From Streptomyces sp. ICC1 (GTDB taxonomy: Bacteria; Actinomycetota; Actinomycetes; Streptomycetales; Streptomycetaceae), in NCBI RefSeq assembly GCF_003287935.1, contig NZ_CP030287.1:1240001-1304000 (forward strand): a stretch of 64,000 bases of DNA, written 5' to 3'. Shown one piece after another: positions 1 through 64,000 of the stretch. The notes beneath the pieces were generated by a model. The model was not told the origin of the DNA. It saw only the letters and a program-made list of their open reading frames with translations, and did no database searches. Positions within the stretch are counted from its first letter, which is position 1. Every line of letters begins with the position of its first letter. The translations under genes and the position numbers were made by a program.

Positions 1-35
1 GCCCGACCGGCCCCGAGCTTTCGTACACCGCCCAC

Positions 36-1673
36 GTGCCCCGGAACCAGTTGGCCCGGCAGCCCTCACCCACCCTCACGCCCCTGACACAGACGACAGC
101 CACGGCCGGGCCGTTGCGCGGCATCACCAGCGCGAACCACCGCGCGGCCCCGGGCAGCCCCCTCGCGGGGCGCGGGCTGGACTTCGGGCCCTGCGCGGTC
201 GTCGAGGGTCTCGCTCCGGACGTGCGGTGCGCCACGCTCCGGGTGCCCCTCGACTACGCGCGGCCCGACGGAGCGCAGATCGGCATCACGGTCAGCCGGG
301 TCGGCGCCACCGGGGCCGGCGGCGCCGTGCGGCAGGGCGCGCTCGTGTACAACCCCGGCGGGCCCGGCGGGAACGGCATGTTCTTCCCGCTCGTGGCCGG
401 CCTGCCCGAGTGGCGGCGCGTGGCCGCCGCCTACGACCTCGTCGGTTACGCCCCGCGCGGGGTCGGCCGCTCGGGGCCCCCGGTGTCCTGCCAGGACCCG
501 GCGGACCACGCGCGCGCCCCCTCCCAGGCCCCGCCCGCCGAACCGGACCCCGCGTACAAGCGGCGGCGCGTCGCCGAGGCCCGGGAGTACGCCCGGGGCT
601 GCGCGCGCCGCACCGGCGCCGGCCTCGCGTCCTACACGACCCTGAACAACGTCCGCGACCTGCACGTGCTGCGGGCCGCCCTCGGCGAGCCGAAGCTGAG
701 CTTCATGGGGGCCTCGTACGGCACGTACCTGGGGGCGGTGTACGCCACGCTCCATCCGGGCCACGTCCGCCGGATGGTCTTCGACTCGGCCGTCGATCCC
801 GATCCCCGGCGCGTCTGGTACGCCGACAACCTCGCCCAGGCGCCCGGCTTCGAGCGCCGCTGGGCCGATTTCCGCGCCTGGGCGGCCCGCCACCACTCCG
901 TGTACGGGCTGGGCGGCACCCCGGGCGCCGTGCAGGCCTCCTACGACCGGGTCCGGGCCGCGCTCGCCCGCGAGCCGGCGGGCGGGGTGGTCGGCACCGG
1001 GCAGCTGCACTCGGCGTACCTGCGGGCCGCGTACTACGACGAGGTCTGGCCGGGCCGCGCGGCGGCGCTGGCGGCCTTCCTGCGCGGCGATCCGGGCCCG
1101 CTCGTCGAGCTCGCCGCCCCGGATCCGGCGATGGCCGCCGAGGACGAGAACGCGACCGCCGTGTACACGGCGACGCTGTGCAACGACGCCCCCTGGCCCG
1201 CCGACTGGGAGACCTGGGACCGCGACAACACGGAACTGGCCCGCACGGCCCCCTTCGAGACCTGGACCAACGCCTTCCTGAACCTGCCCTGCGCCTTCTG
1301 GCCGGTGCGCGAGCGGCAGCGGCCGGTCGACGTGGGCGCTCGGCCGGCCGGGGCGGCCGGGGTGCTGCCCGGCACGCTGGTCGTCGCGGCGGAGCGGGAC
1401 GGCGCGACCCCGTACGCGGGGGCGCTGGAGCTCCGGCGGCGGCTCGGGCCGCGGGCGGGGCTGGTGACGGAGGAGGGGGCCGGCACCCACGGGGTGGTCG
1501 GCGGACGCAACGACTGCGTGGACGCCCACGTGGAGCGGTACTTGCTGACGGGTGACACCTCGGGCGGGGATGCCACCTGTGCGCCGCATCCGGAGCCCGC
1601 ACCGGTGTCGCTGGACGACCGGGCAGCGTCCGCCCAGGGGCACCCCAGGGCACTGCTGCCGCCAGTCGTCTGA
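36..1673 (+). CDS. Secreted-type alpha/beta hydrolase, tripeptidyl aminopeptidase (S33) family
   Basis: Predicted serine exopeptidase that releases short peptides, usually outside the cell. The alpha/beta-hydrolase fold is visible: an NPGGPGGNG oxyanion region near residue 110, the nucleophile elbow GASYGTYLG with Ser at about 227, the acid in AERDGATPY and the histidine in GTHGVVGG near the C-terminus. The last ~100 residues match the TAP-like C-terminal domain. The first usable start is GTG at 36, but the frame stays open to the window edge, and a signal peptide typical of the family is not seen after 36. The true start may therefore lie upstream of the window. It is convergent with hemQ. 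The family call is firm; substrate is not predictable. Confidence 0.85.
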   Translation: MPRNQLARQPSPTLTPLTQTTATAGPLRGITSANHRAAPGSPLAGRGLDFGPCAVVEGLAPDVRCATLRVPLDYARPDGAQIGITVSRVGATGAGGAVRQGALVYNPGGPGGNGMFFPLVAGLPEWRRVAAAYDLVGYAPRGVGRSGPPVSCQDPADHARAPSQAPPAEPDPAYKRRRVAEAREYARGCARRTGAGLASYTTLNNVRDLHVLRAALGEPKLSFMGASYGTYLGAVYATLHPGHVRRMVFDSAVDPDPRRVWYADNLAQAPGFERRWADFRAWAARHHSVYGLGGTPGAVQASYDRVRAALAREPAGGVVGTGQLHSAYLRAAYYDEVWPGRAAALAAFLRGDPGPLVELAAPDPAMAAEDENATAVYTATLCNDAPWPADWETWDRDNTELARTAPFETWTNAFLNLPCAFWPVRERQRPVDVGARPAGAAGVLPGTLVVAAERDGATPYAGALELRRRLGPRAGLVTEEGAGTHGVVGGRNDCVDAHVERYLLTGDTSGGDATCAPHPEPAPVSLDDRAASAQGHPRALLPPVV

Positions 1674-1775
1674 ACTTCCGGGCGGGATCTCCGGCTGCGT
1701 CGATTCGGGGGCAGGGCCTCCCGATCACCGGAGGACGCAGGTCAGGTCCTCCGGTCCTTCCCCCCAGGGGAGGTC

Positions 1776-2489
1776 TCAGGCGAGTCCGGCCACCAGATCG
1801 GCGACGGACTTGCGGCGTCCGGTGTAGAAGGGCACCTCTTCGCGGACGTGCATACGGGCCTCGGAGGCGCGCAGGTGGCGCATGAGGTCGACGATGCGGT
1901 ACAGCTCGTCGGCCTCGAAGGCCAGCAGCCATTCGTAGTCGCCGAGCGAGAAGGAGGCGACGGTGTTGGCGCGCACGTCGGGGTAGCCGCGGGCCATCAT
2001 GCCGTGGTCCTTGAGCATGCGGCGGCGGTCCTCGTCGGGCAGCAGGTACCAGTCGTAGCTGCGCACGAAGGGGTAGACGCTGACGTAGTCGCGCGGCGTC
2101 TCGTCGGCCAGGAAGGCCGGGATGTGCGACTTGTTGAACTCGGCCGGGCGGTGCAGGGCCATGTTCGACCAGACCGGCTCCAGGGCGCGGCCCAGCTTGG
2201 TGCGGCGGAACAGGTTGTAGGCGCTCTGCAGCTCGTCGGAGGTCTCCGCGTGCCACCAGATCATGATGTCCGCGTCGGCCCGCAGGCCGGAGACGTCATA
2301 GGTGCCGCGGACGGTGATGTCCTTGGCGGCCAGCTGGTCGAACAGCTCCTGGACCTCGTCGGCGAAGCCGGCGCGGTTCTCGGGGAGGACGTCCTTCAGC
2401 TTGAAGACGGACCACAGGGTGTAGCGGATGACCTCGTTGAGGTCCTTCGCCTTCTTCCCCGCGTTGGGAATCTTCTCTGGTGCAGTCAT
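1776..2489 (-). CDS. hemQ: Coproheme decarboxylase HemQ (ChdC, chlorite-dismutase-like)
   Basis: Last step of the coproporphyrin-dependent heme pathway of Gram-positives: oxidative decarboxylation of coproheme III to heme b with hydrogen peroxide. The product has 237 aa. Tyr139 in the VYPFV segment corresponds to the catalytic tyrosine, and His162 in DHGMM to the proximal heme ligand; their 23-residue spacing is that of the mycobacterial enzymes. The ATG at 2489 (MTAPEK) is preferred over in-frame codons upstream, which lie inside the preceding gene. It begins 4 nt after the stop of hemG, so the two are translationally coupled. No missing residues were noticed. Confidence 0.95.
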
Positions 2490-2493
2490 GTGC

Positions 2494-3981
2494 CTATTGT
2501 CCCGTGCGCTGATCAGTGGTCTGTGCCAGGGGTACCCCACCGGGCCCCAACGTGGCCATCACCACGTCAGCGGCCTTGCCGGCGCTCGCGATGCAGGCCG
2601 GGATCCCGACCCCGTCGTACAGCGCACCGCACACCGCGAGTCCCGGGAGGGCCGCCACGGCGGCGCGGATCCGGGCCACCCGGCCGAGGTGGCCCACGGG
2701 GTACTGGGGCAGGCCGCCGTCCCAGCGCGTGACGGTGGAGGCGACCGGGCGGGCGGCCGCCGCGAGGCCCACGGCGTCGGCGAGGTCGGCGCGGGAGACG
2801 TCGACCAGTTCCTCGTCGGAGCGGCCCAGGTCGCGCTCGTCGCCGTGGCGGCCGACGGAGGTGCGCAGCAGGAAGAGCTCGGGATCGGTGCCGGCCCAGG
2901 CCCACTTGTTGCTGGAGAAGGTCGACGCCTTGATCGTCCGGCCGTCCACGGGCGGTACGAGGAAGCCGCTCGCGCCGCCCCCGGCGATGGCGGCCGGCAG
3001 CTCGGAGCGCCGGAAGGCCATCGTGACCAGGGCCATGGAGGCGTACTCGACCCCGCGCAGCTCCGCGGCCGCGGCGGGCGCGAGCCGGTCGAGGAGGCGG
3101 GCGGCGGGTCCGGCCGGGGTGGCCAGCACGATGCCGTCGGCCTCGATGACCTCGGCGCCGCCCGGGCTGTCGGGGGCGCCCGCGAGCACGCGCCAGCCGG
3201 TCGCGGTACGGGTCAGCTCGCGCGCGGGGGTGTCGGTGAGGAGGCGGGCTCCGGCCGCCCGGCAGGCCGCGGCGACGGCGAGCGGGAGCCGGCCGATGCC
3301 GCCGTCGATGCCGGAGAAGACGGGACCGGCCTGCCCGGCTCCGGCCGCCCGGCGCTGCAGTTCCCGTACGCCCTCGCCCAGGGAGGCGTGCGTACGGGCG
3401 GCCTCGAAGAGCTGGGGGACGGCGGCGCGCATCGAGATGCGGTAGGCGTTGCCGGCGTAGACCCCGCCGAGCAGCGGCTCCACGAGCCGGTCGACGACCT
3501 CGTGGCCGAGGCGGGCGGCGACGTACTCGCCGACGGCCACGTCCTCGCCGATCTCGGCGGGGGCCAGCTCGGCTTCGGCCCCGATCCGGGCCAGGCCCTC
3601 GGCGGAGAGCACTCCGGAGGCGGCGAGCGGGCCCAGGTCGCCGGGGGCGCCCATGACGTGGCCGCGCGGCATGGGCCGCAGCTCGCCGCGGGTCCACAGG
3701 TGGGCGGTGGCGGTGGCGGGGGGCTGCAGGGCGTCGCCGAGGCCGGTGGCGCGGGCCAGTTCGAGGGCTTCGGGGCGGCGGGCGAGCACGGATTCGGCGC
3801 CGAGGTCCACGGGCAGGCCGGCCAGCTCGCCGGCGAACAGCTTGCCGCCGGGGCGCGGGCCGGCCTCCAGGAGCGTGACGCGGACGCCGTCGGCGAGCAG
3901 CCGGTGGGCTGCCGCGAGGCCCGCGATGCCGCCGCCGATGACGACGACGTGGCCGGCGGGGCCCGGCCGGTCCGTACGCAT
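2494..3981 (-). CDS. hemG: Coproporphyrinogen III / protoporphyrinogen oxidase (HemG/HemY/CgoX type)
   Basis: FAD-dependent oxidase that makes the porphyrin ring (coproporphyrinogen III to coproporphyrin III in the actinobacterial route). An N-terminal Rossmann motif [16 protein letters not shown] is followed by EAGPRPGGK, and the C-terminal FAD motif is around [21 protein letters not shown] sequence. Length (~495 aa) is normal. The ATG at 3981 is chosen because GGAG lies 5 nt upstream; ATG 3996 and GTG 4002 are possible. It is immediately upstream of hemQ and forms an operon with it. hemE is about 3 kb away on the same strand, with two plus-strand genes between. Confidence 0.93.
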
Positions 3982-4171
3982 GTCCGCTCCGTGCATGGAC
4001 ACATCGTCTCAGACCCCCCACGGAGTGATCACCGAGGCCTGACCGTGACCGGTTCGGGACCACCTCGAGGCCGCGCGTGCGAAACCCGCGGCGGGGCCGG
4101 GAACGTCAGAACGTCGACACCAGCGCGGCGGTCCGGCCGCGCGTCCGGCGATTCCCGGGGGGTACCCGACG

Positions 4172-5251
4172 ATGCACACCCAGCGCACCCAGCACAGACG
4201 GTTCGGAGGGTACGGGGGGTACGGGCGGCGCACCGCGACGGCCCTGGCCGCGCTCTCCCTGACCGGGGCCCTCGCGCTCACCGGCTGCTCCGCGGCCGGG
4301 AGCGGCGCCAAGTCGGATGAATCGGTGGCCGACGCGGCGGCTCCGCGGCAGCGGGAGGCCGCCGGGAAGGGCCCGGCCGCCGCGTCGGCCGCGACGGGCG
4401 CACCGGCGCCGTCCTCGGACAAGGACCAGCCGCAGGCCCCCGCACGCACGCAGATCATCCGCACGGCGACGCTGGGCGTGGAGACGGCGGACGCCCAGAA
4501 GGCGGCGGCCGGGGCCCGCACGGCGGCGGAGGGCGCGGGCGGTTACGTGGGCAACGAGACCACCGGCCGCGGCCACGACGGGGCGATGACCTCGACCGTG
4601 ACCCTGCGGGTGCCCGCCGGGCGCTTCGACGCGGTGCTGGCCGCCATGGAGGGCAGCGGGAAGCTGCTCGAACGCAAGGTCGAGGCGCAGGACGTGACGC
4701 AGAAGGTCGCGGACGTCGACAGCCGGGTCACCTCGCAGCGGGCGAGCGTGGGCCGGGTGCGCGAGCTGATGGAGAAGGCCTCGAGTCTGGGCGAGGTGGT
4801 CACGCTGGAGGCCGAACTCAGCAAGCGGCAGGCCGATCTGGAGTCGTTGCTCGCGCAGCAGACGGCGCTGAAGGACCAGACCTCGCTCGGCACGATCACG
4901 CTGACGTTCTCGGAGCCGGCGAAGGAGGCGGCGAAGGAGCCGAAGAAGGCGGATCCGGGCTTCACCGACGCACTGGCCGGCGGCTGGAAGGCCTTCGCCG
5001 CCGTGGTCCTGTACCTGCTGATGGCTCTCGCCGCGGCCTCCCCGTTCCTGTTGGCGGGCGCGTTCCTGCTGTTCTGCTTCCGGCAGTTCCGCACGTGGCG
5101 GCCGGCGAAGCCGAAGCCGGGCGCGCCGGAGCGCCGACTTCCGGCGCAGGCCGGTCCGGTGGGGCAGACCCCCCGGCCGCCGGCCGGAAGCCCTGCGGGC
5201 CCCGCGGATCCGGCGGATCCGGCGGCCCCCGCCGCGGACGTCCGGGACTGA
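4172..5251 (+). CDS. DUF4349 lipoprotein with C-terminal membrane segment
   Basis: Unknown function. The 359-aa product has an N-terminal signal with lipobox LTGC (Cys about residue 37), so it should be a lipoprotein. A low-complexity Ala/Pro/Ser linker follows, then the DUF4349 domain beginning near RTQIIRTATLGVETAD and running through a coiled-coil-rich stretch with repeated Glu/Lys/Gln. A hydrophobic transmembrane helix lies at about residues 275-305 (LYLLMALAAASPFLLAG), followed by a basic, proline-rich cytoplasmic tail. DUF4349 proteins occur widely in Gram-positive envelopes. It stands alone between the heme genes and an oxidoreductase. Confidence 0.85.
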   Translation: MHTQRTQHRRFGGYGGYGRRTATALAALSLTGALALTGCSAAGSGAKSDESVADAAAPRQREAAGKGPAAASAATGAPAPSSDKDQPQAPARTQIIRTATLGVETADAQKAAAGARTAAEGAGGYVGNETTGRGHDGAMTSTVTLRVPAGRFDAVLAAMEGSGKLLERKVEAQDVTQKVADVDSRVTSQRASVGRVRELMEKASSLGEVVTLEAELSKRQADLESLLAQQTALKDQTSLGTITLTFSEPAKEAAKEPKKADPGFTDALAGGWKAFAAVVLYLLMALAAASPFLLAGAFLLFCFRQFRTWRPAKPKPGAPERRLPAQAGPVGQTPRPPAGSPAGPADPADPAAPAADVRD

Positions 5252-5315
5252 ACACCCATTCGCCCGTAGCGTGGGCCCCGCAGGCATCGGGCGGCGGGGA
5301 AGGACGGTACGGGCG

Positions 5316-6704
5316 ATGGCGAGTGCCAGGGAACGGCTGGTGGTGGTCGGCGGTGACGCGGCGGGGATGTCCGCCGCGTCACAGGCCCGGCGGCTCAAGG
5401 GGCCGGCGGAGCTGGAGATCACCGCCTTCGAGCGGGGGCACTTCACCTCGTACTCCGCGTGCGGGATCCCGTACTGGATCGGCGGCCTGGTCGGCGGCCG
5501 GGACGAGCTGATCGCCCGGACGCCCGAGGAGCACCGCGAGCGGGACATCGACCTGCGGACGCGGACGGAGGTCGTGGAACTGGACCTCGCGGGGCGGCGG
5601 GTGCGCGCCCGGGACCTCGTATCGGGCGCCGAGTACTGGACGGGGTACGACAAGCTCGTCCTCGCCACCGGCGCCCGCCCGGTCCGCCCGCGGCTGCCCG
5701 GCATCGGCGCGCACGGGGTGTACGGGGTCCAGAGCCTGGACGACGGCCAGCGCCTGATGGACGCTCTGGAGCGGACCGAGGGCCGCCGGGCGGTCGTGGT
5801 CGGCGCCGGCTACATCGGCGTGGAGATGGCGGAAGCCCTGGTCGGGCGGGGCTTCGAGGTCACCGTGCTACACCGGGGCGAGCAGCCGATGTCCACGCTG
5901 GACCCGGACATGGGCGCTCTCGTCCACAGCGCGATGAACGGCATGGGGATCCGTACGGTCGCCCGCGCCGAGGCGTCGAAGATCCTCACCGACGAGGAGG
6001 GCCGGGCCCGCGCGGTGGCCACGGCCTCGGGCGAGGAGTACCCGGCGGACGTCGTGGTCCTGGGCATCGGCGTGGAGCCGCGCACGGCGCTGGCGCGCGC
6101 GGCGGGCCTGCCGCTCGGCGAGTCGGGCGGCCTGCTGACGGACCTGTCGATGCGGGTCCGCGGCCAAGCGGACATCTGGGCGGGCGGGGACTGCGTGGAG
6201 GTCCTGGACCTGGTGTCGGGCGGCATGCGGCACATCCCGCTGGGCACGCACGCCAACAAGCACGGCCAGGTCATCGGCTCGAACGCGGGCGGCGGCTACG
6301 CGACGTTCCCCGGGGTGGTGGGCACGGCCGTGAGCAAGGTCTGCGAGCTGGAGATCGCGCGTACGGGGCTGCGCGAGCGGGACGCGCTGGCCGTCGGGCT
6401 CCGCTTCGTCACGGCGACCATCCGCTCGACGAACACGGCGGGCTACTACCCGGGGGCCGAGGAGATGACGGTCAAGATGCTCGCGGAGCACCGCACGGGC
6501 CGCCTCCTGGGAGTCCAGATCGTCGGCGGCGCGGGCTCCGCGAAGCGGGTGGACATCGCCGCGGTGGCCCTGACGGCCGGCATGACGGTGGACCAGGTCG
6601 TCTCCCTGGACCTGGGCTACGCCCCGCCGTTCTCCCCGGTCTGGGACCCGGTCCTGGTGGCCGCCCGCAAAACGGTGACCGCGGTGCGGGCGGCCGGGGT
6701 CTGA
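5316..6704 (+). CDS. FAD-dependent pyridine nucleotide-disulfide oxidoreductase, CoA-disulfide reductase/NADH oxidase-like
   Basis: Flavoprotein of the single-cysteine CoADR/Nox group, predicted to reduce a low-molecular-weight disulfide or oxygen with NAD(P)H. The product is about 462 aa. An N-terminal FAD motif (VVVGGDAAGMSAA) precedes the redox-active Cys49 in SACGIPY, the hallmark of the group. A second Rossmann motif VVVGAGYIGVEMAE binds NAD(P)H, the WAGGDCVE segment binds FAD, and a C-terminal dimerisation domain follows. The ATG at 5316 was chosen because the conserved FAD motif begins just after it; an earlier GTG at 5271 adds an unlikely leader. It is convergent with hemE, with an 18-bp gap. 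The exact substrate is not determinable. Confidence 0.88.
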   Translation: MASARERLVVVGGDAAGMSAASQARRLKGPAELEITAFERGHFTSYSACGIPYWIGGLVGGRDELIARTPEEHRERDIDLRTRTEVVELDLAGRRVRARDLVSGAEYWTGYDKLVLATGARPVRPRLPGIGAHGVYGVQSLDDGQRLMDALERTEGRRAVVVGAGYIGVEMAEALVGRGFEVTVLHRGEQPMSTLDPDMGALVHSAMNGMGIRTVARAEASKILTDEEGRARAVATASGEEYPADVVVLGIGVEPRTALARAAGLPLGESGGLLTDLSMRVRGQADIWAGGDCVEVLDLVSGGMRHIPLGTHANKHGQVIGSNAGGGYATFPGVVGTAVSKVCELEIARTGLRERDALAVGLRFVTATIRSTNTAGYYPGAEEMTVKMLAEHRTGRLLGVQIVGGAGSAKRVDIAAVALTAGMTVDQVVSLDLGYAPPFSPVWDPVLVAARKTVTAVRAAGV

Positions 6705-6722
6705 GCCCCGCGGGCCGTTCCG

Positions 6723-7787
6723 CTAGACCGCCGTCTGCGTGTGGACGTAGTCCACCAGGCGGGTCAGGGCGTCCGGGTTCGTCGTCGGGAGGACGCCGTG
6801 GCCCAGGTTGAAGATGTGGCCTTCCAGGCCGGCCGCCGCGTCCAGGACCTCGCGGGTCTTGGTCTCCACCGCTTCGGGAGTGGAGAAGAGCACCGCCGGG
6901 TCCAGGTTGCCCTGGAGCGCCTTGCCGGGGCCGACCCGGTGGACGGCCTCGTCCAGCGAGACCCGGTAGTCGACGCCCATGACGTCCGCGCCGGCCTCGC
7001 CCATGAGGCCGAGGAGCTCGCCCGTGCCCACGCCGAAGTGGATGCGCGGGACGCCGTACGAGGCGACGGACTGGAGGACCTTCGCGGAGGCCGGCATCAC
7101 CGAGCGGCGGTAGTCCGCCGGGGCGAGCGCGCCGACCCAGGAGTCGAAGAGCTGGACCGCCGAGGCGCCGGCCTCGATCTGGACCTTGAGGAAGGCCGAG
7201 GTGATCTCCGCGAGTCGGTCGAGCAGGTCGGCCCACAGCTCCGGGTCCCCGTACATGAGGGCCTTGGTGTGCTCGTGGTTCTTGGACGGGCCGCCCTCGA
7301 CGAGGTAGCTCGCGAGGGTGAAGGGCGCACCCGCGAAACCGATCAACGGCGTGGAGCCCAGTTCACCCGTGAGCATGCCGATCGCCTCGGTGACGTACGA
7401 GACGTCCTCCGGGGTGAGGTCGCGCAGCTGTGCGAGGTCCTCGCGGCGGCGGATCGGCTGGGCGACGACCGGGCCGATGCCCGGCTTGATGTCCAGGTCG
7501 ATGCCGATGGCCTTCAGCGGGACCACGATGTCGGAGAAGAAGATCGCCGCGTCCACGTTGTGGCGCCGGACCGGCTGCAGCGTGATCTCGGTGACCAGGT
7601 CGGGCCGCATGCAGGATTCCAGCATCTGCGTGCCCTCGCGCACCTTGCGGTACTCGGGGAGGGAGCGACCCGCCTGCCGCATGAACCACACGGGCGTGTG
7701 CGGTACCGGCTCGCGCCGGCACGCCTTGAGGAAGGCGGAATCGTACGTCTGGCTCGGCGTGCCCGTGGGGCGGGTGTTGGCGCTCAC
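6723..7787 (-). CDS. hemE: Uroporphyrinogen decarboxylase HemE
   Basis: Converts uroporphyrinogen III to coproporphyrinogen III by four decarboxylations. The 354-aa length is normal. The N-terminal signature PVWFMRQAGRSLPEYR holds the substrate-binding arginines; FSDIVVPLKAIGIDLD and IHFGVGTGELLGLMGEAG are conserved core elements. The start is GTG at 7787. With hemG and hemQ it completes most of the late coproporphyrin route; the ferrochelatase gene is not in the window. It is divergent from the DUF3000 gene across a 91-bp gap. Confidence 0.97.
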   Translation of the reverse strand: MSANTRPTGTPSQTYDSAFLKACRREPVPHTPVWFMRQAGRSLPEYRKVREGTQMLESCMRPDLVTEITLQPVRRHNVDAAIFFSDIVVPLKAIGIDLDIKPGIGPVVAQPIRRREDLAQLRDLTPEDVSYVTEAIGMLTGELGSTPLIGFAGAPFTLASYLVEGGPSKNHEHTKALMYGDPELWADLLDRLAEITSAFLKVQIEAGASAVQLFDSWVGALAPADYRRSVMPASAKVLQSVASYGVPRIHFGVGTGELLGLMGEAGADVMGVDYRVSLDEAVHRVGPGKALQGNLDPAVLFSTPEAVETKTREVLDAAAGLEGHIFNLGHGVLPTTNPDALTRLVDYVHTQTAV

Positions 7788-7865
7788 GACTCAAATCTTC
7801 GCACGTATGAAGAAGTGCCCGGCCCGGCGCGGGTGTCCCTGCGCCGTACGGGCGCCCGTTCCGCC

Positions 7866-7881
7866 TAGTCTTCCCCGCATG
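7866..7881 (+). promoter_or_regulatory. Candidate leaderless promoter (-10) of the DUF3000 gene
   Basis: TAGTCT at 7866-7871 is a good actinomycete -10 hexamer and lies 7 nt before the ATG at 7879. Transcription would start at or next to the start codon. There is no Shine-Dalgarno sequence in front of that ATG, which fits a leaderless message. The -35 element is not convincing. Confidence 0.4.
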
Positions 7882-8541
7882 GCTGCGGCTCAGGGACGAT
7901 TTTCAGATGGCGCTGACGGTGCGGACAGCGCGAAGGAGAGCTCCGTCCCGCTCCCGTTCCGGCGGGCGGTCGACGGCTTGAAGAAGGCGAGGCTGCGGCA
8001 GGGGATCGAGATCGACCCCACCAAGCCGCCACAGAGACTGGCACCGCACGCCTACGCGCTGGAGGCGGCGGTCGTGGACGGCGAGGAGGACCTGGCCGAC
8101 GGCCGGCTCATCCTCCTGCACGACCCGGCCGGGCACGACGCCTGGCAGGGCACCTTCCGGCTGGTGACGCTCGTACGGGCGGAACTGGAGCCGGAGATGG
8201 CCGTGGACCCGCTCCTCCCCGAGGTGTGCTGGTCCTGGCTGACCGGGGCGCTGGACGCGCGCGGGCTGACGTACGGGGAGGCGAGCGGGACCGTGACCAT
8301 GGCCGCCTCGCACTACTTCGGCGGGCTCGGCGAGCGCCGGCCGGCGACACAGATCGAGATCAGGGCTTCCTGGACGCCGCGCGAGGGTGTGGGCGGGGTG
8401 CCGGACACCTCCGCACACCTGGCGGCGTGGTGCGAACTCCTGTGCCAGATCGCGGGGCTGCCTCCGGTCGGGCCGACGGAGACGGTGACCGGGGTGGTCT
8501 CGCTGCCCCAGCGGCGCGGTCCGCACCACCCGAAGGGATAG
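7879..8541 (+). CDS. DUF3000 family protein
   Basis: Unknown function; an actinobacterial family regularly found beside hemE. The 220-aa product is soluble and has no signal peptide or membrane segment. Conserved-looking stretches are FRRAVDGLKKARLR near the N-terminus, RLAPHAYALEAAV, and DPLLPEVCWSWLTGAL in the middle. The open frame extends far upstream through the hemE region on the other strand. The ATG at 7879 is chosen because the family sequence begins here and a -10 box sits 7 nt upstream. Confidence 0.85.
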   Translation: MAAAQGRFSDGADGADSAKESSVPLPFRRAVDGLKKARLRQGIEIDPTKPPQRLAPHAYALEAAVVDGEEDLADGRLILLHDPAGHDAWQGTFRLVTLVRAELEPEMAVDPLLPEVCWSWLTGALDARGLTYGEASGTVTMAASHYFGGLGERRPATQIEIRASWTPREGVGGVPDTSAHLAAWCELLCQIAGLPPVGPTETVTGVVSLPQRRGPHHPKG

Positions 8542-8552
8542 CACGGAGGAGC

Positions 8553-8615
8553 GGTCCGCACGGCCTCCCACCAGGTCCGCACGGCCTCCCACCAGACCCG
8601 CAGAGCCTCCCACCG
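8553..8615. repeat. Three tandem 21-bp repeats
   Basis: Two identical copies (8553-8573 and 8574-8594, each reading GGTCCGCACGGCCTCCCACCA) and a third diverged copy (8595-8615). They start 11 nt after the DUF3000 stop codon. The 21-bp period would encode seven residues, but no convincing gene covers them. Role unknown. Confidence 0.85.
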
Positions 8616-8943
8616 GGCCCGTCCGGCCGTGCGCGCGGCCGGGCGGGGCGGGGGCGGGCCCCGGCTCCGCGATCGACCGCGGAGCGGCCGGACGGGCGTC
8701 CCGAGCCCCTCGAACAGGCGACCAAACCCTCGGCCGAATGTCGGAACGGGGCGTCCCTTGCGGGCTTCTGATCACCCTATGATCGATCGTGCGTCCGAAT
8801 TGCCCGAATTGTTACTCACCAAATCGTGATCATTCCCTAAAGCCGGGCGGGTGACGTGCCGAAAGAGTCAGTGACCATCCGCACGGTTCGCACCGGCTTC
8901 CTTCCCCCAGCCGGCCGTCCCGCCACTCCCCCAGGAGGCCTAG
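8616..8943. promoter_or_regulatory. Intergenic region before the response regulator gene
   Basis: About 330 bp without a gene. The first part is GC-rich and featureless. From about 8765 it becomes AT-richer and contains TATGAT at 8778-8783, a GATCGATC palindrome overlapping it, and a direct repeat of CCGAATTG near 8796-8812. This is most likely the promoter/operator region of the downstream regulator. Only the -10-like box is reasonably clear. Confidence 0.4.
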
Positions 8944-9606
8944 GTGTCCGTTCTTCTCGAGCAGCCCGCAAGCCTGGTCGCCTACCGCCCGAACAAGCCG
9001 ACGGCCATGGTCGTCGTGGCCGACCCGCGCGTGCGCTCCACCGTGACCCGCCATTTGTGGGCACTCGGCGTACGTGACGTGATCGAGGCTTCGTCCATCG
9101 CGGAGGCCCGTCCACGCATCGGCAGCCCGCGCGACATCTGCGTGGCCGACGTACACCTGCCCGACGGTTCCGGTCTCACCCTGCTCTCCGAGGCCCGCGC
9201 CGCCGGTTGGCCGAACGGCCTGGCCCTGTCCGCCGCCGACGACATCGGCGCCGTGCGCAACGCCCTCGCGGGCGGAGTGAAGGGCTACGTCGTCACCGGC
9301 ACCCGGACCAACATCGGGCTCCCGTCCCGGCCCGGCGCCGCCCCCATCGGCGCCGCCGCGGCCCGTATGCACCGCCGCCCCCCGGGTGCCCCGAGCCACC
9401 CGGGCGGCTACCGCGAGCTCTCCGGCCGCGAGGTCGAGGTCCTGCGCCTCGTCGCGGAGGGCCAGTCCAACAAGGCCATCGGAGTCTCGATGGGCCTGTC
9501 CGCCCTGACCGTCAAGTCCCACCTCGCACGGATCGCCCGCAAGCTGGGCACCGGCGACCGGGCCGGGATGGTCGCCGTCGCCCTGCGCACCGGGATCATC
9601 CACTGA
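8944..9606 (+). CDS. NarL/LuxR-type response regulator with atypical receiver
   Basis: DNA-binding regulator of 220 aa. The N-terminal receiver domain has the expected phospho-acceptor Asp69 (ADVHLPDGSG) and a Lys in GVKGYVV, but the usual acidic pair near the N-terminus is reduced to a single Asp27 (VVVADPRVRS). A Pro/Ala-rich linker leads to a LuxR helix-turn-helix (LSGREVEVLRLVAEGQSNK ... LTVKSHLARIARKLG) at about 157-210. No sensor kinase gene is adjacent, so it is an orphan. The start is GTG at 8944 after the AGGAGG at 8933-8938. It is conserved beside rnd and hemE in Streptomyces. The target is unknown. Confidence 0.85.
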   Translation: MSVLLEQPASLVAYRPNKPTAMVVVADPRVRSTVTRHLWALGVRDVIEASSIAEARPRIGSPRDICVADVHLPDGSGLTLLSEARAAGWPNGLALSAADDIGAVRNALAGGVKGYVVTGTRTNIGLPSRPGAAPIGAAAARMHRRPPGAPSHPGGYRELSGREVEVLRLVAEGQSNKAIGVSMGLSALTVKSHLARIARKLGTGDRAGMVAVALRTGIIH

Positions 9607-9678
9607 CCCGGCCGATACCGCCCGCGAGACCCCGGGCCAACAACCGGAGAACCCGGGGAAACGTCCGTCCTTCCCCTT

Positions 9679-9714
9679 CGCGCCCGTCGCCGGAACGTTC
9701 CGGCGACGGGCGCG
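9679..9714 (+). terminator. Perfect 36-nt palindrome, terminator after the response regulator
   Basis: Two 18-nt arms meet without a spacer (CGCGCCCGTCGCCGGAAC followed by its complement). It sits 72 bp after the regulator stop and 25 bp before rnd. There is no T-run, as is usual in Streptomyces. Confidence 0.7.
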
Positions 9715-9739
9715 TCGCATGCACGGATACCCTTGACCA

Positions 9740-11050
9740 GTGACCGACGCCCAAGAAACCGCAGCAGGCCTGCGCACCACCACCGGGGGCGGCCCCCCGG
9801 ACGACGAGGTTTCGTCCGACGGGCTGCCCATCCCCTTGCTCGAGCCCCGCGAGGGCATCCCGCCGGTGGTCGCCGACGCCGAGGCGCTCGCCGAGGTGGT
9901 CGCGGCCTTCGCCGCGGGCACCGGACCCGTCGCCGTGGACGCCGAGCGCGCCTCCGGCTACCGCTACGGCCAGCGCGCCTACCTGGTGCAGCTGCGCCGC
10001 GAAGGCGCGGGCTCCGCGCTGATCGACCCGGTGGGCTGCCCCGACCTCTCCTCCCTGGGCGAGGCCCTCTCCGGTACCGAGTGGATCCTGCACGCGGCCA
10101 CCCAGGACCTTCCGTGCCTGCGCGAAATAGGCATGACGCCCACCTCCCTGTTCGACACCGAGCTCGCCGGACGCCTCGCCGGCTTCCCCCGGGTCGGGCT
10201 CGGCGCGATGGTCGAGGGCGTACTCGGCTACGTGCTGGAGAAGGGCCACTCCGCCGTCGACTGGTCCACCCGGCCGCTCCCCGAGCCGTGGCTGCGCTAT
10301 GCCGCGCTCGATGTCGAGCTGCTCGTGGACCTGCGCGACGCGCTGGAGAAGGAGCTGGACCGGCAGGGCAAGCTGGAGTGGGCCCGTCAGGAGTTCGACG
10401 CCATCGCCTCCGCGCCGCCCGCGCCGCCCCGCAAGGACCCTTGGCGCCGCACCTCCGGCATGCACAAGGTGCGCCGGCGCCGGCAGATGGCCGTCGTACG
10501 GGAGCTGTGGGAGTCCCGGGACCGGATCGCGCAGCGCCGCGACGTGTCACCGGGCAAGGTGCTGGGTGACGGCGCGATCGTCGAGGCCGCGCTCGCCCTG
10601 CCGCTGACCGTGCACGCGCTCTCGGCGCTGCCCGGATACGGGCAGCGCATGGGCCGGCGCCAGCTGGACCAGTGGATGGCCGCCGTGGAACGGGCGAAGG
10701 CCCTGCCCGAGAGCGAGCTGCCGCAGCCGGGGGCGACCCCGGCCGGCCCCCCGCCGCCGCGCTCCTGGGCGGACAAGGACCCGGAGGCCGCGGCACGCCT
10801 CGCGGCGGCCCGCACGGCCGTGTCGGCGCTGGCGGAGGGGCTGAACCTGCCCCAGGAGAACCTGATCACCCCCGACACGGTCCGCCGGCTGTGCTGGGAG
10901 CCGCCGGAGCGCCTGGAGCCCGACGCGGTGGCCGAGGCACTGGCGGGCTACGGGGCCCGCCCGTGGCAGATCGAACAGGTGACGGCGGCGCTGACGACGG
11001 CGCTGGCGACGACGCTGCCACCCGAGCCGGAGCCGGATCCGGCCGACTGA
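9740..11050 (+). CDS. rnd: Ribonuclease D (DEDD 3'-5' exonuclease with HRDC domains)
   Basis: Trims the 3' ends of structured RNAs, in particular tRNA precursors. The 436-aa product has an N-terminal DEDD exonuclease domain: Exo I DAE at Asp67/Glu69 (VAVDAERASG), Exo II around WILHAATQDLPCL, and Exo III in YAALDVELLVDLRD. An HRDC domain starts near KDPWRRTSGMHKVRRR and a second helical region follows. The start is GTG at 9740. TACCCT at 9728-9733 lies 6 nt before it and no Shine-Dalgarno is present, so the message may be leaderless. A strong terminator follows. Confidence 0.93.
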   Translation: MTDAQETAAGLRTTTGGGPPDDEVSSDGLPIPLLEPREGIPPVVADAEALAEVVAAFAAGTGPVAVDAERASGYRYGQRAYLVQLRREGAGSALIDPVGCPDLSSLGEALSGTEWILHAATQDLPCLREIGMTPTSLFDTELAGRLAGFPRVGLGAMVEGVLGYVLEKGHSAVDWSTRPLPEPWLRYAALDVELLVDLRDALEKELDRQGKLEWARQEFDAIASAPPAPPRKDPWRRTSGMHKVRRRRQMAVVRELWESRDRIAQRRDVSPGKVLGDGAIVEAALALPLTVHALSALPGYGQRMGRRQLDQWMAAVERAKALPESELPQPGATPAGPPPPRSWADKDPEAAARLAAARTAVSALAEGLNLPQENLITPDTVRRLCWEPPERLEPDAVAEALAGYGARPWQIEQVTAALTTALATTLPPEPEPDPAD

Positions 11051-11096
11051 GGCGTCGCGCCCGGGCCCCGGCCCCGGCCCGCCGCCCGTGATTCCA

Positions 11097-11135
11097 CGCA
11101 AGAGCCCCCCGTCCTGTGGACGGGGGGCTCTTGCG
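11097..11135 (+). terminator. Rho-independent-type terminator after rnd
   Basis: A perfect 18-bp stem (11097-11114 with 11118-11135) closing a TGT loop, 46 bp after the rnd stop. Strong and probably bidirectional. Confidence 0.85.
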
Positions 11136-11172
11136 CGTCCCGGTCTCGTCGAAGAGTCACGTCCGCGCATCT

Positions 11173-11215
11173 TTTGAACACGCTCAAAGTCTTGTAGTTT
11201 TTGAACGTGATCAAA
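11173..11215 (+). promoter_or_regulatory. Two copies of an inverted-repeat operator overlapping the start of the diiron-protein gene
   Basis: TTTGA-N6-TCAAA occurs at 11173-11188 and again at 11200-11215, with centres 27 bp apart. The second copy covers the GTG start codon at 11207. The spacing, near 2.5 helical turns, and AT-rich context suggest a repressor or activator binding as paired dimers. The cognate regulator cannot be named. Confidence 0.55.
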
Positions 11216-12064
11216 CATGGGTGGGGATACGAGGAGTGGGTGGCCGAGTTCGAGGCCGAGCGCGAGCGGCGGGCCGAGCGGGGCGATCCGGACTGGAGCC
11301 GGGTCACGACGCTCCCCGCGGAGCTCACCGGAAGCCTGCAGCGGTTCCAGCTGGGAGAAGGCGGGGACGGCGCCGAGCTGGCCGCCAAGGCCGAGCGGGC
11401 GGGCGATCCGGTGTACGCGCGGGCCGTACGGCTCTTCGTGGCGGAGGAGCAGAACCACGCGCGGATGCTGGCCCTGCTCCTGAAGGCCGAGGGCGGGGGG
11501 ACCCTGGCCGGCCACTGGAGCGACGCCGCCTTCGTCGGGCTGCGCAGGCTGCTCGGGCTGAAGGTGGAGCTGCTGGTACTGATGGTCGCGGAGGCGGTCG
11601 CCCTGCGGTACTACGAGGCGGTGCGCGACGGAGCCGCCGACCCGCTGACCTCGGAGGTGGCGGGCCGGATCCACGCCGACGAGGTGCGCCACGTCCCCTT
11701 CCACTGCCTGCGCCTGCGCGAGGCCCTGGCGCCCCTGCCCGCCCCCGCCCGGCGGGCGGCGGCCCTGGCCTGGCGGGCCCTGCTCGCCGGCGCGGCCGCC
11801 CTGGTCGCGGTGGACCACGGCCCGGCGCTGCGCACCCTGGGCGTCCGCCGCCGCGCCTTCGTGGCGGACACGGTCCGCTCCTCGTCCCCCATGGCCGCCG
11901 CCATGAGCTCGGCCCGGCCCGGCCCCCCGAGCCGCGGACCCGCCGACGGGTCCTGCTCGGGTAGCGCCGGGGCCGCGAGGAAGGGCGCGGCGGAGTGTGA
12001 CCTTCGCCGCTCCTTCCAGGGGGGCTGTGCATGCCGGTTACCGGCAAGTAGCATGGAGAGGTGA
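11207..12064 (+). CDS. Ferritin-like diiron-carboxylate protein (EX28DEXRH)
   Basis: Predicted soluble diiron protein of unknown reaction. The first half-site is E80-E81-x-x-H84 (AEEQNH). The second is Glu129 (MVAEAV) followed after exactly 28 residues by D158-E159-V-R-H162, which fits the EX28-37DEXRH iron-binding motif of rubrerythrin/oxidase-type four-helix bundles. Between them the helices are hydrophobic. The start is uncertain: TTG 11201 or GTG 11207, neither with a Shine-Dalgarno. Residues after about 225 are low in conserved character and run into the fadA promoter, so the natural C-terminus may once have been shorter. The gene follows the rnd terminator and has its own paired operator. 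Confidence 0.75.
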   Translation: MIKHGWGYEEWVAEFEAERERRAERGDPDWSRVTTLPAELTGSLQRFQLGEGGDGAELAAKAERAGDPVYARAVRLFVAEEQNHARMLALLLKAEGGGTLAGHWSDAAFVGLRRLLGLKVELLVLMVAEAVALRYYEAVRDGAADPLTSEVAGRIHADEVRHVPFHCLRLREALAPLPAPARRAAALAWRALLAGAAALVAVDHGPALRTLGVRRRAFVADTVRSSSPMAAAMSSARPGPPSRGPADGSCSGSAGAARKGAAECDLRRSFQGGCACRLPASSMER

Positions 12065-12075
12065 GCGGGCGCTCA
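12033..12075 (+). promoter_or_regulatory. Putative fadA-fadB promoter with two dyads
   Basis: GCCGG-TTA-CCGGC (12033-12045) lies just upstream of a -10-like TAGCAT (12049-12054). A second palindrome TGAGCG-GG-CGCTCA (12062-12075) begins at the stop codon of the preceding gene. The second resembles operators of TetR-type fatty-acid regulators. A clear -35 is lacking. Placement 58 bp before the fadA start suggests repression of beta-oxidation in the absence of acyl-CoA; that is inference. Confidence 0.5.
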
Positions 12076-12132
12076 GTCCATGGGCACGCCCCCCGCGCAG
12101 CAGTGCACCCCCGCACCTGGAGGAGAGCCAAC

Positions 12133-13359
12133 GTGCCTCGTACCGTCAGGGACGTCGTCTTCGTCGACGGCGTCCGCACCCCGTTCGGCAAGGCGGGCCC
12201 GAAGGGCATCTACAACGAGACCCGCGCCGACGATCTCGTCGTCAAGGCGATCCGGGAGCTGCTGCGCCGCAACCCGGACCTGGACCCCGCGAAGATCGAC
12301 GAGGTCGCCATCGCCGCGACCACGCAGATCGGCGACCAGGGCCTGACGCTGGGCCGTACGGCCGGCATTCTCGCGGGCCTCCCGCAGTCCGTCCCCGGGT
12401 ACTCCATCGACCGCATGTGCGCCGGCGCGCTCACCGCCGTGACCGCCGTCGCGGGCGGCGTGGCCTTCGGTGCGTACGACGTCGCCCTCGCCGGCGGTGT
12501 CGAGCACATGGGCCGCCACCCCATGGGCGAGGGCGTCGACCCGAACCCGCGCTTCGTCTCCGAGAAGCTGGTCGACGAGTCCGCCCTGTTCATGGGCATG
12601 ACCGCCGAGAACCTGCACGACCGGTACCCGACGATCACCAAGCTCCGCGCCGACGAGTACGCCGTGCGCTCGCAGGAGAAGGCCGCCAAGGCGTACGCCG
12701 ACGGCAAGATCCAGCAGGACCTGGTCCCGATCTCGGTCCGCAACAACAACGAGGCGGCCGGTGAGACGGGCTGGGGCCTGGTCACCGCCGACGAGCCGAT
12801 GCGTCCGGGGACCACCCTGGAGAACCTGGCGGGCCTCAAGACCCCGTTCCGGGTCCACGGCAACGTCACCGCGGGCAACGCCGCCGGTCTCAACGACGGT
12901 GCCACCGCCGCGATCATCGCGTCCGAGGACTTCGCCCGCGAGAACAACCTCCCGGTCAAGATGCGCCTGGTCTCGTACTCCTTCGCGGGTGTCGAGCCCG
13001 AGGTCATGGGCTACGGTCCGATCCCGGCCACCGAGAAGGCCCTGGCGCAGGCCGGTCTGACGATCGACGACATCGGCCTCTTCGAGGTCAACGAGGCCTT
13101 CGCGGTCCAGGTCCTCGCGTTCCTGGAGCACTACGGCATCGCCGACGACGACGCCCGCGTCAACCAGTACGGCGGCGCCATCGCCTTCGGCCACCCGCTC
13201 GCCTCCTCCGGCGTCCGTCTGATGACCCAGCTGGCCCGCCAGTTCGAGGAGCAGCCGGAGGTCCGCTACGGCCTGACCACCATGTGCGTCGGCTTCGGCA
13301 TGGGCGCCACGGTCGTCTGGGAGAACCCGAACTTCACCGCCGAGGGAGACAGCAAGTGA
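12133..13359 (+). CDS. fadA: Acetyl-CoA acyltransferase (thiolase), beta-subunit of the fatty acid oxidation complex
   Basis: Last step of beta-oxidation: thiolytic cleavage of 3-ketoacyl-CoA to acetyl-CoA and a shortened acyl-CoA. The 408-aa product has the thiolase triad: nucleophilic Cys96 (DRMCAGALTA), His354 (AFGHPLASSG) and Cys385 (MCVGFGMG), with NEAFAVQ between. The start is GTG at 12133 after GGAGGAGAG at 12119-12127; an earlier in-frame GTG at 12061 is inside the operator region and is rejected. Its stop overlaps the fadB start (GTGA), so the two subunits are made in a coupled ratio. Confidence 0.95.
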   Translation: MPRTVRDVVFVDGVRTPFGKAGPKGIYNETRADDLVVKAIRELLRRNPDLDPAKIDEVAIAATTQIGDQGLTLGRTAGILAGLPQSVPGYSIDRMCAGALTAVTAVAGGVAFGAYDVALAGGVEHMGRHPMGEGVDPNPRFVSEKLVDESALFMGMTAENLHDRYPTITKLRADEYAVRSQEKAAKAYADGKIQQDLVPISVRNNNEAAGETGWGLVTADEPMRPGTTLENLAGLKTPFRVHGNVTAGNAAGLNDGATAAIIASEDFARENNLPVKMRLVSYSFAGVEPEVMGYGPIPATEKALAQAGLTIDDIGLFEVNEAFAVQVLAFLEHYGIADDDARVNQYGGAIAFGHPLASSGVRLMTQLARQFEEQPEVRYGLTTMCVGFGMGATVVWENPNFTAEGDSK

Positions 13360-15497
13360 GCACCACCACCACTGAGCTCCTCAAGGGCGCGGCCGAGCTG
13401 TTCCCGGACGAGGTCGTCACGCGCGCGCTCGTGCGCCACCTGGACCTGCCCTTCGGCGCCGGGCGCTTCGCGCTCATCACGCTGGACAACGGCCTGGACC
13501 ACACCAAGCCGACCACCTTCGGCCCGCAGTCCCTCGCCAACCTGAACGCGGCGATCGACCAGGTCGAGCAGGAGGCCATCGCGGGCTCCATCGTCGGCGC
13601 CGGTCTGACCGGCAAGCCGTTCATCTTCGCGGTCGGCGCCGACCTCAAGGGCGTCGAGCTGCTGAAGAAGCACGACGAGGCGCTCGCCATCGGCAAGGGC
13701 GGCCACGACGTCTTCAAGCGCCTGGCCGCGCTGGCCGTCCCCACCTTCGCCTACTACAACGGCGCGGCGATGGGCGGCGGTGTCGAGGTCGGTCTGCACT
13801 GCACCTACCGCACCGTCTCCAAGGCCATCCCGGCCTTCTCGCTGCCCGAGGTCTTCCTCGGCCTGGTTCCCGGCTGGGGCGGCTGCGCCCTGCTGCCGAA
13901 CCTGATCGGCGCGGACCGCGCGGTCTCGGTCATCATCGAGAACTCGCTGAACCAGAACCGGCAGCTGAGGGGCAAGCAGGTCTTCGAGCTCGGCATCGCG
14001 GACGCGCTGTTCGAGGGCGCGGACTTCCTGGAGCAGTCGCTGCTCTGGACCGCGAACGTGCTCAACGGCACCACCGAGGTCGTACGCGACGAGATCGACC
14101 GCGGCGAGGCCTGGGACGCGGCGGTCGCCCGCGGCCGCTTCATCGCCGACTCCAAGGTGCACGGCGCGGCCCCGGCCGCCTACCGCGCGCTGGAGATCAT
14201 CGAGGCGGCCAAGGACGGCGACCTGCAGAAGGGCTTCGACGCCGAGGACACCGCGCTCGCGGACCTCATCATGGGCGGCGAACTGCGCTCCGGCATCTAC
14301 GCCTTCAACCTGGTCCAGAAGCGCGCCAAGCGCCCGGCCGGCGCGCCGGACAAGGCGCTGGCCCGCCCGGTCACCAAGGTCGGCGTCGTCGGCGCGGGCC
14401 TGATGGCCTCGCAGCTGGCGCTGCTGTTCCTGCGCCGCCTGGAGGTGCCGGTGGTCCTCACCGACATCGACCAGGAGCGCGTGGACAAGGGCGTGGGCTA
14501 CGTCCGGGCCGAGATCCAGAAGCTGCTGGGCAAGGGCCGCATCAACCAGGACAAGGCCAACCGCCTGACCGCCCTGGTGACGGGTGTCCTGGACAAGGCC
14601 GAGGGCTTCGCGGACGCGGACTTCATCATCGAGGCCGTGTTCGAGGAGATGTCCGTCAAGCAGAAGGTGTTCGCGGAGGTCGAGGCGGTCGCCCCGGCGC
14701 ACGCGATCCTCGCCACCAACACCTCCTCGCTGTCGGTCTCCGAGATGGCCTCCAAGCTCCAGCACCCGGAGCGCGTGGTCGGCTTCCACTTCTTCAACCC
14801 GGTCGCGATCCTCCCGCTGCTGGAGATCGTCCGCGGCGAGCAGACCGACGACGCCTCGCTGGCCACGGCCTTCGGTGTGGCGCGGAAGCTGAAGAAGACC
14901 GCGGTCCTCACCAAGGACGCCCCGGCGTTCGTCGTGAACCGCATCCTGACCCGCTTCATGGGCGAGATCCAGAACGTCATCGACGAGGGCACCCCGGTGG
15001 TCACCGCCGAGAAGGCCATCGAGCCGCTCGGCCTGCCGATGTCCCCGCTGGTGCTGCTGGAGCTCGTGGGCCCGGCGATCGGCCTGCACGTCTCCGAGAC
15101 CCTGAACCGCGCCTTCCCGGAGCGCTTCACCGTCTCCCCGAACCTGGCGGCCGTCGTCAAGGCCGGCAAGCGCGGCTTCTACGTCTACTCCGCAGAGAAC
15201 GGCTTCAAGCCGGAGCTGGACCCCGAGGTCGCCGCCCTCCTCGTCCAGGGCGATGTCGTCCTGACCGAGGAGCAGGTCCGCGACCGCGTCCTCGACGCGG
15301 TGGCGCAGGAGATCGGCCTGATGCTGGAGGAGGGTGTCGTGGCCGAGGCCCAGGACATCGACCTCTGCCTCATCACGGGCGCCGGCTGGCCCTTCCACCT
15401 GGGCGGCGTCACGCCGTACCTGGACCGCGAGGGCGTCTCCGAGCGCGTGAACGGCAAGAAGTTCCTGGCCCCCGGCCTGGCGAGCGTTCCGGTCTGA
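13356..15497 (+). CDS. fadB: Bifunctional enoyl-CoA hydratase / 3-hydroxyacyl-CoA dehydrogenase
   Basis: Alpha-subunit of the fatty acid oxidation complex, 713 aa. The N-terminal crotonase domain has GAAMGGGVEVGLHC and LPEVFLGLVPGWGG, which carry the two catalytic glutamates. A linker leads to a Rossmann dehydrogenase domain (VGVVGAGLMASQLALLF) with the catalytic His in GFHFFNPV, then the helical C-terminal domain. The start is GTG at 13356, inside the fadA stop region and preceded by GAGGGAGA. Two-gene operon, closed by a hairpin 32 bp downstream. Confidence 0.95.
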   Translation: MSTTTTELLKGAAELFPDEVVTRALVRHLDLPFGAGRFALITLDNGLDHTKPTTFGPQSLANLNAAIDQVEQEAIAGSIVGAGLTGKPFIFAVGADLKGVELLKKHDEALAIGKGGHDVFKRLAALAVPTFAYYNGAAMGGGVEVGLHCTYRTVSKAIPAFSLPEVFLGLVPGWGGCALLPNLIGADRAVSVIIENSLNQNRQLRGKQVFELGIADALFEGADFLEQSLLWTANVLNGTTEVVRDEIDRGEAWDAAVARGRFIADSKVHGAAPAAYRALEIIEAAKDGDLQKGFDAEDTALADLIMGGELRSGIYAFNLVQKRAKRPAGAPDKALARPVTKVGVVGAGLMASQLALLFLRRLEVPVVLTDIDQERVDKGVGYVRAEIQKLLGKGRINQDKANRLTALVTGVLDKAEGFADADFIIEAVFEEMSVKQKVFAEVEAVAPAHAILATNTSSLSVSEMASKLQHPERVVGFHFFNPVAILPLLEIVRGEQTDDASLATAFGVARKLKKTAVLTKDAPAFVVNRILTRFMGEIQNVIDEGTPVVTAEKAIEPLGLPMSPLVLLELVGPAIGLHVSETLNRAFPERFTVSPNLAAVVKAGKRGFYVYSAENGFKPELDPEVAALLVQGDVVLTEEQVRDRVLDAVAQEIGLMLEEGVVAEAQDIDLCLITGAGWPFHLGGVTPYLDREGVSERVNGKKFLAPGLASVPV

Positions 15498-15529
15498 GGT
15501 CTCCGCGCGCGGTGTAGCCGACGCGGTCC

Positions 15530-15563
15530 GGACGCCCGTCCCCCTCACCGGGGGCGGGCGTCC
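15530..15563 (+). terminator. Terminator after fadB
   Basis: GGACGCCCG and CCCCC on the left pair with GGGGG and CGGGCGTCC on the right, with one bulged T and a 5-nt loop. No T-run follows. Confidence 0.75.
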
Positions 15564-15648
15564 GCCGTTGCGGAGGCGGCGGCCGCCGCTGCCGGAGGCG
15601 GAGGGATCCGGGGCCGGACCAGCCTCGAAAGGCTGGCAGAATACCGGC

Positions 15649-16692
15649 ATGGCGGACAGCAGAGAACCTTTCAGCCGCCGGACTCTCCTGTTCGCGGGCG
15701 GTACGGCGGCCGCCGGCATGGCCGTGGGCGGTCTCGGCTGGCGACTCCGCACCAAGAGCGCCCCACCCGAAGACGACTCTCCACCAATTGCCGGAATGTT
15801 CGATATGCGAACAGCCGCCGAAATGTTGGCACCTTCGCCGCTTTTCAACACCACCGGGCCTCAGTCGTTCGCATTCGACGACTCCAAGGGATTGGTCTAC
15901 ACCCTTCAGGGCATTCAAGGCGGCTTGCAGCTCAACGGCGAGAAGGAGCCGGTCAGTTCCGCAGACCGCAAGACGGCGGGCGATATGTGCCTGACCCGGA
16001 TGAGCAGTTCCGGGCAGCCGCGCGGTCACATGTATCTGCGCGGCTTCGGACACGGCATTTCCTTCGGCATCGAGCCCGTGGGCAAGTCCACGCTCATATG
16101 GGTGGAGAGCAAGCCCGACCCCGAAAGCGGCTACGGCCGCTCGGTGGCCCGCGTCCTGTTCAGGGACGGCGCCCTGCTCGACGGCAGCAACCCGACCGTG
16201 GCCCACTACGACCCGGTTCCGGGCGCCTCCGACGTCTCCCCCGCACTCGACCTGGCCGGCGGCCGGGTTCTGGTGAGCCACCAGAAAGGGGAGGAGCACC
16301 GGTTCTCGGTGTACGGGATGACGGACTTCCTGGCCGGCCGCTTCGAGGCCGCGCACACGCTCCAGGCCGGTGTGCAGGTAAAGGAAGAGGAGTGGTTCCA
16401 GGGCTGCGCACTGCACGGCGACTTCGTCTACGTGCTGACCGGTGAGCCTTACACCGGAAAGAACGGCGACAATCCGCCTAAATCGGACGGCAATACCTAT
16501 GTCTCCGCAATTGACGTCCGTACGGGTGAGGCTCGGGGCCGCCGCCTCGTGACGGCGGCGCGGCACCTCCCCTACCGGGAGCCGGAGGGAATCGCGGTCA
16601 GCACGGCGGGGCCGAACCCGGCTTTGTGCGTGGGATTTTCCGTAAAGGCCAGGGACGCAAGAGAGCTGACGGTGTACAGCTTCGCGCAGTGA
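15649..16692 (+). CDS. Tat-exported TagC-like beta-propeller protein
   Basis: Annotated in Streptomyces as teichoic acid biosynthesis protein C. The 347-aa product has a Tat signal (SRRTLLFAGGTAAAGMAVGG). The remainder reads as a beta-propeller of the P68-RBP/TagC type, with strand repeats such as SFAFDDSKGLVYTLQ, RVLVSHQKGEEHRFSVY and FVYVLTGEPY. No enzyme residues are recognisable, so binding of glycopolymer or a scaffold role is more likely than catalysis. The ATG at 15649 is preceded by a small dyad CCAGCC-N6-GGCTGG (15619-15636). Its AT content is higher than that of the neighbours, and it opens the wall-polymer cluster. Confidence 0.75.
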   Translation: MADSREPFSRRTLLFAGGTAAAGMAVGGLGWRLRTKSAPPEDDSPPIAGMFDMRTAAEMLAPSPLFNTTGPQSFAFDDSKGLVYTLQGIQGGLQLNGEKEPVSSADRKTAGDMCLTRMSSSGQPRGHMYLRGFGHGISFGIEPVGKSTLIWVESKPDPESGYGRSVARVLFRDGALLDGSNPTVAHYDPVPGASDVSPALDLAGGRVLVSHQKGEEHRFSVYGMTDFLAGRFEAAHTLQAGVQVKEEEWFQGCALHGDFVYVLTGEPYTGKNGDNPPKSDGNTYVSAIDVRTGEARGRRLVTAARHLPYREPEGIAVSTAGPNPALCVGFSVKARDARELTVYSFAQ

Positions 16693-16795
16693 AGGGCCCG
16701 CATCCCGAGGCCCAAGGTCACAACTCGCACGACACGCGCCCGATATCCTTGACCTGAGGTTCACCGGCTGTTCCGGAGTTGTCCATATGGCTGCT

Positions 16796-16801
16796 TATAC
16801 T
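16796..16801 (+). promoter_or_regulatory. Candidate -10 of the teichoic acid operon
   Basis: TATACT is a near-consensus -10, 52 bp before the phosphotransferase start, in an AT-rich stretch that also holds a second TTATAC at 16825. No matching -35 at the normal distance was convincing. Confidence 0.4.
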
Positions 16802-16853
16802 ACTCCGACACTCCGGCACAATCCTTATACCTCCATGGGAGAGGCTCCCAACG

Positions 16854-18848
16854 ATGGGCTCGAACAGACTGCGCGCCGCCATGGGCGTACTGATCACCTC
16901 TGGGCTCATCCTCAGCTTCCTCGGAATGATGGTGGCCGTCGCACTGCCGTCCGTCACGCTGTTCGCCTACTGCGCAGCCATCAGCTACCTGGCCGACCTG
17001 CTGCTCCACAACACCGATTCGACGACCCTGGTCCGGCTGCGCGACTCGCGCTTCGGCCTGACCATGCGCTTCCTCATACGCCAGTTCCTGCTGCTGGGCC
17101 TGTGCGGGGCCATCGCCGACATCAAGTCGTTCGTGGCGCAGATGACGACCATCGGCCTGCTCCTCCTCTTCGTGCTCCAGCTCGCGTACGGCGCGCTCCT
17201 CAAACACGTGCGCAAACAGCGCAACGAGCTGCCCTTCACCACCCGCGGACTGGACCTGGAGGCACTCGGCATCCGCCGTATGCCACACCCGTTCCTGGTG
17301 GACAAGCACGTACGCAAGACCCTGCACCTGGACATACCGCTGGTGGGTGGCGCCCTCGCCACCATCACGACCGACAACTGGCGCTTCGTCACGTACGGCA
17401 TGATCGCCACCGTCTTCCTCGCCTACCTCTCCCTGCTGGTGCTGCTGCCCGACGCGCGCAACGCGCTCAAGCTGCCCACAGCCGACGAGGCCCTCGACGA
17501 ACTCAACCTCCAGCTGGCCGAATACCGCCCGCAGGTCGCTCTCTACTTCACCTTCGCCGCCATCTCCAAAGACTTCATGTACCAGGTCAACATGTGGCTG
17601 GAGTCGCTGGAGTCGCTGGAGCTGCGGCCCATCATCGTGCTGCGCGAGCGGGCGACCCTGCGCTACCTCGACGCCACGTCCGTACCGGTGATCTGCGTCC
17701 CGAAGGCGGACAATCTCGCGCGCATCGAGATGAACGAACTGCGTGTGGCCCTCTACCCCGGCAACGCGGGCAAGAACGTGCACATGCTCCAGCGGGCCGA
17801 GGTCAAGCACGTCTTCATCGGCCACGGCGACAGCGACAAGCTCGCCAGCAGCAACCGCGTCAGCAAGGTCTTCGACGAGATCTGGGTGGCCGGCCGCGCC
17901 GGCCGCGACCGCTACGAGCGCATCAAGCACGCCGTCACGCACAACCAGATCGTCGAGGTCGGCCGCCCCCAGCTGATGCCCCTGCAGCGCTGGACCGGCA
18001 GGGCCGCGAACCCCGCGCCCACCGTCATCTACGCCCCCACCTGGGAGGGCTGGACCGACGACGCCTGCTACACCTCGGTCATCCCGGCGGGCGAGAAGCT
18101 GATCCAGGCCCTGCTCGACCACGAGCTCGACATCCGGATCATCTACAAGCCGCACCCGCTCACCGGCTCGCGTTCCGCCGAGGCCGCCGCCGCGCACCGG
18201 CGCATCATCGCCCTCCTCGAAGAGGACAACGCCCGGCGCTTCGGCCGCAAGGTCACCGACTCCAAGGCCGCGGCCAAGAAGCTGGCCCGGATCGACCAGC
18301 GCATCGCGGACCTCTCCGAGCGCGGTGTCCGCTCCAAGTACCCGGACCTCACCGAAGAGGAGCGGACCGCCCGCATCCGGCGGAGCCGCAACCAGGCCGG
18401 AGTGCTGTACTGGAGCGCGATGCCCGAAGCCGCGCACCACGCGGTGACCGAGCGGATCCCGGCCCTGTACGACTGCTTCAACCATTCCGACCTGCTCATC
18501 GGCGACATGTCGAGCGTCGTGTCCGACTTCATCGCCACCCTGAAGCCGTACGCGATCTTCAACCTCGAAGGTCTGCCCGACCAGGAGTTCCGCAACGAGC
18601 AGCGCACCGCGTACGCCTCGTACCTCCTGGACGCCGACTGCAACGGCCTGACCCAGGCCATCGAGGCGATGCTGAAGCCGGCCGAGGACTTCATGGCGCC
18701 CTACCGGGAGCAGCTCAAGGAGTACCTCCTGGGCGAGGAGTACCCGCCCTCGATCGTCCGCTTCGACGCCGCCGCGAGCAACCTCTACCGGCGCGGGCTC
18801 CTCGACTTCCCCATCGAAGAGCCCGACGAGGCGCACCACCTCGCGTAA
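16854..18848 (+). CDS. CDP-glycerol/CDP-ribitol phosphotransferase (TagF/TarL-like)
   Basis: Polymerises or primes an alditol-phosphate chain on a lipid carrier at the cytoplasmic face. The 664-aa product has an N-terminal membrane region of about four helices (residues ~10-120 and ~165-200), then a cytosolic Glyphos_transf domain. GHGDSDK (equivalent of the HGT motif of TagF) and LLIGDMSSVVSDF (equivalent of the second histidine/serine region) mark the active site; IIYKPHPLT is also typical. The start is ATG at 16854 after GGGAGAG. Because the next gene makes an activated ribitol, CDP-ribitol is the likelier donor. Donor choice is inference. Confidence 0.85.
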   Translation: MGSNRLRAAMGVLITSGLILSFLGMMVAVALPSVTLFAYCAAISYLADLLLHNTDSTTLVRLRDSRFGLTMRFLIRQFLLLGLCGAIADIKSFVAQMTTIGLLLLFVLQLAYGALLKHVRKQRNELPFTTRGLDLEALGIRRMPHPFLVDKHVRKTLHLDIPLVGGALATITTDNWRFVTYGMIATVFLAYLSLLVLLPDARNALKLPTADEALDELNLQLAEYRPQVALYFTFAAISKDFMYQVNMWLESLESLELRPIIVLRERATLRYLDATSVPVICVPKADNLARIEMNELRVALYPGNAGKNVHMLQRAEVKHVFIGHGDSDKLASSNRVSKVFDEIWVAGRAGRDRYERIKHAVTHNQIVEVGRPQLMPLQRWTGRAANPAPTVIYAPTWEGWTDDACYTSVIPAGEKLIQALLDHELDIRIIYKPHPLTGSRSAEAAAAHRRIIALLEEDNARRFGRKVTDSKAAAKKLARIDQRIADLSERGVRSKYPDLTEEERTARIRRSRNQAGVLYWSAMPEAAHHAVTERIPALYDCFNHSDLLIGDMSSVVSDFIATLKPYAIFNLEGLPDQEFRNEQRTAYASYLLDADCNGLTQAIEAMLKPAEDFMAPYREQLKEYLLGEEYPPSIVRFDAAASNLYRRGLLDFPIEEPDEAHHLA

Positions 18849-18923
18849 CCGGCGGCTCCGCACTCCGCCCGACAGTCTCAACTGCCACTGCCATGGCCCG
18901 TTCAGCTCAGGAAGAAGGCGACC

Positions 18924-20429
18924 GTGTCGTCCAGCCCCACCCCCCGCCATACCATCGCCGTCGTTCTCGCCGGGGGTACTGGCCAGCGCATCGGGCTCGA
19001 AATACCGAAGCAGTTGCTCAAGATCGCCGGAAAGTCGATCCTTGAGCACACCATGCACATCTTCGAGACGGCGCCGGACGTGGACGAGATCATCCTCCTC
19101 ATGACGCCCGACTACGTGGAGGACGCGAAGCGCATCGTCGAGCGGGCCGGGCTGAGCAAGGTGACCCGGGTACTGGCCGGCGGTGCCACCCGCAGCGAGA
19201 CCACTCGCATCGCCATCCGCGCCGCCGCCGAGGGACTGGGCGAAGGGGGGGACTGCAACCTCCTCTTCCACGACGCGGTGCGCCCGCTGCTCTCGCAGCG
19301 CGTGGTCCGGGAGTGCGTCGAGTCCCTGGAGCGCTACCAGGCCGTCGACGTCGCCATCCCGTCCTCCGACACCGTCATCGTGACCCGGACCCACGGCGAC
19401 GACGGCGAGTTCATCACCGAGGTACCCGACCGCTCCCGGCTGCGCCGCGGCCAGACCCCGCAGGGCTTCCGGCTCTCCACCATCCGGGCGGCGTACGAGC
19501 AGGCCGCCTCGGACCCGTATTTCCACGCGACCGACGACTGCTCCGTGGTGGTCAAGTACCTGCCCGACGTCCCGGTCCACCTGGTCACGGGCGACGAGTA
19601 CAACATGAAGGTCACCCAGCCGGTCGACGTCTTCATCGCCGACAAGCTCTTCCAGCTGGCCTCCCACGCCGCGCCCGCGCAGGCCGGGGAGGCCGCCTAC
19701 CGCGAGCAGCTGTCCGGCAAGACCATGGTCGTGTTCGGCGGCTCGTACGGCATCGGTGCCGACATCGCGCGCATCGCCGAGGGTTTCGGGGCCCGCGTCT
19801 TCGCCCTGGGCCGCTCCACGACCGGCACCCACGTGGAGAACCTCGACCACATCGAGGACGCGATGGCCGGGGCCTACGCCGAGACCGGCCGTATCGACTT
19901 CGTCGTCAACACCGCCGGCGTGCTGCGCGTCGGGCGCCTCGACGAGACCGACAACGAGACGATCCGCGAGGCGCTCGAGGTCAACTACCTCGCCCCCGTG
20001 AACATCGCGCGGACCGCGTACAAGTACCTGAGCGAGACCGAGGGCCAGCTGCTGCTGTTCACCTCCAGCAGCTACACTCGCGGCCGTGCCAAGTACAGCC
20101 TGTACTCGTCGACCAAGGCCGCCATGGTCAACCTGACCCAGGCCCTCGCCGACGAATGGGCCGAGGACCACGTCCGCGTCAACTGCGTGAACCCGGAGCG
20201 CACGGCCACCCCGATGCGGACCAAGGCCTTCGGACAAGAACCCACGGACTCCCTGCTGACCTCCGAGGCGGTGGCCCTGACCTCCCTGGACGTCCTGCTG
20301 TCGGAGATGACCGGCCACGTCATCGACGTACGCAAGCAGGACCCGACCACGAACGCGGCGCAGCGTTCCGCGTTCGAGGCGGCGCTGGCGTCCGTGCTGA
20401 TCCAGACCACGGGGGACGAGGAGGTCTAG
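18924..20429 (+). CDS. Fused ribitol-5-phosphate cytidylyltransferase / SDR reductase (Bcs1-like)
   Basis: Predicted to make CDP-ribitol from ribulose 5-phosphate, NADPH and CTP in one polypeptide. Residues 1-240 form an IspD/TarI-type cytidylyltransferase (VVLAGGTGQRIGLEIPKQ, then FHDAVRPLLS and RGQTPQGF). Residues from about 265 form a short-chain dehydrogenase with the nucleotide motif G272-GSYGIG-278 and the catalytic Y394-x3-K398. This domain order is that of Haemophilus Bcs1/Acs1, not of separate TarI and TarJ. The start is GTG at 18924 with an AAGAAGG-type Shine-Dalgarno. It follows the phosphotransferase by 75 bp and is tightly linked to the SGNH gene. Confidence 0.85.
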   Translation: MSSSPTPRHTIAVVLAGGTGQRIGLEIPKQLLKIAGKSILEHTMHIFETAPDVDEIILLMTPDYVEDAKRIVERAGLSKVTRVLAGGATRSETTRIAIRAAAEGLGEGGDCNLLFHDAVRPLLSQRVVRECVESLERYQAVDVAIPSSDTVIVTRTHGDDGEFITEVPDRSRLRRGQTPQGFRLSTIRAAYEQAASDPYFHATDDCSVVVKYLPDVPVHLVTGDEYNMKVTQPVDVFIADKLFQLASHAAPAQAGEAAYREQLSGKTMVVFGGSYGIGADIARIAEGFGARVFALGRSTTGTHVENLDHIEDAMAGAYAETGRIDFVVNTAGVLRVGRLDETDNETIREALEVNYLAPVNIARTAYKYLSETEGQLLLFTSSSYTRGRAKYSLYSSTKAAMVNLTQALADEWAEDHVRVNCVNPERTATPMRTKAFGQEPTDSLLTSEAVALTSLDVLLSEMTGHVIDVRKQDPTTNAAQRSAFEAALASVLIQTTGDEEV

Positions 20430-20431
20430 GC

Positions 20432-21253
20432 GTGACGGACGCACCCGTACAGCAGCAGGGCCGGCCGCGGAGGATCTTCGTGGCCGGCGACTCCCAGACC
20501 GTGACGCGGCCTTACCACCACATGCCGATGGCGGGCTGGGCCCAGGCACTGCCCCTGTTCCTCACCGCCGCGGTCGAGGTCGTCGACTGCGCGCACGCAC
20601 GCGCGAGCTCGAAGAGCTTCCGCGGGAGCGGGCGCCTCCAGTCGATCCTGGACGACCTGGAGCCGGGCGACTACCTCCTGTTCGGCTTCGGCCCGATCGA
20701 CGCGAAGACCGACCCGGATCTGCACACGAAGCCGTTCTCCACCTTCCAGGAAGAACTGGCCGCCTACGTGCACGGTGCGCGCGAGCGGCAGGCCCATCCC
20801 GTGATCCTGTTGCCGTACGAGCGGCGCCGTCTCGACGCGCACGGCAACGCCGCCCGCTTCCTGGGCGACTACCCGTTGGCGGCCCGGCTGCTGGCCGAGG
20901 ACGAGCACGTCCCCTTCATCGACCTGTACGGCCAGAGCCTGCAGTGGTGGGAGGAGCTCGGGCCGGAGGGTTCCAAGGGCGCCTTCGCACACAGGCGGCC
21001 GGGTGAACCCCTGCTCGACGAGGTCCAGGACGCGGACGACCTGCACCTGCGGGCCGAGGGCGCGATCGAGTGCGCCCGCTTCGTCGCCCGCGCACTGACC
21101 GAACAAGGCGTCGTCCCGGCCCACTGGGTCCACGGCCTCGAACGCGGCCGGTTCTCGTACGGGGAACTGGGCTGGCTGGACGAGGAGACGTACGCGCACC
21201 GCACCGAGTCCCGGATGTCCGGGACCCCGGCCGTCAAGGAGTCCCGCACGTGA
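20432..21253 (+). CDS. SGNH/GDSL hydrolase (rhamnogalacturonan-acetylesterase-like) in the wall-polymer cluster
   Basis: Probable O-acyl esterase or acyltransferase acting on a glycopolymer. Block I is VAGDSQT with Ser21, and the C-terminal D202-x-x-H205 pair is in DDLHLRAEGA. The expected block III (GHND) reads FGFGPIDAK here, so the usual oxyanion Asn is not obvious. No signal peptide is seen, which is odd for an enzyme acting on exported polymer and could mean it works on precursors inside the cell. The GTG start at 20432 lies 3 nt after the previous stop with GAGGAGG before it. Its stop overlaps the next start (GTGA). Confidence 0.75.
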   Translation: MTDAPVQQQGRPRRIFVAGDSQTVTRPYHHMPMAGWAQALPLFLTAAVEVVDCAHARASSKSFRGSGRLQSILDDLEPGDYLLFGFGPIDAKTDPDLHTKPFSTFQEELAAYVHGARERQAHPVILLPYERRRLDAHGNAARFLGDYPLAARLLAEDEHVPFIDLYGQSLQWWEELGPEGSKGAFAHRRPGEPLLDEVQDADDLHLRAEGAIECARFVARALTEQGVVPAHWVHGLERGRFSYGELGWLDEETYAHRTESRMSGTPAVKESRT

Positions 21254-22053
21254 ACCTCCTCCGCCGCGGCCGGGCCACCGGCGAGGACCCGGCCCAGGGC
21301 GCCGTCTACGCGGCCCTGTACAGCTCGGCCGACCCCCGGTTCGGGGCAACTCCGGGCGAGACCGTCCAGTTCGCCCTGTCCGTGGCCGCCGACCGGGGCG
21401 TGTCCCGGGGCTGCGCGTACCTACTGGAGGAACCGCTGGCCGACTCCGGCGAGATCATCGGCACGCAGGGGCTCGAATACTTCCCCCGACAGCGCTGGTT
21501 CCGGGTCCGGACCGATGAGGACGAGACCAGTACGGGCGTCCTGCACCTGCGCGTCAAGGACCCGTCCGCGGCGCAGGTCATCCGGTGCCAGATGTCCGTG
21601 GGGATCCCGGACGCGTCGGGCCGCAAGCTCCTGCGCACGGGCCGCCTCGACGCCGAGCCGCTGCCGGTGCGCCGGCCCGTCGCCCGGGGCCTGCGGATCA
21701 CCACCGGGCCGGGCCGCCCGGGTACGGTCAACGTGCTGTCGGCGGCCCCGCGGGGGAGCAACGCCCTCTCGGTGACGCAGCCGCGGGGCGGGGACGCACA
21801 GCTGTCGTACGACGGATCGGTCACCTACTCGCCCGCCGCGGGCACGGTCGGCTACGACCGCTTCGAGTACACGGTGGCCACCCCTGGGGGCGGGGAGCTG
21901 ACCTCTCATGTGAACGTCTTCGTGGGCTCCCTGGAACACACTCCCGGCGCATTCCCGGAACACCCCGCCAACAGCGCCCCGCGCCCCTGGCAGCGGCCGG
22001 AACTCAGCGGTGAGATGGCGTGGCCCCGCACCGACCGGTCCCAGCTGAACTGA
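21250..22053 (+). CDS. Ig-like domain protein of unknown function
   Basis: The 267-aa product has no signal peptide or membrane helix that I can see. The C-terminal half has the cadaherin/Big-like signature seen in many bacterial surface proteins (LSVTQPRGGDAQLSYDGS followed by VTYSPAAGTVGYDRFEYTV). The N-terminal half (VYAALYSSADPRFGATPGETVQFALSV) also looks like a beta-sandwich. It is embedded in the operon with a GTGA overlap to the SGNH gene, so a role with the polymer or its modifying enzymes is likely. Function unknown. Confidence 0.7.
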   Translation: MNLLRRGRATGEDPAQGAVYAALYSSADPRFGATPGETVQFALSVAADRGVSRGCAYLLEEPLADSGEIIGTQGLEYFPRQRWFRVRTDEDETSTGVLHLRVKDPSAAQVIRCQMSVGIPDASGRKLLRTGRLDAEPLPVRRPVARGLRITTGPGRPGTVNVLSAAPRGSNALSVTQPRGGDAQLSYDGSVTYSPAAGTVGYDRFEYTVATPGGGELTSHVNVFVGSLEHTPGAFPEHPANSAPRPWQRPELSGEMAWPRTDRSQLN

Positions 22054-22070
22054 ACGAGGATCACGAGATC

Positions 22071-23672
22071 ATGAACACAGACGTCGTGCGCGCCACCGGC
22101 GTCAAGGACGTGACGGTCGCGATCCGCGTCCGTGACCGGGCCGCCGCACTCGAAACCTGCCTGGCCTCGGTCCTCGGGCAGTCGATCGGCACGGACCGGC
22201 TGGAGATCATCGCCGTCGACGACGGATCCACGGACGAGAGCGGGAGCGTCCTGGCCCGCGCGGCGCACCAGTACCCGGTGTTCGTGCGAATGGGCCAGGT
22301 ATCGCGCGGGCTGAGCCCGGCGGCGGCCCGGAACTGGGCGCTGAGCCAGGTCCGGGGACGGTACGTCATCTTCCTGGAGGCCACGGACCGGCTGGCTCCC
22401 GACGCTCTGGAGCGGATGGTGGCGGCGGCCGACGCGTACGAGGCCGACGTGGTACTCGGAAAGCTGGAGAGCTCGGGCCGGCACAAGGTCGCCACCTCGA
22501 TGTTCCGCAAGAACCAGGCCTACGCCGACGTGCACTCCTCACGCGTCTACTGGTCGCTGACCCCGGACAAGCTGTTCCGCACCAGCCTGCTTCAGCGCCG
22601 CGGGCTGGTCTTCCCCACCGACATGCCGATAGGCGACGACCAGGTGTTCACCGCCTCCGCTTTCATCGGGGCGGACAACGTCTCGGTCGTCGGCGACGCG
22701 ACCTGCGTGGTCAAGGGTCCCTCGGCGCCGGCCGAGGCGACCCTGCCGGACCGGGTCACCCTGGTATCGAGGATGCTCGCGCTGGTCGGCTCGCAGCTGG
22801 AGCAGGGACCGCGCCGGGACCGGCTCCACGCGCGGCACCTGGAAGTGGAGCTTGGCAAGGCGACCGCTTCCGCGCTGTTGTCGGACATGGATCCGACGGA
22901 GCGTGACCAGACGCTGTGGGCCGCCGCCGAGGTGCTGCGCACCCAGGTCTCACCCGGGGCGCTCGCACTTGTGACGCGCATGGTGGCGGTGCGTTTCGCG
23001 CTGCTCGAACAGGGCCGCTTCGCCGAGGCACGGGCCATGGCCGCCTTCGAAGCGGACAGGGACCGCCCGCCCGTCCGCAAGACGGTGGAGAACGGACGGG
23101 TGTTCACGACGCTGCCGTTCTTCCGCGACCCGCAAGTGGGTCTGCCGGACGAACTGTTCGACATCACCGGTGACATGACGGTCAGCCACCAGTTGCAGAA
23201 GGTCCGCTGGGACGGGCCGGTCATGCTGCTGGACGGCTTCGGCTTCTTCGAGCAGCTGTCGACGAAGGACCGCACCACCCGGGTGGTACTGCGCGAGCGT
23301 TCCGGCGCGCGGGAGGAAGTCTTCTCCGTGACGGGCCGCCGCGACGAAACCCTGGCCAACGCCAAGGGCAACTCCCGGGCGATGGGGCGCTTCTCGGCCC
23401 GGGTCGACCTGGCGCAGACCTCTGCGGGCCGACCTCTCGCGCCGGGCGTCTGGGACCTCTTCCTCGCGGTCGGCTTCGAGGGCGTGACGCAGGAGGTGCG
23501 GCTCGGCTCCCGCCGCTCCGCCGATGTCGATACGACGGCCCGGATGCCGGTACGGATCGCGCCCGCGCCCGGTGCCCCGGGGCTGGAGCTCGTTGCCGCT
23601 CCCCACTACACGCGGTCCGGCGGTCTCAGTGTCGAGGTCGCCCAGCGCACACCGCTGCCGGGCCGTTCCTGA
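22071..23672 (+). CDS. Family 2 glycosyltransferase with C-terminal accessory domain
   Basis: Predicted to glycosylate the wall polymer, in the manner of TarS/TarP-type or related GT2 enzymes. Residues ~10-230 hold the GT-A fold: VTVAIRVRDRAAALETCL, then the nucleotide-binding AVDDGSTDES, the variant DXD segment LEATDRLAP, and the base region GDDQVFTAS. A helical middle follows, and then a beta-rich C-terminal region of about 180 residues typical of teichoic-acid glycosyltransferases. The ATG at 22071 is 17 nt after the previous stop. It is the last gene of the operon and converges with a propeller-like gene. Confidence 0.85.
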   Translation: MNTDVVRATGVKDVTVAIRVRDRAAALETCLASVLGQSIGTDRLEIIAVDDGSTDESGSVLARAAHQYPVFVRMGQVSRGLSPAAARNWALSQVRGRYVIFLEATDRLAPDALERMVAAADAYEADVVLGKLESSGRHKVATSMFRKNQAYADVHSSRVYWSLTPDKLFRTSLLQRRGLVFPTDMPIGDDQVFTASAFIGADNVSVVGDATCVVKGPSAPAEATLPDRVTLVSRMLALVGSQLEQGPRRDRLHARHLEVELGKATASALLSDMDPTERDQTLWAAAEVLRTQVSPGALALVTRMVAVRFALLEQGRFAEARAMAAFEADRDRPPVRKTVENGRVFTTLPFFRDPQVGLPDELFDITGDMTVSHQLQKVRWDGPVMLLDGFGFFEQLSTKDRTTRVVLRERSGAREEVFSVTGRRDETLANAKGNSRAMGRFSARVDLAQTSAGRPLAPGVWDLFLAVGFEGVTQEVRLGSRRSADVDTTARMPVRIAPAPGAPGLELVAAPHYTRSGGLSVEVAQRTPLPGRS

Positions 23673-23741
23673 CCCCCTGCCCTCCTGCCCCCACCACCCC
23701 GGGGCGCCGCCGGACCCGGTCCGGTGGCCCGGCCGCGGGGC

Positions 23742-24947
23742 TCAGGCCGGGGTGTGCCAGGGGCCGAACGCCAGGCCCTCCTGGGTGGTGTCCTGGCGGG
23801 CGACGACCAGTGCGCCGTCCTCGTCGAAGGCGGCCACGACGATGCGGCCGGCCGGGTCGACGGCCACCTGGGGTGCCTCGGCGCCACGGCCTGCGAGGGA
23901 GGCCCACCAGGTGCCGTAGCTCTCGTTCTCGGTGACGTAGGCGGTGAGTTCGATGCCGCCGTCCGCAGCGGACTGCGCGATCACCGTGCAGTCGTAGCCG
24001 CCGATGACGGCCCGGACCACACCCGGGATGCCCCGGCCTCCGGCGCCGCCGAGGCCCATCAGGCCTCCCTGGACTCCGGGCTGGGCCGCCCGCCAGGCGA
24101 CCAGGGAGCCGTCACCCGGGTAGCGCCAGAAGTACGTCACCCTGCGCGGGCCCGTCTCGCAGACGGCCGAGCTGCCCGGGACGACGGGCGAGGAGATTCG
24201 GTCGGCGAGCTGGAACCGGCCCTGGCCGATGCCCGCCCAGCGGTCGGCACCGGCCGGCCCCAGGGCGAGCAGCTCCAGCTGGCCGCCTGCGGGCATCAGC
24301 GGGATCACGTGCCCCTCGTACGGCTGCGGGGCCAGCTGTTTCCAGCCACCCCACACGCCCGCCTCGTTGCGGCTGCGGCGCAGGATGCCACCGTGCCGCA
24401 GGGAGACGATGACGTGCGTGGAACCGGAGCGCTGGTTGACGACGATGCGCGGCGGGCCGGCCAGGCTGTCGCCGGCGGGGCCACCGGATACGGCGGGAGT
24501 CCCGAGGCGGTGCCAGTCGGTGATGCCGCGGCCGGACTGGAACTGGGTGGCCACGGAGATCTCCGTGGCGCCCGAGCCGTCCGGCGCCTGCGTCACGGCC
24601 ACGAAGTGCACGTACCCCTCACGGCTCTGCGCCATGGCCAAGGGGCCGGTCCAGCCGGGAACTTCGAAGGCCTCGGGGCCCGTCCAGCCGGCGAAGGGAG
24701 CGGGGGCCTCGGTCCAGCGCAGCAGGCCGCGCGGTCCGCAGGCGTAGGCCGTCAGGCGGCCGTCGACTCCCTTGAACAACCAGTTCCCGGAAGGGGGCGA
24801 CGATCTCAGGGGGCCCGATCCACCGGTGCCGGAATCCGTGGTCCCGCGAGCGGGGTAAGCGGCTCGGCTACCACCCTTGCCTCGATTCAAACCGGTTTCC
24901 ACCCTTTCGACGATTGCTGTCCGCCGTGCGAGCGGGGAGCGATTCAC
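23742..24947 (-). CDS. Predicted beta-propeller/lectin-like protein
   Basis: Unknown function. The body contains at least five similar ~50-residue modules with aromatic turns (LLRWTEAP, GWTGPEAFEVPGW, ITDWHRLG, GVWGGWKQLAP, FGPWHTPA), the pattern of a PLL-like or sialidase-like propeller that binds sugars. No catalytic residues are apparent. The start is uncertain: GTG at 24947 is taken here, GTG 24902 is possible, and no good Shine-Dalgarno helps. A classical signal peptide is not evident, so secretion is unproven. Divergent from the LCP gene, with which it shares about 70 bp of upstream DNA. Confidence 0.6.
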   Translation of the reverse strand: MNRSPLARRTAIVERVETGLNRGKGGSRAAYPARGTTDSGTGGSGPLRSSPPSGNWLFKGVDGRLTAYACGPRGLLRWTEAPAPFAGWTGPEAFEVPGWTGPLAMAQSREGYVHFVAVTQAPDGSGATEISVATQFQSGRGITDWHRLGTPAVSGGPAGDSLAGPPRIVVNQRSGSTHVIVSLRHGGILRRSRNEAGVWGGWKQLAPQPYEGHVIPLMPAGGQLELLALGPAGADRWAGIGQGRFQLADRISSPVVPGSSAVCETGPRRVTYFWRYPGDGSLVAWRAAQPGVQGGLMGLGGAGGRGIPGVVRAVIGGYDCTVIAQSAADGGIELTAYVTENESYGTWWASLAGRGAEAPQVAVDPAGRIVVAAFDEDGALVVARQDTTQEGLAFGPWHTPA

Positions 24948-24956
24948 CCCAAGAAA

Positions 24957-24996
24957 TTCAGCCAGTAGAAAGTATGTCTTATGATGCACCCCATCA
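24957..24996 (+). promoter_or_regulatory. Promoter and small dyad before the LCP gene
   Basis: TTCAGC (24957-24962) and TATGAT (24980-24985) are spaced 17 bp. An inverted repeat TGATG-N5-CATCA (24982-24996) overlaps the -10 and likely start point and could be an operator. The Shine-Dalgarno AAGGA follows at 25004. Confidence 0.55.
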
Positions 24997-25018
24997 ATAA
25001 CAGAAGGACGCTGCCCCC

Positions 25019-26086
25019 ATGACCGACCAGTCCCCGGCCCCCTCCCCTTCGTCCCGGCGCCGGCCGAGGCGTGGCAGGCGCGTCCTGCGGATCGTGCTGT
25101 TGGCACTGACGGCCCTCGTCCTCGCGGCCGGCGGCACCGGCTGGTGGGCGTATAGCCACCTCAACGGCAACATCGACAGCGTCGACCTGGACCAAGCGAT
25201 CGGTGTCGACAACCGCCCGGCGAAGGTTCCCGCCAGCGGGCAGAACGTCCTCGTCCTCGGCTCCGACTCGCGCGCCGGCGCCAACGGCGACCTCGACCAC
25301 GGTGACGTCAGCGGCGCCCGCTCGGACACCGCGATGCTCATGCACATACCCGAGGGACGAACGAAGGCGACCGCGGTGAGCATCCCGCGCGACACCCTCG
25401 TCACCCGTCCCGAGTGCAAGGACCGCGAAGGCAAGACGGTCTCGACCGCCAACCGCGTCATGTTCAACTCCGTCTACTCCATCGCCGGCCCGGCCTGCAC
25501 CGTCAAGGCCGTGGAGCAGATGTCGGGCATCCGCGTCGACCACCTGGTGGAGGTGGACTTCGCCGGCTTCAAGGGTCTGGTGGACGCGCTCGGCGGAGTG
25601 ACCGTCACCCTCGACAAGCCCATCGACGGCGGGAAGGGCGGCCTGAAGCTCGACGCGGGCACGCACCGCCTCGACGGCACCGAGTCGCTCAAGTTCGTCC
25701 GTACCCGCTACGGCTACGGCGACGGCAGCGACCTGGGACGCATAGGCCTGCAGCAGCAGTTCATGATGGCGATGCTGTCCGAGATCAAGCAGCAGGACGC
25801 CCTCGGCAACCCGACCCGTCTCTACAAGCTCGCCGACGCCGGCACCAAGGCGCTCACCACCGACTCCGAACTCGGCTCCCTCAAGGGTCTGTCGGACTTC
25901 GCTCAGAGCATGAAGGGCGTGGATCCCGACACCCTGGAGACGATCATGCTGCCGGTCGCCTACGACAAGGTGGACCGCAACCGCGTCGTCGTCGCCGAGC
26001 CGCAGGCCGGCCAGTTGTGGGAGGCCCTGCGCACGGACCGGCCGGTCCCGGCCGCAGCCAAGAAGTCCCCGGCCACCGGCGGCTGA
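25019..26086 (+). CDS. LytR-CpsA-Psr (LCP) family glycopolymer ligase
   Basis: Transfers lipid-linked wall polymers such as teichoic acid to peptidoglycan on the outer face. The 355-aa protein has a basic N-terminus, one transmembrane helix (residues ~22-45) and an extracellular LCP domain. Conserved elements are VLVLGSDSRAG (about 77-87), GARSDTAMLMHIP with the Asp/Arg that hold the pyrophosphate and metal, SIPRDT, and LKFVRTRYGYGDGSDLGRIGLQQQ. Located at the edge of the polymer gene set, it completes the path from precursor to wall. Confidence 0.93.
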   Translation: MTDQSPAPSPSSRRRPRRGRRVLRIVLLALTALVLAAGGTGWWAYSHLNGNIDSVDLDQAIGVDNRPAKVPASGQNVLVLGSDSRAGANGDLDHGDVSGARSDTAMLMHIPEGRTKATAVSIPRDTLVTRPECKDREGKTVSTANRVMFNSVYSIAGPACTVKAVEQMSGIRVDHLVEVDFAGFKGLVDALGGVTVTLDKPIDGGKGGLKLDAGTHRLDGTESLKFVRTRYGYGDGSDLGRIGLQQQFMMAMLSEIKQQDALGNPTRLYKLADAGTKALTTDSELGSLKGLSDFAQSMKGVDPDTLETIMLPVAYDKVDRNRVVVAEPQAGQLWEALRTDRPVPAAAKKSPATGG

Positions 26087-26111
26087 CGGCAACTCGGCGA
26101 CTCCGGCTCCC

Positions 26112-26152
26112 GGGGCCGGTCGCGGAGCCCCGGCGGCTCCGCGACCGGCCCC
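26112..26152 (+). terminator. Terminator between the LCP and GNAT genes
   Basis: A perfect 18-bp stem (26112-26129 with 26135-26152) and 5-nt loop, placed between two converging genes. It probably serves both. Confidence 0.85.
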
Positions 26153-26156
26153 GCTG

Positions 26157-26684
26157 CTACGAGGCTCCGCCGTGTCCGCCGCCCCCGAGCACCGCGCGCC
26201 AGTCGCCGCTCATGTGCCAGGTCCCCGGCGGGTACTCGAACCGGACCTCGCCGCGGAGTTCGAAGCCCGCCGCCCGGCAGACCGCGGCGGAGGCGGGGTG
26301 GTCGACGCCCGGGAAGGCGTGCAGGTGCCGGCGGGTGCCGTGGGCCCCGGCGTGGACGACGAGCGCGCGGGCGGCCGCCGCCGCGAGGCCCCGGCCCTGG
26401 AATTCGGGGAGGACGGCCCAGCCGGCCTCGTAGACCTCCTCCTCGTTCCAGACCCGCTCCCAGAAGCCGATGCTGCCCACGCTCTCGCCGTCGGCGACGA
26501 CCCGGAACATCCGCCCGGCCCCCGGCTCCCGGGCGCTCAGCGCGAGGTAGCGCCGGTGGCGGTCCCGGAGCTTGGCCTCGCTCTCGGGACCGCCGAGGTG
26601 TGCGGTCATGACCGGCTCGTTCTTGCGGAGCAGGAGCCAGAAGTCGTCTTCCGCCCAGGGTTCGAGGCGCACGGAGATGTCCAT
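26157..26684 (-). CDS. GNAT family N-acetyltransferase (RimJ/RimL-like)
   Basis: Transfers an acetyl group to an unknown amine. The 175-aa single GNAT domain has GWAVLPEFQGRGLAAAAARAL, the acetyl-CoA binding motif A, and ASAAVCRAAGFELRGEV, motif B. The ATG is at 26684. It is 20 bp downstream of the amino-acid permease on the same strand and may be cotranscribed. Substrate unknown. Confidence 0.88.
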   Translation of the reverse strand: MDISVRLEPWAEDDFWLLLRKNEPVMTAHLGGPESEAKLRDRHRRYLALSAREPGAGRMFRVVADGESVGSIGFWERVWNEEEVYEAGWAVLPEFQGRGLAAAAARALVVHAGAHGTRRHLHAFPGVDHPASAAVCRAAGFELRGEVRFEYPPGTWHMSGDWRAVLGGGGHGGAS

Positions 26685-26704
26685 GCCGCCACCGTAGGAG
26701 ACGC

Positions 26705-28219
26705 TCAGCGGCCCTCGCGCGCCGGGTTCGCGGTCATGCCCTCGCCCCGTCCCAGCCGGCTGTGCGACTTCCCGTAGAGGAAGTAGACGACGAAGCCGAT
26801 GACCATCCAGATCCCGAAGCGCAGCCAGGTCTCGGCCGGCAGGTTGAGCATCAGCCAGACCGACGCGGCGATCGACACGATGGGAACGAACGGCACCCAC
26901 GGGGTGCGGAAGGCCCGGTGCAGGTCGGGGCGGGTGCGGCGCAGGACGATCACGCCGAGCGCCACGACGACGAAGGCGAAGAGCGTGCCGATGTTCACCA
27001 GGGTCGCCAGTTCGTTGATGCTGGTGAATCCGGCGACGATCGCGATGATCACGCCGAGCAGGATCGTCGGCCGGTAGGGCGTGCGGAACTTCGGGTGGGT
27101 CCGCGAGAAGAAGCGCGGCAGCAGTCCGTCGCGGCTCATGGCGAAGAACACCCTGGTCTGGCCCAGCAGCAGGATCATGCAGACGGTGGTCAGGCCGACG
27201 GCCGCGCCGAAGCTGATGATGCCGCCGAAGACCGGGTGGCCGGCGGATTTGAAGGCGTCGGCCAGCGGGGCGCTGGTGGAGAGGTCCTTGTAGTTCTGCA
27301 TGCCGGTCACCACGATCGAGACCGCCACGTAGAGCACGGTGCAGATGATCAGTGAGCCGAGGATGCCGCGCGGCATGTCCTTCTGCGGCAGCTTGGTCTC
27401 CTCGGCCGCGGTGGCCACCACGTCGAAGCCGATGAAGGCGAAGAAGACGACGGAGGCGGCGGTGAAGATGCCCATGATGCCGAAGTTGGTGGGCTCGTAG
27501 CCGAAGATCAGCTGGACGAGCGGGGCGTCGAACCCGGAGCCGCCCTCCTGGGGCTTGGCCGGCGGGATGAACGGGTCGTAGTTGGACTTCGTGATGAAGA
27601 ACAGACCCGCGATGATCACGATGAGGACCACCGTGACCTTGATCGCGACGACGACCCCGGTGATCCGCGCGGAGAGCTTCACCCCGACGACGAGGATCGC
27701 GGTGAGGACCAGGACCAGGACGAAGGCGAGCACGTCGAAGGTGCCGCCCTGCACGTCGGGCCCCTGGAGCGAGGCCGGCAGGTGGATGCCCGCGTTGTCC
27801 ATGAGCGAGCGCACGTAGCCCGACCAGCCGACCGCGACGACGGCGGTGCCGAGCGCGAACTCCAGGACCAGGTCCCAGCCGATGATCCAGGCCGGCAGCT
27901 CGCCGATCGAGGCGTAGGAGAAGGTGTACGCCGACCCGGCCACCGGCACCGTCGAGGCGAACTCGGCGTAGCACAGGGCGGCGAGCGCGCAGACGATTCC
28001 GGCGGCGACGAACGCGAGGGCGGTGGCGGGTCCGGCGGTCTCCTTGGCGACCTTGCCCGTGAGGACGAAGATGCCGGTGCCGATGATGACGCCGACGCCG
28101 AAGACGGTCAGGTCCCAGGCGGACAGGGATTTCTTGAGCGCGTGTTCCGGCTCTTCGGTGTCGAGGATGGACTGTTCGACGGATTTGGTACGGAAGGGGC
28201 TGTTCAGATTCGTACTCAC
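26705..28219 (-). CDS. APC-superfamily amino acid permease (cationic amino acid transporter type)
   Basis: Proton-coupled uptake of amino acids, probably basic ones. The 504-aa product has about 12 transmembrane helices. The first helix carries the family signature GVGVIIGTGIFVLTG, and CYAEFASTVPVAGSAYTFSY is the second conserved loop. GFDVVATAAEET marks the later conserved helix. The GTG at 28219 is chosen because GGGAGG lies just upstream; in-frame starts further up run into a hairpin. The gene follows dxs on the same strand, separated by that hairpin. Confidence 0.9.
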   Translation of the reverse strand: MSTNLNSPFRTKSVEQSILDTEEPEHALKKSLSAWDLTVFGVGVIIGTGIFVLTGKVAKETAGPATALAFVAAGIVCALAALCYAEFASTVPVAGSAYTFSYASIGELPAWIIGWDLVLEFALGTAVVAVGWSGYVRSLMDNAGIHLPASLQGPDVQGGTFDVLAFVLVLVLTAILVVGVKLSARITGVVVAIKVTVVLIVIIAGLFFITKSNYDPFIPPAKPQEGGSGFDAPLVQLIFGYEPTNFGIMGIFTAASVVFFAFIGFDVVATAAEETKLPQKDMPRGILGSLIICTVLYVAVSIVVTGMQNYKDLSTSAPLADAFKSAGHPVFGGIISFGAAVGLTTVCMILLLGQTRVFFAMSRDGLLPRFFSRTHPKFRTPYRPTILLGVIIAIVAGFTSINELATLVNIGTLFAFVVVALGVIVLRRTRPDLHRAFRTPWVPFVPIVSIAASVWLMLNLPAETWLRFGIWMVIGFVVYFLYGKSHSRLGRGEGMTANPAREGR

Positions 28220-28255
28220 CGACGCACCTCCCAGGAGAGCCCGCATCGAAACGAG

Positions 28256-28300
28256 ACGGGCCGGAAGGCCCACCTTTCAAGGGTGAACCTTCCGGCCCGT
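28256..28300 (-). terminator. Hairpin between dxs and the amino acid permease
   Basis: A 13-bp perfect stem (28256-28268 with 28288-28300) encloses a 19-nt loop that can form a further CACC/GGTG stem. It lies 50 bp after the dxs stop and 36 bp before the permease start. It is either the dxs terminator or an attenuator in the permease leader. The space left for a separate permease promoter is very small. Confidence 0.65.
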
Positions 28301-28349
28301 GGCGTGCAACCGCAGATGATCAGCCGCCGTCGGCGCTGACCGGAAGCCG

Positions 28350-30266
28350 TCAGTCGACGACGGCGGCCTGCTCGCTCTCGTAGCGCCCGTCCAGCTTGGC
28401 CACCAGGCCGGTGACCTGCCGCGCGATGTCCGGAGCGGTCAGACCGATCTCGGCCATGACCTCCTTGCGCGTGGCGTGGTCCAGGAACCGCGACGGGATG
28501 CCGAAGTCGCGCAGCGGCACGTCAACTCCCGCGTCCCGCAGTGCCTGCGCGACGGCGGAGCCCACACCGCCGGCGCGGCTGTTGTCCTCGACGGTGACGA
28601 CCACGCGGTGGCGGTCGGCGAGCGGGGCCAGGGCCTCGTCCACCGGCTTGACCCAGCGGGGGTCGACCACGGTCGTGGAGATGCCCTGCTTGTCGAGGAG
28701 GTCGGCGATCTCCAGGCACATCGGGGCGAGTGCGCCGACCGAGACGAGCAGTACGTCCGGACGGGTGACCTCCTCGGCCGGACGGCGCAGCACGTCCATC
28801 CCGCCGATCTTGCCGACGGCCGGGACGGCCGGGCCGACGACGCCCTTGGAGAAGCGCACCACGGTCGGCGCGTCCTTCACCAGGACGGCCTCGTTCAGCT
28901 GGGCCCGCAGCTGCTCCGCGTCGCGCGGGGCGGCCAGGCGCAGGCCGGGGACGACCTGGAGGATGGACATGTCCCACATGCCGTTGTGGGAGGCGCCGTC
29001 GGTGCCGGTGACGCCGGCGCGGTCCAGGACGAAGGTGACTCCGCACTTGTGCAGGGCCACGTCCATCAGGACCTGGTCGAAGGCGCGGTTGAGGAAGGTC
29101 GCGTACACCGCGAAGACCGGGTGGGCGCCGCCGGTCGCCAGGCCCGCCGCCGAGGTGGCGCCGTGCTGCTCGGCGATGCCGACGTCGAAGATCCGGTCCG
29201 GGTAGGCGTCCGCGAACTTCTTCAGGCCGACGGGCTGGAGCATGGCCGCGGTGATGGCGACGATGTCCTTGCGCTCCTTGCCGAGCTTGACCATCTCGTC
29301 GGCGAAGACGGAGGTCCAGCTGGCGGCGTCGGTGCTGACGGGCAGGCCGGTGTCCGGGTGGATGACGCCGACCGCGTGGAAGCGGTCCGCCTCGTCCTGG
29401 ACGGCCGGCTCGTAGCCGCGGCCCTTCTGGGTGAGGCAGTGGACGATGACCGGTCCGCTGAAGCGCTTGGCGCGCTGCAGGGCCGATTCCAGGGCCTCGA
29501 TGTCGTGGCCGTCGATCGGCCCGATGTACTTCAGGCCCAGGTCCTCGAACATGCCCTGCGGGGCGATGAAGTCCTTGAGGCCCTTCTTGGCTCCGTGCAG
29601 GGTCTCGTAGAGCGGCTTCCCGACGACCGGGGTCCGCTCCAGCAGGTCCTTGCCGCGGGCCAGGAAGCGCTCGTAGCCGTCCGTGGTGCGCAGGGTGGCC
29701 AGGTGGTTGGCGAGGCCGCCGATGGTCGGGCCGTAGGAGCGCTCGTTGTCGTTGACGACGATGACCAGGGGGCGGTCCTTGGCGGCGGCGATGTTGTTCA
29801 GCGCCTCCCAGGCCATTCCGCCGGTCAGGGCGCCGTCACCGATGACCGCGGCGACGTGGTGGTCCTCGCGGCCGAGCACCTCGTTGGCCTTGGCGATGCC
29901 GTCGGCCCAGCCCAGCACGGTGGAGGCGTGCGAGTTCTCGATCACGTCGTGGTCGGACTCGGCGCGCGAGGGGTAGCCCGAGAGGCCGCCCTTCGAGCGC
30001 AGGTTCCCGAAGTCCTGGCGGCCGGTGAGCAGCTTGTGGACGTAGGCCTGGTGGCCGGTGTCGAAGAGGACCTTGTCCTTGGGCGAGTCGAAGACCCGGT
30101 GCAGGGCGATCGTCAGCTCGACCACACCGAGGTTGGGGCCGAGGTGCCCGCCTGTCTTGGACACGGCGTCGACGAGGAAGGACCTGATCTCGGCGGCGAG
30201 CTGGTCGAGCTCCTCCTGGCTGAGCCGGTCCAGATCGCGCGGTCCCTTGATGCGGGTCAGCAGCAC
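28350..30266 (-). CDS. dxs: 1-deoxy-D-xylulose-5-phosphate synthase
   Basis: First enzyme of the MEP isoprenoid pathway: condenses pyruvate and glyceraldehyde 3-phosphate, using thiamine diphosphate. The 638-aa length is normal. The thiamine motif [15 protein letters not shown] with [10 protein letters not shown], the [13 protein letters not shown] segment, the transketolase-like DVGIAEQHG and the C-terminal transketolase domain are all present. The start is GTG at 30266 after AAGGAGG. It sits downstream of the xylose operon but behind a terminator, so it should have its own promoter in 30267-30440; I could not place it with confidence. Confidence 0.96.
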
Positions 30267-30443
30267 CCGTGCCTCCTTGCAGTTGCTTGCTGGTCTGTCG
30301 AGTCTAATGTTCCGCTCACGGCGGGCATCATCGGGCGGTACCGGTCGGGTCACACCTTTGTCATACCTGTACACAGCCGCGCGAAGTCACACCCACCGAA
30401 CGGGCGTATACCCGTACAGGTGTACGTAAACGGCTACGCATAG

Positions 30444-30476
30444 GTGCCCGGCACCACACGTAGTGGCACCGGGCAC
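30444..30476 (-). terminator. Terminator after xylH
   Basis: An 8-bp outer stem (30444-30451 with 30469-30476) and a 4-bp inner stem separated by a 2x2 internal loop, with a 5-nt apical loop. It is 42 bp after the xylH stop on the minus strand. The rest of the 250-bp gap to dxs shows no gene. Confidence 0.75.
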
Positions 30477-30518
30477 TGTGACGGTTCTTACCGCCTGGTC
30501 ACTCGCAGAACGCTCGGT

Positions 30519-31790
30519 TCAGGCCCGTCCGGCCGTCTTCTGCGTCTTGCGGGTGATCGAGTCGATCACCACGGTGGCGAGCAGTACCGCACCGGTGATC
30601 ATGTACTGGATCGGCGTGGCGATTCCCTCCAGGGCCAGACCGTACTGGATGGAGGTGATGACCATGACGCCGAGGAGGGCGTTCCAGGTCCGGCCGCGGC
30701 CGCCGAAGAGGCTGGTGCCGCCGATGACGGCCGCCGCGATCACGTTCATCAGCAGGTCGCCGGCGCCGGCGCTCTGGTTGGCCGCCGCGATCTTGGAGGC
30801 CCAGAAGAGGCCGCCGATCGCCGCGAAGGTGCCGGCGACCGCGAAGACCGTGATCCGGACCCGGTTGACGTTGATGCCCGCGCGCCGGGAGGCCTCGACG
30901 CTGCCGCCGAGCGCGAAGATCTGGCGGCCGAAGGTGGTGCGCCGCAGCACGAAGTCCGTGCCGACCAGGGCCAGCAGGAAGAGCACCACCGCGAGCGGCA
31001 GGCCCTTGTACTGGTTGAACACGACGGCGGGACCGAAGGTGAACACCGCGAGGAGCCCGGTGCGCAGCACGATCTCGCCGACCGGCCGGGAGGGGACGCC
31101 CGCGGCCTCGCGGCGGCGCGCGTCGAAGAACGTGGCGGCGAAGTACCCCGCCACCGCGAGTCCGGCGAGCCCGTAGCCGACGACCACGTCCGAGAAGAAG
31201 TACGTCGTCAGGTGCCCGACCACGCCCTCGGAGTCGAGGTTGATCGTGCCGTTGCTGCCGAGGATCTGCAGCATGGCGCCGGACCAGAAGAGCAGGCCCG
31301 ACAGGGTGACGGCGAAGGCCGGGGCGCCGATCTTGGCGAAGAAGAAGCCGTGGAGGGAGCCGATCAGGGCGCCTCCGGTGACCGCCGCGAGGATGGCCAG
31401 CCATTCGTTGACGCCGTTGGTGACCGAGAGGACCGCGACGATCGCGCCCGAGACGCCGCTGACCGAGCCGACCGAGAGGTCGATCTCGCCGAGCAGCAGG
31501 ACGAAGATGATGCCGACCGCCATCATGCCGGTGGCCGTCATCGTGATCGCGATGTTGGTGAGGTTCTCGGGGCCGAGGAAGTTCGAGTTCAGGCCCTGGA
31601 AGATGCTCCAGATGATGATCAGGCCGAGGACGACGGGCACGGAGCCCAGGTCGCCGGCCTTGAGCTTGCGCCCGAACTCGTGCACGTACCCGGCGAAGCC
31701 CTGCTCGCGGACGAGCAGTCGCGGGTCCACGGCCGGGATGGCGTCGTGCGCGGCGGCCGGGTTGACGGGGTCTATGTGCTGGGTGCTCAC
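30519..31790 (-). CDS. xylH: Xylose-type ABC transporter permease
   Basis: Membrane component of a CUT2-class pentose importer. The 423-aa product has about 10 transmembrane helices and the family motifs GEIDLSVGSVSG and ALGGSVEASRRAGINVNR (EAA-like coupling loop), plus GGTSLFGGRGRTW near the C-terminus. The GTG start overlaps the xylG stop by GTGA. It is the last gene of the xylF-xylG-xylH operon. Confidence 0.92.
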   Translation of the reverse strand: MSTQHIDPVNPAAAHDAIPAVDPRLLVREQGFAGYVHEFGRKLKAGDLGSVPVVLGLIIIWSIFQGLNSNFLGPENLTNIAITMTATGMMAVGIIFVLLLGEIDLSVGSVSGVSGAIVAVLSVTNGVNEWLAILAAVTGGALIGSLHGFFFAKIGAPAFAVTLSGLLFWSGAMLQILGSNGTINLDSEGVVGHLTTYFFSDVVVGYGLAGLAVAGYFAATFFDARRREAAGVPSRPVGEIVLRTGLLAVFTFGPAVVFNQYKGLPLAVVLFLLALVGTDFVLRRTTFGRQIFALGGSVEASRRAGINVNRVRITVFAVAGTFAAIGGLFWASKIAAANQSAGAGDLLMNVIAAAVIGGTSLFGGRGRTWNALLGVMVITSIQYGLALEGIATPIQYMITGAVLLATVVIDSITRKTQKTAGRA

Positions 31791-32566
31791 TTGCGGGCCT
31801 CCCCGGTGCGGGCCGCCCGGCGGGTCACGGCGTTGTCCGTGGCCCCGGTGATGGCGGAGATGATCTCTTCCTGCGACGTGTCCTTCACGGAGAAGACTCC
31901 GTTGTTGCGGCCCAGCCGCAGGACGGCGACCTTGTCGGCCACGGCCTTCACATCGGCCATGTTGTGGCTGATGAGGATGACGGCGTGGCCGCGCTCGCGC
32001 AGCCGCTCGACCAGGTCGAGGACCTGTGCGGTCTGCTCGACGCCGAGGGCGGCGGTGGGCTCGTCGAGGATCACGAGCTGCGGCTCGCCCAGCATGGAGC
32101 GGGCGATCGCCACGGTCTGGCGCTGGCCGCCGGAGAGCGAGGCGATCGGGATGCGGACGCTGGGGATCCGGATGGACAGGGTGGTCAGGAGCTCGCGGGC
32201 GCGCCGCTCCATCTCCACCTCGTCGAGGATGCCGCGCCGCTTGAGCTCGCGGCCCAGGAAGAGGTTGCCGACGACATCGATGTTGTCGCACAGCGCGAGG
32301 TCCTGGTAGACCGTCGCAATGCCCAGGTTCTGGGCGTCGTGGGGCTTGGTGATCGAGACCGGGCGGCCCTCCCACTCGATGACGCCGTCATCGATGGGGT
32401 GCACGCCGGCGATCGTCTTGACCAGCGTGGACTTACCGGCGCCGTTGTCGCCGACGAGGGCGACCACCTCGCCGGAGTGGATCTCGAGTTCTACGTCGGT
32501 GAGGGCCTGAACGGCGCCGAACCGCTTCGAGACCCCTCGCAACGCCAGTACGGGCGCAGCGGACAC
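31787..32566 (-). CDS. xylG: Xylose-type ABC transporter ATPase (single nucleotide-binding domain)
   Basis: Energises the importer. Walker A GDNGAGKST at residues 39-47, Q-loop VYQDLAL, signature LSGGQRQT, Walker B LVILDEPTAALG and the H-loop SHNMADV are complete. The enzyme has one nucleotide-binding domain (about 259 aa), whereas E. coli XylG has two fused, so it must dimerise. GTG 32566 is preferred because AAGGAG lies 9 nt upstream; ATG 32575 abuts that sequence. It is coupled to xylH. Confidence 0.92.
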   Translation of the reverse strand: MSAAPVLALRGVSKRFGAVQALTDVELEIHSGEVVALVGDNGAGKSTLVKTIAGVHPIDDGVIEWEGRPVSITKPHDAQNLGIATVYQDLALCDNIDVVGNLFLGRELKRRGILDEVEMERRARELLTTLSIRIPSVRIPIASLSGGQRQTVAIARSMLGEPQLVILDEPTAALGVEQTAQVLDLVERLRERGHAVILISHNMADVKAVADKVAVLRLGRNNGVFSVKDTSQEEIISAITGATDNAVTRRAARTGEARK

Positions 32567-32653
32567 ATGAACCATCTCCTTGCCGCCTGACCGGCGGGGA
32601 TGTCGTGCAAAAGAGCAGGACCACGGGGGAACTGGGGGGGGGAAGAATCGTTT

Positions 32654-32705
32654 CTGTCCGGCGCCCCGCCAGTGGCGGGATTGTGGAGGCGGGAACGCCG
32701 GACAG
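32654..32705 (-). terminator. Intercistronic structure between xylF and xylG
   Basis: CTGTCCGGCG (32654-32663) pairs with CGCCGGACAG (32696-32705), and the interior can form a second GC-rich stem-loop around CCCGCC-N3-GGCGGG. Placed 38 bp after the xylF stop, it is probably a partial terminator or processing block. That would keep binding protein in excess over the membrane complex. Confidence 0.65.
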
Positions 32706-32742
32706 GAATGGGGGCCGGCTCGGCGGACCGAGCGGCGGGGCC

Positions 32743-33855
32743 TTACTTCAGGCCGAGGGTGGCGCAGGCGGCCGCGTACTTGTCGGTGCAGATCTCGTCG
32801 GCCGTGTAGACGTTGTCCCGGATGACGGTGTCCTTGACGTTCGCCTTGGTCAGCGAGACGACCGGGATCAGCAGGGACGGAACGCCCTTGGCGGTGGGGC
32901 TGTCGACCTTGCCGGTGGCGACGGTGGCGATCGAGTCGCCCTTGGCGAGGGCGACGGCCATCTTCGCGGCGGCCTCGGCCTCGGGGGCGTACGGCTTGTA
33001 GACGCTCATGAACTGCTCGCCCGCCACGATCCGCTGCACACCGGCGAGTTCGGCGTCCTGGCCCGTGACCGGGGGCAGGGTGGGCACGCCGGCCGCCTTG
33101 AGGGCCGTGATGATGCCACCGGCCATGCCGTCATTGGCGGAGTAGACGCCGATGACCTTCTCCTTGCCGAGCGCGGAAAGCGCGGCCGCCATGTTGGTGT
33201 TGGCGTTCTCCGGCTTCCACTCGACGGTGTCGTACTCCTTGCCGATGTTCACCTTGCCGTCGAGGACGGAGTGCGCGCCCTTCTTGAACAGCGCGGCGTT
33301 CGGGTCGGTGACGGACCCGTTCATCATGACGATCTGGCCGTCCTTGGCCTTGTCGCCCAGGGCCTCCAGCAGCGCCTTGCCCTGGACCTTGCCGACCTCT
33401 TCGTTGTCGAAGGAGGTGTAGGCGTCGATCGGGCCCTCCGCCAGGCGGTCGTAGGCGACGACCGGGATGCCGGCCTCCTTCGCCTTCTTGACCGAGCCCG
33501 CGATGGCCTTGGAGTCGACCGCGTCGATGATCAGGACGTTCACCTTGTTGGTGATCATCGTGTCGACCTGGGAGTTCTGCGTGGTCGCGTCCTGCTTGGC
33601 GTTGGCGTAGACCACGGTGCCCTTGCCGGCGGTGAGATCGGCGACGGCCTTCTCGATGAGCGGCTTGTCGAACTTCTCGTAGCGCGCGGTCTGGTTCTCC
33701 GGCAGGAGCAGGCCGACCTTGATCGCGTTGCCCTTGACGGTGGCGGTGGAGTCCTTCTTGTCGCCGGACTCCTTCGCACTGCCGCAAGCGGCGAGCGAAA
33801 CGGCCATGGCGCTGGCGGCGACGGCTACGGCGGCTCTGCGCATACGCGTGTTCAT
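32743..33855 (-). CDS. xylF: Xylose-type sugar-binding lipoprotein
   Basis: High-affinity receptor for the importer, 370 aa. The N-terminal signal ends in the lipobox SLAAC, so it is anchored by a diacylglyceryl-Cys. The mature part is a periplasmic-binding fold of the ribose/xylose type: IKVGLLLPENQTARYEKFD, DAVDSKAIAGSVKKAKEAGIPVVAYDRL, and AELAGVQRIVAGEQFMSVYKP. The ATG at 33855 is preceded by GGGAGG. First gene of the operon; rok7B7 is directly upstream in the same direction. Confidence 0.93.
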   Translation of the reverse strand: MNTRMRRAAVAVAASAMAVSLAACGSAKESGDKKDSTATVKGNAIKVGLLLPENQTARYEKFDKPLIEKAVADLTAGKGTVVYANAKQDATTQNSQVDTMITNKVNVLIIDAVDSKAIAGSVKKAKEAGIPVVAYDRLAEGPIDAYTSFDNEEVGKVQGKALLEALGDKAKDGQIVMMNGSVTDPNAALFKKGAHSVLDGKVNIGKEYDTVEWKPENANTNMAAALSALGKEKVIGVYSANDGMAGGIITALKAAGVPTLPPVTGQDAELAGVQRIVAGEQFMSVYKPYAPEAEAAAKMAVALAKGDSIATVATGKVDSPTAKGVPSLLIPVVSLTKANVKDTVIRDNVYTADEICTDKYAAACATLGLK

Positions 33856-33927
33856 TACTTGAACCTCCCTGACGAGGCCGCAACGCTGCGGCCGAGGTGG
33901 ATGTGAGTCAACCCCGGCCGCAAGTTT

Positions 33928-33959
33928 GTCGTCAAGGAGTGAATCCTTAACGAGATGAC
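33928..33959. promoter_or_regulatory. Imperfect palindrome upstream of xylF, candidate Rok7B7 operator
   Basis: AAGGA (33934-33938) and TCCTT (33944-33948) face each other, with weaker outer symmetry to 33928 and 33959 (GTCGTC and GATGAC). Read on the minus strand, TTCACTCCTTGAC inside it matches 12 of 13 positions of the Rok7B7 consensus as I remember it (TTKAMKHSTTSAV). It lies 73-104 bp before the xylF start. No convincing -35/-10 pair was fixed. Confidence 0.45.
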
Positions 33960-33973
33960 AACGGTGCCATCCG

Positions 33974-35188
33974 TTATCTAACTGAAGACAAGAGGGCTGG
34001 AGCTCGCACCCCACTACTATTTTCCGCCAAAAGCGTCGAATCGCCCATCTCGCTGAGTACGAGGGCCAGTGCTCCCAGTACCTCCGCGCGCCCGCCCAGC
34101 GACCCGGTGAGGACCGACAACTGCCGGGCCGCGCTGGGGATCGCGTACCTCCCCACGGACTCGCGGATGGGCGCCAGCACCAGCTCGCCGGCATCGGCCA
34201 GCGAGCCGCCCAGGACCACCCGGCTCGGGTTCAGGAGGTTGCACAGGCTGGCCACTCCGCTGCCGATGTGGCGGCCCACGTCGGTGATGACCCGGCGGCA
34301 GCCGGGGTCGCCCTCCCGGGCCAGCTCCACGACCCGCTCCATCGTCAACTCCGGTCCGTGGCTGCTCTGCAGGAGCGGCAGCACGTACCGGGCGGCGGCG
34401 AAGGTCTCCAGGCAGCCGCGGTTGCCGCAGCGGCAGACGGGGCCCGATTCGTCCAGCGTGATGTGCCCGATCTCCCCGGCGGTGCCCCCCGGCCCCCGGT
34501 AGATCTGACCGTTGATGACCAGCCCGGCGCCGACGCCGCTGGCCACCTTGATGTAGGCGAGGTCTTTGACTCCCCTGCCGCTCCCCCACACCAGTTCCCC
34601 GAGCGCCCCGAGGTTCGCGTCGTTGTCCACGTACACGGGCACGCCCAGGCGCCGCGAGAGCTCCTGGCGCGGGTTGATCCCGGCCCAGCCCGGCAGGATC
34701 GCGGTGGATCCGAGGGTTCCGGACTCCACGTCGATGGGGCCCGGTACGCCGAGCCCGACACCGATGACCTTGTCGCGGCCGACCCCGATGCCCGCGATCA
34801 GCCGTCCGACCAGGGATTCCGCCCGGTCGAAGCCCTCCACCCAGGAGGCGTCCACATCCAGCGGCTCGGCCTCCTCGGCCAGCACCTGGTGGGCCAGGTT
34901 GCCGACGGCCACCCTCAGATGGGTGTGGCCGAAGTCGACGCCGATGACGATGCCCGCGTCACCGCTGAGCGAGACGCTGCGCGCCCGCCGGCCGCCGGCC
35001 GAGGTGTCCGTGACCTCGACGGTCCCGGCCTCCTTGAGCTCGCGCACGATGTTGGAGACCGTGGCCGCCGACAGCCCGGTGCTCCGGGCGATCTCCGCCT
35101 GGGTCAGCGAACCCGCGAGCCGCACCGCCCGTACGACGCGCTCCAGATTCGCGCGATGCAGTGAAGACTGCGATCCGGGAGTCTGCAC
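33974..35188 (-). CDS. rok7B7: ROK-family transcriptional regulator, Rok7B7 orthologue
   Basis: Sugar-responsive regulator placed between the xylose and N-acetylglucosamine transporters, the position of Rok7B7 in S. coelicolor, where it affects xylose uptake, carbon repression and antibiotics. The 404-aa product has an N-terminal winged helix-turn-helix (LTQAEIARSTGLSAATVSNIVREL). The kinase-fold domain follows, with DFGHTHLRVAVG, VDNDANLGALGE, EIGHITLD and the zinc motif CRCGNRGCLE. The ROK kinase ATP site is weakened as usual for regulators. The start is GTG at 35188. The orthology rests on gene order. Confidence 0.88.
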   Translation of the reverse strand: MQTPGSQSSLHRANLERVVRAVRLAGSLTQAEIARSTGLSAATVSNIVRELKEAGTVEVTDTSAGGRRARSVSLSGDAGIVIGVDFGHTHLRVAVGNLAHQVLAEEAEPLDVDASWVEGFDRAESLVGRLIAGIGVGRDKVIGVGLGVPGPIDVESGTLGSTAILPGWAGINPRQELSRRLGVPVYVDNDANLGALGELVWGSGRGVKDLAYIKVASGVGAGLVINGQIYRGPGGTAGEIGHITLDESGPVCRCGNRGCLETFAAARYVLPLLQSSHGPELTMERVVELAREGDPGCRRVITDVGRHIGSGVASLCNLLNPSRVVLGGSLADAGELVLAPIRESVGRYAIPSAARQLSVLTGSLGGRAEVLGALALVLSEMGDSTLLAENSSGVRAPALLSSVR

Positions 35189-35410
35189 GACTCATCCACT
35201 CCTGCCCATAAGCGACGGCCAGCCGTCGCCCCCCGGCCGGGGCCGTCGCGGCTGCGTGCTCCGAGACCCCGGCGTCTCTCCAACTTGTGAACCTTAAGTC
35301 GAGCCTTTACGCCTCAAGACGTCAAGAGGCCGACGCAGTACGAATCAGCCACTACCGGTCATAAGTATGAGAGAAACCTCCATCCGGATCGTGCTACGGT
35401 CGCCGAGGCG

Positions 35411-35470
35411 CCGATCTTCCCGGCCTTCCACAGGCTTTCGCGGCCGGATCGGGCGCCCTCTGTCATGACA
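35411..35470 (+). promoter_or_regulatory. Structured upstream region of the magnesium block
   Basis: A bipartite hairpin (CCGATC plus CGGCC at 35411-35425 pairing with GGCCG plus GATCGG at 35442-35452) is followed by the perfect palindrome TGTCATGACA (35461-35470). Upstream, an AT-rich stretch with TAAGTA near 35362 may hold the promoter. The gap between rok7B7 and mgtA (35189-35811) contains these structures, a leader ORF and two further hairpins. Confidence 0.45.
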
Positions 35471-35494
35471 GCGCTACGCAAGGAGGTGTTCGGG

Positions 35495-35536
35495 ATGAGT
35501 CCCGATCGAAGTCCTTGCAGCGCTCTCTGCGGCTGA
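35495..35536 (+). CDS. Putative 13-residue leader peptide of mgtA
   Basis: A short ORF (M-S-P-D-R-S-P-C-S-A-L-C-G) with a perfect AAGGAGG at 35480-35486, 8 nt before its ATG. The start lies inside a small hairpin TCGGGA-TGAG-TCCCGA (35490-35505). It stands 276 bp upstream of mgtA in the same direction, with no other gene between. Proline and acidic residues early in a leader recall MgtL of enterobacterial mgtA, whose translation reports low magnesium. The function proposed here is inference; the Shine-Dalgarno and ORF are directly visible. Confidence 0.55.
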   Translation: MSPDRSPCSALCG

Positions 35537-35670
35537 CCTCTCCCGACCTCTTCTGAGCGTCCGCCCTCTCTTCGAGTGTGCACGGCCGCGGCCCGATGTC
35601 GCCCCCGTGCGTTTCTGCATTCATCTTCGTGACCCCTTCCGCATGCCCTGACGCTTCCGTCCGGCATGCG

Positions 35671-35698
35671 CCTCCGGGCTTCGTCCGGGGGACTCCCC
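35671..35698 (+). repeat. 28-bp GC hairpin repeat, copy 1
   Basis: CCTCCGGGCTTCGTCCGGGG followed by GACTCCCC. It is close in plan and sequence to the element at 39284-39311: a C-rich arm, TTCG loop, G-rich arm, then a C-tail. A separate hairpin, GCATGCC at 35641 pairing with GGCATGC at 35663, lies directly before it. Confidence 0.65.
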
Positions 35699-35811
35699 AT
35701 GCCCACCGGCGTACCCCGTGGCCGTACGTGCCACCCCGCGCCGACCCATGATCACTCCACGTGACCGCTCGGCTTCGCGCTGCCCGGACACCGTGGAGGG
35801 AGGTTTTCGTC

Positions 35812-38532
35812 ATGACCATGCTCACCCCTCGCACCCCCGCGAAGCTCGCACCGCCGGGCAAGGCCCGCCGCGAGCGCAAGGCCGCCGAACTGGAGGCCCG
35901 TACCCGTGCGGCCGGCGAACGGCTCGCCCGCTCCAGCGCCGCCACCGGACCCCAGGTCCTGCAGGAACTGGCCGCGACCCGCAACGGCCTCACCCACACC
36001 GAGGCCGCCCTGCGCCTGGAGCGGCACGGCTCGAACACCGTCGCGCGGGAGCGCGCCCCGCGCTGGTGGTTCCAGCTGGCGAAGGCGTACTGGAACCCCT
36101 TCATCGGGGTCCTGGTCTTCCTGGCCGCCGTCATGTACTGGCAGGACCCGGCCGACCCGGGCGTCATCATCCTCTCGGTGATGGTCGGGATCAGCGGAGT
36201 GCTGCGCTTCTGGCAGGAGTACCGCTCGGGCCGGGCCGCCGACGCCCTGAAGAAGCTCGTCACCACCACCTGCGCGGTGCAGCGCAGGGCCGGCAGCGGC
36301 TCGGGCGCCACCACCTTCGAGATCCCGATGGACCGGGTGGTCCCCGGTGACGTGGTCAAACTGGCCGCCGGCGACCTGATCCCGGCCGACCTGCGGCTGA
36401 TCACCTCCAAGGACCTGATGGTCAGCCAGGCCGCGCTGTCCGGCGAGTCCCTGCCCGTCGCCAAGGCCGACACCCGCGCGGACGACCTCGGCCAGTTCGA
36501 GACCACCGACCCCGTCGAGGCCGACAACATCTGCCTGATGGGCACCTCGGTGACCTCCGGGACCGCCACCGGGGTCGTCGTCGCCACGGGCTCCGACACC
36601 TACTTCGGCTCGATGGCCGGATCCCTGGTCGGCGAGCGTCCGGAGACCAATTTCGACACCGGTGTGCGCAAGGTCAGCTTCCTGCTGATCCGCTTCATGC
36701 TGGTGATGGTCCCCGTCGTCTTCATGATCAACGGCTTCACCAAGGGCGACTGGGAGGCCGCCTTCCTCCTCGGCATCGCCGTGGCGGTCGGCCTGACCCC
36801 CGAGATGCTGCCGATGGTGGTCTCCGCGAACCTGGCGCGCGGCGCCGTCGCCATGTCCCGGCGCAAGGTCGTCGTCAAGCGGCTCAACGCGATCCAGAAC
36901 CTGGGCGCCATGGACGTGCTCTGCACGGACAAGACCGGCACCCTCACCGAGGACCGGATCGTCCTGGACCGCTACCTGGACGTGCACGGCAACGACGACA
37001 ACGAGGTCCTGGAGTACGGCTACCTCAACTCGCACTTCCAGACCGGTCTGAAGAACCTGATGGACCAGGCGGTCATCAACCGCGTGGACGAGGCCGAGGA
37101 GGTTGTCGTCGATGCCCGGTTCTCGATGGTCGACGAGATCCCCTTCGACTTCGCCCGGCGCCGGATGTCCGTGGTCCTGAGCCGCAACAACATCGTCGGC
37201 GGCCCCGGCCGCTCCGAGCACGTCATGATCACCAAGGGTGCGGTCGAGGAAGTCCTCGCCCTGTGCACCCACATGACGGACCGCGGCCGGAAGGTCGAGC
37301 TCACCGAGCAGCTGCGCCGCCGCGCCACCCGCATCGCGGAAGACAACAACCGCCGGGGCCTGCGCGTCCTCGCCGTCGCCACCCGCACGATCGCCGCCCC
37401 GCGCGACACCTACACGGTCGCCGACGAGGACCAGCTCACCCTGGTCGGCTTCCTCGCCTTCCTCGACCCGCCGAAGGCCGACGCCGCCCGGGCCCTGCAG
37501 GGCCTCGCGGACAAGGGCATCGCCGTGAAGGTGGTGACCGGCGACAACGAGCTCGTCGCCGCCCGGGTCTGCGCCGATGTCGGCCTCACCGTCGGCCACG
37601 TGGTCGGCGGCACCGAGATCGACGCCCTCGACGACGTGGCGCTGCGCGAACTGGCCGCCCGTACGACGGTCTTCGCCAAGGTCAACCCGGTCCAGAAGGC
37701 CCGGATCGTCCGGGCGCTGCAGGCCGACGGCCACACGGTCGGCTTCCTCGGGGACGGCATCAACGACGCGGCCGCGCTGCGCGACGCGGACGTCGGCATC
37801 TCCGTGGACACCGCGGTCGACATCGCCAAGGAGTCCGCCGACATCATCCTGCTGGAGAAGGACCTGACCGTCCTGGAGCAGGGAGTGATCCAGGGCCGGA
37901 CCACCTTCGGCAACACCATCAAGTACATCAAGATGACGGCCAGCTCGAACTTCGGCAACGTCTTCTCGGTCCTGGTGGCGAGCGCCTTCATCCCCTTCCA
38001 GCCGATGCTCGCGATCATGCTGCTGGTCCAGAACCTGGTCTACGACATCGCCCAGCTGGCCACGCCGTGGGACCGGATGGACGAGGAGTACCTGCGCAAG
38101 CCCCGCAACTGGGACGCCAAGGGCATCGGCCGCTTCATGCTCTGCATCGGCCCCATCAGCTCGATCTTCGACATCGCGATGTTCGTCATCATGTGGAACG
38201 TGTTCGCCGCCAACACCGAGGCGCACGCGGCGCTCTTCCAGTCCGGCTGGTTCATCGAGGGCCTGCTTTCGCAGACCCTGGTCGTCCACATGATCCGTAC
38301 CCGCAAGATCCCCTTCATCCAGTCCCGCGCGTCCTGGCCGGTGATGGTGATGACCGTCCTCGCGGTGCTGACCGGGCTCTTCCTGCCCTTCTCGCCGCTG
38401 GCCGCCTCGCTGGGCTTCGTACCCCTGCCCGCGAGCTACTTCCCGTGGCTGATCGGCGTGCTGCTCGCGTACTGCACGCTCACGCAGCTGCTGAAGACCG
38501 TGTACATCCGCAAGTTCGGCACCTGGCTCTGA
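35812..38532 (+). CDS. mgtA: Magnesium-importing P-type ATPase (type IIIB)
   Basis: Imports Mg2+ at low supply. The 906-aa protein has the P-type ATPase plan: N-terminal cytosolic region, helices 1-2, actuator domain with SGESLPV, the ion-site helix GLTPEMLPMVV, phosphorylated Asp373 in CTDKTGTLTED, nucleotide domain with ITKGAVEEV, hinge GDGINDAAAL, and a C-terminal group of helices including the MgtA/MgtB-like LVQNLVYDIAQ. The start is ATG at 35812 after GGAGGGAGG; an upstream GTG at 35761 is rejected. mgtC follows at 76 bp. The block lies between rok7B7 and ngc genes, which I recall as adjacent in S. coelicolor. Confidence 0.95.
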   Translation: MTMLTPRTPAKLAPPGKARRERKAAELEARTRAAGERLARSSAATGPQVLQELAATRNGLTHTEAALRLERHGSNTVARERAPRWWFQLAKAYWNPFIGVLVFLAAVMYWQDPADPGVIILSVMVGISGVLRFWQEYRSGRAADALKKLVTTTCAVQRRAGSGSGATTFEIPMDRVVPGDVVKLAAGDLIPADLRLITSKDLMVSQAALSGESLPVAKADTRADDLGQFETTDPVEADNICLMGTSVTSGTATGVVVATGSDTYFGSMAGSLVGERPETNFDTGVRKVSFLLIRFMLVMVPVVFMINGFTKGDWEAAFLLGIAVAVGLTPEMLPMVVSANLARGAVAMSRRKVVVKRLNAIQNLGAMDVLCTDKTGTLTEDRIVLDRYLDVHGNDDNEVLEYGYLNSHFQTGLKNLMDQAVINRVDEAEEVVVDARFSMVDEIPFDFARRRMSVVLSRNNIVGGPGRSEHVMITKGAVEEVLALCTHMTDRGRKVELTEQLRRRATRIAEDNNRRGLRVLAVATRTIAAPRDTYTVADEDQLTLVGFLAFLDPPKADAARALQGLADKGIAVKVVTGDNELVAARVCADVGLTVGHVVGGTEIDALDDVALRELAARTTVFAKVNPVQKARIVRALQADGHTVGFLGDGINDAAALRDADVGISVDTAVDIAKESADIILLEKDLTVLEQGVIQGRTTFGNTIKYIKMTASSNFGNVFSVLVASAFIPFQPMLAIMLLVQNLVYDIAQLATPWDRMDEEYLRKPRNWDAKGIGRFMLCIGPISSIFDIAMFVIMWNVFAANTEAHAALFQSGWFIEGLLSQTLVVHMIRTRKIPFIQSRASWPVMVMTVLAVLTGLFLPFSPLAASLGFVPLPASYFPWLIGVLLAYCTLTQLLKTVYIRKFGTWL

Positions 38533-38608
38533 CGCAGGCCGGCCCTGCCGGGAGCGGGCTCTGACGGGACCCGGCTGCGAGAGCCGTGAGAAGAAGGGAG
38601 GAGGGCCG

Positions 38609-39373
38609 ATGATGCCCACCGAATGGGAGATGGCCGGACACCTGGCCGCGGCGCTCGGATTCGGGGCGGCGATCGGCCTGGAACGGCAGTGGCGGGCCCG
38701 GATGGCGGGCCTGCGGACCAACGCCCTGGTGGCGGGCGGAGCCGCGCTGTTCGTGCTGCTCTCGCAGTACGGGTTCATGAGCGAGGTCTCGGAGGTCCAG
38801 TACGACGGCTCGCGGGTCGCCGCCCAGATCGTCTCGGGGATCGGCTTCCTCGGCGCCGGCGTGATCATGCGCGACGGGCTGAGCGTCCGGGGCCTGAACA
38901 CGGCCGCCACCCTGTGGTGTTCGGCGGCCGTGGGCTGCCTCGCCGGCACCGGGATGTTCCTCCTGGCGGCCTTCGGCACGGTGGGCGTGGTGGGGGCGAA
39001 CCTCCTGCTGCGCCCGCTGGGCCGGCGCATGGACCGCGAGCCGGGCGGCGGGGCCGAGGTGGCGACCGACTTCCACTTCGAGGCCGTGTGCCTGGAGGCG
39101 GAGGAGGCCCACATCCGCCACCGGCTGGTCGACGCACTGGGCCGGCCGGGCTACCAGCTGCGCTCGATCAGCAGCCAGGACGGCCCGAGGGCCGGCCTGG
39201 TGACGGTGTCCGCACTGCTGACCGCCGAGGGCGAGGGGGGCCGGATGCTGGAGGAAGCCGTCAGCAACCTCTCGCTCGACCCGCCCCCAGCCTTCGGCCG
39301 GGGGGACCCCCGGTCTCGGCGGTCAGCTGGTCGGTCGTGCCCGATCCGTCGGCCTCGGCCTGACGCTACTTGA
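38609..39373 (+). CDS. mgtC: MgtC-family membrane protein with frame-shifted C-terminus
   Basis: MgtC/SapB proteins help cells cope with low magnesium and modulate membrane energetics. The first ~225 residues are normal: GFGAAIGLERQWRARMAGLRTNALVAGGAALF, IVSGIGFLGAGVIM, LNTAATLWCSAAVGC, then a soluble ACT-like domain. At 39284-39311 a 28-bp GC hairpin repeat interrupts the coding sequence. After it the present frame gives an Arg-rich tail ending at 39373. The neighbouring frame reads VSAVSWSVVPDPSASA and stops at 39363, exactly before the convergent ngcG, which looks like the original end. The start is ATG 38609 (or 38612) after GGGAGGAGG. Confidence 0.85.
   Translation: MMPTEWEMAGHLAAALGFGAAIGLERQWRARMAGLRTNALVAGGAALFVLLSQYGFMSEVSEVQYDGSRVAAQIVSGIGFLGAGVIMRDGLSVRGLNTAATLWCSAAVGCLAGTGMFLLAAFGTVGVVGANLLLRPLGRRMDREPGGGAEVATDFHFEAVCLEAEEAHIRHRLVDALGRPGYQLRSISSQDGPRAGLVTVSALLTAEGEGGRMLEEAVSNLSLDPPPAFGRGDPRSRRSAGRSCPIRRPRPDAT
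39284..39311 (+). repeat. 28-bp GC hairpin repeat, copy 2, inside mgtC
   Basis: CCCCCAGCCTTCGGCCGGGG followed by GGACCCCC. Inserting about 29 nt here explains the shift of the mgtC reading frame. Sequences of this design are scattered through Streptomyces genomes; that is recollection, not a search result. Confidence 0.75.
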
Positions 39374-40295
39374 GCGTGGCGGAGGTCAGGCCGGCCTGGA
39401 TCTGGCGCTGGAAGGACAGGTAGACCACCAGCATGGGGATCATCGCGATGGTCACACCGGCGAACAGCACCGGCAGGTCCGTCTCGTAGCCCATCTGGTA
39501 CTGCAGCTGGATCAGGCCCTGGGTGAGCATGTAGCGCTCGGGGTCGGATCCGGTCTGCGGCTGCATCAGTACGGAGGGCAGGATGTACTGGTTCCACTGC
39601 CCCAGGACATTGAATATCCCGACGCTGATCAGGCCGGGCTTGGCCATCGGCATCATCACCTGGAAGAAGATCCGGGTGTGCGAGGCCCCGTCGATCACCG
39701 CCGCCTCGTGCACGGCCGTCGGCAGCGTCCTGAAGAACGAGTGCATGAAGAAGACGGTGAACGGCATCGAGTACGCCACGTACACCAGGATCAGGCCCTG
39801 GAAGGTGTTGAGCATGTCCAGCCGCTTCACCATGAAGAACAGCGGGACGAGCGCCAGGAAGACCGGGAACATGGCCCCGCTGACGAAGAAGTAGTAGATC
39901 GGCCGGTTGCCCCGGAAGGGGTAGCGGGCCAGGACGTACGCGGCCATCGAGCCGAGCAGCATCGTCAGCGGAACCGAGAACACCATCACGATCAGCGTGT
40001 TGGCGAAGTAGCTCCCGATGCCCTTGTCCCAGGCGCGGGGGAAGGCGTCGAAGTGCCAGTTGGCCGGCCAGCTCAGGGCCGATTCGCCGATCTGCACGTC
40101 GGTCTTGAACGATCCGAGCACCAGCCAGATCAGCGGCAGGATGATCAGTATCCCCCACACGGCGAGGAAGCCGTGGGAGAAGACGTTCAGGACCATTCCG
40201 TCGGAGCCGCTCTTGCTCTTCCCGCGGGGCTGCCCGGAGGCGGCGGAGCGCTTCTCGGCCGCCGCCTCGCCCGGTGCTTTGACAACTGTGGTCAT
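39366..40295 (-). CDS. ngcG: N-acetylglucosamine/chitobiose ABC transporter permease (MalG-type)
   Basis: Inner-membrane subunit of the NgcEFG importer, 309 aa, with six predicted helices after a polar N-terminus. The EAA coupling loop is HEAAVIDGASHTRIFFQVMMP. The ATG is at 40295, 12 bp after ngcF. Identity comes from its partner ngcE and its neighbourhood with rok7B7. The energising ATPase is not encoded here, as expected if the shared MsiK supplies it. Confidence 0.88.
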   Translation of the reverse strand: MTTVVKAPGEAAAEKRSAASGQPRGKSKSGSDGMVLNVFSHGFLAVWGILIILPLIWLVLGSFKTDVQIGESALSWPANWHFDAFPRAWDKGIGSYFANTLIVMVFSVPLTMLLGSMAAYVLARYPFRGNRPIYYFFVSGAMFPVFLALVPLFFMVKRLDMLNTFQGLILVYVAYSMPFTVFFMHSFFRTLPTAVHEAAVIDGASHTRIFFQVMMPMAKPGLISVGIFNVLGQWNQYILPSVLMQPQTGSDPERYMLTQGLIQLQYQMGYETDLPVLFAGVTIAMIPMLVVYLSFQRQIQAGLTSATLK

Positions 40296-40307
40296 CGTGG
40301 TCTCCCG

Positions 40308-41252
40308 CTAGAACTCGACGTGCTCGCGGCGAGTGGCCCGCAGCGTGATGGCGGAGAGGATCAGGGTGAGGACGAGCATGACGACCCCCATGGCACAGGC
40401 GTAGCCGGCCTTGCCGAAGTAGAGGAAGTTACGCATCAGCACCGTCGCCATGACCTCGCTGTGGTGGTCCGGTCCGCCGCCGAACTGGCCCGAGGTCATG
40501 GTCGACACGAGGACGAACATGTCCATCGCGGCGATGCCCAGATAGACCGCGGAGGTCTGCACAGAATCCCACAGCAGGGGCAGCGTGACCTTGAAGAAGG
40601 TCTGGGCGCGCCCCGCGCCGTCGAGGAGTGCGGCTTCGTAGATGTCCTTGGGGACCGACTGCATGGCGGCCGAGAACAGGACGAGGTAGAAGCCGACCCC
40701 GTGCCAGACGACCACGAGCAGCAGGCACCAGAGGACGAAGTTGGGCTGGTTGAGCCATTCGATGGGGTGGGCCGGGTCGACCAGGCCCAGTTTGGTGAGG
40801 AATCCATTCAGCAGCCCTCCCTCGTCACTGCGGTACACGGCTCCGAAGAGCACCGCGAGGATCGCGAGGGAGAGGACCTGCGGGAAGAAGTAGATCACCT
40901 TGTAGAGGGCGGAGCCCGCGACCCCCTTGACTCCGCCGGCCCCGCTGCGCCCGCCGGCGTTCAGCATGAAGGCGAAGAACAGGGAGATCAGGATGGTGAC
41001 CGTCGGGACGAACACCAGGAGCAGCAGGTTGTGCAGCAGCGCGCCGCGGAAGACCTCGTCCTTCAGCAGGGCCGAGTAGTTGTCCAGACCGACGAAGTCG
41101 AAAGTCGGTGACTGACCCGTCCAGTTGGTGAAGGAATAGCCGAACGTCTGAATGTACGGCCAGATGACAAAGGTCAGGTACAGCGCAAGGGGCAGGATGA
41201 GGAAGCCGGCGATGAAGCCGCCCCGCCCTTTGCTGTTTGCTACGTGGCTCAT
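40308..41252 (-). CDS. ngcF: N-acetylglucosamine/chitobiose ABC transporter permease (MalF-type)
   Basis: Second membrane subunit, 314 aa, six helices. The EAA loop reads YEAALLDGAGRAQTFFKVTLP. The ATG at 41252 is preceded by a GGGACGG element. It lies 44 bp after ngcE and is probably cotranscribed with ngcE and ngcG. Confidence 0.88.
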   Translation of the reverse strand: MSHVANSKGRGGFIAGFLILPLALYLTFVIWPYIQTFGYSFTNWTGQSPTFDFVGLDNYSALLKDEVFRGALLHNLLLLVFVPTVTILISLFFAFMLNAGGRSGAGGVKGVAGSALYKVIYFFPQVLSLAILAVLFGAVYRSDEGGLLNGFLTKLGLVDPAHPIEWLNQPNFVLWCLLLVVVWHGVGFYLVLFSAAMQSVPKDIYEAALLDGAGRAQTFFKVTLPLLWDSVQTSAVYLGIAAMDMFVLVSTMTSGQFGGGPDHHSEVMATVLMRNFLYFGKAGYACAMGVVMLVLTLILSAITLRATRREHVEF

Positions 41253-41296
41253 GGTGTCCGTCCCTGGTGTTTCCGGGTGACCGGTGGACGCGGGTG

Positions 41297-42748
41297 TCAG
41301 CTGCGCTTGTTGTTCTTGGCGTTCGGGTCCTTCGTGGCCTTGTCTACCGCAGCCTGGGCCCGCTTGATCCATTCCTTGGGCTGGATGCGCTTGGCCATCA
41401 GCTCATTGGACGCGTTCTCCAGCTCCGTGCCCATCTCGCTGTACCAGTCCGCGTAGCGGTAGTTGAAGGTATTGTCCCCCGCCGCCTTGAGCGCGGTGAC
41501 GGCGGACTGCGTACCCGCGCGGAGCTTGACCGTCGGGTCCACGCCGTCCTTGAGGACGGTGAGGGAGTTGGCCTGCTGGGCGAAGAGGGTCGACCACTCG
41601 CGCGACAGCATCGAGCGGAGGAACTCCAGGCCGCCGGCCTTGTTGGCGGCCTTCTCCGGGACGATGAAGGGCTCGCCGGCGCCGGCGCGGATGGCCTCGA
41701 AGGGCAGCTTGCTCCCGGGCAGCACCGGCATCGGCAGGAACTGCATGTCGAAGTCTTCCGGGGTCTGCTTGAGCTGCTCGTTCTCCAGCCAGGAGCCGGA
41801 GGTGATGAAGGCGGCCTTGCCCTGGTTCCACTGGGTCTGGGACTCGGTGTGCGTCAGGCCGTTGGTGCCCGGCATCAGCAGGTCCTTCTCGACGATCTCG
41901 TAGATCGCTTCGACGGCCTCCAGCGCGACCGGGTTGTCCGCGAAGGCGTTCGGCTCGAGGTTGTCGATCGCCTTCATGGCATCCAGGCCGCCCTTCTTGG
42001 CGATCAGGTCCATGATGGCGACGTTGATGTAGTACGGGTACTTGCCCTGGTGGGCCAAGCCGCCGATGCCGGCCGCCTTGGCCTTCTGACAGATGTCCAT
42101 GAACTCGGGCCAGGTCTTCGGCGCGGTCCAGCCCTTCTCCTTGAAGAGCTTGCCCGAGTACCACAGGCCCCAGACGGTGTAGACGTACTGCAGCGCGACG
42201 AACTTGCCGCCGACCATGCCGCTTTCGATGGTCCCGGGCATCAGGGTGTCCCGGACCTTCTTGCTCGGGTCGTCGAGCGAGGGGGCGTCGAGCACCACGG
42301 TGAGGTCGGTGAGCTGGTCGCCCTTGACGAGCACGTCCAGCTTGATCTGCTGGGCGCCCGAGTCGTCGACGACGTCCGGCGGGTTGCCGCCGTTGAAGCG
42401 CGGCTGCAGCTTGGAGGTGATCTCCTGGGTGGAGAGGTGCGAGGACGTGGTGCCCCACTTCTTGTCGAACGCCGCTTCCCAGGCCTTGGCGTAGTCGTCG
42501 CCGTAGCCGCCCTTGAAGACCACGACGTCGAGCTTGCCGCCCTTGGCGACGCCGAACGGGTTCTCCTTGGTGACGGCCACCTTGGACTCGTTGCCCTTGG
42601 TCGTCTCGTCGGAGCCGGAAGCGCACGCGGACAGGAAGCTCATCGTCGGGACGGCGATCAGGCCGAGTGCCGCGGAGCGCTTGATCAGGTCCCGGCGGCC
42701 GAAGCCCTCACCGTTGCTGTTCTCGCCGTGGGCGGAGGTGGATCCCAT
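41297..42748 (-). CDS. ngcE: N-acetylglucosamine/chitobiose-binding lipoprotein
   Basis: Substrate receptor of the NgcEFG importer for GlcNAc and chitin oligomers. The 483-aa product begins with a Tat-like signal (GRRDLIKRSAALG) that ends in the lipobox SFLSAC, so it is an exported lipoprotein. The mature part is a group-1 solute-binding fold (VVVFKGGYGDDYAKAWEAAF, WGLWYSGKLFKEKGWTAPKTW, QTQWNQGKAAFITSGSWLENE). The start ATG 42748 follows a GAGG element. The promoter about 130 bp upstream carries a DasR-like site, consistent with control by amino-sugar phosphates. Confidence 0.88.
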   Translation of the reverse strand: MGSTSAHGENSNGEGFGRRDLIKRSAALGLIAVPTMSFLSACASGSDETTKGNESKVAVTKENPFGVAKGGKLDVVVFKGGYGDDYAKAWEAAFDKKWGTTSSHLSTQEITSKLQPRFNGGNPPDVVDDSGAQQIKLDVLVKGDQLTDLTVVLDAPSLDDPSKKVRDTLMPGTIESGMVGGKFVALQYVYTVWGLWYSGKLFKEKGWTAPKTWPEFMDICQKAKAAGIGGLAHQGKYPYYINVAIMDLIAKKGGLDAMKAIDNLEPNAFADNPVALEAVEAIYEIVEKDLLMPGTNGLTHTESQTQWNQGKAAFITSGSWLENEQLKQTPEDFDMQFLPMPVLPGSKLPFEAIRAGAGEPFIVPEKAANKAGGLEFLRSMLSREWSTLFAQQANSLTVLKDGVDPTVKLRAGTQSAVTALKAAGDNTFNYRYADWYSEMGTELENASNELMAKRIQPKEWIKRAQAAVDKATKDPNAKNNKRS

Positions 42749-42881
42749 GCTCAAGTCCTCGCCTTCGTCAGGAGTGTGAAGGAGGAAGGAAAGTGCGACT
42801 GCTGCCGCCCAGCGGACATCACCGCAGGTCCCCGCCATCCCCCCGTCCGGAGCCGCTCGTTTCGCGGTGACCCGGACGGGC

Positions 42882-42914
42882 ACAGGTATAGTCCACTTCC
42901 GCTCCTGTGAGCAA
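42882..42914 (-). promoter_or_regulatory. ngcE promoter overlapped by a DasR-responsive-like element
   Basis: On the minus strand TTGCTC (42914-42909), an 18-bp spacer and TATACC (42890-42885) form a good promoter. AGTGGACTATACCTGT (42897-42882) overlaps the -10 and matches 13 of 16 positions of the dre consensus. The transcript would have a leader of about 130 nt. The rest of the 321-bp gap (42749-43069) holds the acnA terminator and nothing else recognised. Confidence 0.65.
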
Positions 42915-43002
42915 GATCATGTGCCGGTATGGGCCCCGGCTTTTCCGAGTTGAGACCTCACCGTCACCTGACCTGGCCCGTCGGAGCCGCCCGCAGAAAC
43001 GG

Positions 43003-43037
43003 AAGGGCCGTACCCCCTTAACGGGGGTACGGCCCTT
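43003..43037 (-). terminator. Terminator after acnA
   Basis: A perfect 15-bp stem (43003-43017 with 43023-43037) with a 5-nt loop, 33 bp after the acnA stop. Confidence 0.88.
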
Positions 43038-43069
43038 TGGTGCCGGTATGTGCTCAGCCGCGGCTGTGC

Positions 43070-45874
<2,805 letters not shown>

Positions 45875-45917
45875 GTAACCCTTACCAGCGGGACGGCTGC
45901 GGTACGTCCGGGGCAGA

Positions 45918-45935
45918 TATCTCGATGTCGAGATA
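45918..45935. promoter_or_regulatory. Perfect-arm palindrome TATCTCGA-TG-TCGAGATA
   Basis: Two 8-nt arms around a 2-nt centre, lying between the LacI stop codon and the acnA promoter region, about 134-151 bp before the acnA start. It has the form of a dimeric regulator site. The regulator is unknown to me. Confidence 0.6.
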
Positions 45936-45938
45936 ACT

Positions 45939-47024
45939 CTAGTACATGCGAGGGGGCCGGGACGAGGCACGCACCCTCAGCCCCGCCCGCACGGTCAGCT
46001 GGCCGGGCGATTTCGCGTGTCCGGATTCGACGAGCTTGACCAGGGCTGAGACCGCCGTGGCGGCGATCCGGTCCGGATCGAAAGTGACGGTGGTCACTGG
46101 GGGTTCGTTCTCGGCGTACGCCGGATCCTCGCTGGCGCACACCAGCAGCAGGCCGTCCAGCCCGCTCCCGTCCGCGGACGGGCGGCCGGGTATCCGAAGG
46201 CCGTGGCGCGCGGCGGCGGCCAGCACCTGCCGTCCCCCCGGGTCGTACGCGCAGTGGACGGCGTCGGGCCGGTCCGGGCCCTCGAACGCGGAGTCGAAGG
46301 CGTGCCCGGCCGCGTCGTTCGGGTCGAAGGGGACCACGAGCGGAGTCCGGCCGCGCTCGGCGCACCACTGCTCGTAGGCCGAGGTGACGGCCGCGGTGTA
46401 GTGCTCCCGGCCGTACGCCGAGTGCAGGGCGATCCGCCGGGCACCGGACTCCGCGAGGTGGTCCAGCACCTCGCGGGTGGTCGCGGTGTGGTCGTTGTCC
46501 ACCCACACGTCCTGCGGCCGGGGATCGGGCGGGCGCCCGTCGAAGACCACGGGCAGGCCCCGCGCCCGCAGCGCGCGCAGCACCGGGTCGTCGGCCGGGG
46601 TGTCGAGCAGGAGCATCCCGTCCACCGCGAGGTTGTGCCACAGCGGCTCGGCGCCCCGGTCGGCGGGCAGCGTGGTCAGGGCGTAGCCGTGGGCGTGCGC
46701 GGCCGAGGTGGCGGCGGTGAGGAGCCGGGAGAAGTAGGCGATCCGCGCGAAGTCCCAGGCGAAACCGGCGTACGTGGTCACGGCGACGCCGAGGCTGCGG
46801 CTGTGCGGGCCGCGCCGGGCGCCGTAGCCCAGGGCCCCGGCCACCTCGCGCACCCGGCGGCGGGTCGACTCGCCGAGCCGGCCGGTGCCGTTGAGCGCGT
46901 GCGAGACGGTCGCCGTGGACACCTCGGCGGCGCGCGCGACGTCGGCGAGGGTCGGACCGGGCACGGGCGCGGGCGCCGGCATGGCACCGGGCCGCGGACC
47001 GGAGACGGGAACGGGCGCTGACAC
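45939..47024 (-). CDS. LacI-family transcriptional regulator
   Basis: DNA-binding repressor of about 361 aa. The N-terminal helix-turn-helix and hinge are clear (PTLADVARAAEVSTATVSHALNGTGRL), preceded by a Pro/Ala-rich extension of about 25 residues. The ligand domain has the periplasmic-binding fold (RSLGVAVTTYAGFAWDF, RRIALHSAYGREHYTAA). The ligand-domain arginines and phenylalanines do not reveal the effector. The start GTG 47024 has no good Shine-Dalgarno, so it is approximate. Divergent from the amidohydrolase, which is a possible target. Confidence 0.85.
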   Translation of the reverse strand: MSAPVPVSGPRPGAMPAPAPVPGPTLADVARAAEVSTATVSHALNGTGRLGESTRRRVREVAGALGYGARRGPHSRSLGVAVTTYAGFAWDFARIAYFSRLLTAATSAAHAHGYALTTLPADRGAEPLWHNLAVDGMLLLDTPADDPVLRALRARGLPVVFDGRPPDPRPQDVWVDNDHTATTREVLDHLAESGARRIALHSAYGREHYTAAVTSAYEQWCAERGRTPLVVPFDPNDAAGHAFDSAFEGPDRPDAVHCAYDPGGRQVLAAAARHGLRIPGRPSADGSGLDGLLLVCASEDPAYAENEPPVTTVTFDPDRIAATAVSALVKLVESGHAKSPGQLTVRAGLRVRASSRPPRMY

Positions 47025-47065
47025 GCCGCCATCGTACGGATTCCGTCGCCGGATGCGGCTTCTGG

Positions 47066-47077
47066 TTAACGCCTTAA
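47066..47077. promoter_or_regulatory. Possible LacI-type operator between the LacI and amidohydrolase genes
   Basis: GGTTAACGCCTTAATC contains TTAA-N4-TTAA (47066-47077), a short AT-rich dyad in an otherwise GC-rich 92-bp divergent gap. It resembles the AT-flanked CG-centred operators of the LacI family. Weak evidence. Confidence 0.35.
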
Positions 47078-47116
47078 TCAAACAGCGTCCTGCCCACACC
47101 AACCTTTGGAGTGGGC

Positions 47117-49123
47117 ATGCAGTCTTCTTCCTCCGCCGGGGCTCCCCCGGCCCCGGCGTCCTCGGCCTCCTCGGCGGCCCCGCCGGCCCCGCTGTCCCGC
47201 CGGGGGCTCCTCGCGGCCGCCGGAGCCGTCGGCGCGGCGGGCCTGCTGGGTGCGGGACCCGCCGCGGCCGCCCCCGGGGCCGCTTCCGGAGCCGCCTCCG
47301 GGGCCGCTTCCGGCGGGCGCGGTTCGGCCGCCCTGGTGGTCCGCAACGCCTCGGTGTTCACCGGGACCGGCGGCCGGGGGCCCGTGCGGGCCGTCGCCGT
47401 CGGCCGGGACGGCAGGATCCTGGCCACCGGGACCGACGAGGCGCTGCGCCGGTACGCCGGCCGGGACACCGAGGTGGTCGACGCCCGCGGCAACACGGTG
47501 ATGAGCGGGATCCACGACGGCCACGTCCACCCGCTGGGCGCCGGCGAGCGCTCGCTGAGCCCCTCCCTGGACGGCGCGGAGACCACCCCGGAGCAGCTCC
47601 GGGAGATCCTGACCGGCTTCCTGGCCGACACCGGCGGCGCCGGCGCCGAACCCGACCGCTGGCTGGTGGTCGAGGACTGGAACCCGGTCGGGCTGCTCCC
47701 CGTGGGCACCAGCCCGCACCACACGGTGCTGGACGCGCTCCCGACCCGGCGGCCCGTCGTCCTCGTCGGCGGCGACGGGCACAACCTGTGGGCCAACCGG
47801 CGGGCCCTGGACGTCGCCGGGATCACGGCGGCCACCCCCGACCCGGTCGGCGGCAAGGTGGTCAAGGGCGCGGACGGACAGCCCACGGGCGTCCTCAAGG
47901 ACGACGCGCAGGGGCTGGTGAAGCGGCACGTACCGGAGCACACGCGGGCCGAACTGGTCGCGGCCTGCACCGAGGTGCTGCGGCTGGCGGCCGCCTCCGG
48001 GGTCACCACGATGATGGACGCCCTGGTCGGGCGGCGCGAGCTGGAGCTCTACCAGGCGCTCTCCGCGGCGGGCGCCCTGCCGCAGCGGATCGTCCCCGCG
48101 ATCCGGCTGGACGCGGAGCAGGCCAAGGACCCGGCGGGCTCGCTGGCCTACGCACGGGGCCTGCGGCGGGAGTTCGGGTCCGCGGACGGGGTGCCGGGGC
48201 TCCGGTTCGGGACGGTCAAGGTCTTCCTGGACGGGGTCATCGAGTACCCCGCGCAGACGGCCGCCCTGCTGGAGCCGTACCTCGACGGGAAGGGGAAGCC
48301 GACCGCGAACCGGGGCGAGCTCTACACCTCGGCGGCGGACTACGGCCGGCTCAGCGCCGCCTTCAACCGGGCCGGCTGGCAGATGCACGCCCACGGCCTC
48401 GGAGACCGGGCGGTGCGCACCGCCCTGGACGGGTACGCGTACGCCCGGCGGGTGACGGGCCACCGGGACGCCCGCAACGCGGTGGCCCACCTGCAGCTCG
48501 TGGACCCCGCGGACCTGCGGCGCTTCGCGCAGCTGGGCGTCGCGGCGTGCATGCAGCTCCAGTGGGCGGCGCGGGACACCTGGACGATGGAGGCGCTGCT
48601 CCCCTACATCGGGCCCCGGCGGCACCGGTGGATGTACCCGGCGCGCAGCCTGGAGAAGGCGGGCGCGCGGCTGGCGGGCGGCTCCGACTGGCCGGTGGAC
48701 GCCCTCCAGGTGTGGAACCAGCTGCGGACGGCGATCGACCGGCAGGGCGTGTTCGGGGCGGGCGAGTTGTACCGGGAGCAGGAGGGGCTGAGCCGGGAGA
48801 CCGTCTTGCGGATGCACACGTCGGGGACTGCGTGGCAGCTGCGCCAGGAGGAGCTGACCGGCACGGTCGAGGTGGGCAAGGCGGCGGACCTGGTGGTGCT
48901 GGACCGGGACGTGACGCGCTGTCCCGTGGCCGACATCGGCGGGACGGAGGTACGGATGACCCTGGTCGGCGGACGCGTGGTGCACGACGCGGATTCGACG
49001 TCGGGGCGGGCGGCTTCGGCGCGGGTGGCCCGGGCCGCGGCGGCGGGCCCGCGGCCGGCCTCGTACCCGGCCTCGTACGCGGCGGTCCACGGGGGCGGTC
49101 GGCACCACGCCTGCGGGCACTGA
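47117..49123 (+). CDS. Tat-exported amidohydrolase family 3 protein (YtcJ-like)
   Basis: Predicted metal-dependent hydrolase of the amidohydrolase superfamily acting outside the cell. The 668-aa product has a Tat signal (SRRGLLAAAGAVGAAGLLGAG) followed by a degenerate Ala-Ser-Gly repeat (GAASGAASGAASGGRG). Metal-site motifs follow: HDGHVHPLG, KVFLDG (bridging Lys), MHAHGLGD, HLQLVDP and GGSDWPVDAL. The start is ATG 47117 with GGAG 6 nt upstream; GTG 47111 is possible. Substrate unknown. Confidence 0.88.
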   Translation: MQSSSSAGAPPAPASSASSAAPPAPLSRRGLLAAAGAVGAAGLLGAGPAAAAPGAASGAASGAASGGRGSAALVVRNASVFTGTGGRGPVRAVAVGRDGRILATGTDEALRRYAGRDTEVVDARGNTVMSGIHDGHVHPLGAGERSLSPSLDGAETTPEQLREILTGFLADTGGAGAEPDRWLVVEDWNPVGLLPVGTSPHHTVLDALPTRRPVVLVGGDGHNLWANRRALDVAGITAATPDPVGGKVVKGADGQPTGVLKDDAQGLVKRHVPEHTRAELVAACTEVLRLAAASGVTTMMDALVGRRELELYQALSAAGALPQRIVPAIRLDAEQAKDPAGSLAYARGLRREFGSADGVPGLRFGTVKVFLDGVIEYPAQTAALLEPYLDGKGKPTANRGELYTSAADYGRLSAAFNRAGWQMHAHGLGDRAVRTALDGYAYARRVTGHRDARNAVAHLQLVDPADLRRFAQLGVAACMQLQWAARDTWTMEALLPYIGPRRHRWMYPARSLEKAGARLAGGSDWPVDALQVWNQLRTAIDRQGVFGAGELYREQEGLSRETVLRMHTSGTAWQLRQEELTGTVEVGKAADLVVLDRDVTRCPVADIGGTEVRMTLVGGRVVHDADSTSGRAASARVARAAAAGPRPASYPASYAAVHGGGRHHACGH

Positions 49124-49592
49124 GGCGGCACCCAGCGGGCACTGAGGGGTCAATTCCACTTCCTGTTCCCAGGCGTGCGGAACGCGGCGCGCGAGGCCTG
49201 CGGCGGGACCCCCGAAGCGGTGGTGGCCGGCGCCGAGTTCAAGGAGGCCCTGGCCCGGCAGCTGCGCCACCTGGAGATCCTCCTCCAGCCGACCCGGACC
49301 GCCGAACTGCCCGCGTTCCCCGCGACGCCGCGGGGAACGCGCGGCGCCCGCGGGCGCTCCCCCGGCCGACCGGGCCGGAGCGCCCTGTCCACCGTCGAGG
49401 CCGCCCGGCGCCGGCGGCGCCGGACTCGGGGACCGATCGGGGTGGATGCCCGCAAAACGCATGATGGTCGCGCGAACGGGAGCAACCGGTCACCACGGCG
49501 CACGCCGACCCGCCACGGGAGCTGACGGCCGGTAACACCCGTATGGCACACCCGACGCGAGCGCGATCTCATATCTGAGATACGGTGCAGCC
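49124..49592. other. Intergenic region with a possible gene remnant
   Basis: About 470 bp between the amidohydrolase and the MurA-like gene. A plus-strand frame of 116 codons (49175-49525) starts with a plausible protein stretch (EAVVAGAEFKEALARQLRHLE) that then turns Arg-rich and unlike any protein. It has no Shine-Dalgarno. It could be a decayed fragment. Just before 49593 an ATATCTGAGATA-like palindrome (49570-49581) is likely part of the next gene's promoter or operator. Confidence 0.4.
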
Positions 49593-51122
49593 ATGGCAGA
49601 CGACTACCTCGTACGCATCGGCAAGCTCATCCGTGACGCCCGGCAGCACCGTGGCTGGACACAGAGTCAGCTCGCCGACGCACTCGGCACCAGCCAGAGT
49701 GCCGTGAACCGGATCGAGCGCGGCAACCAGAACATCAGCCTTGAGATGATCGCCCGCATCGGGGAAGCCCTCGACAGCGAAATCGTCTCCCTGGGCTACG
49801 CCGGTCCGATGCACCTGCGCGTGGTCGGCGGCCGCCGGCTGTCCGGCGCCATCGACGTCAAGACGAGCAAGAACGCGTGCGTCGCCCTGCTGTGCGCCTC
49901 ACTGCTCAACAAGGGCCGCACGGTGCTGAGGCGGGTCGCCCGGATCGAGGAGGTCTACCGCCTCCTGGAGGTCCTGAACTCCATCGGTGTCCGCACCCGC
50001 TGGATCAACGACGGCGTCGACCTGGAACTCGTACCGCCCGCCCGCCTCGACATGGACGCCATGGACGCGGACGCGGCCCGCCGGACCCGCAGCATCATCA
50101 TGTTCCTGGGTCCCCTCCTGCACCGGATGGACCACTTCAAGCTGCCGTACGCGGGCGGCTGCGACCTCGGCACCCGCACCATCGAGCCGCACATGATCGC
50201 CCTGCGCCGCTTCGGCCTGGACATCACCGCGACCGAGGGCATCTACCACGCCCAGGTCGAGGCCGGGGTCTCCCCGGACCGCCCGATCGTGCTGACCGAG
50301 CGCGGGGACACCGTCACCGAGAACGCGCTGCTGGCCGCCGCCCGGCACGACGGGACCACGGTCATCCGCAACGCCTCCTCCAACTACATGGTCCAGGACC
50401 TGTGCTTCTTCCTGGAGGCGCTCGGCGTCCGGGTCGACGGCGTCGGCACCACGACCCTGACGGTCCACGGCGTCCCGAACATCGACGTGGACGTGGACTA
50501 CTCCCCCTCCGAGGACCCGGTCGAGGCGATGAGCCTGCTGGCCGCGGCCGTGGTCACCGAGTCCGAGCTGACCATCCGCCGGGTGCCGATCGAGTTCATG
50601 GAGATCGAGCTCGCGGTCCTGGAGGAGATGGGCCTCGACCACGACCGCTCCCCCGAGTACACGGCGGACAACGGCCGCACCCGCCTGGTGGACCTCACCG
50701 TCCGCCCGTCGAAGCTCGAAGCGCCGATCGACAAGATCCACCCGATGCCCTTCCCCGGGCTGAACATCGACAACGTCCCGTTCTTCGCCGCCATCGCGGC
50801 CGTGGCCCAGGGTCAGACCCTGATCCACGACTGGGTGTACGACAACCGGGCCATCTACCTGACGGACCTCAACCGCCTCGGCGGTCGCCTCCAGCTCCTG
50901 GACCCGCACCGCGTCCTGGTCGAGGGCCCCACCCGCTGGCGCGCGGCGGAGATGATGTGCCCGCCGGCCCTGCGCCCGGCGGTGGTCGTCCTCCTGGCGA
51001 TGATGGCGGCCGAGGGCACCTCGGTCCTGCGCAACGTCTACGTCATCAACCGCGGCTACGAGGAACTGGCGGAACGCCTCAACTCGGTGGGCGCACAGAT
51101 CGAGATCTTCCGCGACATCTAA
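49593..51122 (+). CDS. XRE helix-turn-helix fused to UDP-GlcNAc enolpyruvyl transferase (MurA-like)
   Basis: The 509-aa protein joins two domains. Residues ~8-65 are a classical XRE helix-turn-helix (IRDARQHRGWTQSQLADALG then SQSAVNRIERGNQNIS). Residues ~75-509 are a MurA/EPSP-synthase fold: SGAIDVKTSKNACVALL (substrate Lys-Asn), AGGCDLGTRTIEP with Cys190 equivalent to the fosfomycin-target cysteine, and PFFAAIAAVAQG. Streptomyces has this as a second murA-like gene. Whether it is a working enzyme, a UDP-GlcNAc-sensing regulator or both is unknown. The ATG follows a TATCTGAGATA palindrome that it may bind itself. A strong terminator ends the unit. Confidence 0.85.
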   Translation: MADDYLVRIGKLIRDARQHRGWTQSQLADALGTSQSAVNRIERGNQNISLEMIARIGEALDSEIVSLGYAGPMHLRVVGGRRLSGAIDVKTSKNACVALLCASLLNKGRTVLRRVARIEEVYRLLEVLNSIGVRTRWINDGVDLELVPPARLDMDAMDADAARRTRSIIMFLGPLLHRMDHFKLPYAGGCDLGTRTIEPHMIALRRFGLDITATEGIYHAQVEAGVSPDRPIVLTERGDTVTENALLAAARHDGTTVIRNASSNYMVQDLCFFLEALGVRVDGVGTTTLTVHGVPNIDVDVDYSPSEDPVEAMSLLAAAVVTESELTIRRVPIEFMEIELAVLEEMGLDHDRSPEYTADNGRTRLVDLTVRPSKLEAPIDKIHPMPFPGLNIDNVPFFAAIAAVAQGQTLIHDWVYDNRAIYLTDLNRLGGRLQLLDPHRVLVEGPTRWRAAEMMCPPALRPAVVVLLAMMAAEGTSVLRNVYVINRGYEELAERLNSVGAQIEIFRDI

Positions 51123-51160
51123 ACCGGCGGACGGGGCGGCCACGACGACCCCCGGATCCC

Positions 51161-51196
51161 GAGGCCCCCTCGCTCCTCACGGAGCGAGGGGGCCTC
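51161..51196 (+). terminator. Terminator after the MurA-like gene
   Basis: A perfect 16-bp stem (51161-51176 with 51181-51196) and TCAC loop, 38 bp after the stop. It marks the end of the conserved chromosomal block. Confidence 0.88.
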
Positions 51197-51278
51197 TTGC
51201 CGTTCGCTCCGGCAACGGGGCTGCCGACGTCGACCTGCCGGGTTGCGGATGACACCGCGCACGGTCCCCGCGCCGCGG

Positions 51279-51518
51279 CTACGCGTGGGCGTGGCCGGCG
51301 TTCCCGCGGGGCTGGGTGACGGCGCCGGACGGCCAGCACGAGGTGCAGCTGCCCGCCGGGGCGGTCTGGCCCGACCAGGCCGGGCCGAGATCGGCGGTGG
51401 TGTGGATGCACGTGGCGCAGTCGGCGGCGGGGGCCGCGCCGGCCGTGGGCAGGGAGAGGCCCAGGGCGGCGGTGGACAGGAACAGGGCGGTGGCGGCGGC
51501 GCGCACGAACGTCTTCAT
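51279..51518 (-). CDS. Small secreted protein with two CxxC motifs
   Basis: 79 aa. A clear signal peptide (MKTFVRAAATALFLSTAALG, cleavage likely after AGAAPA) leaves a mature peptide of about 48 residues. It contains C-A-T-C and, 26 residues later, C-T-S-C. The His-rich end reads GNAGHAHA. It could bind a metal or form two disulfides; no family is recognised. The ATG is at 51518, with a GGAAG element about 14 nt upstream. It is the first gene after the MurA-like terminator and is divergent from the DUF3631 gene. Confidence 0.55.
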   Translation of the reverse strand: MKTFVRAAATALFLSTAALGLSLPTAGAAPAADCATCIHTTADLGPAWSGQTAPAGSCTSCWPSGAVTQPRGNAGHAHA

Positions 51519-51672
51519 GCGCGGGATGCTTCCAGGTGCGGTGGGCCGGAGGACAGGCTTCCGGCCGTGCCGCCCGGTGGGGGCCGTGTGGGCTGAGGGT
51601 CGACTGGCCTGGCGTGGGTGCGCGTTGGGGAGGGGGCTGGCTCTTATACCCATTCGACGCTGCCGACGCACT

Positions 51673-52962
51673 ATGAAGTCCGCACCCACCCCCACGCCCG
51701 CCGCTACCAACGAGCCCTGGCCCGTGACCGCGATGCCCGGCCGCCCGGGCGCCCACCGCCAGGACCCCCGGCCTGTGGAGGCGGCAACACCCCAGACCCC
51801 CGCAGCACAGGACCGGCCTGCCGAGGCGAAGCCACGCCCGATCGGGCCGCTTCGTGAGGGCGAGCAGGTGCTGGCGGAGCTGAGGGGCCAGCTTCGGCGG
51901 TATGTCGTACTGCCCAGCGAGGACGCCTTCACGGCGGTGACCTTGTGGGTAGCGGCCACGCATCTGCAGACCGCTTGGCAGCATGCGCCGCGTCTGGCGG
52001 TGGTGGGTCCGGCGAAACGCTGCGGGAAGTCGCGGCTGCTGGATGTGGTCACGGAGACGGTCCACGATCCGCTGGTGACGGTGAACGCCTCGGCTGCCGC
52101 GATCTTCCGGTCGATCACCGAGACGCCGCCCACGCTGCTGGTCGATGAGGCCGACACGCTGTTCGGGTCGGCGAAGGTGGCCGAGAAGAACGAGGAGATG
52201 CGCGGCCTGCTGAACGCGGGCCATCAGCGCAACCGCCCGACCCTGCGCGTGTCCGGCCCGAACCATGAGGTGTCGAAGTTCCCCACCTTCGCCATGGCCG
52301 CGCTCGCCGGTATCGGTGACCTCCCCGACACGATCATGGACCGGTCGGTGGTGATCCGGATGCGGCGGCGCGGGCCGGGCGAGAAGGTCGCGGAGTTCCG
52401 CAGCGCCCGCGACATCCCCGCCCTCCACGCCCTGCGCGACCGCCTCGTGGCCTGGCTGGCCCCGCTCCACGCCGCGGCGATGGAGCTGGCGCCGCCGATG
52501 CCGGTGGAGGACCGCGCCGCCGATACGTGGGAGCCGCTGGTCGCCATCGCCGACCTCGCGGGCGGCGAATGGCCGATCCTGGCCCGCACCGCCTGCGCGG
52601 TGATGACGAGCCATGAGGCGCAGCGGGACCAGGACAGTGGCGGCACGGGCATCCGCCTCCTCGCCGACATCCGACGCGCCTTCGCGGGCGAGGGTGATCC
52701 GCCGGTGATGCGCACCGCCCGGCTGCTGGACATCCTGAACCAGGACGAGGAAACGGCCTGGGAGCAGTACACGGCCAAGGGCCTGACCGCCCGGGGCCTG
52801 GGGATCCTGTTGCAGGACTACAACATCAGCTCGGCCAACCGCCGTTTCCACAACGGCGACCAGGCCAAGGGCTTCACCCGCGAGCAGTTCACCGACGCCT
52901 GGGCGCGCTACTGCCCCCAGCCAAAGCCGGCACCCCAGCCGGGATCCGCCACCGGCGCCTGA
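51673..52962 (+). CDS. DUF3631 P-loop ATPase
   Basis: Predicted ATPase of the type found in actinobacterial plasmids and integrated elements, possibly for replication or DNA processing. The 429-aa product has a Pro/Ala-rich N-terminus, then Walker A GPAKRCGKSRLL, Walker B PTLLVDEAD, an arginine-finger region (LPDTIMDRSVVIRMRRR), and the DUF3631 C-terminal domain ending near NGDQAKGFTREQF. The start is uncertain: ATG 51673 lacks a Shine-Dalgarno, and the frame is open to 51316. It begins the mobile module. Confidence 0.8.
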   Translation: MKSAPTPTPAATNEPWPVTAMPGRPGAHRQDPRPVEAATPQTPAAQDRPAEAKPRPIGPLREGEQVLAELRGQLRRYVVLPSEDAFTAVTLWVAATHLQTAWQHAPRLAVVGPAKRCGKSRLLDVVTETVHDPLVTVNASAAAIFRSITETPPTLLVDEADTLFGSAKVAEKNEEMRGLLNAGHQRNRPTLRVSGPNHEVSKFPTFAMAALAGIGDLPDTIMDRSVVIRMRRRGPGEKVAEFRSARDIPALHALRDRLVAWLAPLHAAAMELAPPMPVEDRAADTWEPLVAIADLAGGEWPILARTACAVMTSHEAQRDQDSGGTGIRLLADIRRAFAGEGDPPVMRTARLLDILNQDEETAWEQYTAKGLTARGLGILLQDYNISSANRRFHNGDQAKGFTREQFTDAWARYCPQPKPAPQPGSATGA

Positions 52963-53027
52963 CCCGGCACGACCCGTCGCGTCCCGTCGCATCGCAGGTC
53001 AACCCAGGGACGAGTGGCAGGCCCGCA

Positions 53028-53167
53028 ACGAGTCGACTCGACATCAAGACTCGACCCGTACCTGCTCTGACCAGCCCGGCGACGAGTCGCAACGAGACCG
53101 CGCCCCCCCGAGGTGCCCCTCACCCAGCCCTGCCCTGCCCCGGTACGGGTGAGGCCGCCCCATCCCT
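53028..53167. repeat. ~140-bp direct repeat, copy A
   Basis: Begins ACGAGTCGACTCGACATCA and ends at the CATCCCT of 53161-53167. About four fifths of its positions agree with copy B at 53394. It contains GAGTCGACTC, GACGAGTCGCAACGAGAC and a C-rich second half with GGTAC-GGGTGAGG. Noncoding. Confidence 0.85.
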
Positions 53168-53185
53168 CCGTCGCGTCCCGTCCCA

Positions 53186-53399
53186 CTCGTCCCCGCGCGA
53201 CCCGGCGCGGGGACGAGCGGGAAGGCAACGACGAGCCGAAGCGACATCAGCAGGCCTCTGACCTCGCCAAACCCGCCAGCCATGGCGTGCGGCCACCGGT
53301 AAGGGACTCCCCGGAGCTGGTACGGGTCGGTATCCGTCCCAACCCGTACCCCACTCGTCTCACCGGCCCGGCACGCAGTATCGGGCCGGTGAGACGAGT
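53186..53399. other. Three large dyads between the direct repeats (candidate origin or transfer locus)
   Basis: Stem 1: 12 bp (53186-53197 with 53206-53217), 8-nt loop. Stem 2: 9 bp, GGTACGGGT at 53319 with ACCCGTACC at 53342. Stem 3: perfect 18 bp (53353-53370 with 53382-53399), 11-nt loop, directly joined to direct-repeat copy B. No gene covers this 550-bp region between the DUF3631 and DUF2637 genes. The arrangement suits a replication origin or transfer locus; inference. Confidence 0.6.
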
Positions 53400-53532
53400 C
53401 GACTCGACATCAGGACTCCACCCGTACCTGCGCTGACCAGGCCTGCGACGAGTCGCAACGAGACCCGCCACCCTCAGGCGGCTCAGCCCTGCCCGGCCCT
53501 GCCCCGGTACAGGTGAGGCCGCCCCCATCCCT
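53394..53532. repeat. ~140-bp direct repeat, copy B
   Basis: Begins with the same ACGAGTCGACTCGACATCA, offset 366 bp from copy A, and ends at 53532. Differences are point changes plus short indels in the C-rich half. It overlaps the end of dyad stem 3. Confidence 0.85.
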
Positions 53533-53590
53533 GCCCTTGGAGTACAGCCGCTTGTCCACACCCACCGCGGATGCGCCGCGCGGTCATCGC

Positions 53591-54535
53591 GTGAACCACA
53601 AGGGACGCATCACCCTCGTCATCGGCCTGGTGGCCGTCGTCCTCATGGCCTTCCGGGTCTCGTGGAACGCGCTGTCCGACGTGGCCCGCGCCATCGGCGC
53701 AGACGCCACTGCCGCCCTGCTCTACCCGATCGTGGTCGACGGGCTGATGGCCCTCGCGCTGGTCGCCGCGCTCGTGCTGACCGGCGCCGACCGCAAGTTC
53801 GCGCTGCGGGTCCTGGCTGCCTACACGATCGCCAGCCTCCTGTTGAACTACGTGCACGGCCTCGTTCCGGCCCTGCGCACGGCGTCGGTCCAGTGGGGCC
53901 GACTGGCCAACTGGGATCCCGCGAACTGGGCGCTCGTACTGCTGGCGACCTCACTCCCGGTCGGGTCGATCTACTTCGGCTCGGACCTCGTGGCGAAAGT
54001 GCTGCACCACAACCCAGAGTCGGCCGACGCTGCCGAAGTGGCCTCTGACCAGTCGGTTAGCCCGCAGGCTGACGAGTCGGCCAGCGAGCAGGCCGCACAG
54101 TCTAGGTCTGACCAGGCCGAGTCGGACCCCGAGCAGCCGACCGAATCGACCCCCACGAAGGTCGCCGAGGCGCCCTCGACGGGGCCGACCGAGGCCGACG
54201 AATCGGCTCCCGCTCCCCCTGCCCGACCGCCCCGGTCGGCTGCCGTGGCGGAGTCGACCGGAGCCGCCCCGCGTCGGGCGACCGGTCGGGTCCCCGCCGC
54301 CGCCAAGTCGACCACCGACCGCACCCGCACAGACGCCGAAATTCTCGCCGAGGCTCAGCTCCTGACCGCCGACTGGAGCGACGACCAGCTGACCGCCGAG
54401 CGTCTGCGCAGCGAACTACGGATCGGCCAGATCCGCGCCCGCAGCCTGCGCGACCAGCTGCAGGCCGAGCGTACCGGCCAGCCCGGGCCACTCGACGGAC
54501 TCGACGAAGCCGCCTTCCCCACCAGCGCCGTCTGA
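53591..54535 (+). CDS. DUF2637 membrane protein
   Basis: Family common on actinobacterial mobile elements and often compared with plasmid spread (Spd) proteins. The ~314-aa product starts with about four hydrophobic helices (TLVIGLVAVVLMAFRVSWNAL, LMALALVAALVLTG, VLAAYTIASLLLNYV, WALVLLATSLPVGSIYF). A long acidic Glu/Ser/Pro/Thr-rich linker follows, then a C-terminal helical domain (AEILAEAQLLTADWSDDQL ... RIGQIRARSLRDQL) resembling a helix-turn-helix. GTG 53591 is taken; TTG 53552 or GTG 53513 (inside the repeat) are possible. Confidence 0.75.
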   Translation: MNHKGRITLVIGLVAVVLMAFRVSWNALSDVARAIGADATAALLYPIVVDGLMALALVAALVLTGADRKFALRVLAAYTIASLLLNYVHGLVPALRTASVQWGRLANWDPANWALVLLATSLPVGSIYFGSDLVAKVLHHNPESADAAEVASDQSVSPQADESASEQAAQSRSDQAESDPEQPTESTPTKVAEAPSTGPTEADESAPAPPARPPRSAAVAESTGAAPRRATGRVPAAAKSTTDRTRTDAEILAEAQLLTADWSDDQLTAERLRSELRIGQIRARSLRDQLQAERTGQPGPLDGLDEAAFPTSAV

Positions 54536-54654
54536 CCCCCGTAAGGGGCACCGACCGCCTGGCCCTTCCGGCTCTTCCCGTGACCCCGTGCAACCGAGCA
54601 TGGGGCCGCGCACAGCCAACCACCCGGCACCAGCACCCCACGGAGAACCGATCC

Positions 54655-55302
54655 ATGCACGATGCGCACCGCGAACTTCCCACCACCCAGAAGGAGATGA
54701 TCACCGGCCTCAACAGCCCAGCAAGGTATGGCGTTGGACCGTCCAAGGGCCGGTCCAACGCAGCCTCCGCCCCGGGGGTGGCGGAGACAGAACCCCGGCG
54801 CGAGGGCGCACCGGGGCAGGAAGGGGCGGTCGTCGACGCCGGACTACCGGTTGTCGTACGTGCCGCTGACGCGGCCGCGCTGTACCGCGTCGCCCGCCGC
54901 CGTGCCCGTCAGGAAGTCCAGCGCACCCAGCGTGTCGACGTCCGCTACAGCGCCGACGAGAAGACGGAGATCCTCGCCGAGGCCCGTCGCCTCGGCCTCG
55001 CCGGCGCGCACCTCGTCGGCGCGATCGTCATGGCCTACCTCGACGGCCACTTCGAGATCCCCGGCCAGCGCACGTCCCACGACGACCTGATCGACGAACT
55101 CGTCGCCCTGCGCGCGGAGATCGCCCCGATCGGCAACAACGTCAACCAGATCGCCTTCAAGCTCAACTCCGGCGGCCGTCCCCACCCTGTGGACAGGGCC
55201 GTCCTGGCCCAGGCCGAACGTGTCCTCGCCCTCGCCCGGACTGCTGCCGAAGCGATCGAACTCGCCGCCGGCCGGACGTCCATCGCGAAGCGGGCGGCCT
55301 GA
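54655..55302 (+). CDS. mobC: Plasmid mobilisation relaxosome protein MobC
   Basis: Accessory protein that helps the relaxase open oriT. The 215-aa product has a low-complexity N-terminus, a ribbon-helix-helix-like part (QRVDVRYSADEKTEILAEAR ... GLAGAHLVGAIV) and the MobC signature LRAEIAPIGNNVNQIAFKLN at about 160-180. ATG 54655 is chosen on a GGAG element. The relaxase start follows the stop codon directly. An inverted repeat inside its first part (54731-54761) could be part of oriT. Confidence 0.85.
   Translation: MHDAHRELPTTQKEMITGLNSPARYGVGPSKGRSNAASAPGVAETEPRREGAPGQEGAVVDAGLPVVVRAADAAALYRVARRRARQEVQRTQRVDVRYSADEKTEILAEARRLGLAGAHLVGAIVMAYLDGHFEIPGQRTSHDDLIDELVALRAEIAPIGNNVNQIAFKLNSGGRPHPVDRAVLAQAERVLALARTAAEAIELAAGRTSIAKRAA
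54731..54761. other. Inverted repeat in mobC, possible oriT element
   Basis: GCGTTGGACC (54731-54740) and GGTCCAACGC (54752-54761) are perfect complements around 11 nt. It lies within the low-complexity N-terminal part of mobC. oriT inverted repeats commonly lie next to or within mobC. Inference only. Confidence 0.35.
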
Positions 55303-56970
55303 TTGATCGCGAAGATCGGCAAGGCCGGCGCCAACACCCGAGGCGTCCTGAACTACCTCTACGGCCCCGGCCGCGCCAACGAGCACACCGACCCCCACCT
55401 CGTGGCCTCGTGGGACGGCTTCGCCCCCGACCCCGGCCGCGACGAGACGGCTACCCTCGCCCGGCTCGCCAGCGTCCTCGACCTGCGGGTGAAGCAGGCA
55501 GGAGACCGCGCCCCGGAGAAGCACGTGTGGCACTGCTCGGTCCGGGCCGCGCCCGAAGACCGAACCCTGTTCGACGACGAGTGGGCAACGATCGCCCGCC
55601 GGGTCCTCAACGCCACCGGCATCGCGCCGGCAGGCGACCCTGACGCCTGCCGGTGGGTCGCGGTCCGCCACGCGGAGGACCACATCCACATCGTCGCCAC
55701 CAAGGTCCGAGGCGACCTCCGCGAGCCCCGGAACTGGAACGACTACGTCCGCGCCCACAAGGAACTGGCCGCGATCGAGAAGGAGTACGGCCTGCGCCAG
55801 GTCACACTCGGCGACCGCACCGCCGCCAAGAAGCCGACCCGCGCCGAACAGGAGAAAGCCCGCCGCACCGGTACGGCCACTACGCCCCGCGAGAGGCTGC
55901 GCACCACCGTCCGTACCGCGGTAGCGGCTGCCACCAGCACCGAGGAGTTCTTCACCATCCTCCACAGCACCAAGGTGCTGGTGGACATCCAGCACTTCCC
56001 CTCCGGCGACATCCGCGGCTACAAGGTCGCCCTCCCCGGTGACACCAACGCCCAGGGTGAGCCCGTGTGGTTCTCCGGTTCCACCCTCGGACCCGACCTG
56101 TCCTACCCGAAGATCAGCGAACGCCTCGCACCCACCAACCCCGCCCCCACAGAGCGACACGCTGGCCGGCGGCGTACGGCGTGGCAGCAGGTCACCGACA
56201 CGGCCGACCGCATCCCCGATCTGCTGACGGAGACCGATGACGCTGCGGGCCAGGCGCACATCACCGTGCTCGCCGAAACCCTCGACGTCCTCCCCCTGAT
56301 CGCCCCCGCCGCCTACAAGCCACAGCTCGCTCAGGCAGCGGCCGCATTCGAGCGGGCCAGCCGCTCCCGCATCCGCGCCCGCCACCAGCAGGCGCAGGCC
56401 ACACGCCGCGCCATCAAGGCGATCGTCCGGGAACCCGCGCCCAAGGACGGCGCCCTCCTCGCGATCCTCCTCGACGCCGTCCTTCTGGCCGTCGTCGCAG
56501 CACAGCACTGGCACCACACCCGCCACCACGACCAGCAGGCCGAAGCCGCCCGCCAGACAGCCGAACACCTGCACGCCGCCTACCAGGCAGCCACCATCCA
56601 GCCCCTGACCGCGATCCACCAACGCGGCCTGCGCCTGCCTCTACCCGTGCAACAGAGGCAGGCCGTCCTCGTCCGCCAGGCCCTGCCGGACCTGGCCGAG
56701 CAGATCCTCGCCGAACCCGGCTGGCCGGCCCTCGCCGCCACCCTCACCGACACCCGCAGCGCCGGCCACGACCCCGCCGCCCTGCTCACCCAGGCCGCCC
56801 GTCACCGGGAGCTCGACACCGCCGGCTCCGTCAGCGAAGTCCTCGTCTGGCGACTGCACCGCATCGCCGACCTGAACCAGCAACCCACCACAGGTGCCGC
56901 ACGCAGGTCAGCCCCGCCCCGGGTCACCAAACCTGCCACCTCCGCCGACCGCCCCCGCACGACCCGATGA
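55303..56970 (+). CDS. Relaxase/mobilisation nuclease
   Basis: Nicks oriT and pilots the strand during conjugative mobilisation. The 555-aa product has an N-terminal relaxase domain: KIGKAGANTRGVLNYLYG (motif I region with Tyr18 or Tyr20 as candidate nucleophile), WHCSVRAAPED, and the metal-binding HAEDHIHIVATKVRGD with His127 and His129. The C-terminal half is helical and includes one strongly hydrophobic stretch near DGALLAILLDAVLLAVVAA. The start is TTG 55303, directly abutting the mobC stop; no better codon exists. Its stop overlaps the next ATG. Confidence 0.88.
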   Translation: MIAKIGKAGANTRGVLNYLYGPGRANEHTDPHLVASWDGFAPDPGRDETATLARLASVLDLRVKQAGDRAPEKHVWHCSVRAAPEDRTLFDDEWATIARRVLNATGIAPAGDPDACRWVAVRHAEDHIHIVATKVRGDLREPRNWNDYVRAHKELAAIEKEYGLRQVTLGDRTAAKKPTRAEQEKARRTGTATTPRERLRTTVRTAVAAATSTEEFFTILHSTKVLVDIQHFPSGDIRGYKVALPGDTNAQGEPVWFSGSTLGPDLSYPKISERLAPTNPAPTERHAGRRRTAWQQVTDTADRIPDLLTETDDAAGQAHITVLAETLDVLPLIAPAAYKPQLAQAAAAFERASRSRIRARHQQAQATRRAIKAIVREPAPKDGALLAILLDAVLLAVVAAQHWHHTRHHDQQAEAARQTAEHLHAAYQAATIQPLTAIHQRGLRLPLPVQQRQAVLVRQALPDLAEQILAEPGWPALAATLTDTRSAGHDPAALLTQAARHRELDTAGSVSEVLVWRLHRIADLNQQPTTGAARRSAPPRVTKPATSADRPRTTR

Positions 56971-57992
56971 CACCAGCCACCCCACCGCATCCCTCAGCCC
57001 GCGCTCCCCCAGCAACGGCATACCTCAGCGCACACCCGCCGCACCCTCCCGGGCCTGCGGCAACACCAGCCAAAAGGAGCCACCCCCTGAAGATCCACCC
57101 CTACGCCGACACCTTCCCGATGCTCACCGAGGTCGAACTGCACGACCTCGCCGAGTCCATCAAGACCGAGGGCCAGCAGAAGCCGATCATCCTCGACCGA
57201 GACGGCGTCGTTCTCGATGGCCGCAACCGCCTCGCCGCCTGCAAGCGCGCCGGCATCGAACCCCGCTTCACCACATACGACGGCGACAACCCCACCCGCC
57301 TGATCTTCAGCAACAACATCGTCCGCCGGCACATCAGCAAGGGCCAGCAGGCCATGATCACCGCCATGGCGTGTTCCGTTTCGGGACACTCCCTGCGGAC
57401 CCAGGCCAAGCTCCACGACATCAGCCGCAGCCGCCTCTCCGCCGCCAACGTCGTACTCCAGCACGCCCCCGACCTAGCCGAACGAGTACGCCTCGGCACA
57501 CTCGGCCTCGACGCCGCCCACGACCAGGCCCGCGAACGCAAGACCCACACCGAGGCGCTCCTCGCCCAGAACGAACGCCTGCAACAGCACGCCCCCGACC
57601 TCGCCGAGAAGGCCGCCGAGGGCCACCTCACCCTTGACGCCGCCATCGCCGCCCTCGACAGGCGACTCGAAGAGGAACGGCTCCGCCAGCTCGTGAGGGA
57701 CTCCGACGCACTCCTCCTCGCCGACCGCGACGCCACACCCGCCTTCAGCCCGCTCGCCGACCGCGGCGACATCACCTGGGGGCAGGCAGCCCAGCTCGCC
57801 GAGGAACACCTCACCCGTCGGCACGAGGCCATCCTCCGCACACAGCAGGCCCTGCAACTGATCGCCGACAACTGGGCCGCCGTCCGTGACCTCGCAGCCC
57901 GACACGACACCCCCTATGCCCAGGAGATCCTCGACGGCCTCACCCCTGAAGCACACGCACTCACCACACACCTGACCACCACGGCCACCTGA
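56967..57992 (+). CDS. ParB-like nuclease-domain protein
   Basis: Predicted DNA-binding protein for partition or regulation of the element. The ParB/Srx domain is clear (ELHDLAESIKTEGQQKPIIL, VVLDGRNRLAACKRAGIEP), followed by KGQQAMITAMA and a helix-turn-helix-like QAKLHDISRSRLSAANVVL, then a long helical C-terminus. ATG 56967 overlaps the relaxase stop (ATGA), but the first 40 residues are Pro/Ala-rich and unlike the family. AAAAGGAG at 57070-57077 stands 9 nt before an in-frame CTG at 57087, which would start the protein just ahead of the ParB fold. Confidence 0.8.
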   Translation: MTPATPPHPSARAPPATAYLSAHPPHPPGPAATPAKRSHPLKIHPYADTFPMLTEVELHDLAESIKTEGQQKPIILDRDGVVLDGRNRLAACKRAGIEPRFTTYDGDNPTRLIFSNNIVRRHISKGQQAMITAMACSVSGHSLRTQAKLHDISRSRLSAANVVLQHAPDLAERVRLGTLGLDAAHDQARERKTHTEALLAQNERLQQHAPDLAEKAAEGHLTLDAAIAALDRRLEEERLRQLVRDSDALLLADRDATPAFSPLADRGDITWGQAAQLAEEHLTRRHEAILRTQQALQLIADNWAAVRDLAARHDTPYAQEILDGLTPEAHALTTHLTTTAT

Positions 57993-57998
57993 CACAAC

Positions 57999-58044
57999 CA
58001 ACGCCTGTGGGCCAACGCAGAACGCGTTGGCCCCACAGGCGTTG
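57999..58044 (+). terminator. Strong terminator closing the mobilisation module
   Basis: A 20-nt arm (57999-58018) pairs with 58024-58044 with a single bulged C and a 5-nt loop. It lies between two converging genes and can serve both. Confidence 0.9.
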
Positions 58045-58056
58045 TTCCCGACCTGG

Positions 58057-58416
58057 TCACGTCCGGCTGCGTCGGTGGCGACCCCGCCCGCGGACACCAA
58101 ACCTGTCTTCCCGACCGCACTCGGGCCGATGCACGGGGTACCCAGGGTTGTCGTGAAGCTGGAGGGACTCCCAGACGCGTACTTGGATTTCTCCGATGCA
58201 GGGGCCGCAGGCGTACATGGGTGCCTGGGCTCCGGCGACACTGACCGGGCCGATCCACAGAACGCGGGTCTGTCGCTGCCCGCAGTACAGCCAGCAGGTG
58301 CCGTCGACCCAGTGGTTGCCGTCGTTGGTCGCCGCCGGATCGGGGAGGCCACCGCGCGCGAACTCGGCGATGCCGGGGATCACCGGGTGGCGCGGCAGGC
58401 CCAGCTCGGGCCGCAC
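58057..58416 (-). CDS. Small cysteine-rich (zinc-ribbon-like) protein
   Basis: Hypothetical protein of about 119 aa. The middle holds C-W-L-Y-C and, about 23 residues on, C-G-P-C (MYACGPCIGE), a likely zinc ribbon of a type common among Streptomyces hypotheticals. The C-terminus is Arg-rich. The start is uncertain. GTG 58416 is proposed because it lies 4 nt after the GNAT stop with AGGA at 58430-58427; the frame is open further up inside the GNAT gene. Likely cotranscribed with the GNAT and HTH genes. Confidence 0.55.
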   Translation of the reverse strand: MRPELGLPRHPVIPGIAEFARGGLPDPAATNDGNHWVDGTCWLYCGQRQTRVLWIGPVSVAGAQAPMYACGPCIGEIQVRVWESLQLHDNPGYPVHRPECGREDRFGVRGRGRHRRSRT

Positions 58417-58420
58417 CAGG

Positions 58421-59068
58421 TCACGGTTCCTGTCCACTGTCACCGTCAGGTGAGGTCGCCGGCGCCGCAACATCGCCGGCAGCACCCGACTCAAGGGTGT
58501 CGATCGGTGTCCACTCGTGCTCCAGGATCGAGTACGTGATCGAGTCTCGCCAGGCTCCGTGAACGAAGACGTGATCGCGGATCCGCCCGTCCTCGGTCAT
58601 ACCTGCTCGTAGGAGGGTGCGCGCGGATGCCTCGTTGAGTGGCGAACGCGCAGCCCAAATCCGGTGCAGGCCCAGGGCCTTGAAGCCGAGCGTGCACAGC
58701 AGGTGGACGGTCTCCGTGCCGAGGCCCTTGCCCCACTCCGCGGGGTTCAAGGCGAAGCCGATGGTGGCTGCCTGCTGAGGCTCGGTCGCCAGGCGCGCGT
58801 AGCCGATCAGCCGGTGTTCACCGAGCGGGGTGATGGCGAGGCAGTACTCGGTTCGCGGGGTGTCCTTCGCGGAGGCGATGGACCGGTCGATGATCCCCTG
58901 GGCCTGGTCGCGAGTGCGGGGCTCGAAGCTGAGGTGCCGGGTGGCCTCGGGGTCCCCGTAGATGGCCAGGAGGTCAGCGTTGTCTTCGGGTTCGACTTCG
59001 CGCAGCGCCAGGCGGGGGCTGGCCAGGTGGACTGACGTCATGCCTTCGGAGCCTACCGGCGGGGTCAC
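58421..59068 (-). CDS. GNAT family N-acetyltransferase (RimJ/RimL type)
   Basis: Acetylates an unknown amine, protein N-terminus or small molecule. The ~215-aa product has SPRLALREVEPEDNADLLAIY at the N-terminus, acetyl-CoA binding around FALNPAEWGKGLGTETVHLL, and HRIWAARSPLNEASARTLLRAGM. GTG 59068 overlaps the stop of the upstream regulator gene (GTGA); ATG 59041 is the alternative. The operon context suggests the regulator controls it. Confidence 0.85.
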   Translation of the reverse strand: MTPPVGSEGMTSVHLASPRLALREVEPEDNADLLAIYGDPEATRHLSFEPRTRDQAQGIIDRSIASAKDTPRTEYCLAITPLGEHRLIGYARLATEPQQAATIGFALNPAEWGKGLGTETVHLLCTLGFKALGLHRIWAARSPLNEASARTLLRAGMTEDGRIRDHVFVHGAWRDSITYSILEHEWTPIDTLESGAAGDVAAPATSPDGDSGQEP

Positions 59069-60504
59069 CGGACGAGGACCGATGTCGGGGTGGCCGTGAA
59101 GGCTTCGATCTCCTCGCGCAGGCTTGCTGCCGCGCCTCGGTTTCGCCGGCCCTCGGCCTGCAGTGCGATGTGGACCCGCTGGGCGCTGCTGGTGATGCCG
59201 AAGTTCCGCTGCTCGATGGGGAGGTCGAGCACGGGCTGCACCGCCTCGATGGCGCCCTCGATCTCGCCTCGGGCGATGCGGGCGAGGGCGAGGTCTGTCT
59301 GCGCGCCGGCCTCGTCACCGAAGGCCCACTCGTCCTCAGTGGCGCTGCGGTACGCGGCGACGGCGGCCTCCGACTGGCTCTCGCCGAGTGCGGGGTCCTC
59401 GCCGAGGTGCACGGTGGCCTCGGCGACGTAATACAGCTGGCGGGGCACCGGGAAGGTCATGATGCCGCCGAAGGCATCGAGGTCGTCGGGTTCGAGAGTC
59501 GTGCGGGCCTCCTCAGCCTGCTGAATGGCGGTGCGGGTGGCCTCGCCGTCGCCGAGGAGCGCGTGGGCGCGGGCGGAGAGACAGGCCAGCCAGACACTGG
59601 TGGTGCCGCGGACGCTCCCGGCGGTGTTCTGGCCGAGGGTGGCGTAGTCAGCGGCCTCGGAGGGGCGCCCGGCCCAGTAGGAGATGAGGGACTGCAGGGA
59701 GCGGACCCATGCACGCATGGCGTGGTGGTCGGCGTTGTCCGCGCACACGAAGGCGGTGCGGGCCTGCATCATCGCCGCGCTCGGGTTGCCCAGGTCGTGG
59801 CTGGCTTTGGCGAGCATGCCCGAGGTGATCCCGGCGAGCAGGTAGAGCTCGCGGGCCTGCAGTGGCTTGACCCTGCCATGTTCCAGCAGCCGGAAGGTGA
59901 GGTCCTGTACCTCGACCAGATCACCGAGCAAGGTCGGCAGCGCCAGCTTCGGATACGCGACGGTCAGCCGTCGCACCTCGTCCTGGATCTGGCCCAGGGT
60001 CTCCGGTCCGACACTGCTGCCCTCCGCCATCGCGGTGAACCGGAGCGCACGACGAGCCGCCATCGCAACCTGCCTTTCCAATTCTGTGGTGCCCGCCTCG
60101 AAGCGGGTCTCGCTGCTGAACGGACCACCGGCAAGCAGCACCTGTGCCTGCTCGGATGGGAGGAGGACAGAGCTCAGCCGTGGCGGTGGGATGACGAGTG
60201 AGGACTCGACCGGGGTCGTCGGTGAGGCGGCAGGCGCGGGTGCCGGTGCGAGGAGGAGATCGACGCCGACGCCGAACATGGCCTCCAGTACCCGGCACTG
60301 ATCCGGGTACGGGCGGGTCTTCACCGCGCCGCCGTACCAGCGCTCGAACTGCCGCTTGGAGACGGACAGACCCCCAAGCGACGGGTCGTTCTCGTCCAGC
60401 GCCAAGCGGTGGGCCGCTTCCTCGAACCGGAGCAGAAAGGTCTTGTAGACCTGCCAGTGCCTCCGCAGCGTCAAGACCCTTAAAAGCGTGGGAGTTTCAG
60501 CCAC
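59065..60504 (-). CDS. Helix-turn-helix regulator with TPR-like sensor region
   Basis: Predicted pathway-specific regulator of 479 aa. Residues ~8-75 look like a divergent helix-turn-helix (HRLALDENDPSLGGLSVSKRQFERW ... CRVLEAMFG). The remaining ~330 residues are repeated helix pairs of the tetratricopeptide kind (ASHDLGNPSAAMMQARTAFV, LACLSARAHALLGDGEATR, AQTDLALARIARGEIEGA), as in many Streptomyces plasmid and cluster regulators. GTG 60504 is supported by GGAGGGG 8 nt upstream. It is divergent from the oxygenase/nucleotide operon, which it probably controls. Confidence 0.75.
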   Translation of the reverse strand: MAETPTLLRVLTLRRHWQVYKTFLLRFEEAAHRLALDENDPSLGGLSVSKRQFERWYGGAVKTRPYPDQCRVLEAMFGVGVDLLLAPAPAPAASPTTPVESSLVIPPPRLSSVLLPSEQAQVLLAGGPFSSETRFEAGTTELERQVAMAARRALRFTAMAEGSSVGPETLGQIQDEVRRLTVAYPKLALPTLLGDLVEVQDLTFRLLEHGRVKPLQARELYLLAGITSGMLAKASHDLGNPSAAMMQARTAFVCADNADHHAMRAWVRSLQSLISYWAGRPSEAADYATLGQNTAGSVRGTTSVWLACLSARAHALLGDGEATRTAIQQAEEARTTLEPDDLDAFGGIMTFPVPRQLYYVAEATVHLGEDPALGESQSEAAVAAYRSATEDEWAFGDEAGAQTDLALARIARGEIEGAIEAVQPVLDLPIEQRNFGITSSAQRVHIALQAEGRRNRGAAASLREEIEAFTATPTSVLVR

Positions 60505-60858
60505 CGCAGATCCCCTCCGGTCCCTGTTCGTCTGGTCTGACGATAGCCCCGGCCGATCGGCGGGAAACCCTTTCCGCCGGCCCACGGAGCAGATGACGGC
60601 AGCCATGACGGTGGTGATGACGCACCACGACGTGGACCGGCCTGCAGGGCGGGGATGAGGACGGCCTCGCGACGGCAGCGGCGTCGTATCCATGCGTTCC
60701 GGCCCGTCGCCATGCTGAGCGGCACCTCGCTTTCCGTGTATTGCCGACAGCGAAGCGTGAGACCGGGAGCGCGGCTACAGCGCCACCCGAACAACCCCCC
60801 ATCCAGCACCACGTGCCCGCCGGCCCCCGACTCGGGAGCCGGCAACGGGAGGGAACTG
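60505..60858. promoter_or_regulatory. Divergent control region between the regulator and the oxygenase operon
   Basis: 354 bp without a gene. GGCGGGAAA-CCC-TTTCCGCC (60559-60578, one bulge) is the clearest dyad and lies 55 bp upstream of the regulator start. The side near the operon is slightly AT-richer around GTGTATTGCC (60737) but no convincing -35/-10 pair was fixed. A GGGAGG Shine-Dalgarno precedes 60859. Confidence 0.4.
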
Positions 60859-61692
60859 ATGGACAACACCGTGACCGCTCTGGCCGGGCAGATCGCCCAG
60901 CTGGACTCGATCGAGCTCGCTCAGCTGGAGCGGATGCGCCACGAGGCCCTGACCGTCCAGGCCCCCTGGAAGGCGGAGTACGGCGCCTACCAGTCGGGCG
61001 GCTGGTGGACGACCTCGCTGATGAACGCCTCCGGCAAGGCCGCCGACGTGACGATCGGCGACTGCGCCGCCAAACCGACCGAGCTGCTGGCCCAGATGCC
61101 GGCTACCTCCGCACTCCTGGACGAACTGGGCCTGAACTACATGTGGGTGCGGCTCGCGCGGCTGGAGCCCAACGCGTTCCTGTGGGAGCACCGCGACTAC
61201 GACGACCTCGACCAGATCGAGCGCCACCGGCTGCACATCCCGCTGCACACCAACACGTCGGCGTTCCTCGTCACCGGCGGCACCAAGGTGCACATGACCG
61301 GAGGACGGATCTGGCGGCTGACACCGACGTACGCCCACGGAGTGTGCAACCTCCTCGGCCCCGACCGCATCCACCTGATCGCCGACGTGTACGCCGACGA
61401 CACCTACCGGCGGCTCGCCCGACACCCCTCGCTCCACCCCGGCACCACCGAACCGCTGCCCTCCGCGAACCACTCGGTCCTCGCCGAGCGTCTGCAGGCC
61501 GCCCGGAACATGGCCGAGCTCGGCTACACGGAAGCCGCCGAGCGGATGCTGCTGAGGCTCTTCTACGCCTACGCCCTGCCCGAGGGCACGGCCTACGACC
61601 TGATCGCCGAGCTGCACACCTCGCTCGGCGACATGGAGGCCGCGACGCGATGGACGGCGGCCAAGCAGCGCCTCCTCGTCCTCACGGCCTGA
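60859..61692 (+). CDS. Aspartyl/asparaginyl beta-hydroxylase-like Fe(II)/2-oxoglutarate oxygenase
   Basis: Predicted hydroxylase of a small molecule or amino-acid side chain. The 277-aa product has the AspH double-stranded beta-helix: H111-x-D113 (WEHRDYDD) as the iron dyad, RHRLHIPLHTN, GGTKVHMTGGRIW, and the distal H160-G-V-C-N ... R170-x-H-L-x-x-D typical of this family, with Arg170 expected to bind 2-oxoglutarate. A C-terminal helical domain follows (MAELGYTEAAERMLLRLF). The ATG at 60859 has a GGGAGG. First gene of a plus-strand operon. The substrate is unknown. Confidence 0.82.
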   Translation: MDNTVTALAGQIAQLDSIELAQLERMRHEALTVQAPWKAEYGAYQSGGWWTTSLMNASGKAADVTIGDCAAKPTELLAQMPATSALLDELGLNYMWVRLARLEPNAFLWEHRDYDDLDQIERHRLHIPLHTNTSAFLVTGGTKVHMTGGRIWRLTPTYAHGVCNLLGPDRIHLIADVYADDTYRRLARHPSLHPGTTEPLPSANHSVLAERLQAARNMAELGYTEAAERMLLRLFYAYALPEGTAYDLIAELHTSLGDMEAATRWTAAKQRLLVLTA

Positions 61693-61741
61693 TCAGCTGC
61701 CCCGCAAGTCCACCCCGCCGGAATCCGAACGGAGGACGCGC

Positions 61742-62614
61742 ATGCCCACCCTGCAACTGGCCGAACTCACCCACGCCAACCGACCGGCCCAGCTCCCGCT
61801 CCTGGCGAGCCTCGCCGACATCCTGGCGACCTCGCGGGCCGTCACCCACCTGATGATCCGGGGCTCGCTGGCCCACGGCACCGCCGACCGCCTCTCGGAC
61901 GTCGACTTCGTCGTCGGCGTCCACGACGCCCAGCTGCCCGCGTTCGTGAAGGCCCTGGACGATCTGATGTCCATCGAGGCCGGCGCCCTGCTGCCCGGCT
62001 GGCGCGACACGATCGTCGCCGACCTCGGCGGCATCGGGATGGTCTTCCTCATCCCGGACGACGGCAGGCTGCACCAGATCGACCTCTACCTCGTGCCCGC
62101 CACACGCATCCCGCACCTGCGCGCAACGGTCGCCACCGCCTCGATCCTCGACCGAGAGCCGACACCCGCTGGACCCGAGGCGGTCCGGGCAGCCGGGAGC
62201 TTCGCCGCGGAGTTCCTCGCCCGGCCGCGTACGTGCACCGAGCTGCTGATCGAACACCTGGTGCTGGCCGTACTGCTGCACAAGCGCATCAAGCGGGGCC
62301 AGCGGTTCGTCGCCTACTCGGAGTGGCACCGGCTGCACACCGCGACGAAGGACCTCATCAAGGCCGCTCTGGCCCCGGCATCCCGGTTCTGGGGCTGGTA
62401 CCAGCTGCGCGAGGAAATCGCCGTCACCCCGATCGGCCGGGCCTGCCTGAGCGACCTGGACGCGGCGATCAGCGGGCCCGCCGTGCCGACGGCCACCGAC
62501 GTCGTGGCGGCCATCGACCGGATGCTCGCCCTCGTCGAGCGGGCCTGCCCCGAAGCCCTCGACGGCCTGGGCGATGCCATCGCCGCCTACCGCACCTACC
62601 AGGAGCTGGTGTGA
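61742..62614 (+). CDS. Nucleotidyltransferase of the DNA polymerase beta superfamily
   Basis: Predicted to transfer a nucleotide to a small molecule or protein. The 290-aa product has G41-S42-LAHGTADRLS-D53-V-D55, the GS(x)nDxD metal motif of aminoglycoside-type nucleotidyltransferases, and a later QIDLYLVP that can supply the third carboxylate. The C-terminal half is helical. The ATG at 61742 is 49 bp after the oxygenase gene. Its stop overlaps the start of the LOG gene (GTGTGA). Antibiotic resistance is possible, but the operon points to a biosynthetic role. Confidence 0.82.
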   Translation: MPTLQLAELTHANRPAQLPLLASLADILATSRAVTHLMIRGSLAHGTADRLSDVDFVVGVHDAQLPAFVKALDDLMSIEAGALLPGWRDTIVADLGGIGMVFLIPDDGRLHQIDLYLVPATRIPHLRATVATASILDREPTPAGPEAVRAAGSFAAEFLARPRTCTELLIEHLVLAVLLHKRIKRGQRFVAYSEWHRLHTATKDLIKAALAPASRFWGWYQLREEIAVTPIGRACLSDLDAAISGPAVPTATDVVAAIDRMLALVERACPEALDGLGDAIAAYRTYQELV

Positions 62615-63210
62615 ACGCACTCCACCTCGCCGGCCCGGCCACCAGCTGGGCCCGCGAGGGCCTGACCGCCGTCTTCTTCGGCGGCGTCGTCCCTGCCTCG
62701 GCTGAGGAGGAGAAGCTGGCCGAGGAGATCGGCCGCGCCCTGGCCCGGGCCGGGTACTCGCTCCTGCACGGCGGCTACAACGGGTTGATGGAGGCCGCAG
62801 CCCGCGGAGCGAGCTCCGAGGGAGCCATGGTCACGGCGGTCACCCTGATCGGCAAGCACGACGAGTGGGGACCGTTCAACCCGCATGCCACGAGCTCGGT
62901 CCACCTGCCCGACCTCGGCGCACGGCTCAACCACTACCTGGCACACGCGGATCTGATCGTCGCGATGGGCGGCGGCGTCGGCACTCTGCACGAACTGACC
63001 GCCGCCCTGTACTACGCGACCACCATCCGGCCCGTACCGATCTTCCTGACCGGGTCGGCCGCCCTGCGCCTACTCGCCTTCCTGCGGCAGGAGAAGTGGC
63101 TGTACGAGACCCCGACCCGGCCACTCGGCTACCTCACCGCCGTCGAGTCCGCCGACGCCTTCCACACCTGCCTCGCCACGCTCGACACAGCCCCGATCGG
63201 AGGAGCATGA
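62611..63210 (+). CDS. LOG-family nucleotide 5'-monophosphate phosphoribohydrolase
   Basis: LOG enzymes release a free base from a nucleoside 5'-monophosphate, as in cytokinin activation. The 199-aa product has the Rossmann-like fold with GYSLLHGGYNGLMEAAARGA and the family motif variant GGGVGTLHELTAAL, where the usual first Pro is Gly and the catalytic Glu is kept. GTG 62611 overlaps the preceding stop. With the adjacent phosphoribosyltransferase it suggests base release and re-attachment. Annotation as lysine decarboxylase would be wrong. Confidence 0.82.
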   Translation: MNALHLAGPATSWAREGLTAVFFGGVVPASAEEEKLAEEIGRALARAGYSLLHGGYNGLMEAAARGASSEGAMVTAVTLIGKHDEWGPFNPHATSSVHLPDLGARLNHYLAHADLIVAMGGGVGTLHELTAALYYATTIRPVPIFLTGSAALRLLAFLRQEKWLYETPTRPLGYLTAVESADAFHTCLATLDTAPIGGA

Positions 63211-63758
63211 CCACCAGCCCCTCGCTGGCCGGCCTCACTGCCCGGCTCGCCGAAACCGCCTGCGTCACCGCCCCGTTCAGCCTCGCCGACGGTGCCCGGC
63301 TGGACGCCTACTTCGACGAGTACCGTCTAGCCGCCGACCCCACGCTCCTGCACGACACCGCCGCCGCCCTGGCCTGCCTCGTGCCCGGCGACGCCCGGCT
63401 GCTCGCGGGCATCGAGCTCGGCGGCGTCCCCCTCGTCGTCGCCCTGTCCGCTGCCACCGGCCTGCCCGCTGTGTTCCTGCGCCGCCGACCCAAGGGCTAC
63501 GGCTCCCACCGGCAGATCGAGGGCGCCCCACTCGACGGCCGCCGTACCGTCCTGGTCGACGACGTGGTCCGCTCCGGTGGACAGCTGTTGAAGATGGCCC
63601 GCACCTTGCGGATCGCCGGAGCTCCCGTCAGCCACGCGTTGTGCGTACTGGAGCGCCCGCTCGGAGGCCGCCTGCTCTTGGCAGAGCACCGCGTCACCCT
63701 GCATTCCCTGCTCACCGAGGCCGACCTGCCGCCCACGCAGGGCGGTGAAGCAGCGTGA
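63207..63758 (+). CDS. Orotate phosphoribosyltransferase-like enzyme
   Basis: Type I phosphoribosyltransferase that should join a base to PRPP. The 183-aa product has GIELGGVPLVVALSAATG, the flexible-loop region LRRRPKGYGSHRQIEG, and the PRPP loop VLVDDVVRSGGQLLKMA. The sequence resembles OPRT but lies far from pyrimidine genes, so the base may not be orotate. The ATG overlaps the LOG stop (ATGA). Confidence 0.85.
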   Translation: MTTSPSLAGLTARLAETACVTAPFSLADGARLDAYFDEYRLAADPTLLHDTAAALACLVPGDARLLAGIELGGVPLVVALSAATGLPAVFLRRRPKGYGSHRQIEGAPLDGRRTVLVDDVVRSGGQLLKMARTLRIAGAPVSHALCVLERPLGGRLLLAEHRVTLHSLLTEADLPPTQGGEAA

Positions 63759-64000
63759 AGCGGGCCGTACTCTTCGACCTCGACGGGGTCCTCCTCGACA
63801 GCCGCACCGCGCAACTCGCCACGCTGGCAGGCTTCGCGACCTCGGCTCTCGACCACCGCGTCACCACCGACGGCCTCCCCGCCGGAGCCCTGACCAGGCC
63901 ACGCGAGCAGGTATTGGCCGAACTCGGCCTGAACGGGGTGATCAACGAGGACGGCTGGGACGCGGCCACCGCAACGGCCGGTCTCCACACCGAGACCTTC
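63755..64000 (+). CDS. HAD-superfamily phosphatase, N-terminal part (cut by window end)
   Basis: Starts with AVLFDLDGVLLDSRTAQ, the nucleophile motif DxDG(V) of beta-phosphoglucomutase/phosphatase-type HAD enzymes, followed by the helical cap. Only 82 codons are inside the window. GTG 63755 overlaps the previous stop. In this operon it is likely to remove a phosphate from a nucleotide-type intermediate. Confidence 0.8.
   Translation, partial: MKRAVLFDLDGVLLDSRTAQLATLAGFATSALDHRVTTDGLPAGALTRPREQVLAELGLNGVINEDGWDAATATAGLHTETF

Follow-up and report, generated by a model that had tools for sequence, protein, structure and literature searches.

What does the operon at the end of this window (the whole 64,000-nucleotide stretch of Streptomyces sp. 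ICC1 DNA that was analyzed) make, and why should a second alanyl-tRNA synthetase (AlaRS) follow it? An earlier note had described five enzymes in one tight operon and knew of no named pathway with this combination; our literature search likewise found no paper on the operon or its five-family combination. The core genes are joined by one gap of 49 bp and three stop/start overlaps of 4 bp (Table 1). Examining the sequence past position 64000 completed the HAD gene and revealed that the unit does not stop there: the AlaRS gene begins 225 bp past HAD, with a leader in between. The mobilisation module that had been placed nearby is real.

Table 1. Features at the window end and beyond; positions up to 64000 are in window numbering, and features past the window end are numbered on L008.
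Feature	Position	Strand	Evidence or remark
MobC	54580-55302		22.6 bits, just under cut-off 23.2
Relaxase	55303-56970		32.5 bits, cut-off 24.6
Small Cys-rich, zinc-ribbon-like protein	58057..58437	-	start uncertain; ORF 58057-58494
GNAT acetyltransferase, Acetyltransf_3 type	58421..59068	-	PF13302 91.5 bits
NsdA-family TPR regulator, divergent	59065..~60504	-	NCBIfam NsdA_fam_reg NF053720 93.6 bits, cut-off 75; start uncertain, GTG at 60504 (presumed) or 60474 (gene caller's choice)
Core 1: Fe(II)/2-oxoglutarate hydroxylase, L-proline-hydroxylase-like	60859..61692	+	PF05118 58.9 bits
Core 2: small-molecule nucleotidyltransferase (NT), ANT/LinB-like	61742..62614	+	Polbeta, NTP_transf_2 below cut-offs; catalytic residues intact
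Core 3: LOG-family nucleotide 5'-monophosphate phosphoribohydrolase-like	62611..63210	+	PF18306 60.5 bits; PF03641
Core 4: phosphoribosyltransferase (PRT), orotate-PRT-like	63207..63758	+	Pribosyltran 32.3 bits
Core 5: HAD phosphatase-like	63755..64000, on past the window; complete at L008 7756-8427	+	HAD_2 79.3 bits (full gene)
Leader, ORF MVYTVGARAICVELEN*	L008 8499-8612; ORF 8518-8568; hairpin ~8549-8605		beyond the window, 3' of HAD
Second, full-length AlaRS	L008 8653-11307		TIGR00344 842 bits, cut-off 457

The complete core recurs with unchanged gene order in 42 of 47 distinct loci (54 NT loci minus seven with identical NT), which is the co-occurrence in other genomes on which the earlier note had staked its reading. 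The operon is a rare accessory, present in 12/200 family, 10/392 genus and 3/394 class genomes (its own genome counted), and for this reason ordinary nucleotide salvage was rejected as the main reading. Its carriers are scattered soil actinobacteria, with part of the loci near relaxases or on plasmids, and neither an exporter nor an obvious sugar- or base-modifying enzyme belongs to the conserved set. Upstream, the proposed arm of regulator, GNAT and zinc-ribbon gene survived only for the divergent regulator, which may be the rule, since L010, L035, L148 and L149, which lack the NsdA-like family, carry another HTH/TPR-type or annotated regulator at the same place. With the GNAT flagged in 15 of 47 loci (the L042 copy being only 31% identical) and the NsdA-like TPR family at 21 of 47, the GNAT and zinc-ribbon genes do not form a fixed tailoring arm. 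The zinc-ribbon-like gene gave no match in Pfam or NCBIfam and has 55-73% identical matches beside L009, L011-L014, L018 and L034; the CxxxC/CxxC pattern in its product was spotted by eye.

The core enzymes retain the residues of their families. Core 1 possesses the HxD...H iron site, the 2OG Arg and the full-length fold, in line with the 2OG hydroxylase proposed earlier, but the label AspH had to be given up: by both sequence and fold it comes nearest, along almost its entire length, to hydroxylases of free L-proline (cis-3/cis-4), with peptide AspH more distant. With the proline hydroxylases it has ~20% identity. The nucleotidyltransferase is present as described, with its GS..DxD..D residues and a pol-beta fold with a C-terminal helical domain, and can now be placed nearest to the LinB/ANT small-molecule enzymes. 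For core 3, R105, G121 G122 G124 T125 and E128 occurred in 18/18 rows, forming the GGxGT..E motif and Arg that we take to be catalytic in LOG, and the structure matches included 1weh (E 1.1e-14) and the LOG 5zi9 (E 1.1e-11). Because it scored 59.8 bits against TIGR00730 (cut-off 96.35), it lies outside that curated subfamily; judged by its motif it is LOG phosphoribohydrolase-like, with predicted hydrolysis of nucleoside 5'-monophosphates. Core 4 showed the PRPP motif (D118 D119 R122 G124) and flexible-loop R92 and K96 in 16/16 rows, while the Lys position of the LKSG segment, presumably functional in PyrE, was A, S or P in the same 16/16. Given this loss and a pyrE model score of 85.6 bits (cut-off 106.8), we regard core 4 as only PyrE-like and do not file it as PyrE; among known structures it matched the OPRT 2wns at E 1e-26 and the adenine phosphopsicosyltransferase 7f06 at only E 9.7e-12. 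Finally, D8, D10, T103, K134, D159 and D163 of the HAD protein were present in 15/15 rows.

The sixth gene provides the strongest hint at function. Of the 44 loci that keep four or five core genes, 35 have an AlaRS adjoining the core and 8 an APH-type kinase, never both, and L033 has an intact core with neither and the leader alone. The AlaRS copy is in pieces at no fewer than three AlaRS loci (L021, L022, L025), indicating that some carriers manage without it. Upon counting copies, we obtained at least two AlaRS matches in 18/18 genome handles with the operon AlaRS and exactly one in 7/8 kinase- or none-type handles, with no candidate in G214 (three of the handles being repeat reads of genomes already counted); the housekeeping alaS of the window genome lies at G000:C1:845631-848222. 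The operon AlaRS is full length, with the class II catalytic domain and the editing motifs HxxxH/CxxxH (HSATH, CGGTH). Its copies fall into two clades, and a single-clade tree was rejected (47-row subset, lnL -261, p-AU 6e-51), showing at the level of phylogeny that the gene was recruited twice, from two unrelated lineages. AlaRS-A, the Streptomycetaceae type, stands at 59% to an actinobacterial lineage, and the Nocardia-type AlaRS is convergent in 4/5 loci. Motif 3 of AlaRS-A reads DTGLGLDR in 23/23 rows (including three second reads of the same genes), with Glu in 52 of 53 housekeeping enzymes and one lacking the motif; this Glu-to-Asp exchange is the sole difference at a catalytic motif among the positions compared. 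Convergent change was rejected, as each of these positions departs in just one of the two clades and none in both. Among the 392 genus genomes, 10 carry NT, 9 AlaRS-A and 7 both (Fisher p 1.6e-11, from two runs on the same handles and taking no account of relatedness). Three genomes carry AlaRS-A and the leader but no core genes, and the neighbors of these copies are not shared; NT was not found in two such core-less genomes, G722 and G905, and the stretches examined around the third AlaRS copies of G207, G208 and G220 (L131, L130, L128) contained no core genes.

The leader is an ORF of 14-19 codons that ends within a long hairpin, and it precedes AlaRS-A in 30/30 Streptomycetaceae loci and the kinase in 8/8; Nocardia-type AlaRS loci had no such leader (best score 11.5 bits). 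Of the 38 leaders listed (28 after merging identical ones, plus 10), 29 were aligned with near-copies left out, and in all 29 one Ala codon lies exactly 4 nt 5' of the stem, with a varying third base (GCT/GCG/GCA). A leader usually has one to three Ala codons, one of them at this fixed distance. Two Ala codons in 16 are about average for Streptomyces coding, and, as Ala codons are thus not enriched, the case for an Ala leader rests on position and synonymous change. Hairpin cells were paired in 98.1%, compared to 25-50% in slid controls, while only 4 pairs (5 cells) showed two-sided changes, against 0.4 in shuffles and 0-5 pairs in slid controls, so that the pairing itself and not covariation supports the hairpin. 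In several copies the folding of the bare leader did not stand out (z ranging from -0.45 to -3.74, n=7), the window genome's leader having z -0.55 and its whole intergenic region z -5.4. This genome holds one strong leader copy (123 bits; next best 23.5), and 246 genus genomes, searched with stricter filters that lost weak matches, yielded four matches above 50 bits, all 5' of AlaRS-A or the kinase. At 53 housekeeping alaS loci the score stayed at or below 17.3 bits, the value of a weak match upstream of alaS in the sister lineage (L115). Weak matches in G739 and G637 were dismissed as chance because they lie inside called genes, as was the one in L131 (26.8 bits), which overlaps the 5' end of a GntR-like gene; a further weak match, of 28 bits, is in G757. 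Rfam returned nothing in window positions 57500-64000 (gathering level) or L008 7900-12500 (up to E 1). Upon checking for attenuator features, we found a leader ORF, a potential regulatory codon within it and a hairpin overlapping the ORF, while no competing antiterminator was established and the hairpin of the window genome's copy has no U-run. A candidate promoter of TANNNT-like form lies between HAD and alaS. Overall, the leader reads as a candidate attenuator sensing the loss of alanyl-tRNA.

Since the sixth gene is a spare AlaRS or a kinase, usually behind an apparently Ala-reading leader, the product probably starves cells of alanine-loaded tRNA. We suggest, with a probability of roughly one half, that the locus is a mobile pathway for an alanyl-tRNA-depleting agent of nucleotide or nucleoside type, and that its self-protection is inducible. 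We put forward more tentatively that it is a mobile minimal natural-product operon for such a nucleotide agent, with AlaRS and kinase as a swappable cartridge behind one Ala-codon-reading leader. The horizontally moved core would make a small, presumably toxic compound that lowers charged tRNA-Ala, most simply by inhibiting AlaRS. LOG would act on a 5'-monophosphate to release its base, a (different) base would be coupled to PRPP by the OPRT-like enzyme, and HAD would remove a phosphate; the proline-hydroxylase-like enzyme may act on a free amino acid or derivative, and the ANT/LinB-like enzyme may add a nucleotidyl group to a hydroxyl, giving an aminoacyl-adenylate mimic. Self-protection would come from an insensitive foreign AlaRS at most loci and elsewhere from inactivation of the product by an APH-type kinase. 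When alanyl-tRNA runs short, a ribosome would pause at the invariant Ala codon and block the hairpin, allowing the protection gene to be transcribed. The earlier idea of a protective compound is not favored, as a second AlaRS and the leader suggest an agent that the producer must survive. Several observations run against the proposal: LOG and PRT would be futile with an unmodified base and PRPP, the conserved set includes no exporter, the Nocardia-type AlaRS is leaderless and mostly convergent, L033 has neither AlaRS nor kinase, and some AlaRS copies are broken. If the proposal is true, a short clonable gene set is predicted to yield an agent that interferes with alanyl-tRNA charging; the insensitive AlaRS encoded alongside could serve for validation and the leader as a ready reporter for the product; the same self-protection switch would serve two unrelated protection genes, and the Ala-reading attenuator would be open to codon-by-codon analysis.

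Other readings account for part of these data. The locus might be a resistance or detoxification cassette whose enzymes modify an incoming antibiotic of other producers, either a nucleoside or one directed at AlaRS, with AlaRS-A or the kinase as the main protection. The likeness of NT to ANT/LinB resistance enzymes, the classic resistance functions of APH, GNAT and a spare target, the mobile and plasmid-borne setting, the missing exporter and the occurrence of AlaRS-A without the core in three genomes all fit this idea; yet inactivation would not require five linked enzymes of differing chemistry, among them a PRT that joins a base and a LOG that frees one, and LOG-PRT-HAD is a proven biosynthetic triad. 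We hold such a cassette to be possible, if unlikely. Supply of alanyl-tRNA for tRNA-dependent alanylation of the product, as by AcmD for AcmF in ascamycin, is quite unlikely: the core lacks both a truncated AlaRS of the AcmF kind and a FemX-like transferase, scorable kinase-type genomes have one AlaRS, and the same Ala leader also stands 5' of the kinase, set against the AcmD precedent, the full length and kept HxxxH and CxxxH editing motifs of AlaRS-A, and a GNAT nearby in some loci.

LOG/SLOG and nucleotidyltransferase families occur in nucleotide-centric conflict systems, which counts for an intracellular nucleotide signal or stress/defense system in place of a secreted agent, as do the carriage on mobile elements, the lack of an exporter and the NsdA-like regulator. 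This is less probable still, because it leaves the spare AlaRS and the Ala-positioned leader unexplained, and PADLOC, run on 10 proteins, gave no match of weight (best score 19 bits, NT against PDC-S09), so that a known defense system is not favored. Least credible of all is that the kinase and AlaRS have a biosynthetic role or lie there incidentally and that the leader tracks alanine because the pathway uses it. In favor of this, inactivation of the product by the kinase is a prediction, and leader attenuators usually follow the amino acid used downstream; however, AlaRS was recruited twice from unrelated lineages, and a synthetase and a kinase with a common leader best fit a common need for protection.

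The preferred reading, a pathway for an alanyl-tRNA-depleting agent, combines elements of several known systems. The nucleotide-type chemistry proposed in the earlier note is supported, and its order LOG, PRT, HAD has a reconstituted precedent in angustmycin, where AgmA (LOG), AgmE (PRT) and AgmB (HAD) free the base from AMP, rejoin it and dephosphorylate the product (PMC8599513). These three functions are in common, whereas the angustmycin PRT is APRT-like and core 4 is orotate-PRT-like. The AgmC pyrophosphokinase, AgmD epimerase and AgmF dehydratase have no counterpart in the gene clusters conserved across 36 loci, as judged from cluster sizes, scanned representatives and plasmid annotation, and the core operon has a hydroxylase, a nucleotidyltransferase and the AlaRS or kinase besides. 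The ascamycin acm genes, a nucleoside cluster, also include a second full-length AlaRS, AcmD, to which the cited excerpts ascribe Ala-tRNA supply and self-resistance (PMC12945691, PMC4257720). The acm cluster further holds sulfamate genes, an MFS transporter and AcmF, a truncated AlaRS; the core operon has no counterpart of these. The best relative reported there for AcmD is from Bacteriovorax at 44% (PMC4257720), compared to 59% for AlaRS-A and its actinobacterial lineage, the two figures coming from separate comparisons. Auxiliary drug-insensitive synthetases, namely the TrpRS of the indolmycin producer and the LeuRS AgnB2 for TM84, shield producers of synthetase inhibitors according to the sections cited (PMC6804068, PMC7916415), as we propose for AlaRS-A; unlike in these cases, the target here would be AlaRS, and in some loci a kinase takes the place of the synthetase downstream of the common leader. 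Similar to this leader in description is alaL of S. lividans, MNVIGRNIFATARATSSPVAAA*, an Ala-codon leader peptide 5' of alaS with 6 Ala in 22 residues (PMC8079986). The cited part of that account describes no biosynthetic operon with alaL, whereas the operon leader carries its Ala codon at a fixed distance and serves a kinase too.

All genes named in the earlier note were found with the junctions that it had described, the five core genes (tabulated below) being joined by three 4-bp overlaps and one 49-bp gap. Divergent from the core lie genes for an NsdA-family TPR regulator (93.6 bits to the family model, cut-off 75) and a GNAT, along with one for a small Cys-rich protein. A relaxase gene (32.5 bits) lies upstream of the operon. 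The source genome (G000) is a single contig of 9.03 Mb, with the window at bases 1,240,001-1,304,000, and its extension past the window (L008) contains a full-length alanyl-tRNA synthetase (AlaRS) gene 225 bp past HAD (842 bits to the AlaRS model), in addition to the other full-length alaS at 845,631-848,222. Directly after HAD (L008 8440-8495), we noted a TANNNT-like -10 element and a 5' hairpin whose stem letters, by eye, differ on both sides between relatives, which points to a possible separate promoter for the sixth gene. A second GNAT gene (L008 11389-12024, minus strand) is convergent to alaS, as in many Streptomycetaceae loci. Elsewhere in the window (49593-51122, plus strand), a 509-aa protein combines an N-terminal Cro/C1-type HTH with a MurA/EPSP-synthase-like enzyme.

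Core genes of the operon, in window coordinates
Gene	Position	Remark
Hydroxylase, 2-oxoglutarate type (core 1)	60859-61692	
Nucleotidyltransferase, NT (core 2)	61742-62614	
LOG (core 3)	62611-63210	
Phosphoribosyltransferase, PRT (core 4)	63207-63758	
HAD (core 5)	63755-64426	whole gene seen only in extension L008

A protein search returned 274 NT homologues at E <= 0.001, and among the 120 matches listed the named organisms were actinobacterial, mostly Streptomyces and Kitasatospora. We assembled 54 NT loci (35 from genome contigs, 15 from the 19 relatives' regions fetched, three plasmid regions and the window), and dropping seven with an NT identical to another's left 47 distinct ones. The complete core was present in unchanged order in 42 of these and four of its five genes in two; L042 and L145 were decayed, and L038, from Acrocarpospora, held of the core only hydroxylase and NT. 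There (9117-11949), these two genes are accompanied by leader and kinase, with LOG, PRT and HAD absent nearby, hinting that hydroxylase and NT form the heart of the pathway. An NsdA-type regulator was found near 21/47 loci, a GNAT near 15/47 (the L042 copy merely 31% identical) and a relaxase match within 9 kb of 14/47. In one subgroup (L020 6810-7166 and others), an ASCH-domain gene lies behind the regulator, at the place of the window's GNAT. In PLSDB, 12 records matched NT, eight with at least 80% NT coverage, all from Streptomyces. Given these plasmid copies, the nearby relaxases and the rare carriage (12/200 family, 10/392 genus and 3/394 class genomes), we read the operon as a mobile accessory.

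Four or all five core genes were retained at 44 loci; there, the sixth gene was AlaRS in 35, an APH-type kinase in eight and neither in one (L033), the two never occurring together (0/44). The kinase copy at L035 matched PF01636 at 44.7 bits, and the operon AlaRS was fragmented in at least L021, L022 and L025. Upon running the AlaRS model against 27 genome handles, we obtained at least two matches in all 18 with AlaRS at the operon (in pieces in G205 and G207), exactly one in seven of eight kinase- or none-type handles (no candidate in G214), and three in G220, whose operon is decayed. Without second reads (G098 of G204, G160 of G212, G051 of G215), this corresponds to 17 distinct AlaRS-type and six distinct kinase- or none-type genomes, five of the latter with exactly one AlaRS. 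Two runs over the same 392 genus handles found NT in ten and AlaRS-A, the Streptomycetaceae operon type (probed by its C-terminal part, E <= 1e-45), in nine, with both in seven (Fisher p 1.6e-11, without kinship correction); of the three NT-only genomes, two carry a kinase-type locus and the third a decayed one. AlaRS-A occurred without NT in G722 and G905, and apart from the decayed operon in G220; these three sites have no other called gene in common, the G722 site lying 625 bases from a contig end. In S. zagrosensis (L129 9288-17098), a lone AlaRS-A was seen by eye near radical SAM-like and CYTH-like proteins and an HTH regulator. In the window's own genome, weak AlaRS-model matches of 81 and 51 bits (G000:C1:3256161-3256793) fall within one 761-aa frame, perhaps a truncated AlaRS-like enzyme.

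In a tree of 81 AlaRS sequences, the 23 AlaRS-A rows (three of them second reads) were placed next to the housekeeping AlaRS from a distantly related lineage within the same phylum (59% identity), while the five rows of AlaRS-B, the Nocardia/Kibdelosporangium operon type, fell elsewhere, beside a long-branched housekeeping row from another family and not their hosts' own AlaRS. A single clade for the operon AlaRS cost 261 log-likelihood units (p-AU 6e-51; thinned 47-row set, quick tree). This separate placement indicates that AlaRS joined the operon, or was replaced within it, at least twice, and the tree positions that neither type is a duplicate of the host gene. Motif 3 carried Asp in place of Glu in 23/23 AlaRS-A rows and three lone copies, and Glu in 52 of 53 housekeeping rows, the motif being missing in one.

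The HAD-alaS gap holds a hairpin followed by ~100 nearly invariant bases. Within the set of 47, every Streptomycetaceae AlaRS locus (30 of 30) had this leader ahead of AlaRS-A, as did the three lone AlaRS-A copies, and a homologous leader stood at the same place in the eight kinase-type loci, in L038 and, although its kinase is gone, in L033. The leader carries a short ORF encoding MVYTVGARAICVELEN* in the window genome, MRVMRRRAPGAELEH* in L035 and MTSFPASVMWRAIGAALEI* in L039, and the end of the ORF forms the 5' arm of a long hairpin. Among the 29 leaders aligned out of 38 listed (near-copies omitted), an Ala codon lay exactly 4 nt 5' of the stem in 29/29, and the ORF stop ended 20 nt inside the stem in 28/29. 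With L175 added, the Ala column was the sole one-amino-acid column among 12 codon columns compared, spelled GCT (23), GCG (5) or GCA (2). Paired cells made up 98.1% of the hairpin and 25-50% after sliding by 1-3 columns; two-sided changes occurred at four pairs against 0.4 in shuffles, but as slid versions yielded 0-5, covariation contributes little. A covariance model found one strong copy in the window's own genome (123 bits; next 23.5) and, in 246 genus genomes, four matches above 50 bits, before AlaRS-A (G000, G722) or kinase (G592, G724), G724 being a PRT-HAD-leader-kinase remnant detected through the RNA alone. AlaRS-B loci gave no leader-model match above 11.5 bits, and 53 housekeeping alaS loci at most 17.3 bits, upstream of alaS in L115 of the lineage nearest AlaRS-A. 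This weak match (1374-1446), with CGAGCT and a stem, suggests that the leader may have arrived together with the AlaRS-A gene.

The twice-acquired second copy of a presumptive target, the alternation of synthetase and kinase, and the Ala-positioned leader that the two share would find their simplest common cause in an operon product that depletes alanyl-tRNA and against which the sixth gene protects. The predicted core enzymes would fit a nucleotide-amino acid mimic of an aminoacyl-adenylate. Alanine use alone poorly explains an apparently Ala-reading leader before a kinase. The conserved gene set contains no exporter, a real gap in this reading. The main rival is a resistance cassette against a drug from other producers.

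The S. coelicolor auxiliary TrpRS gene is under attenuation. Our literature searches found no description of this gene combination, nor of a single leader shared by two unlike protection genes. The operon's parts have precedents. In the published excerpts consulted, these are AgmA/AgmE/AgmB of angustmycin for part of the gene set (PMC8599513), AcmD of ascamycin for the spare AlaRS (PMC12945691; PMC4257720), the auxiliary TrpRS of an indolmycin producer (PMC6804068), the AgnB2 LeuRS against TM84 (PMC7916415), and Streptomyces attenuators before trpS2 and leuS (PMC1262725). An AlaL leader likewise precedes an alaS in S. lividans, and its peptide, ...ATARATSSPVAAA* (excerpt of PMC8079986), is by eye similar to that of the L038 leader (10886-10978), MTCDRRATSAGRERAAAA*.
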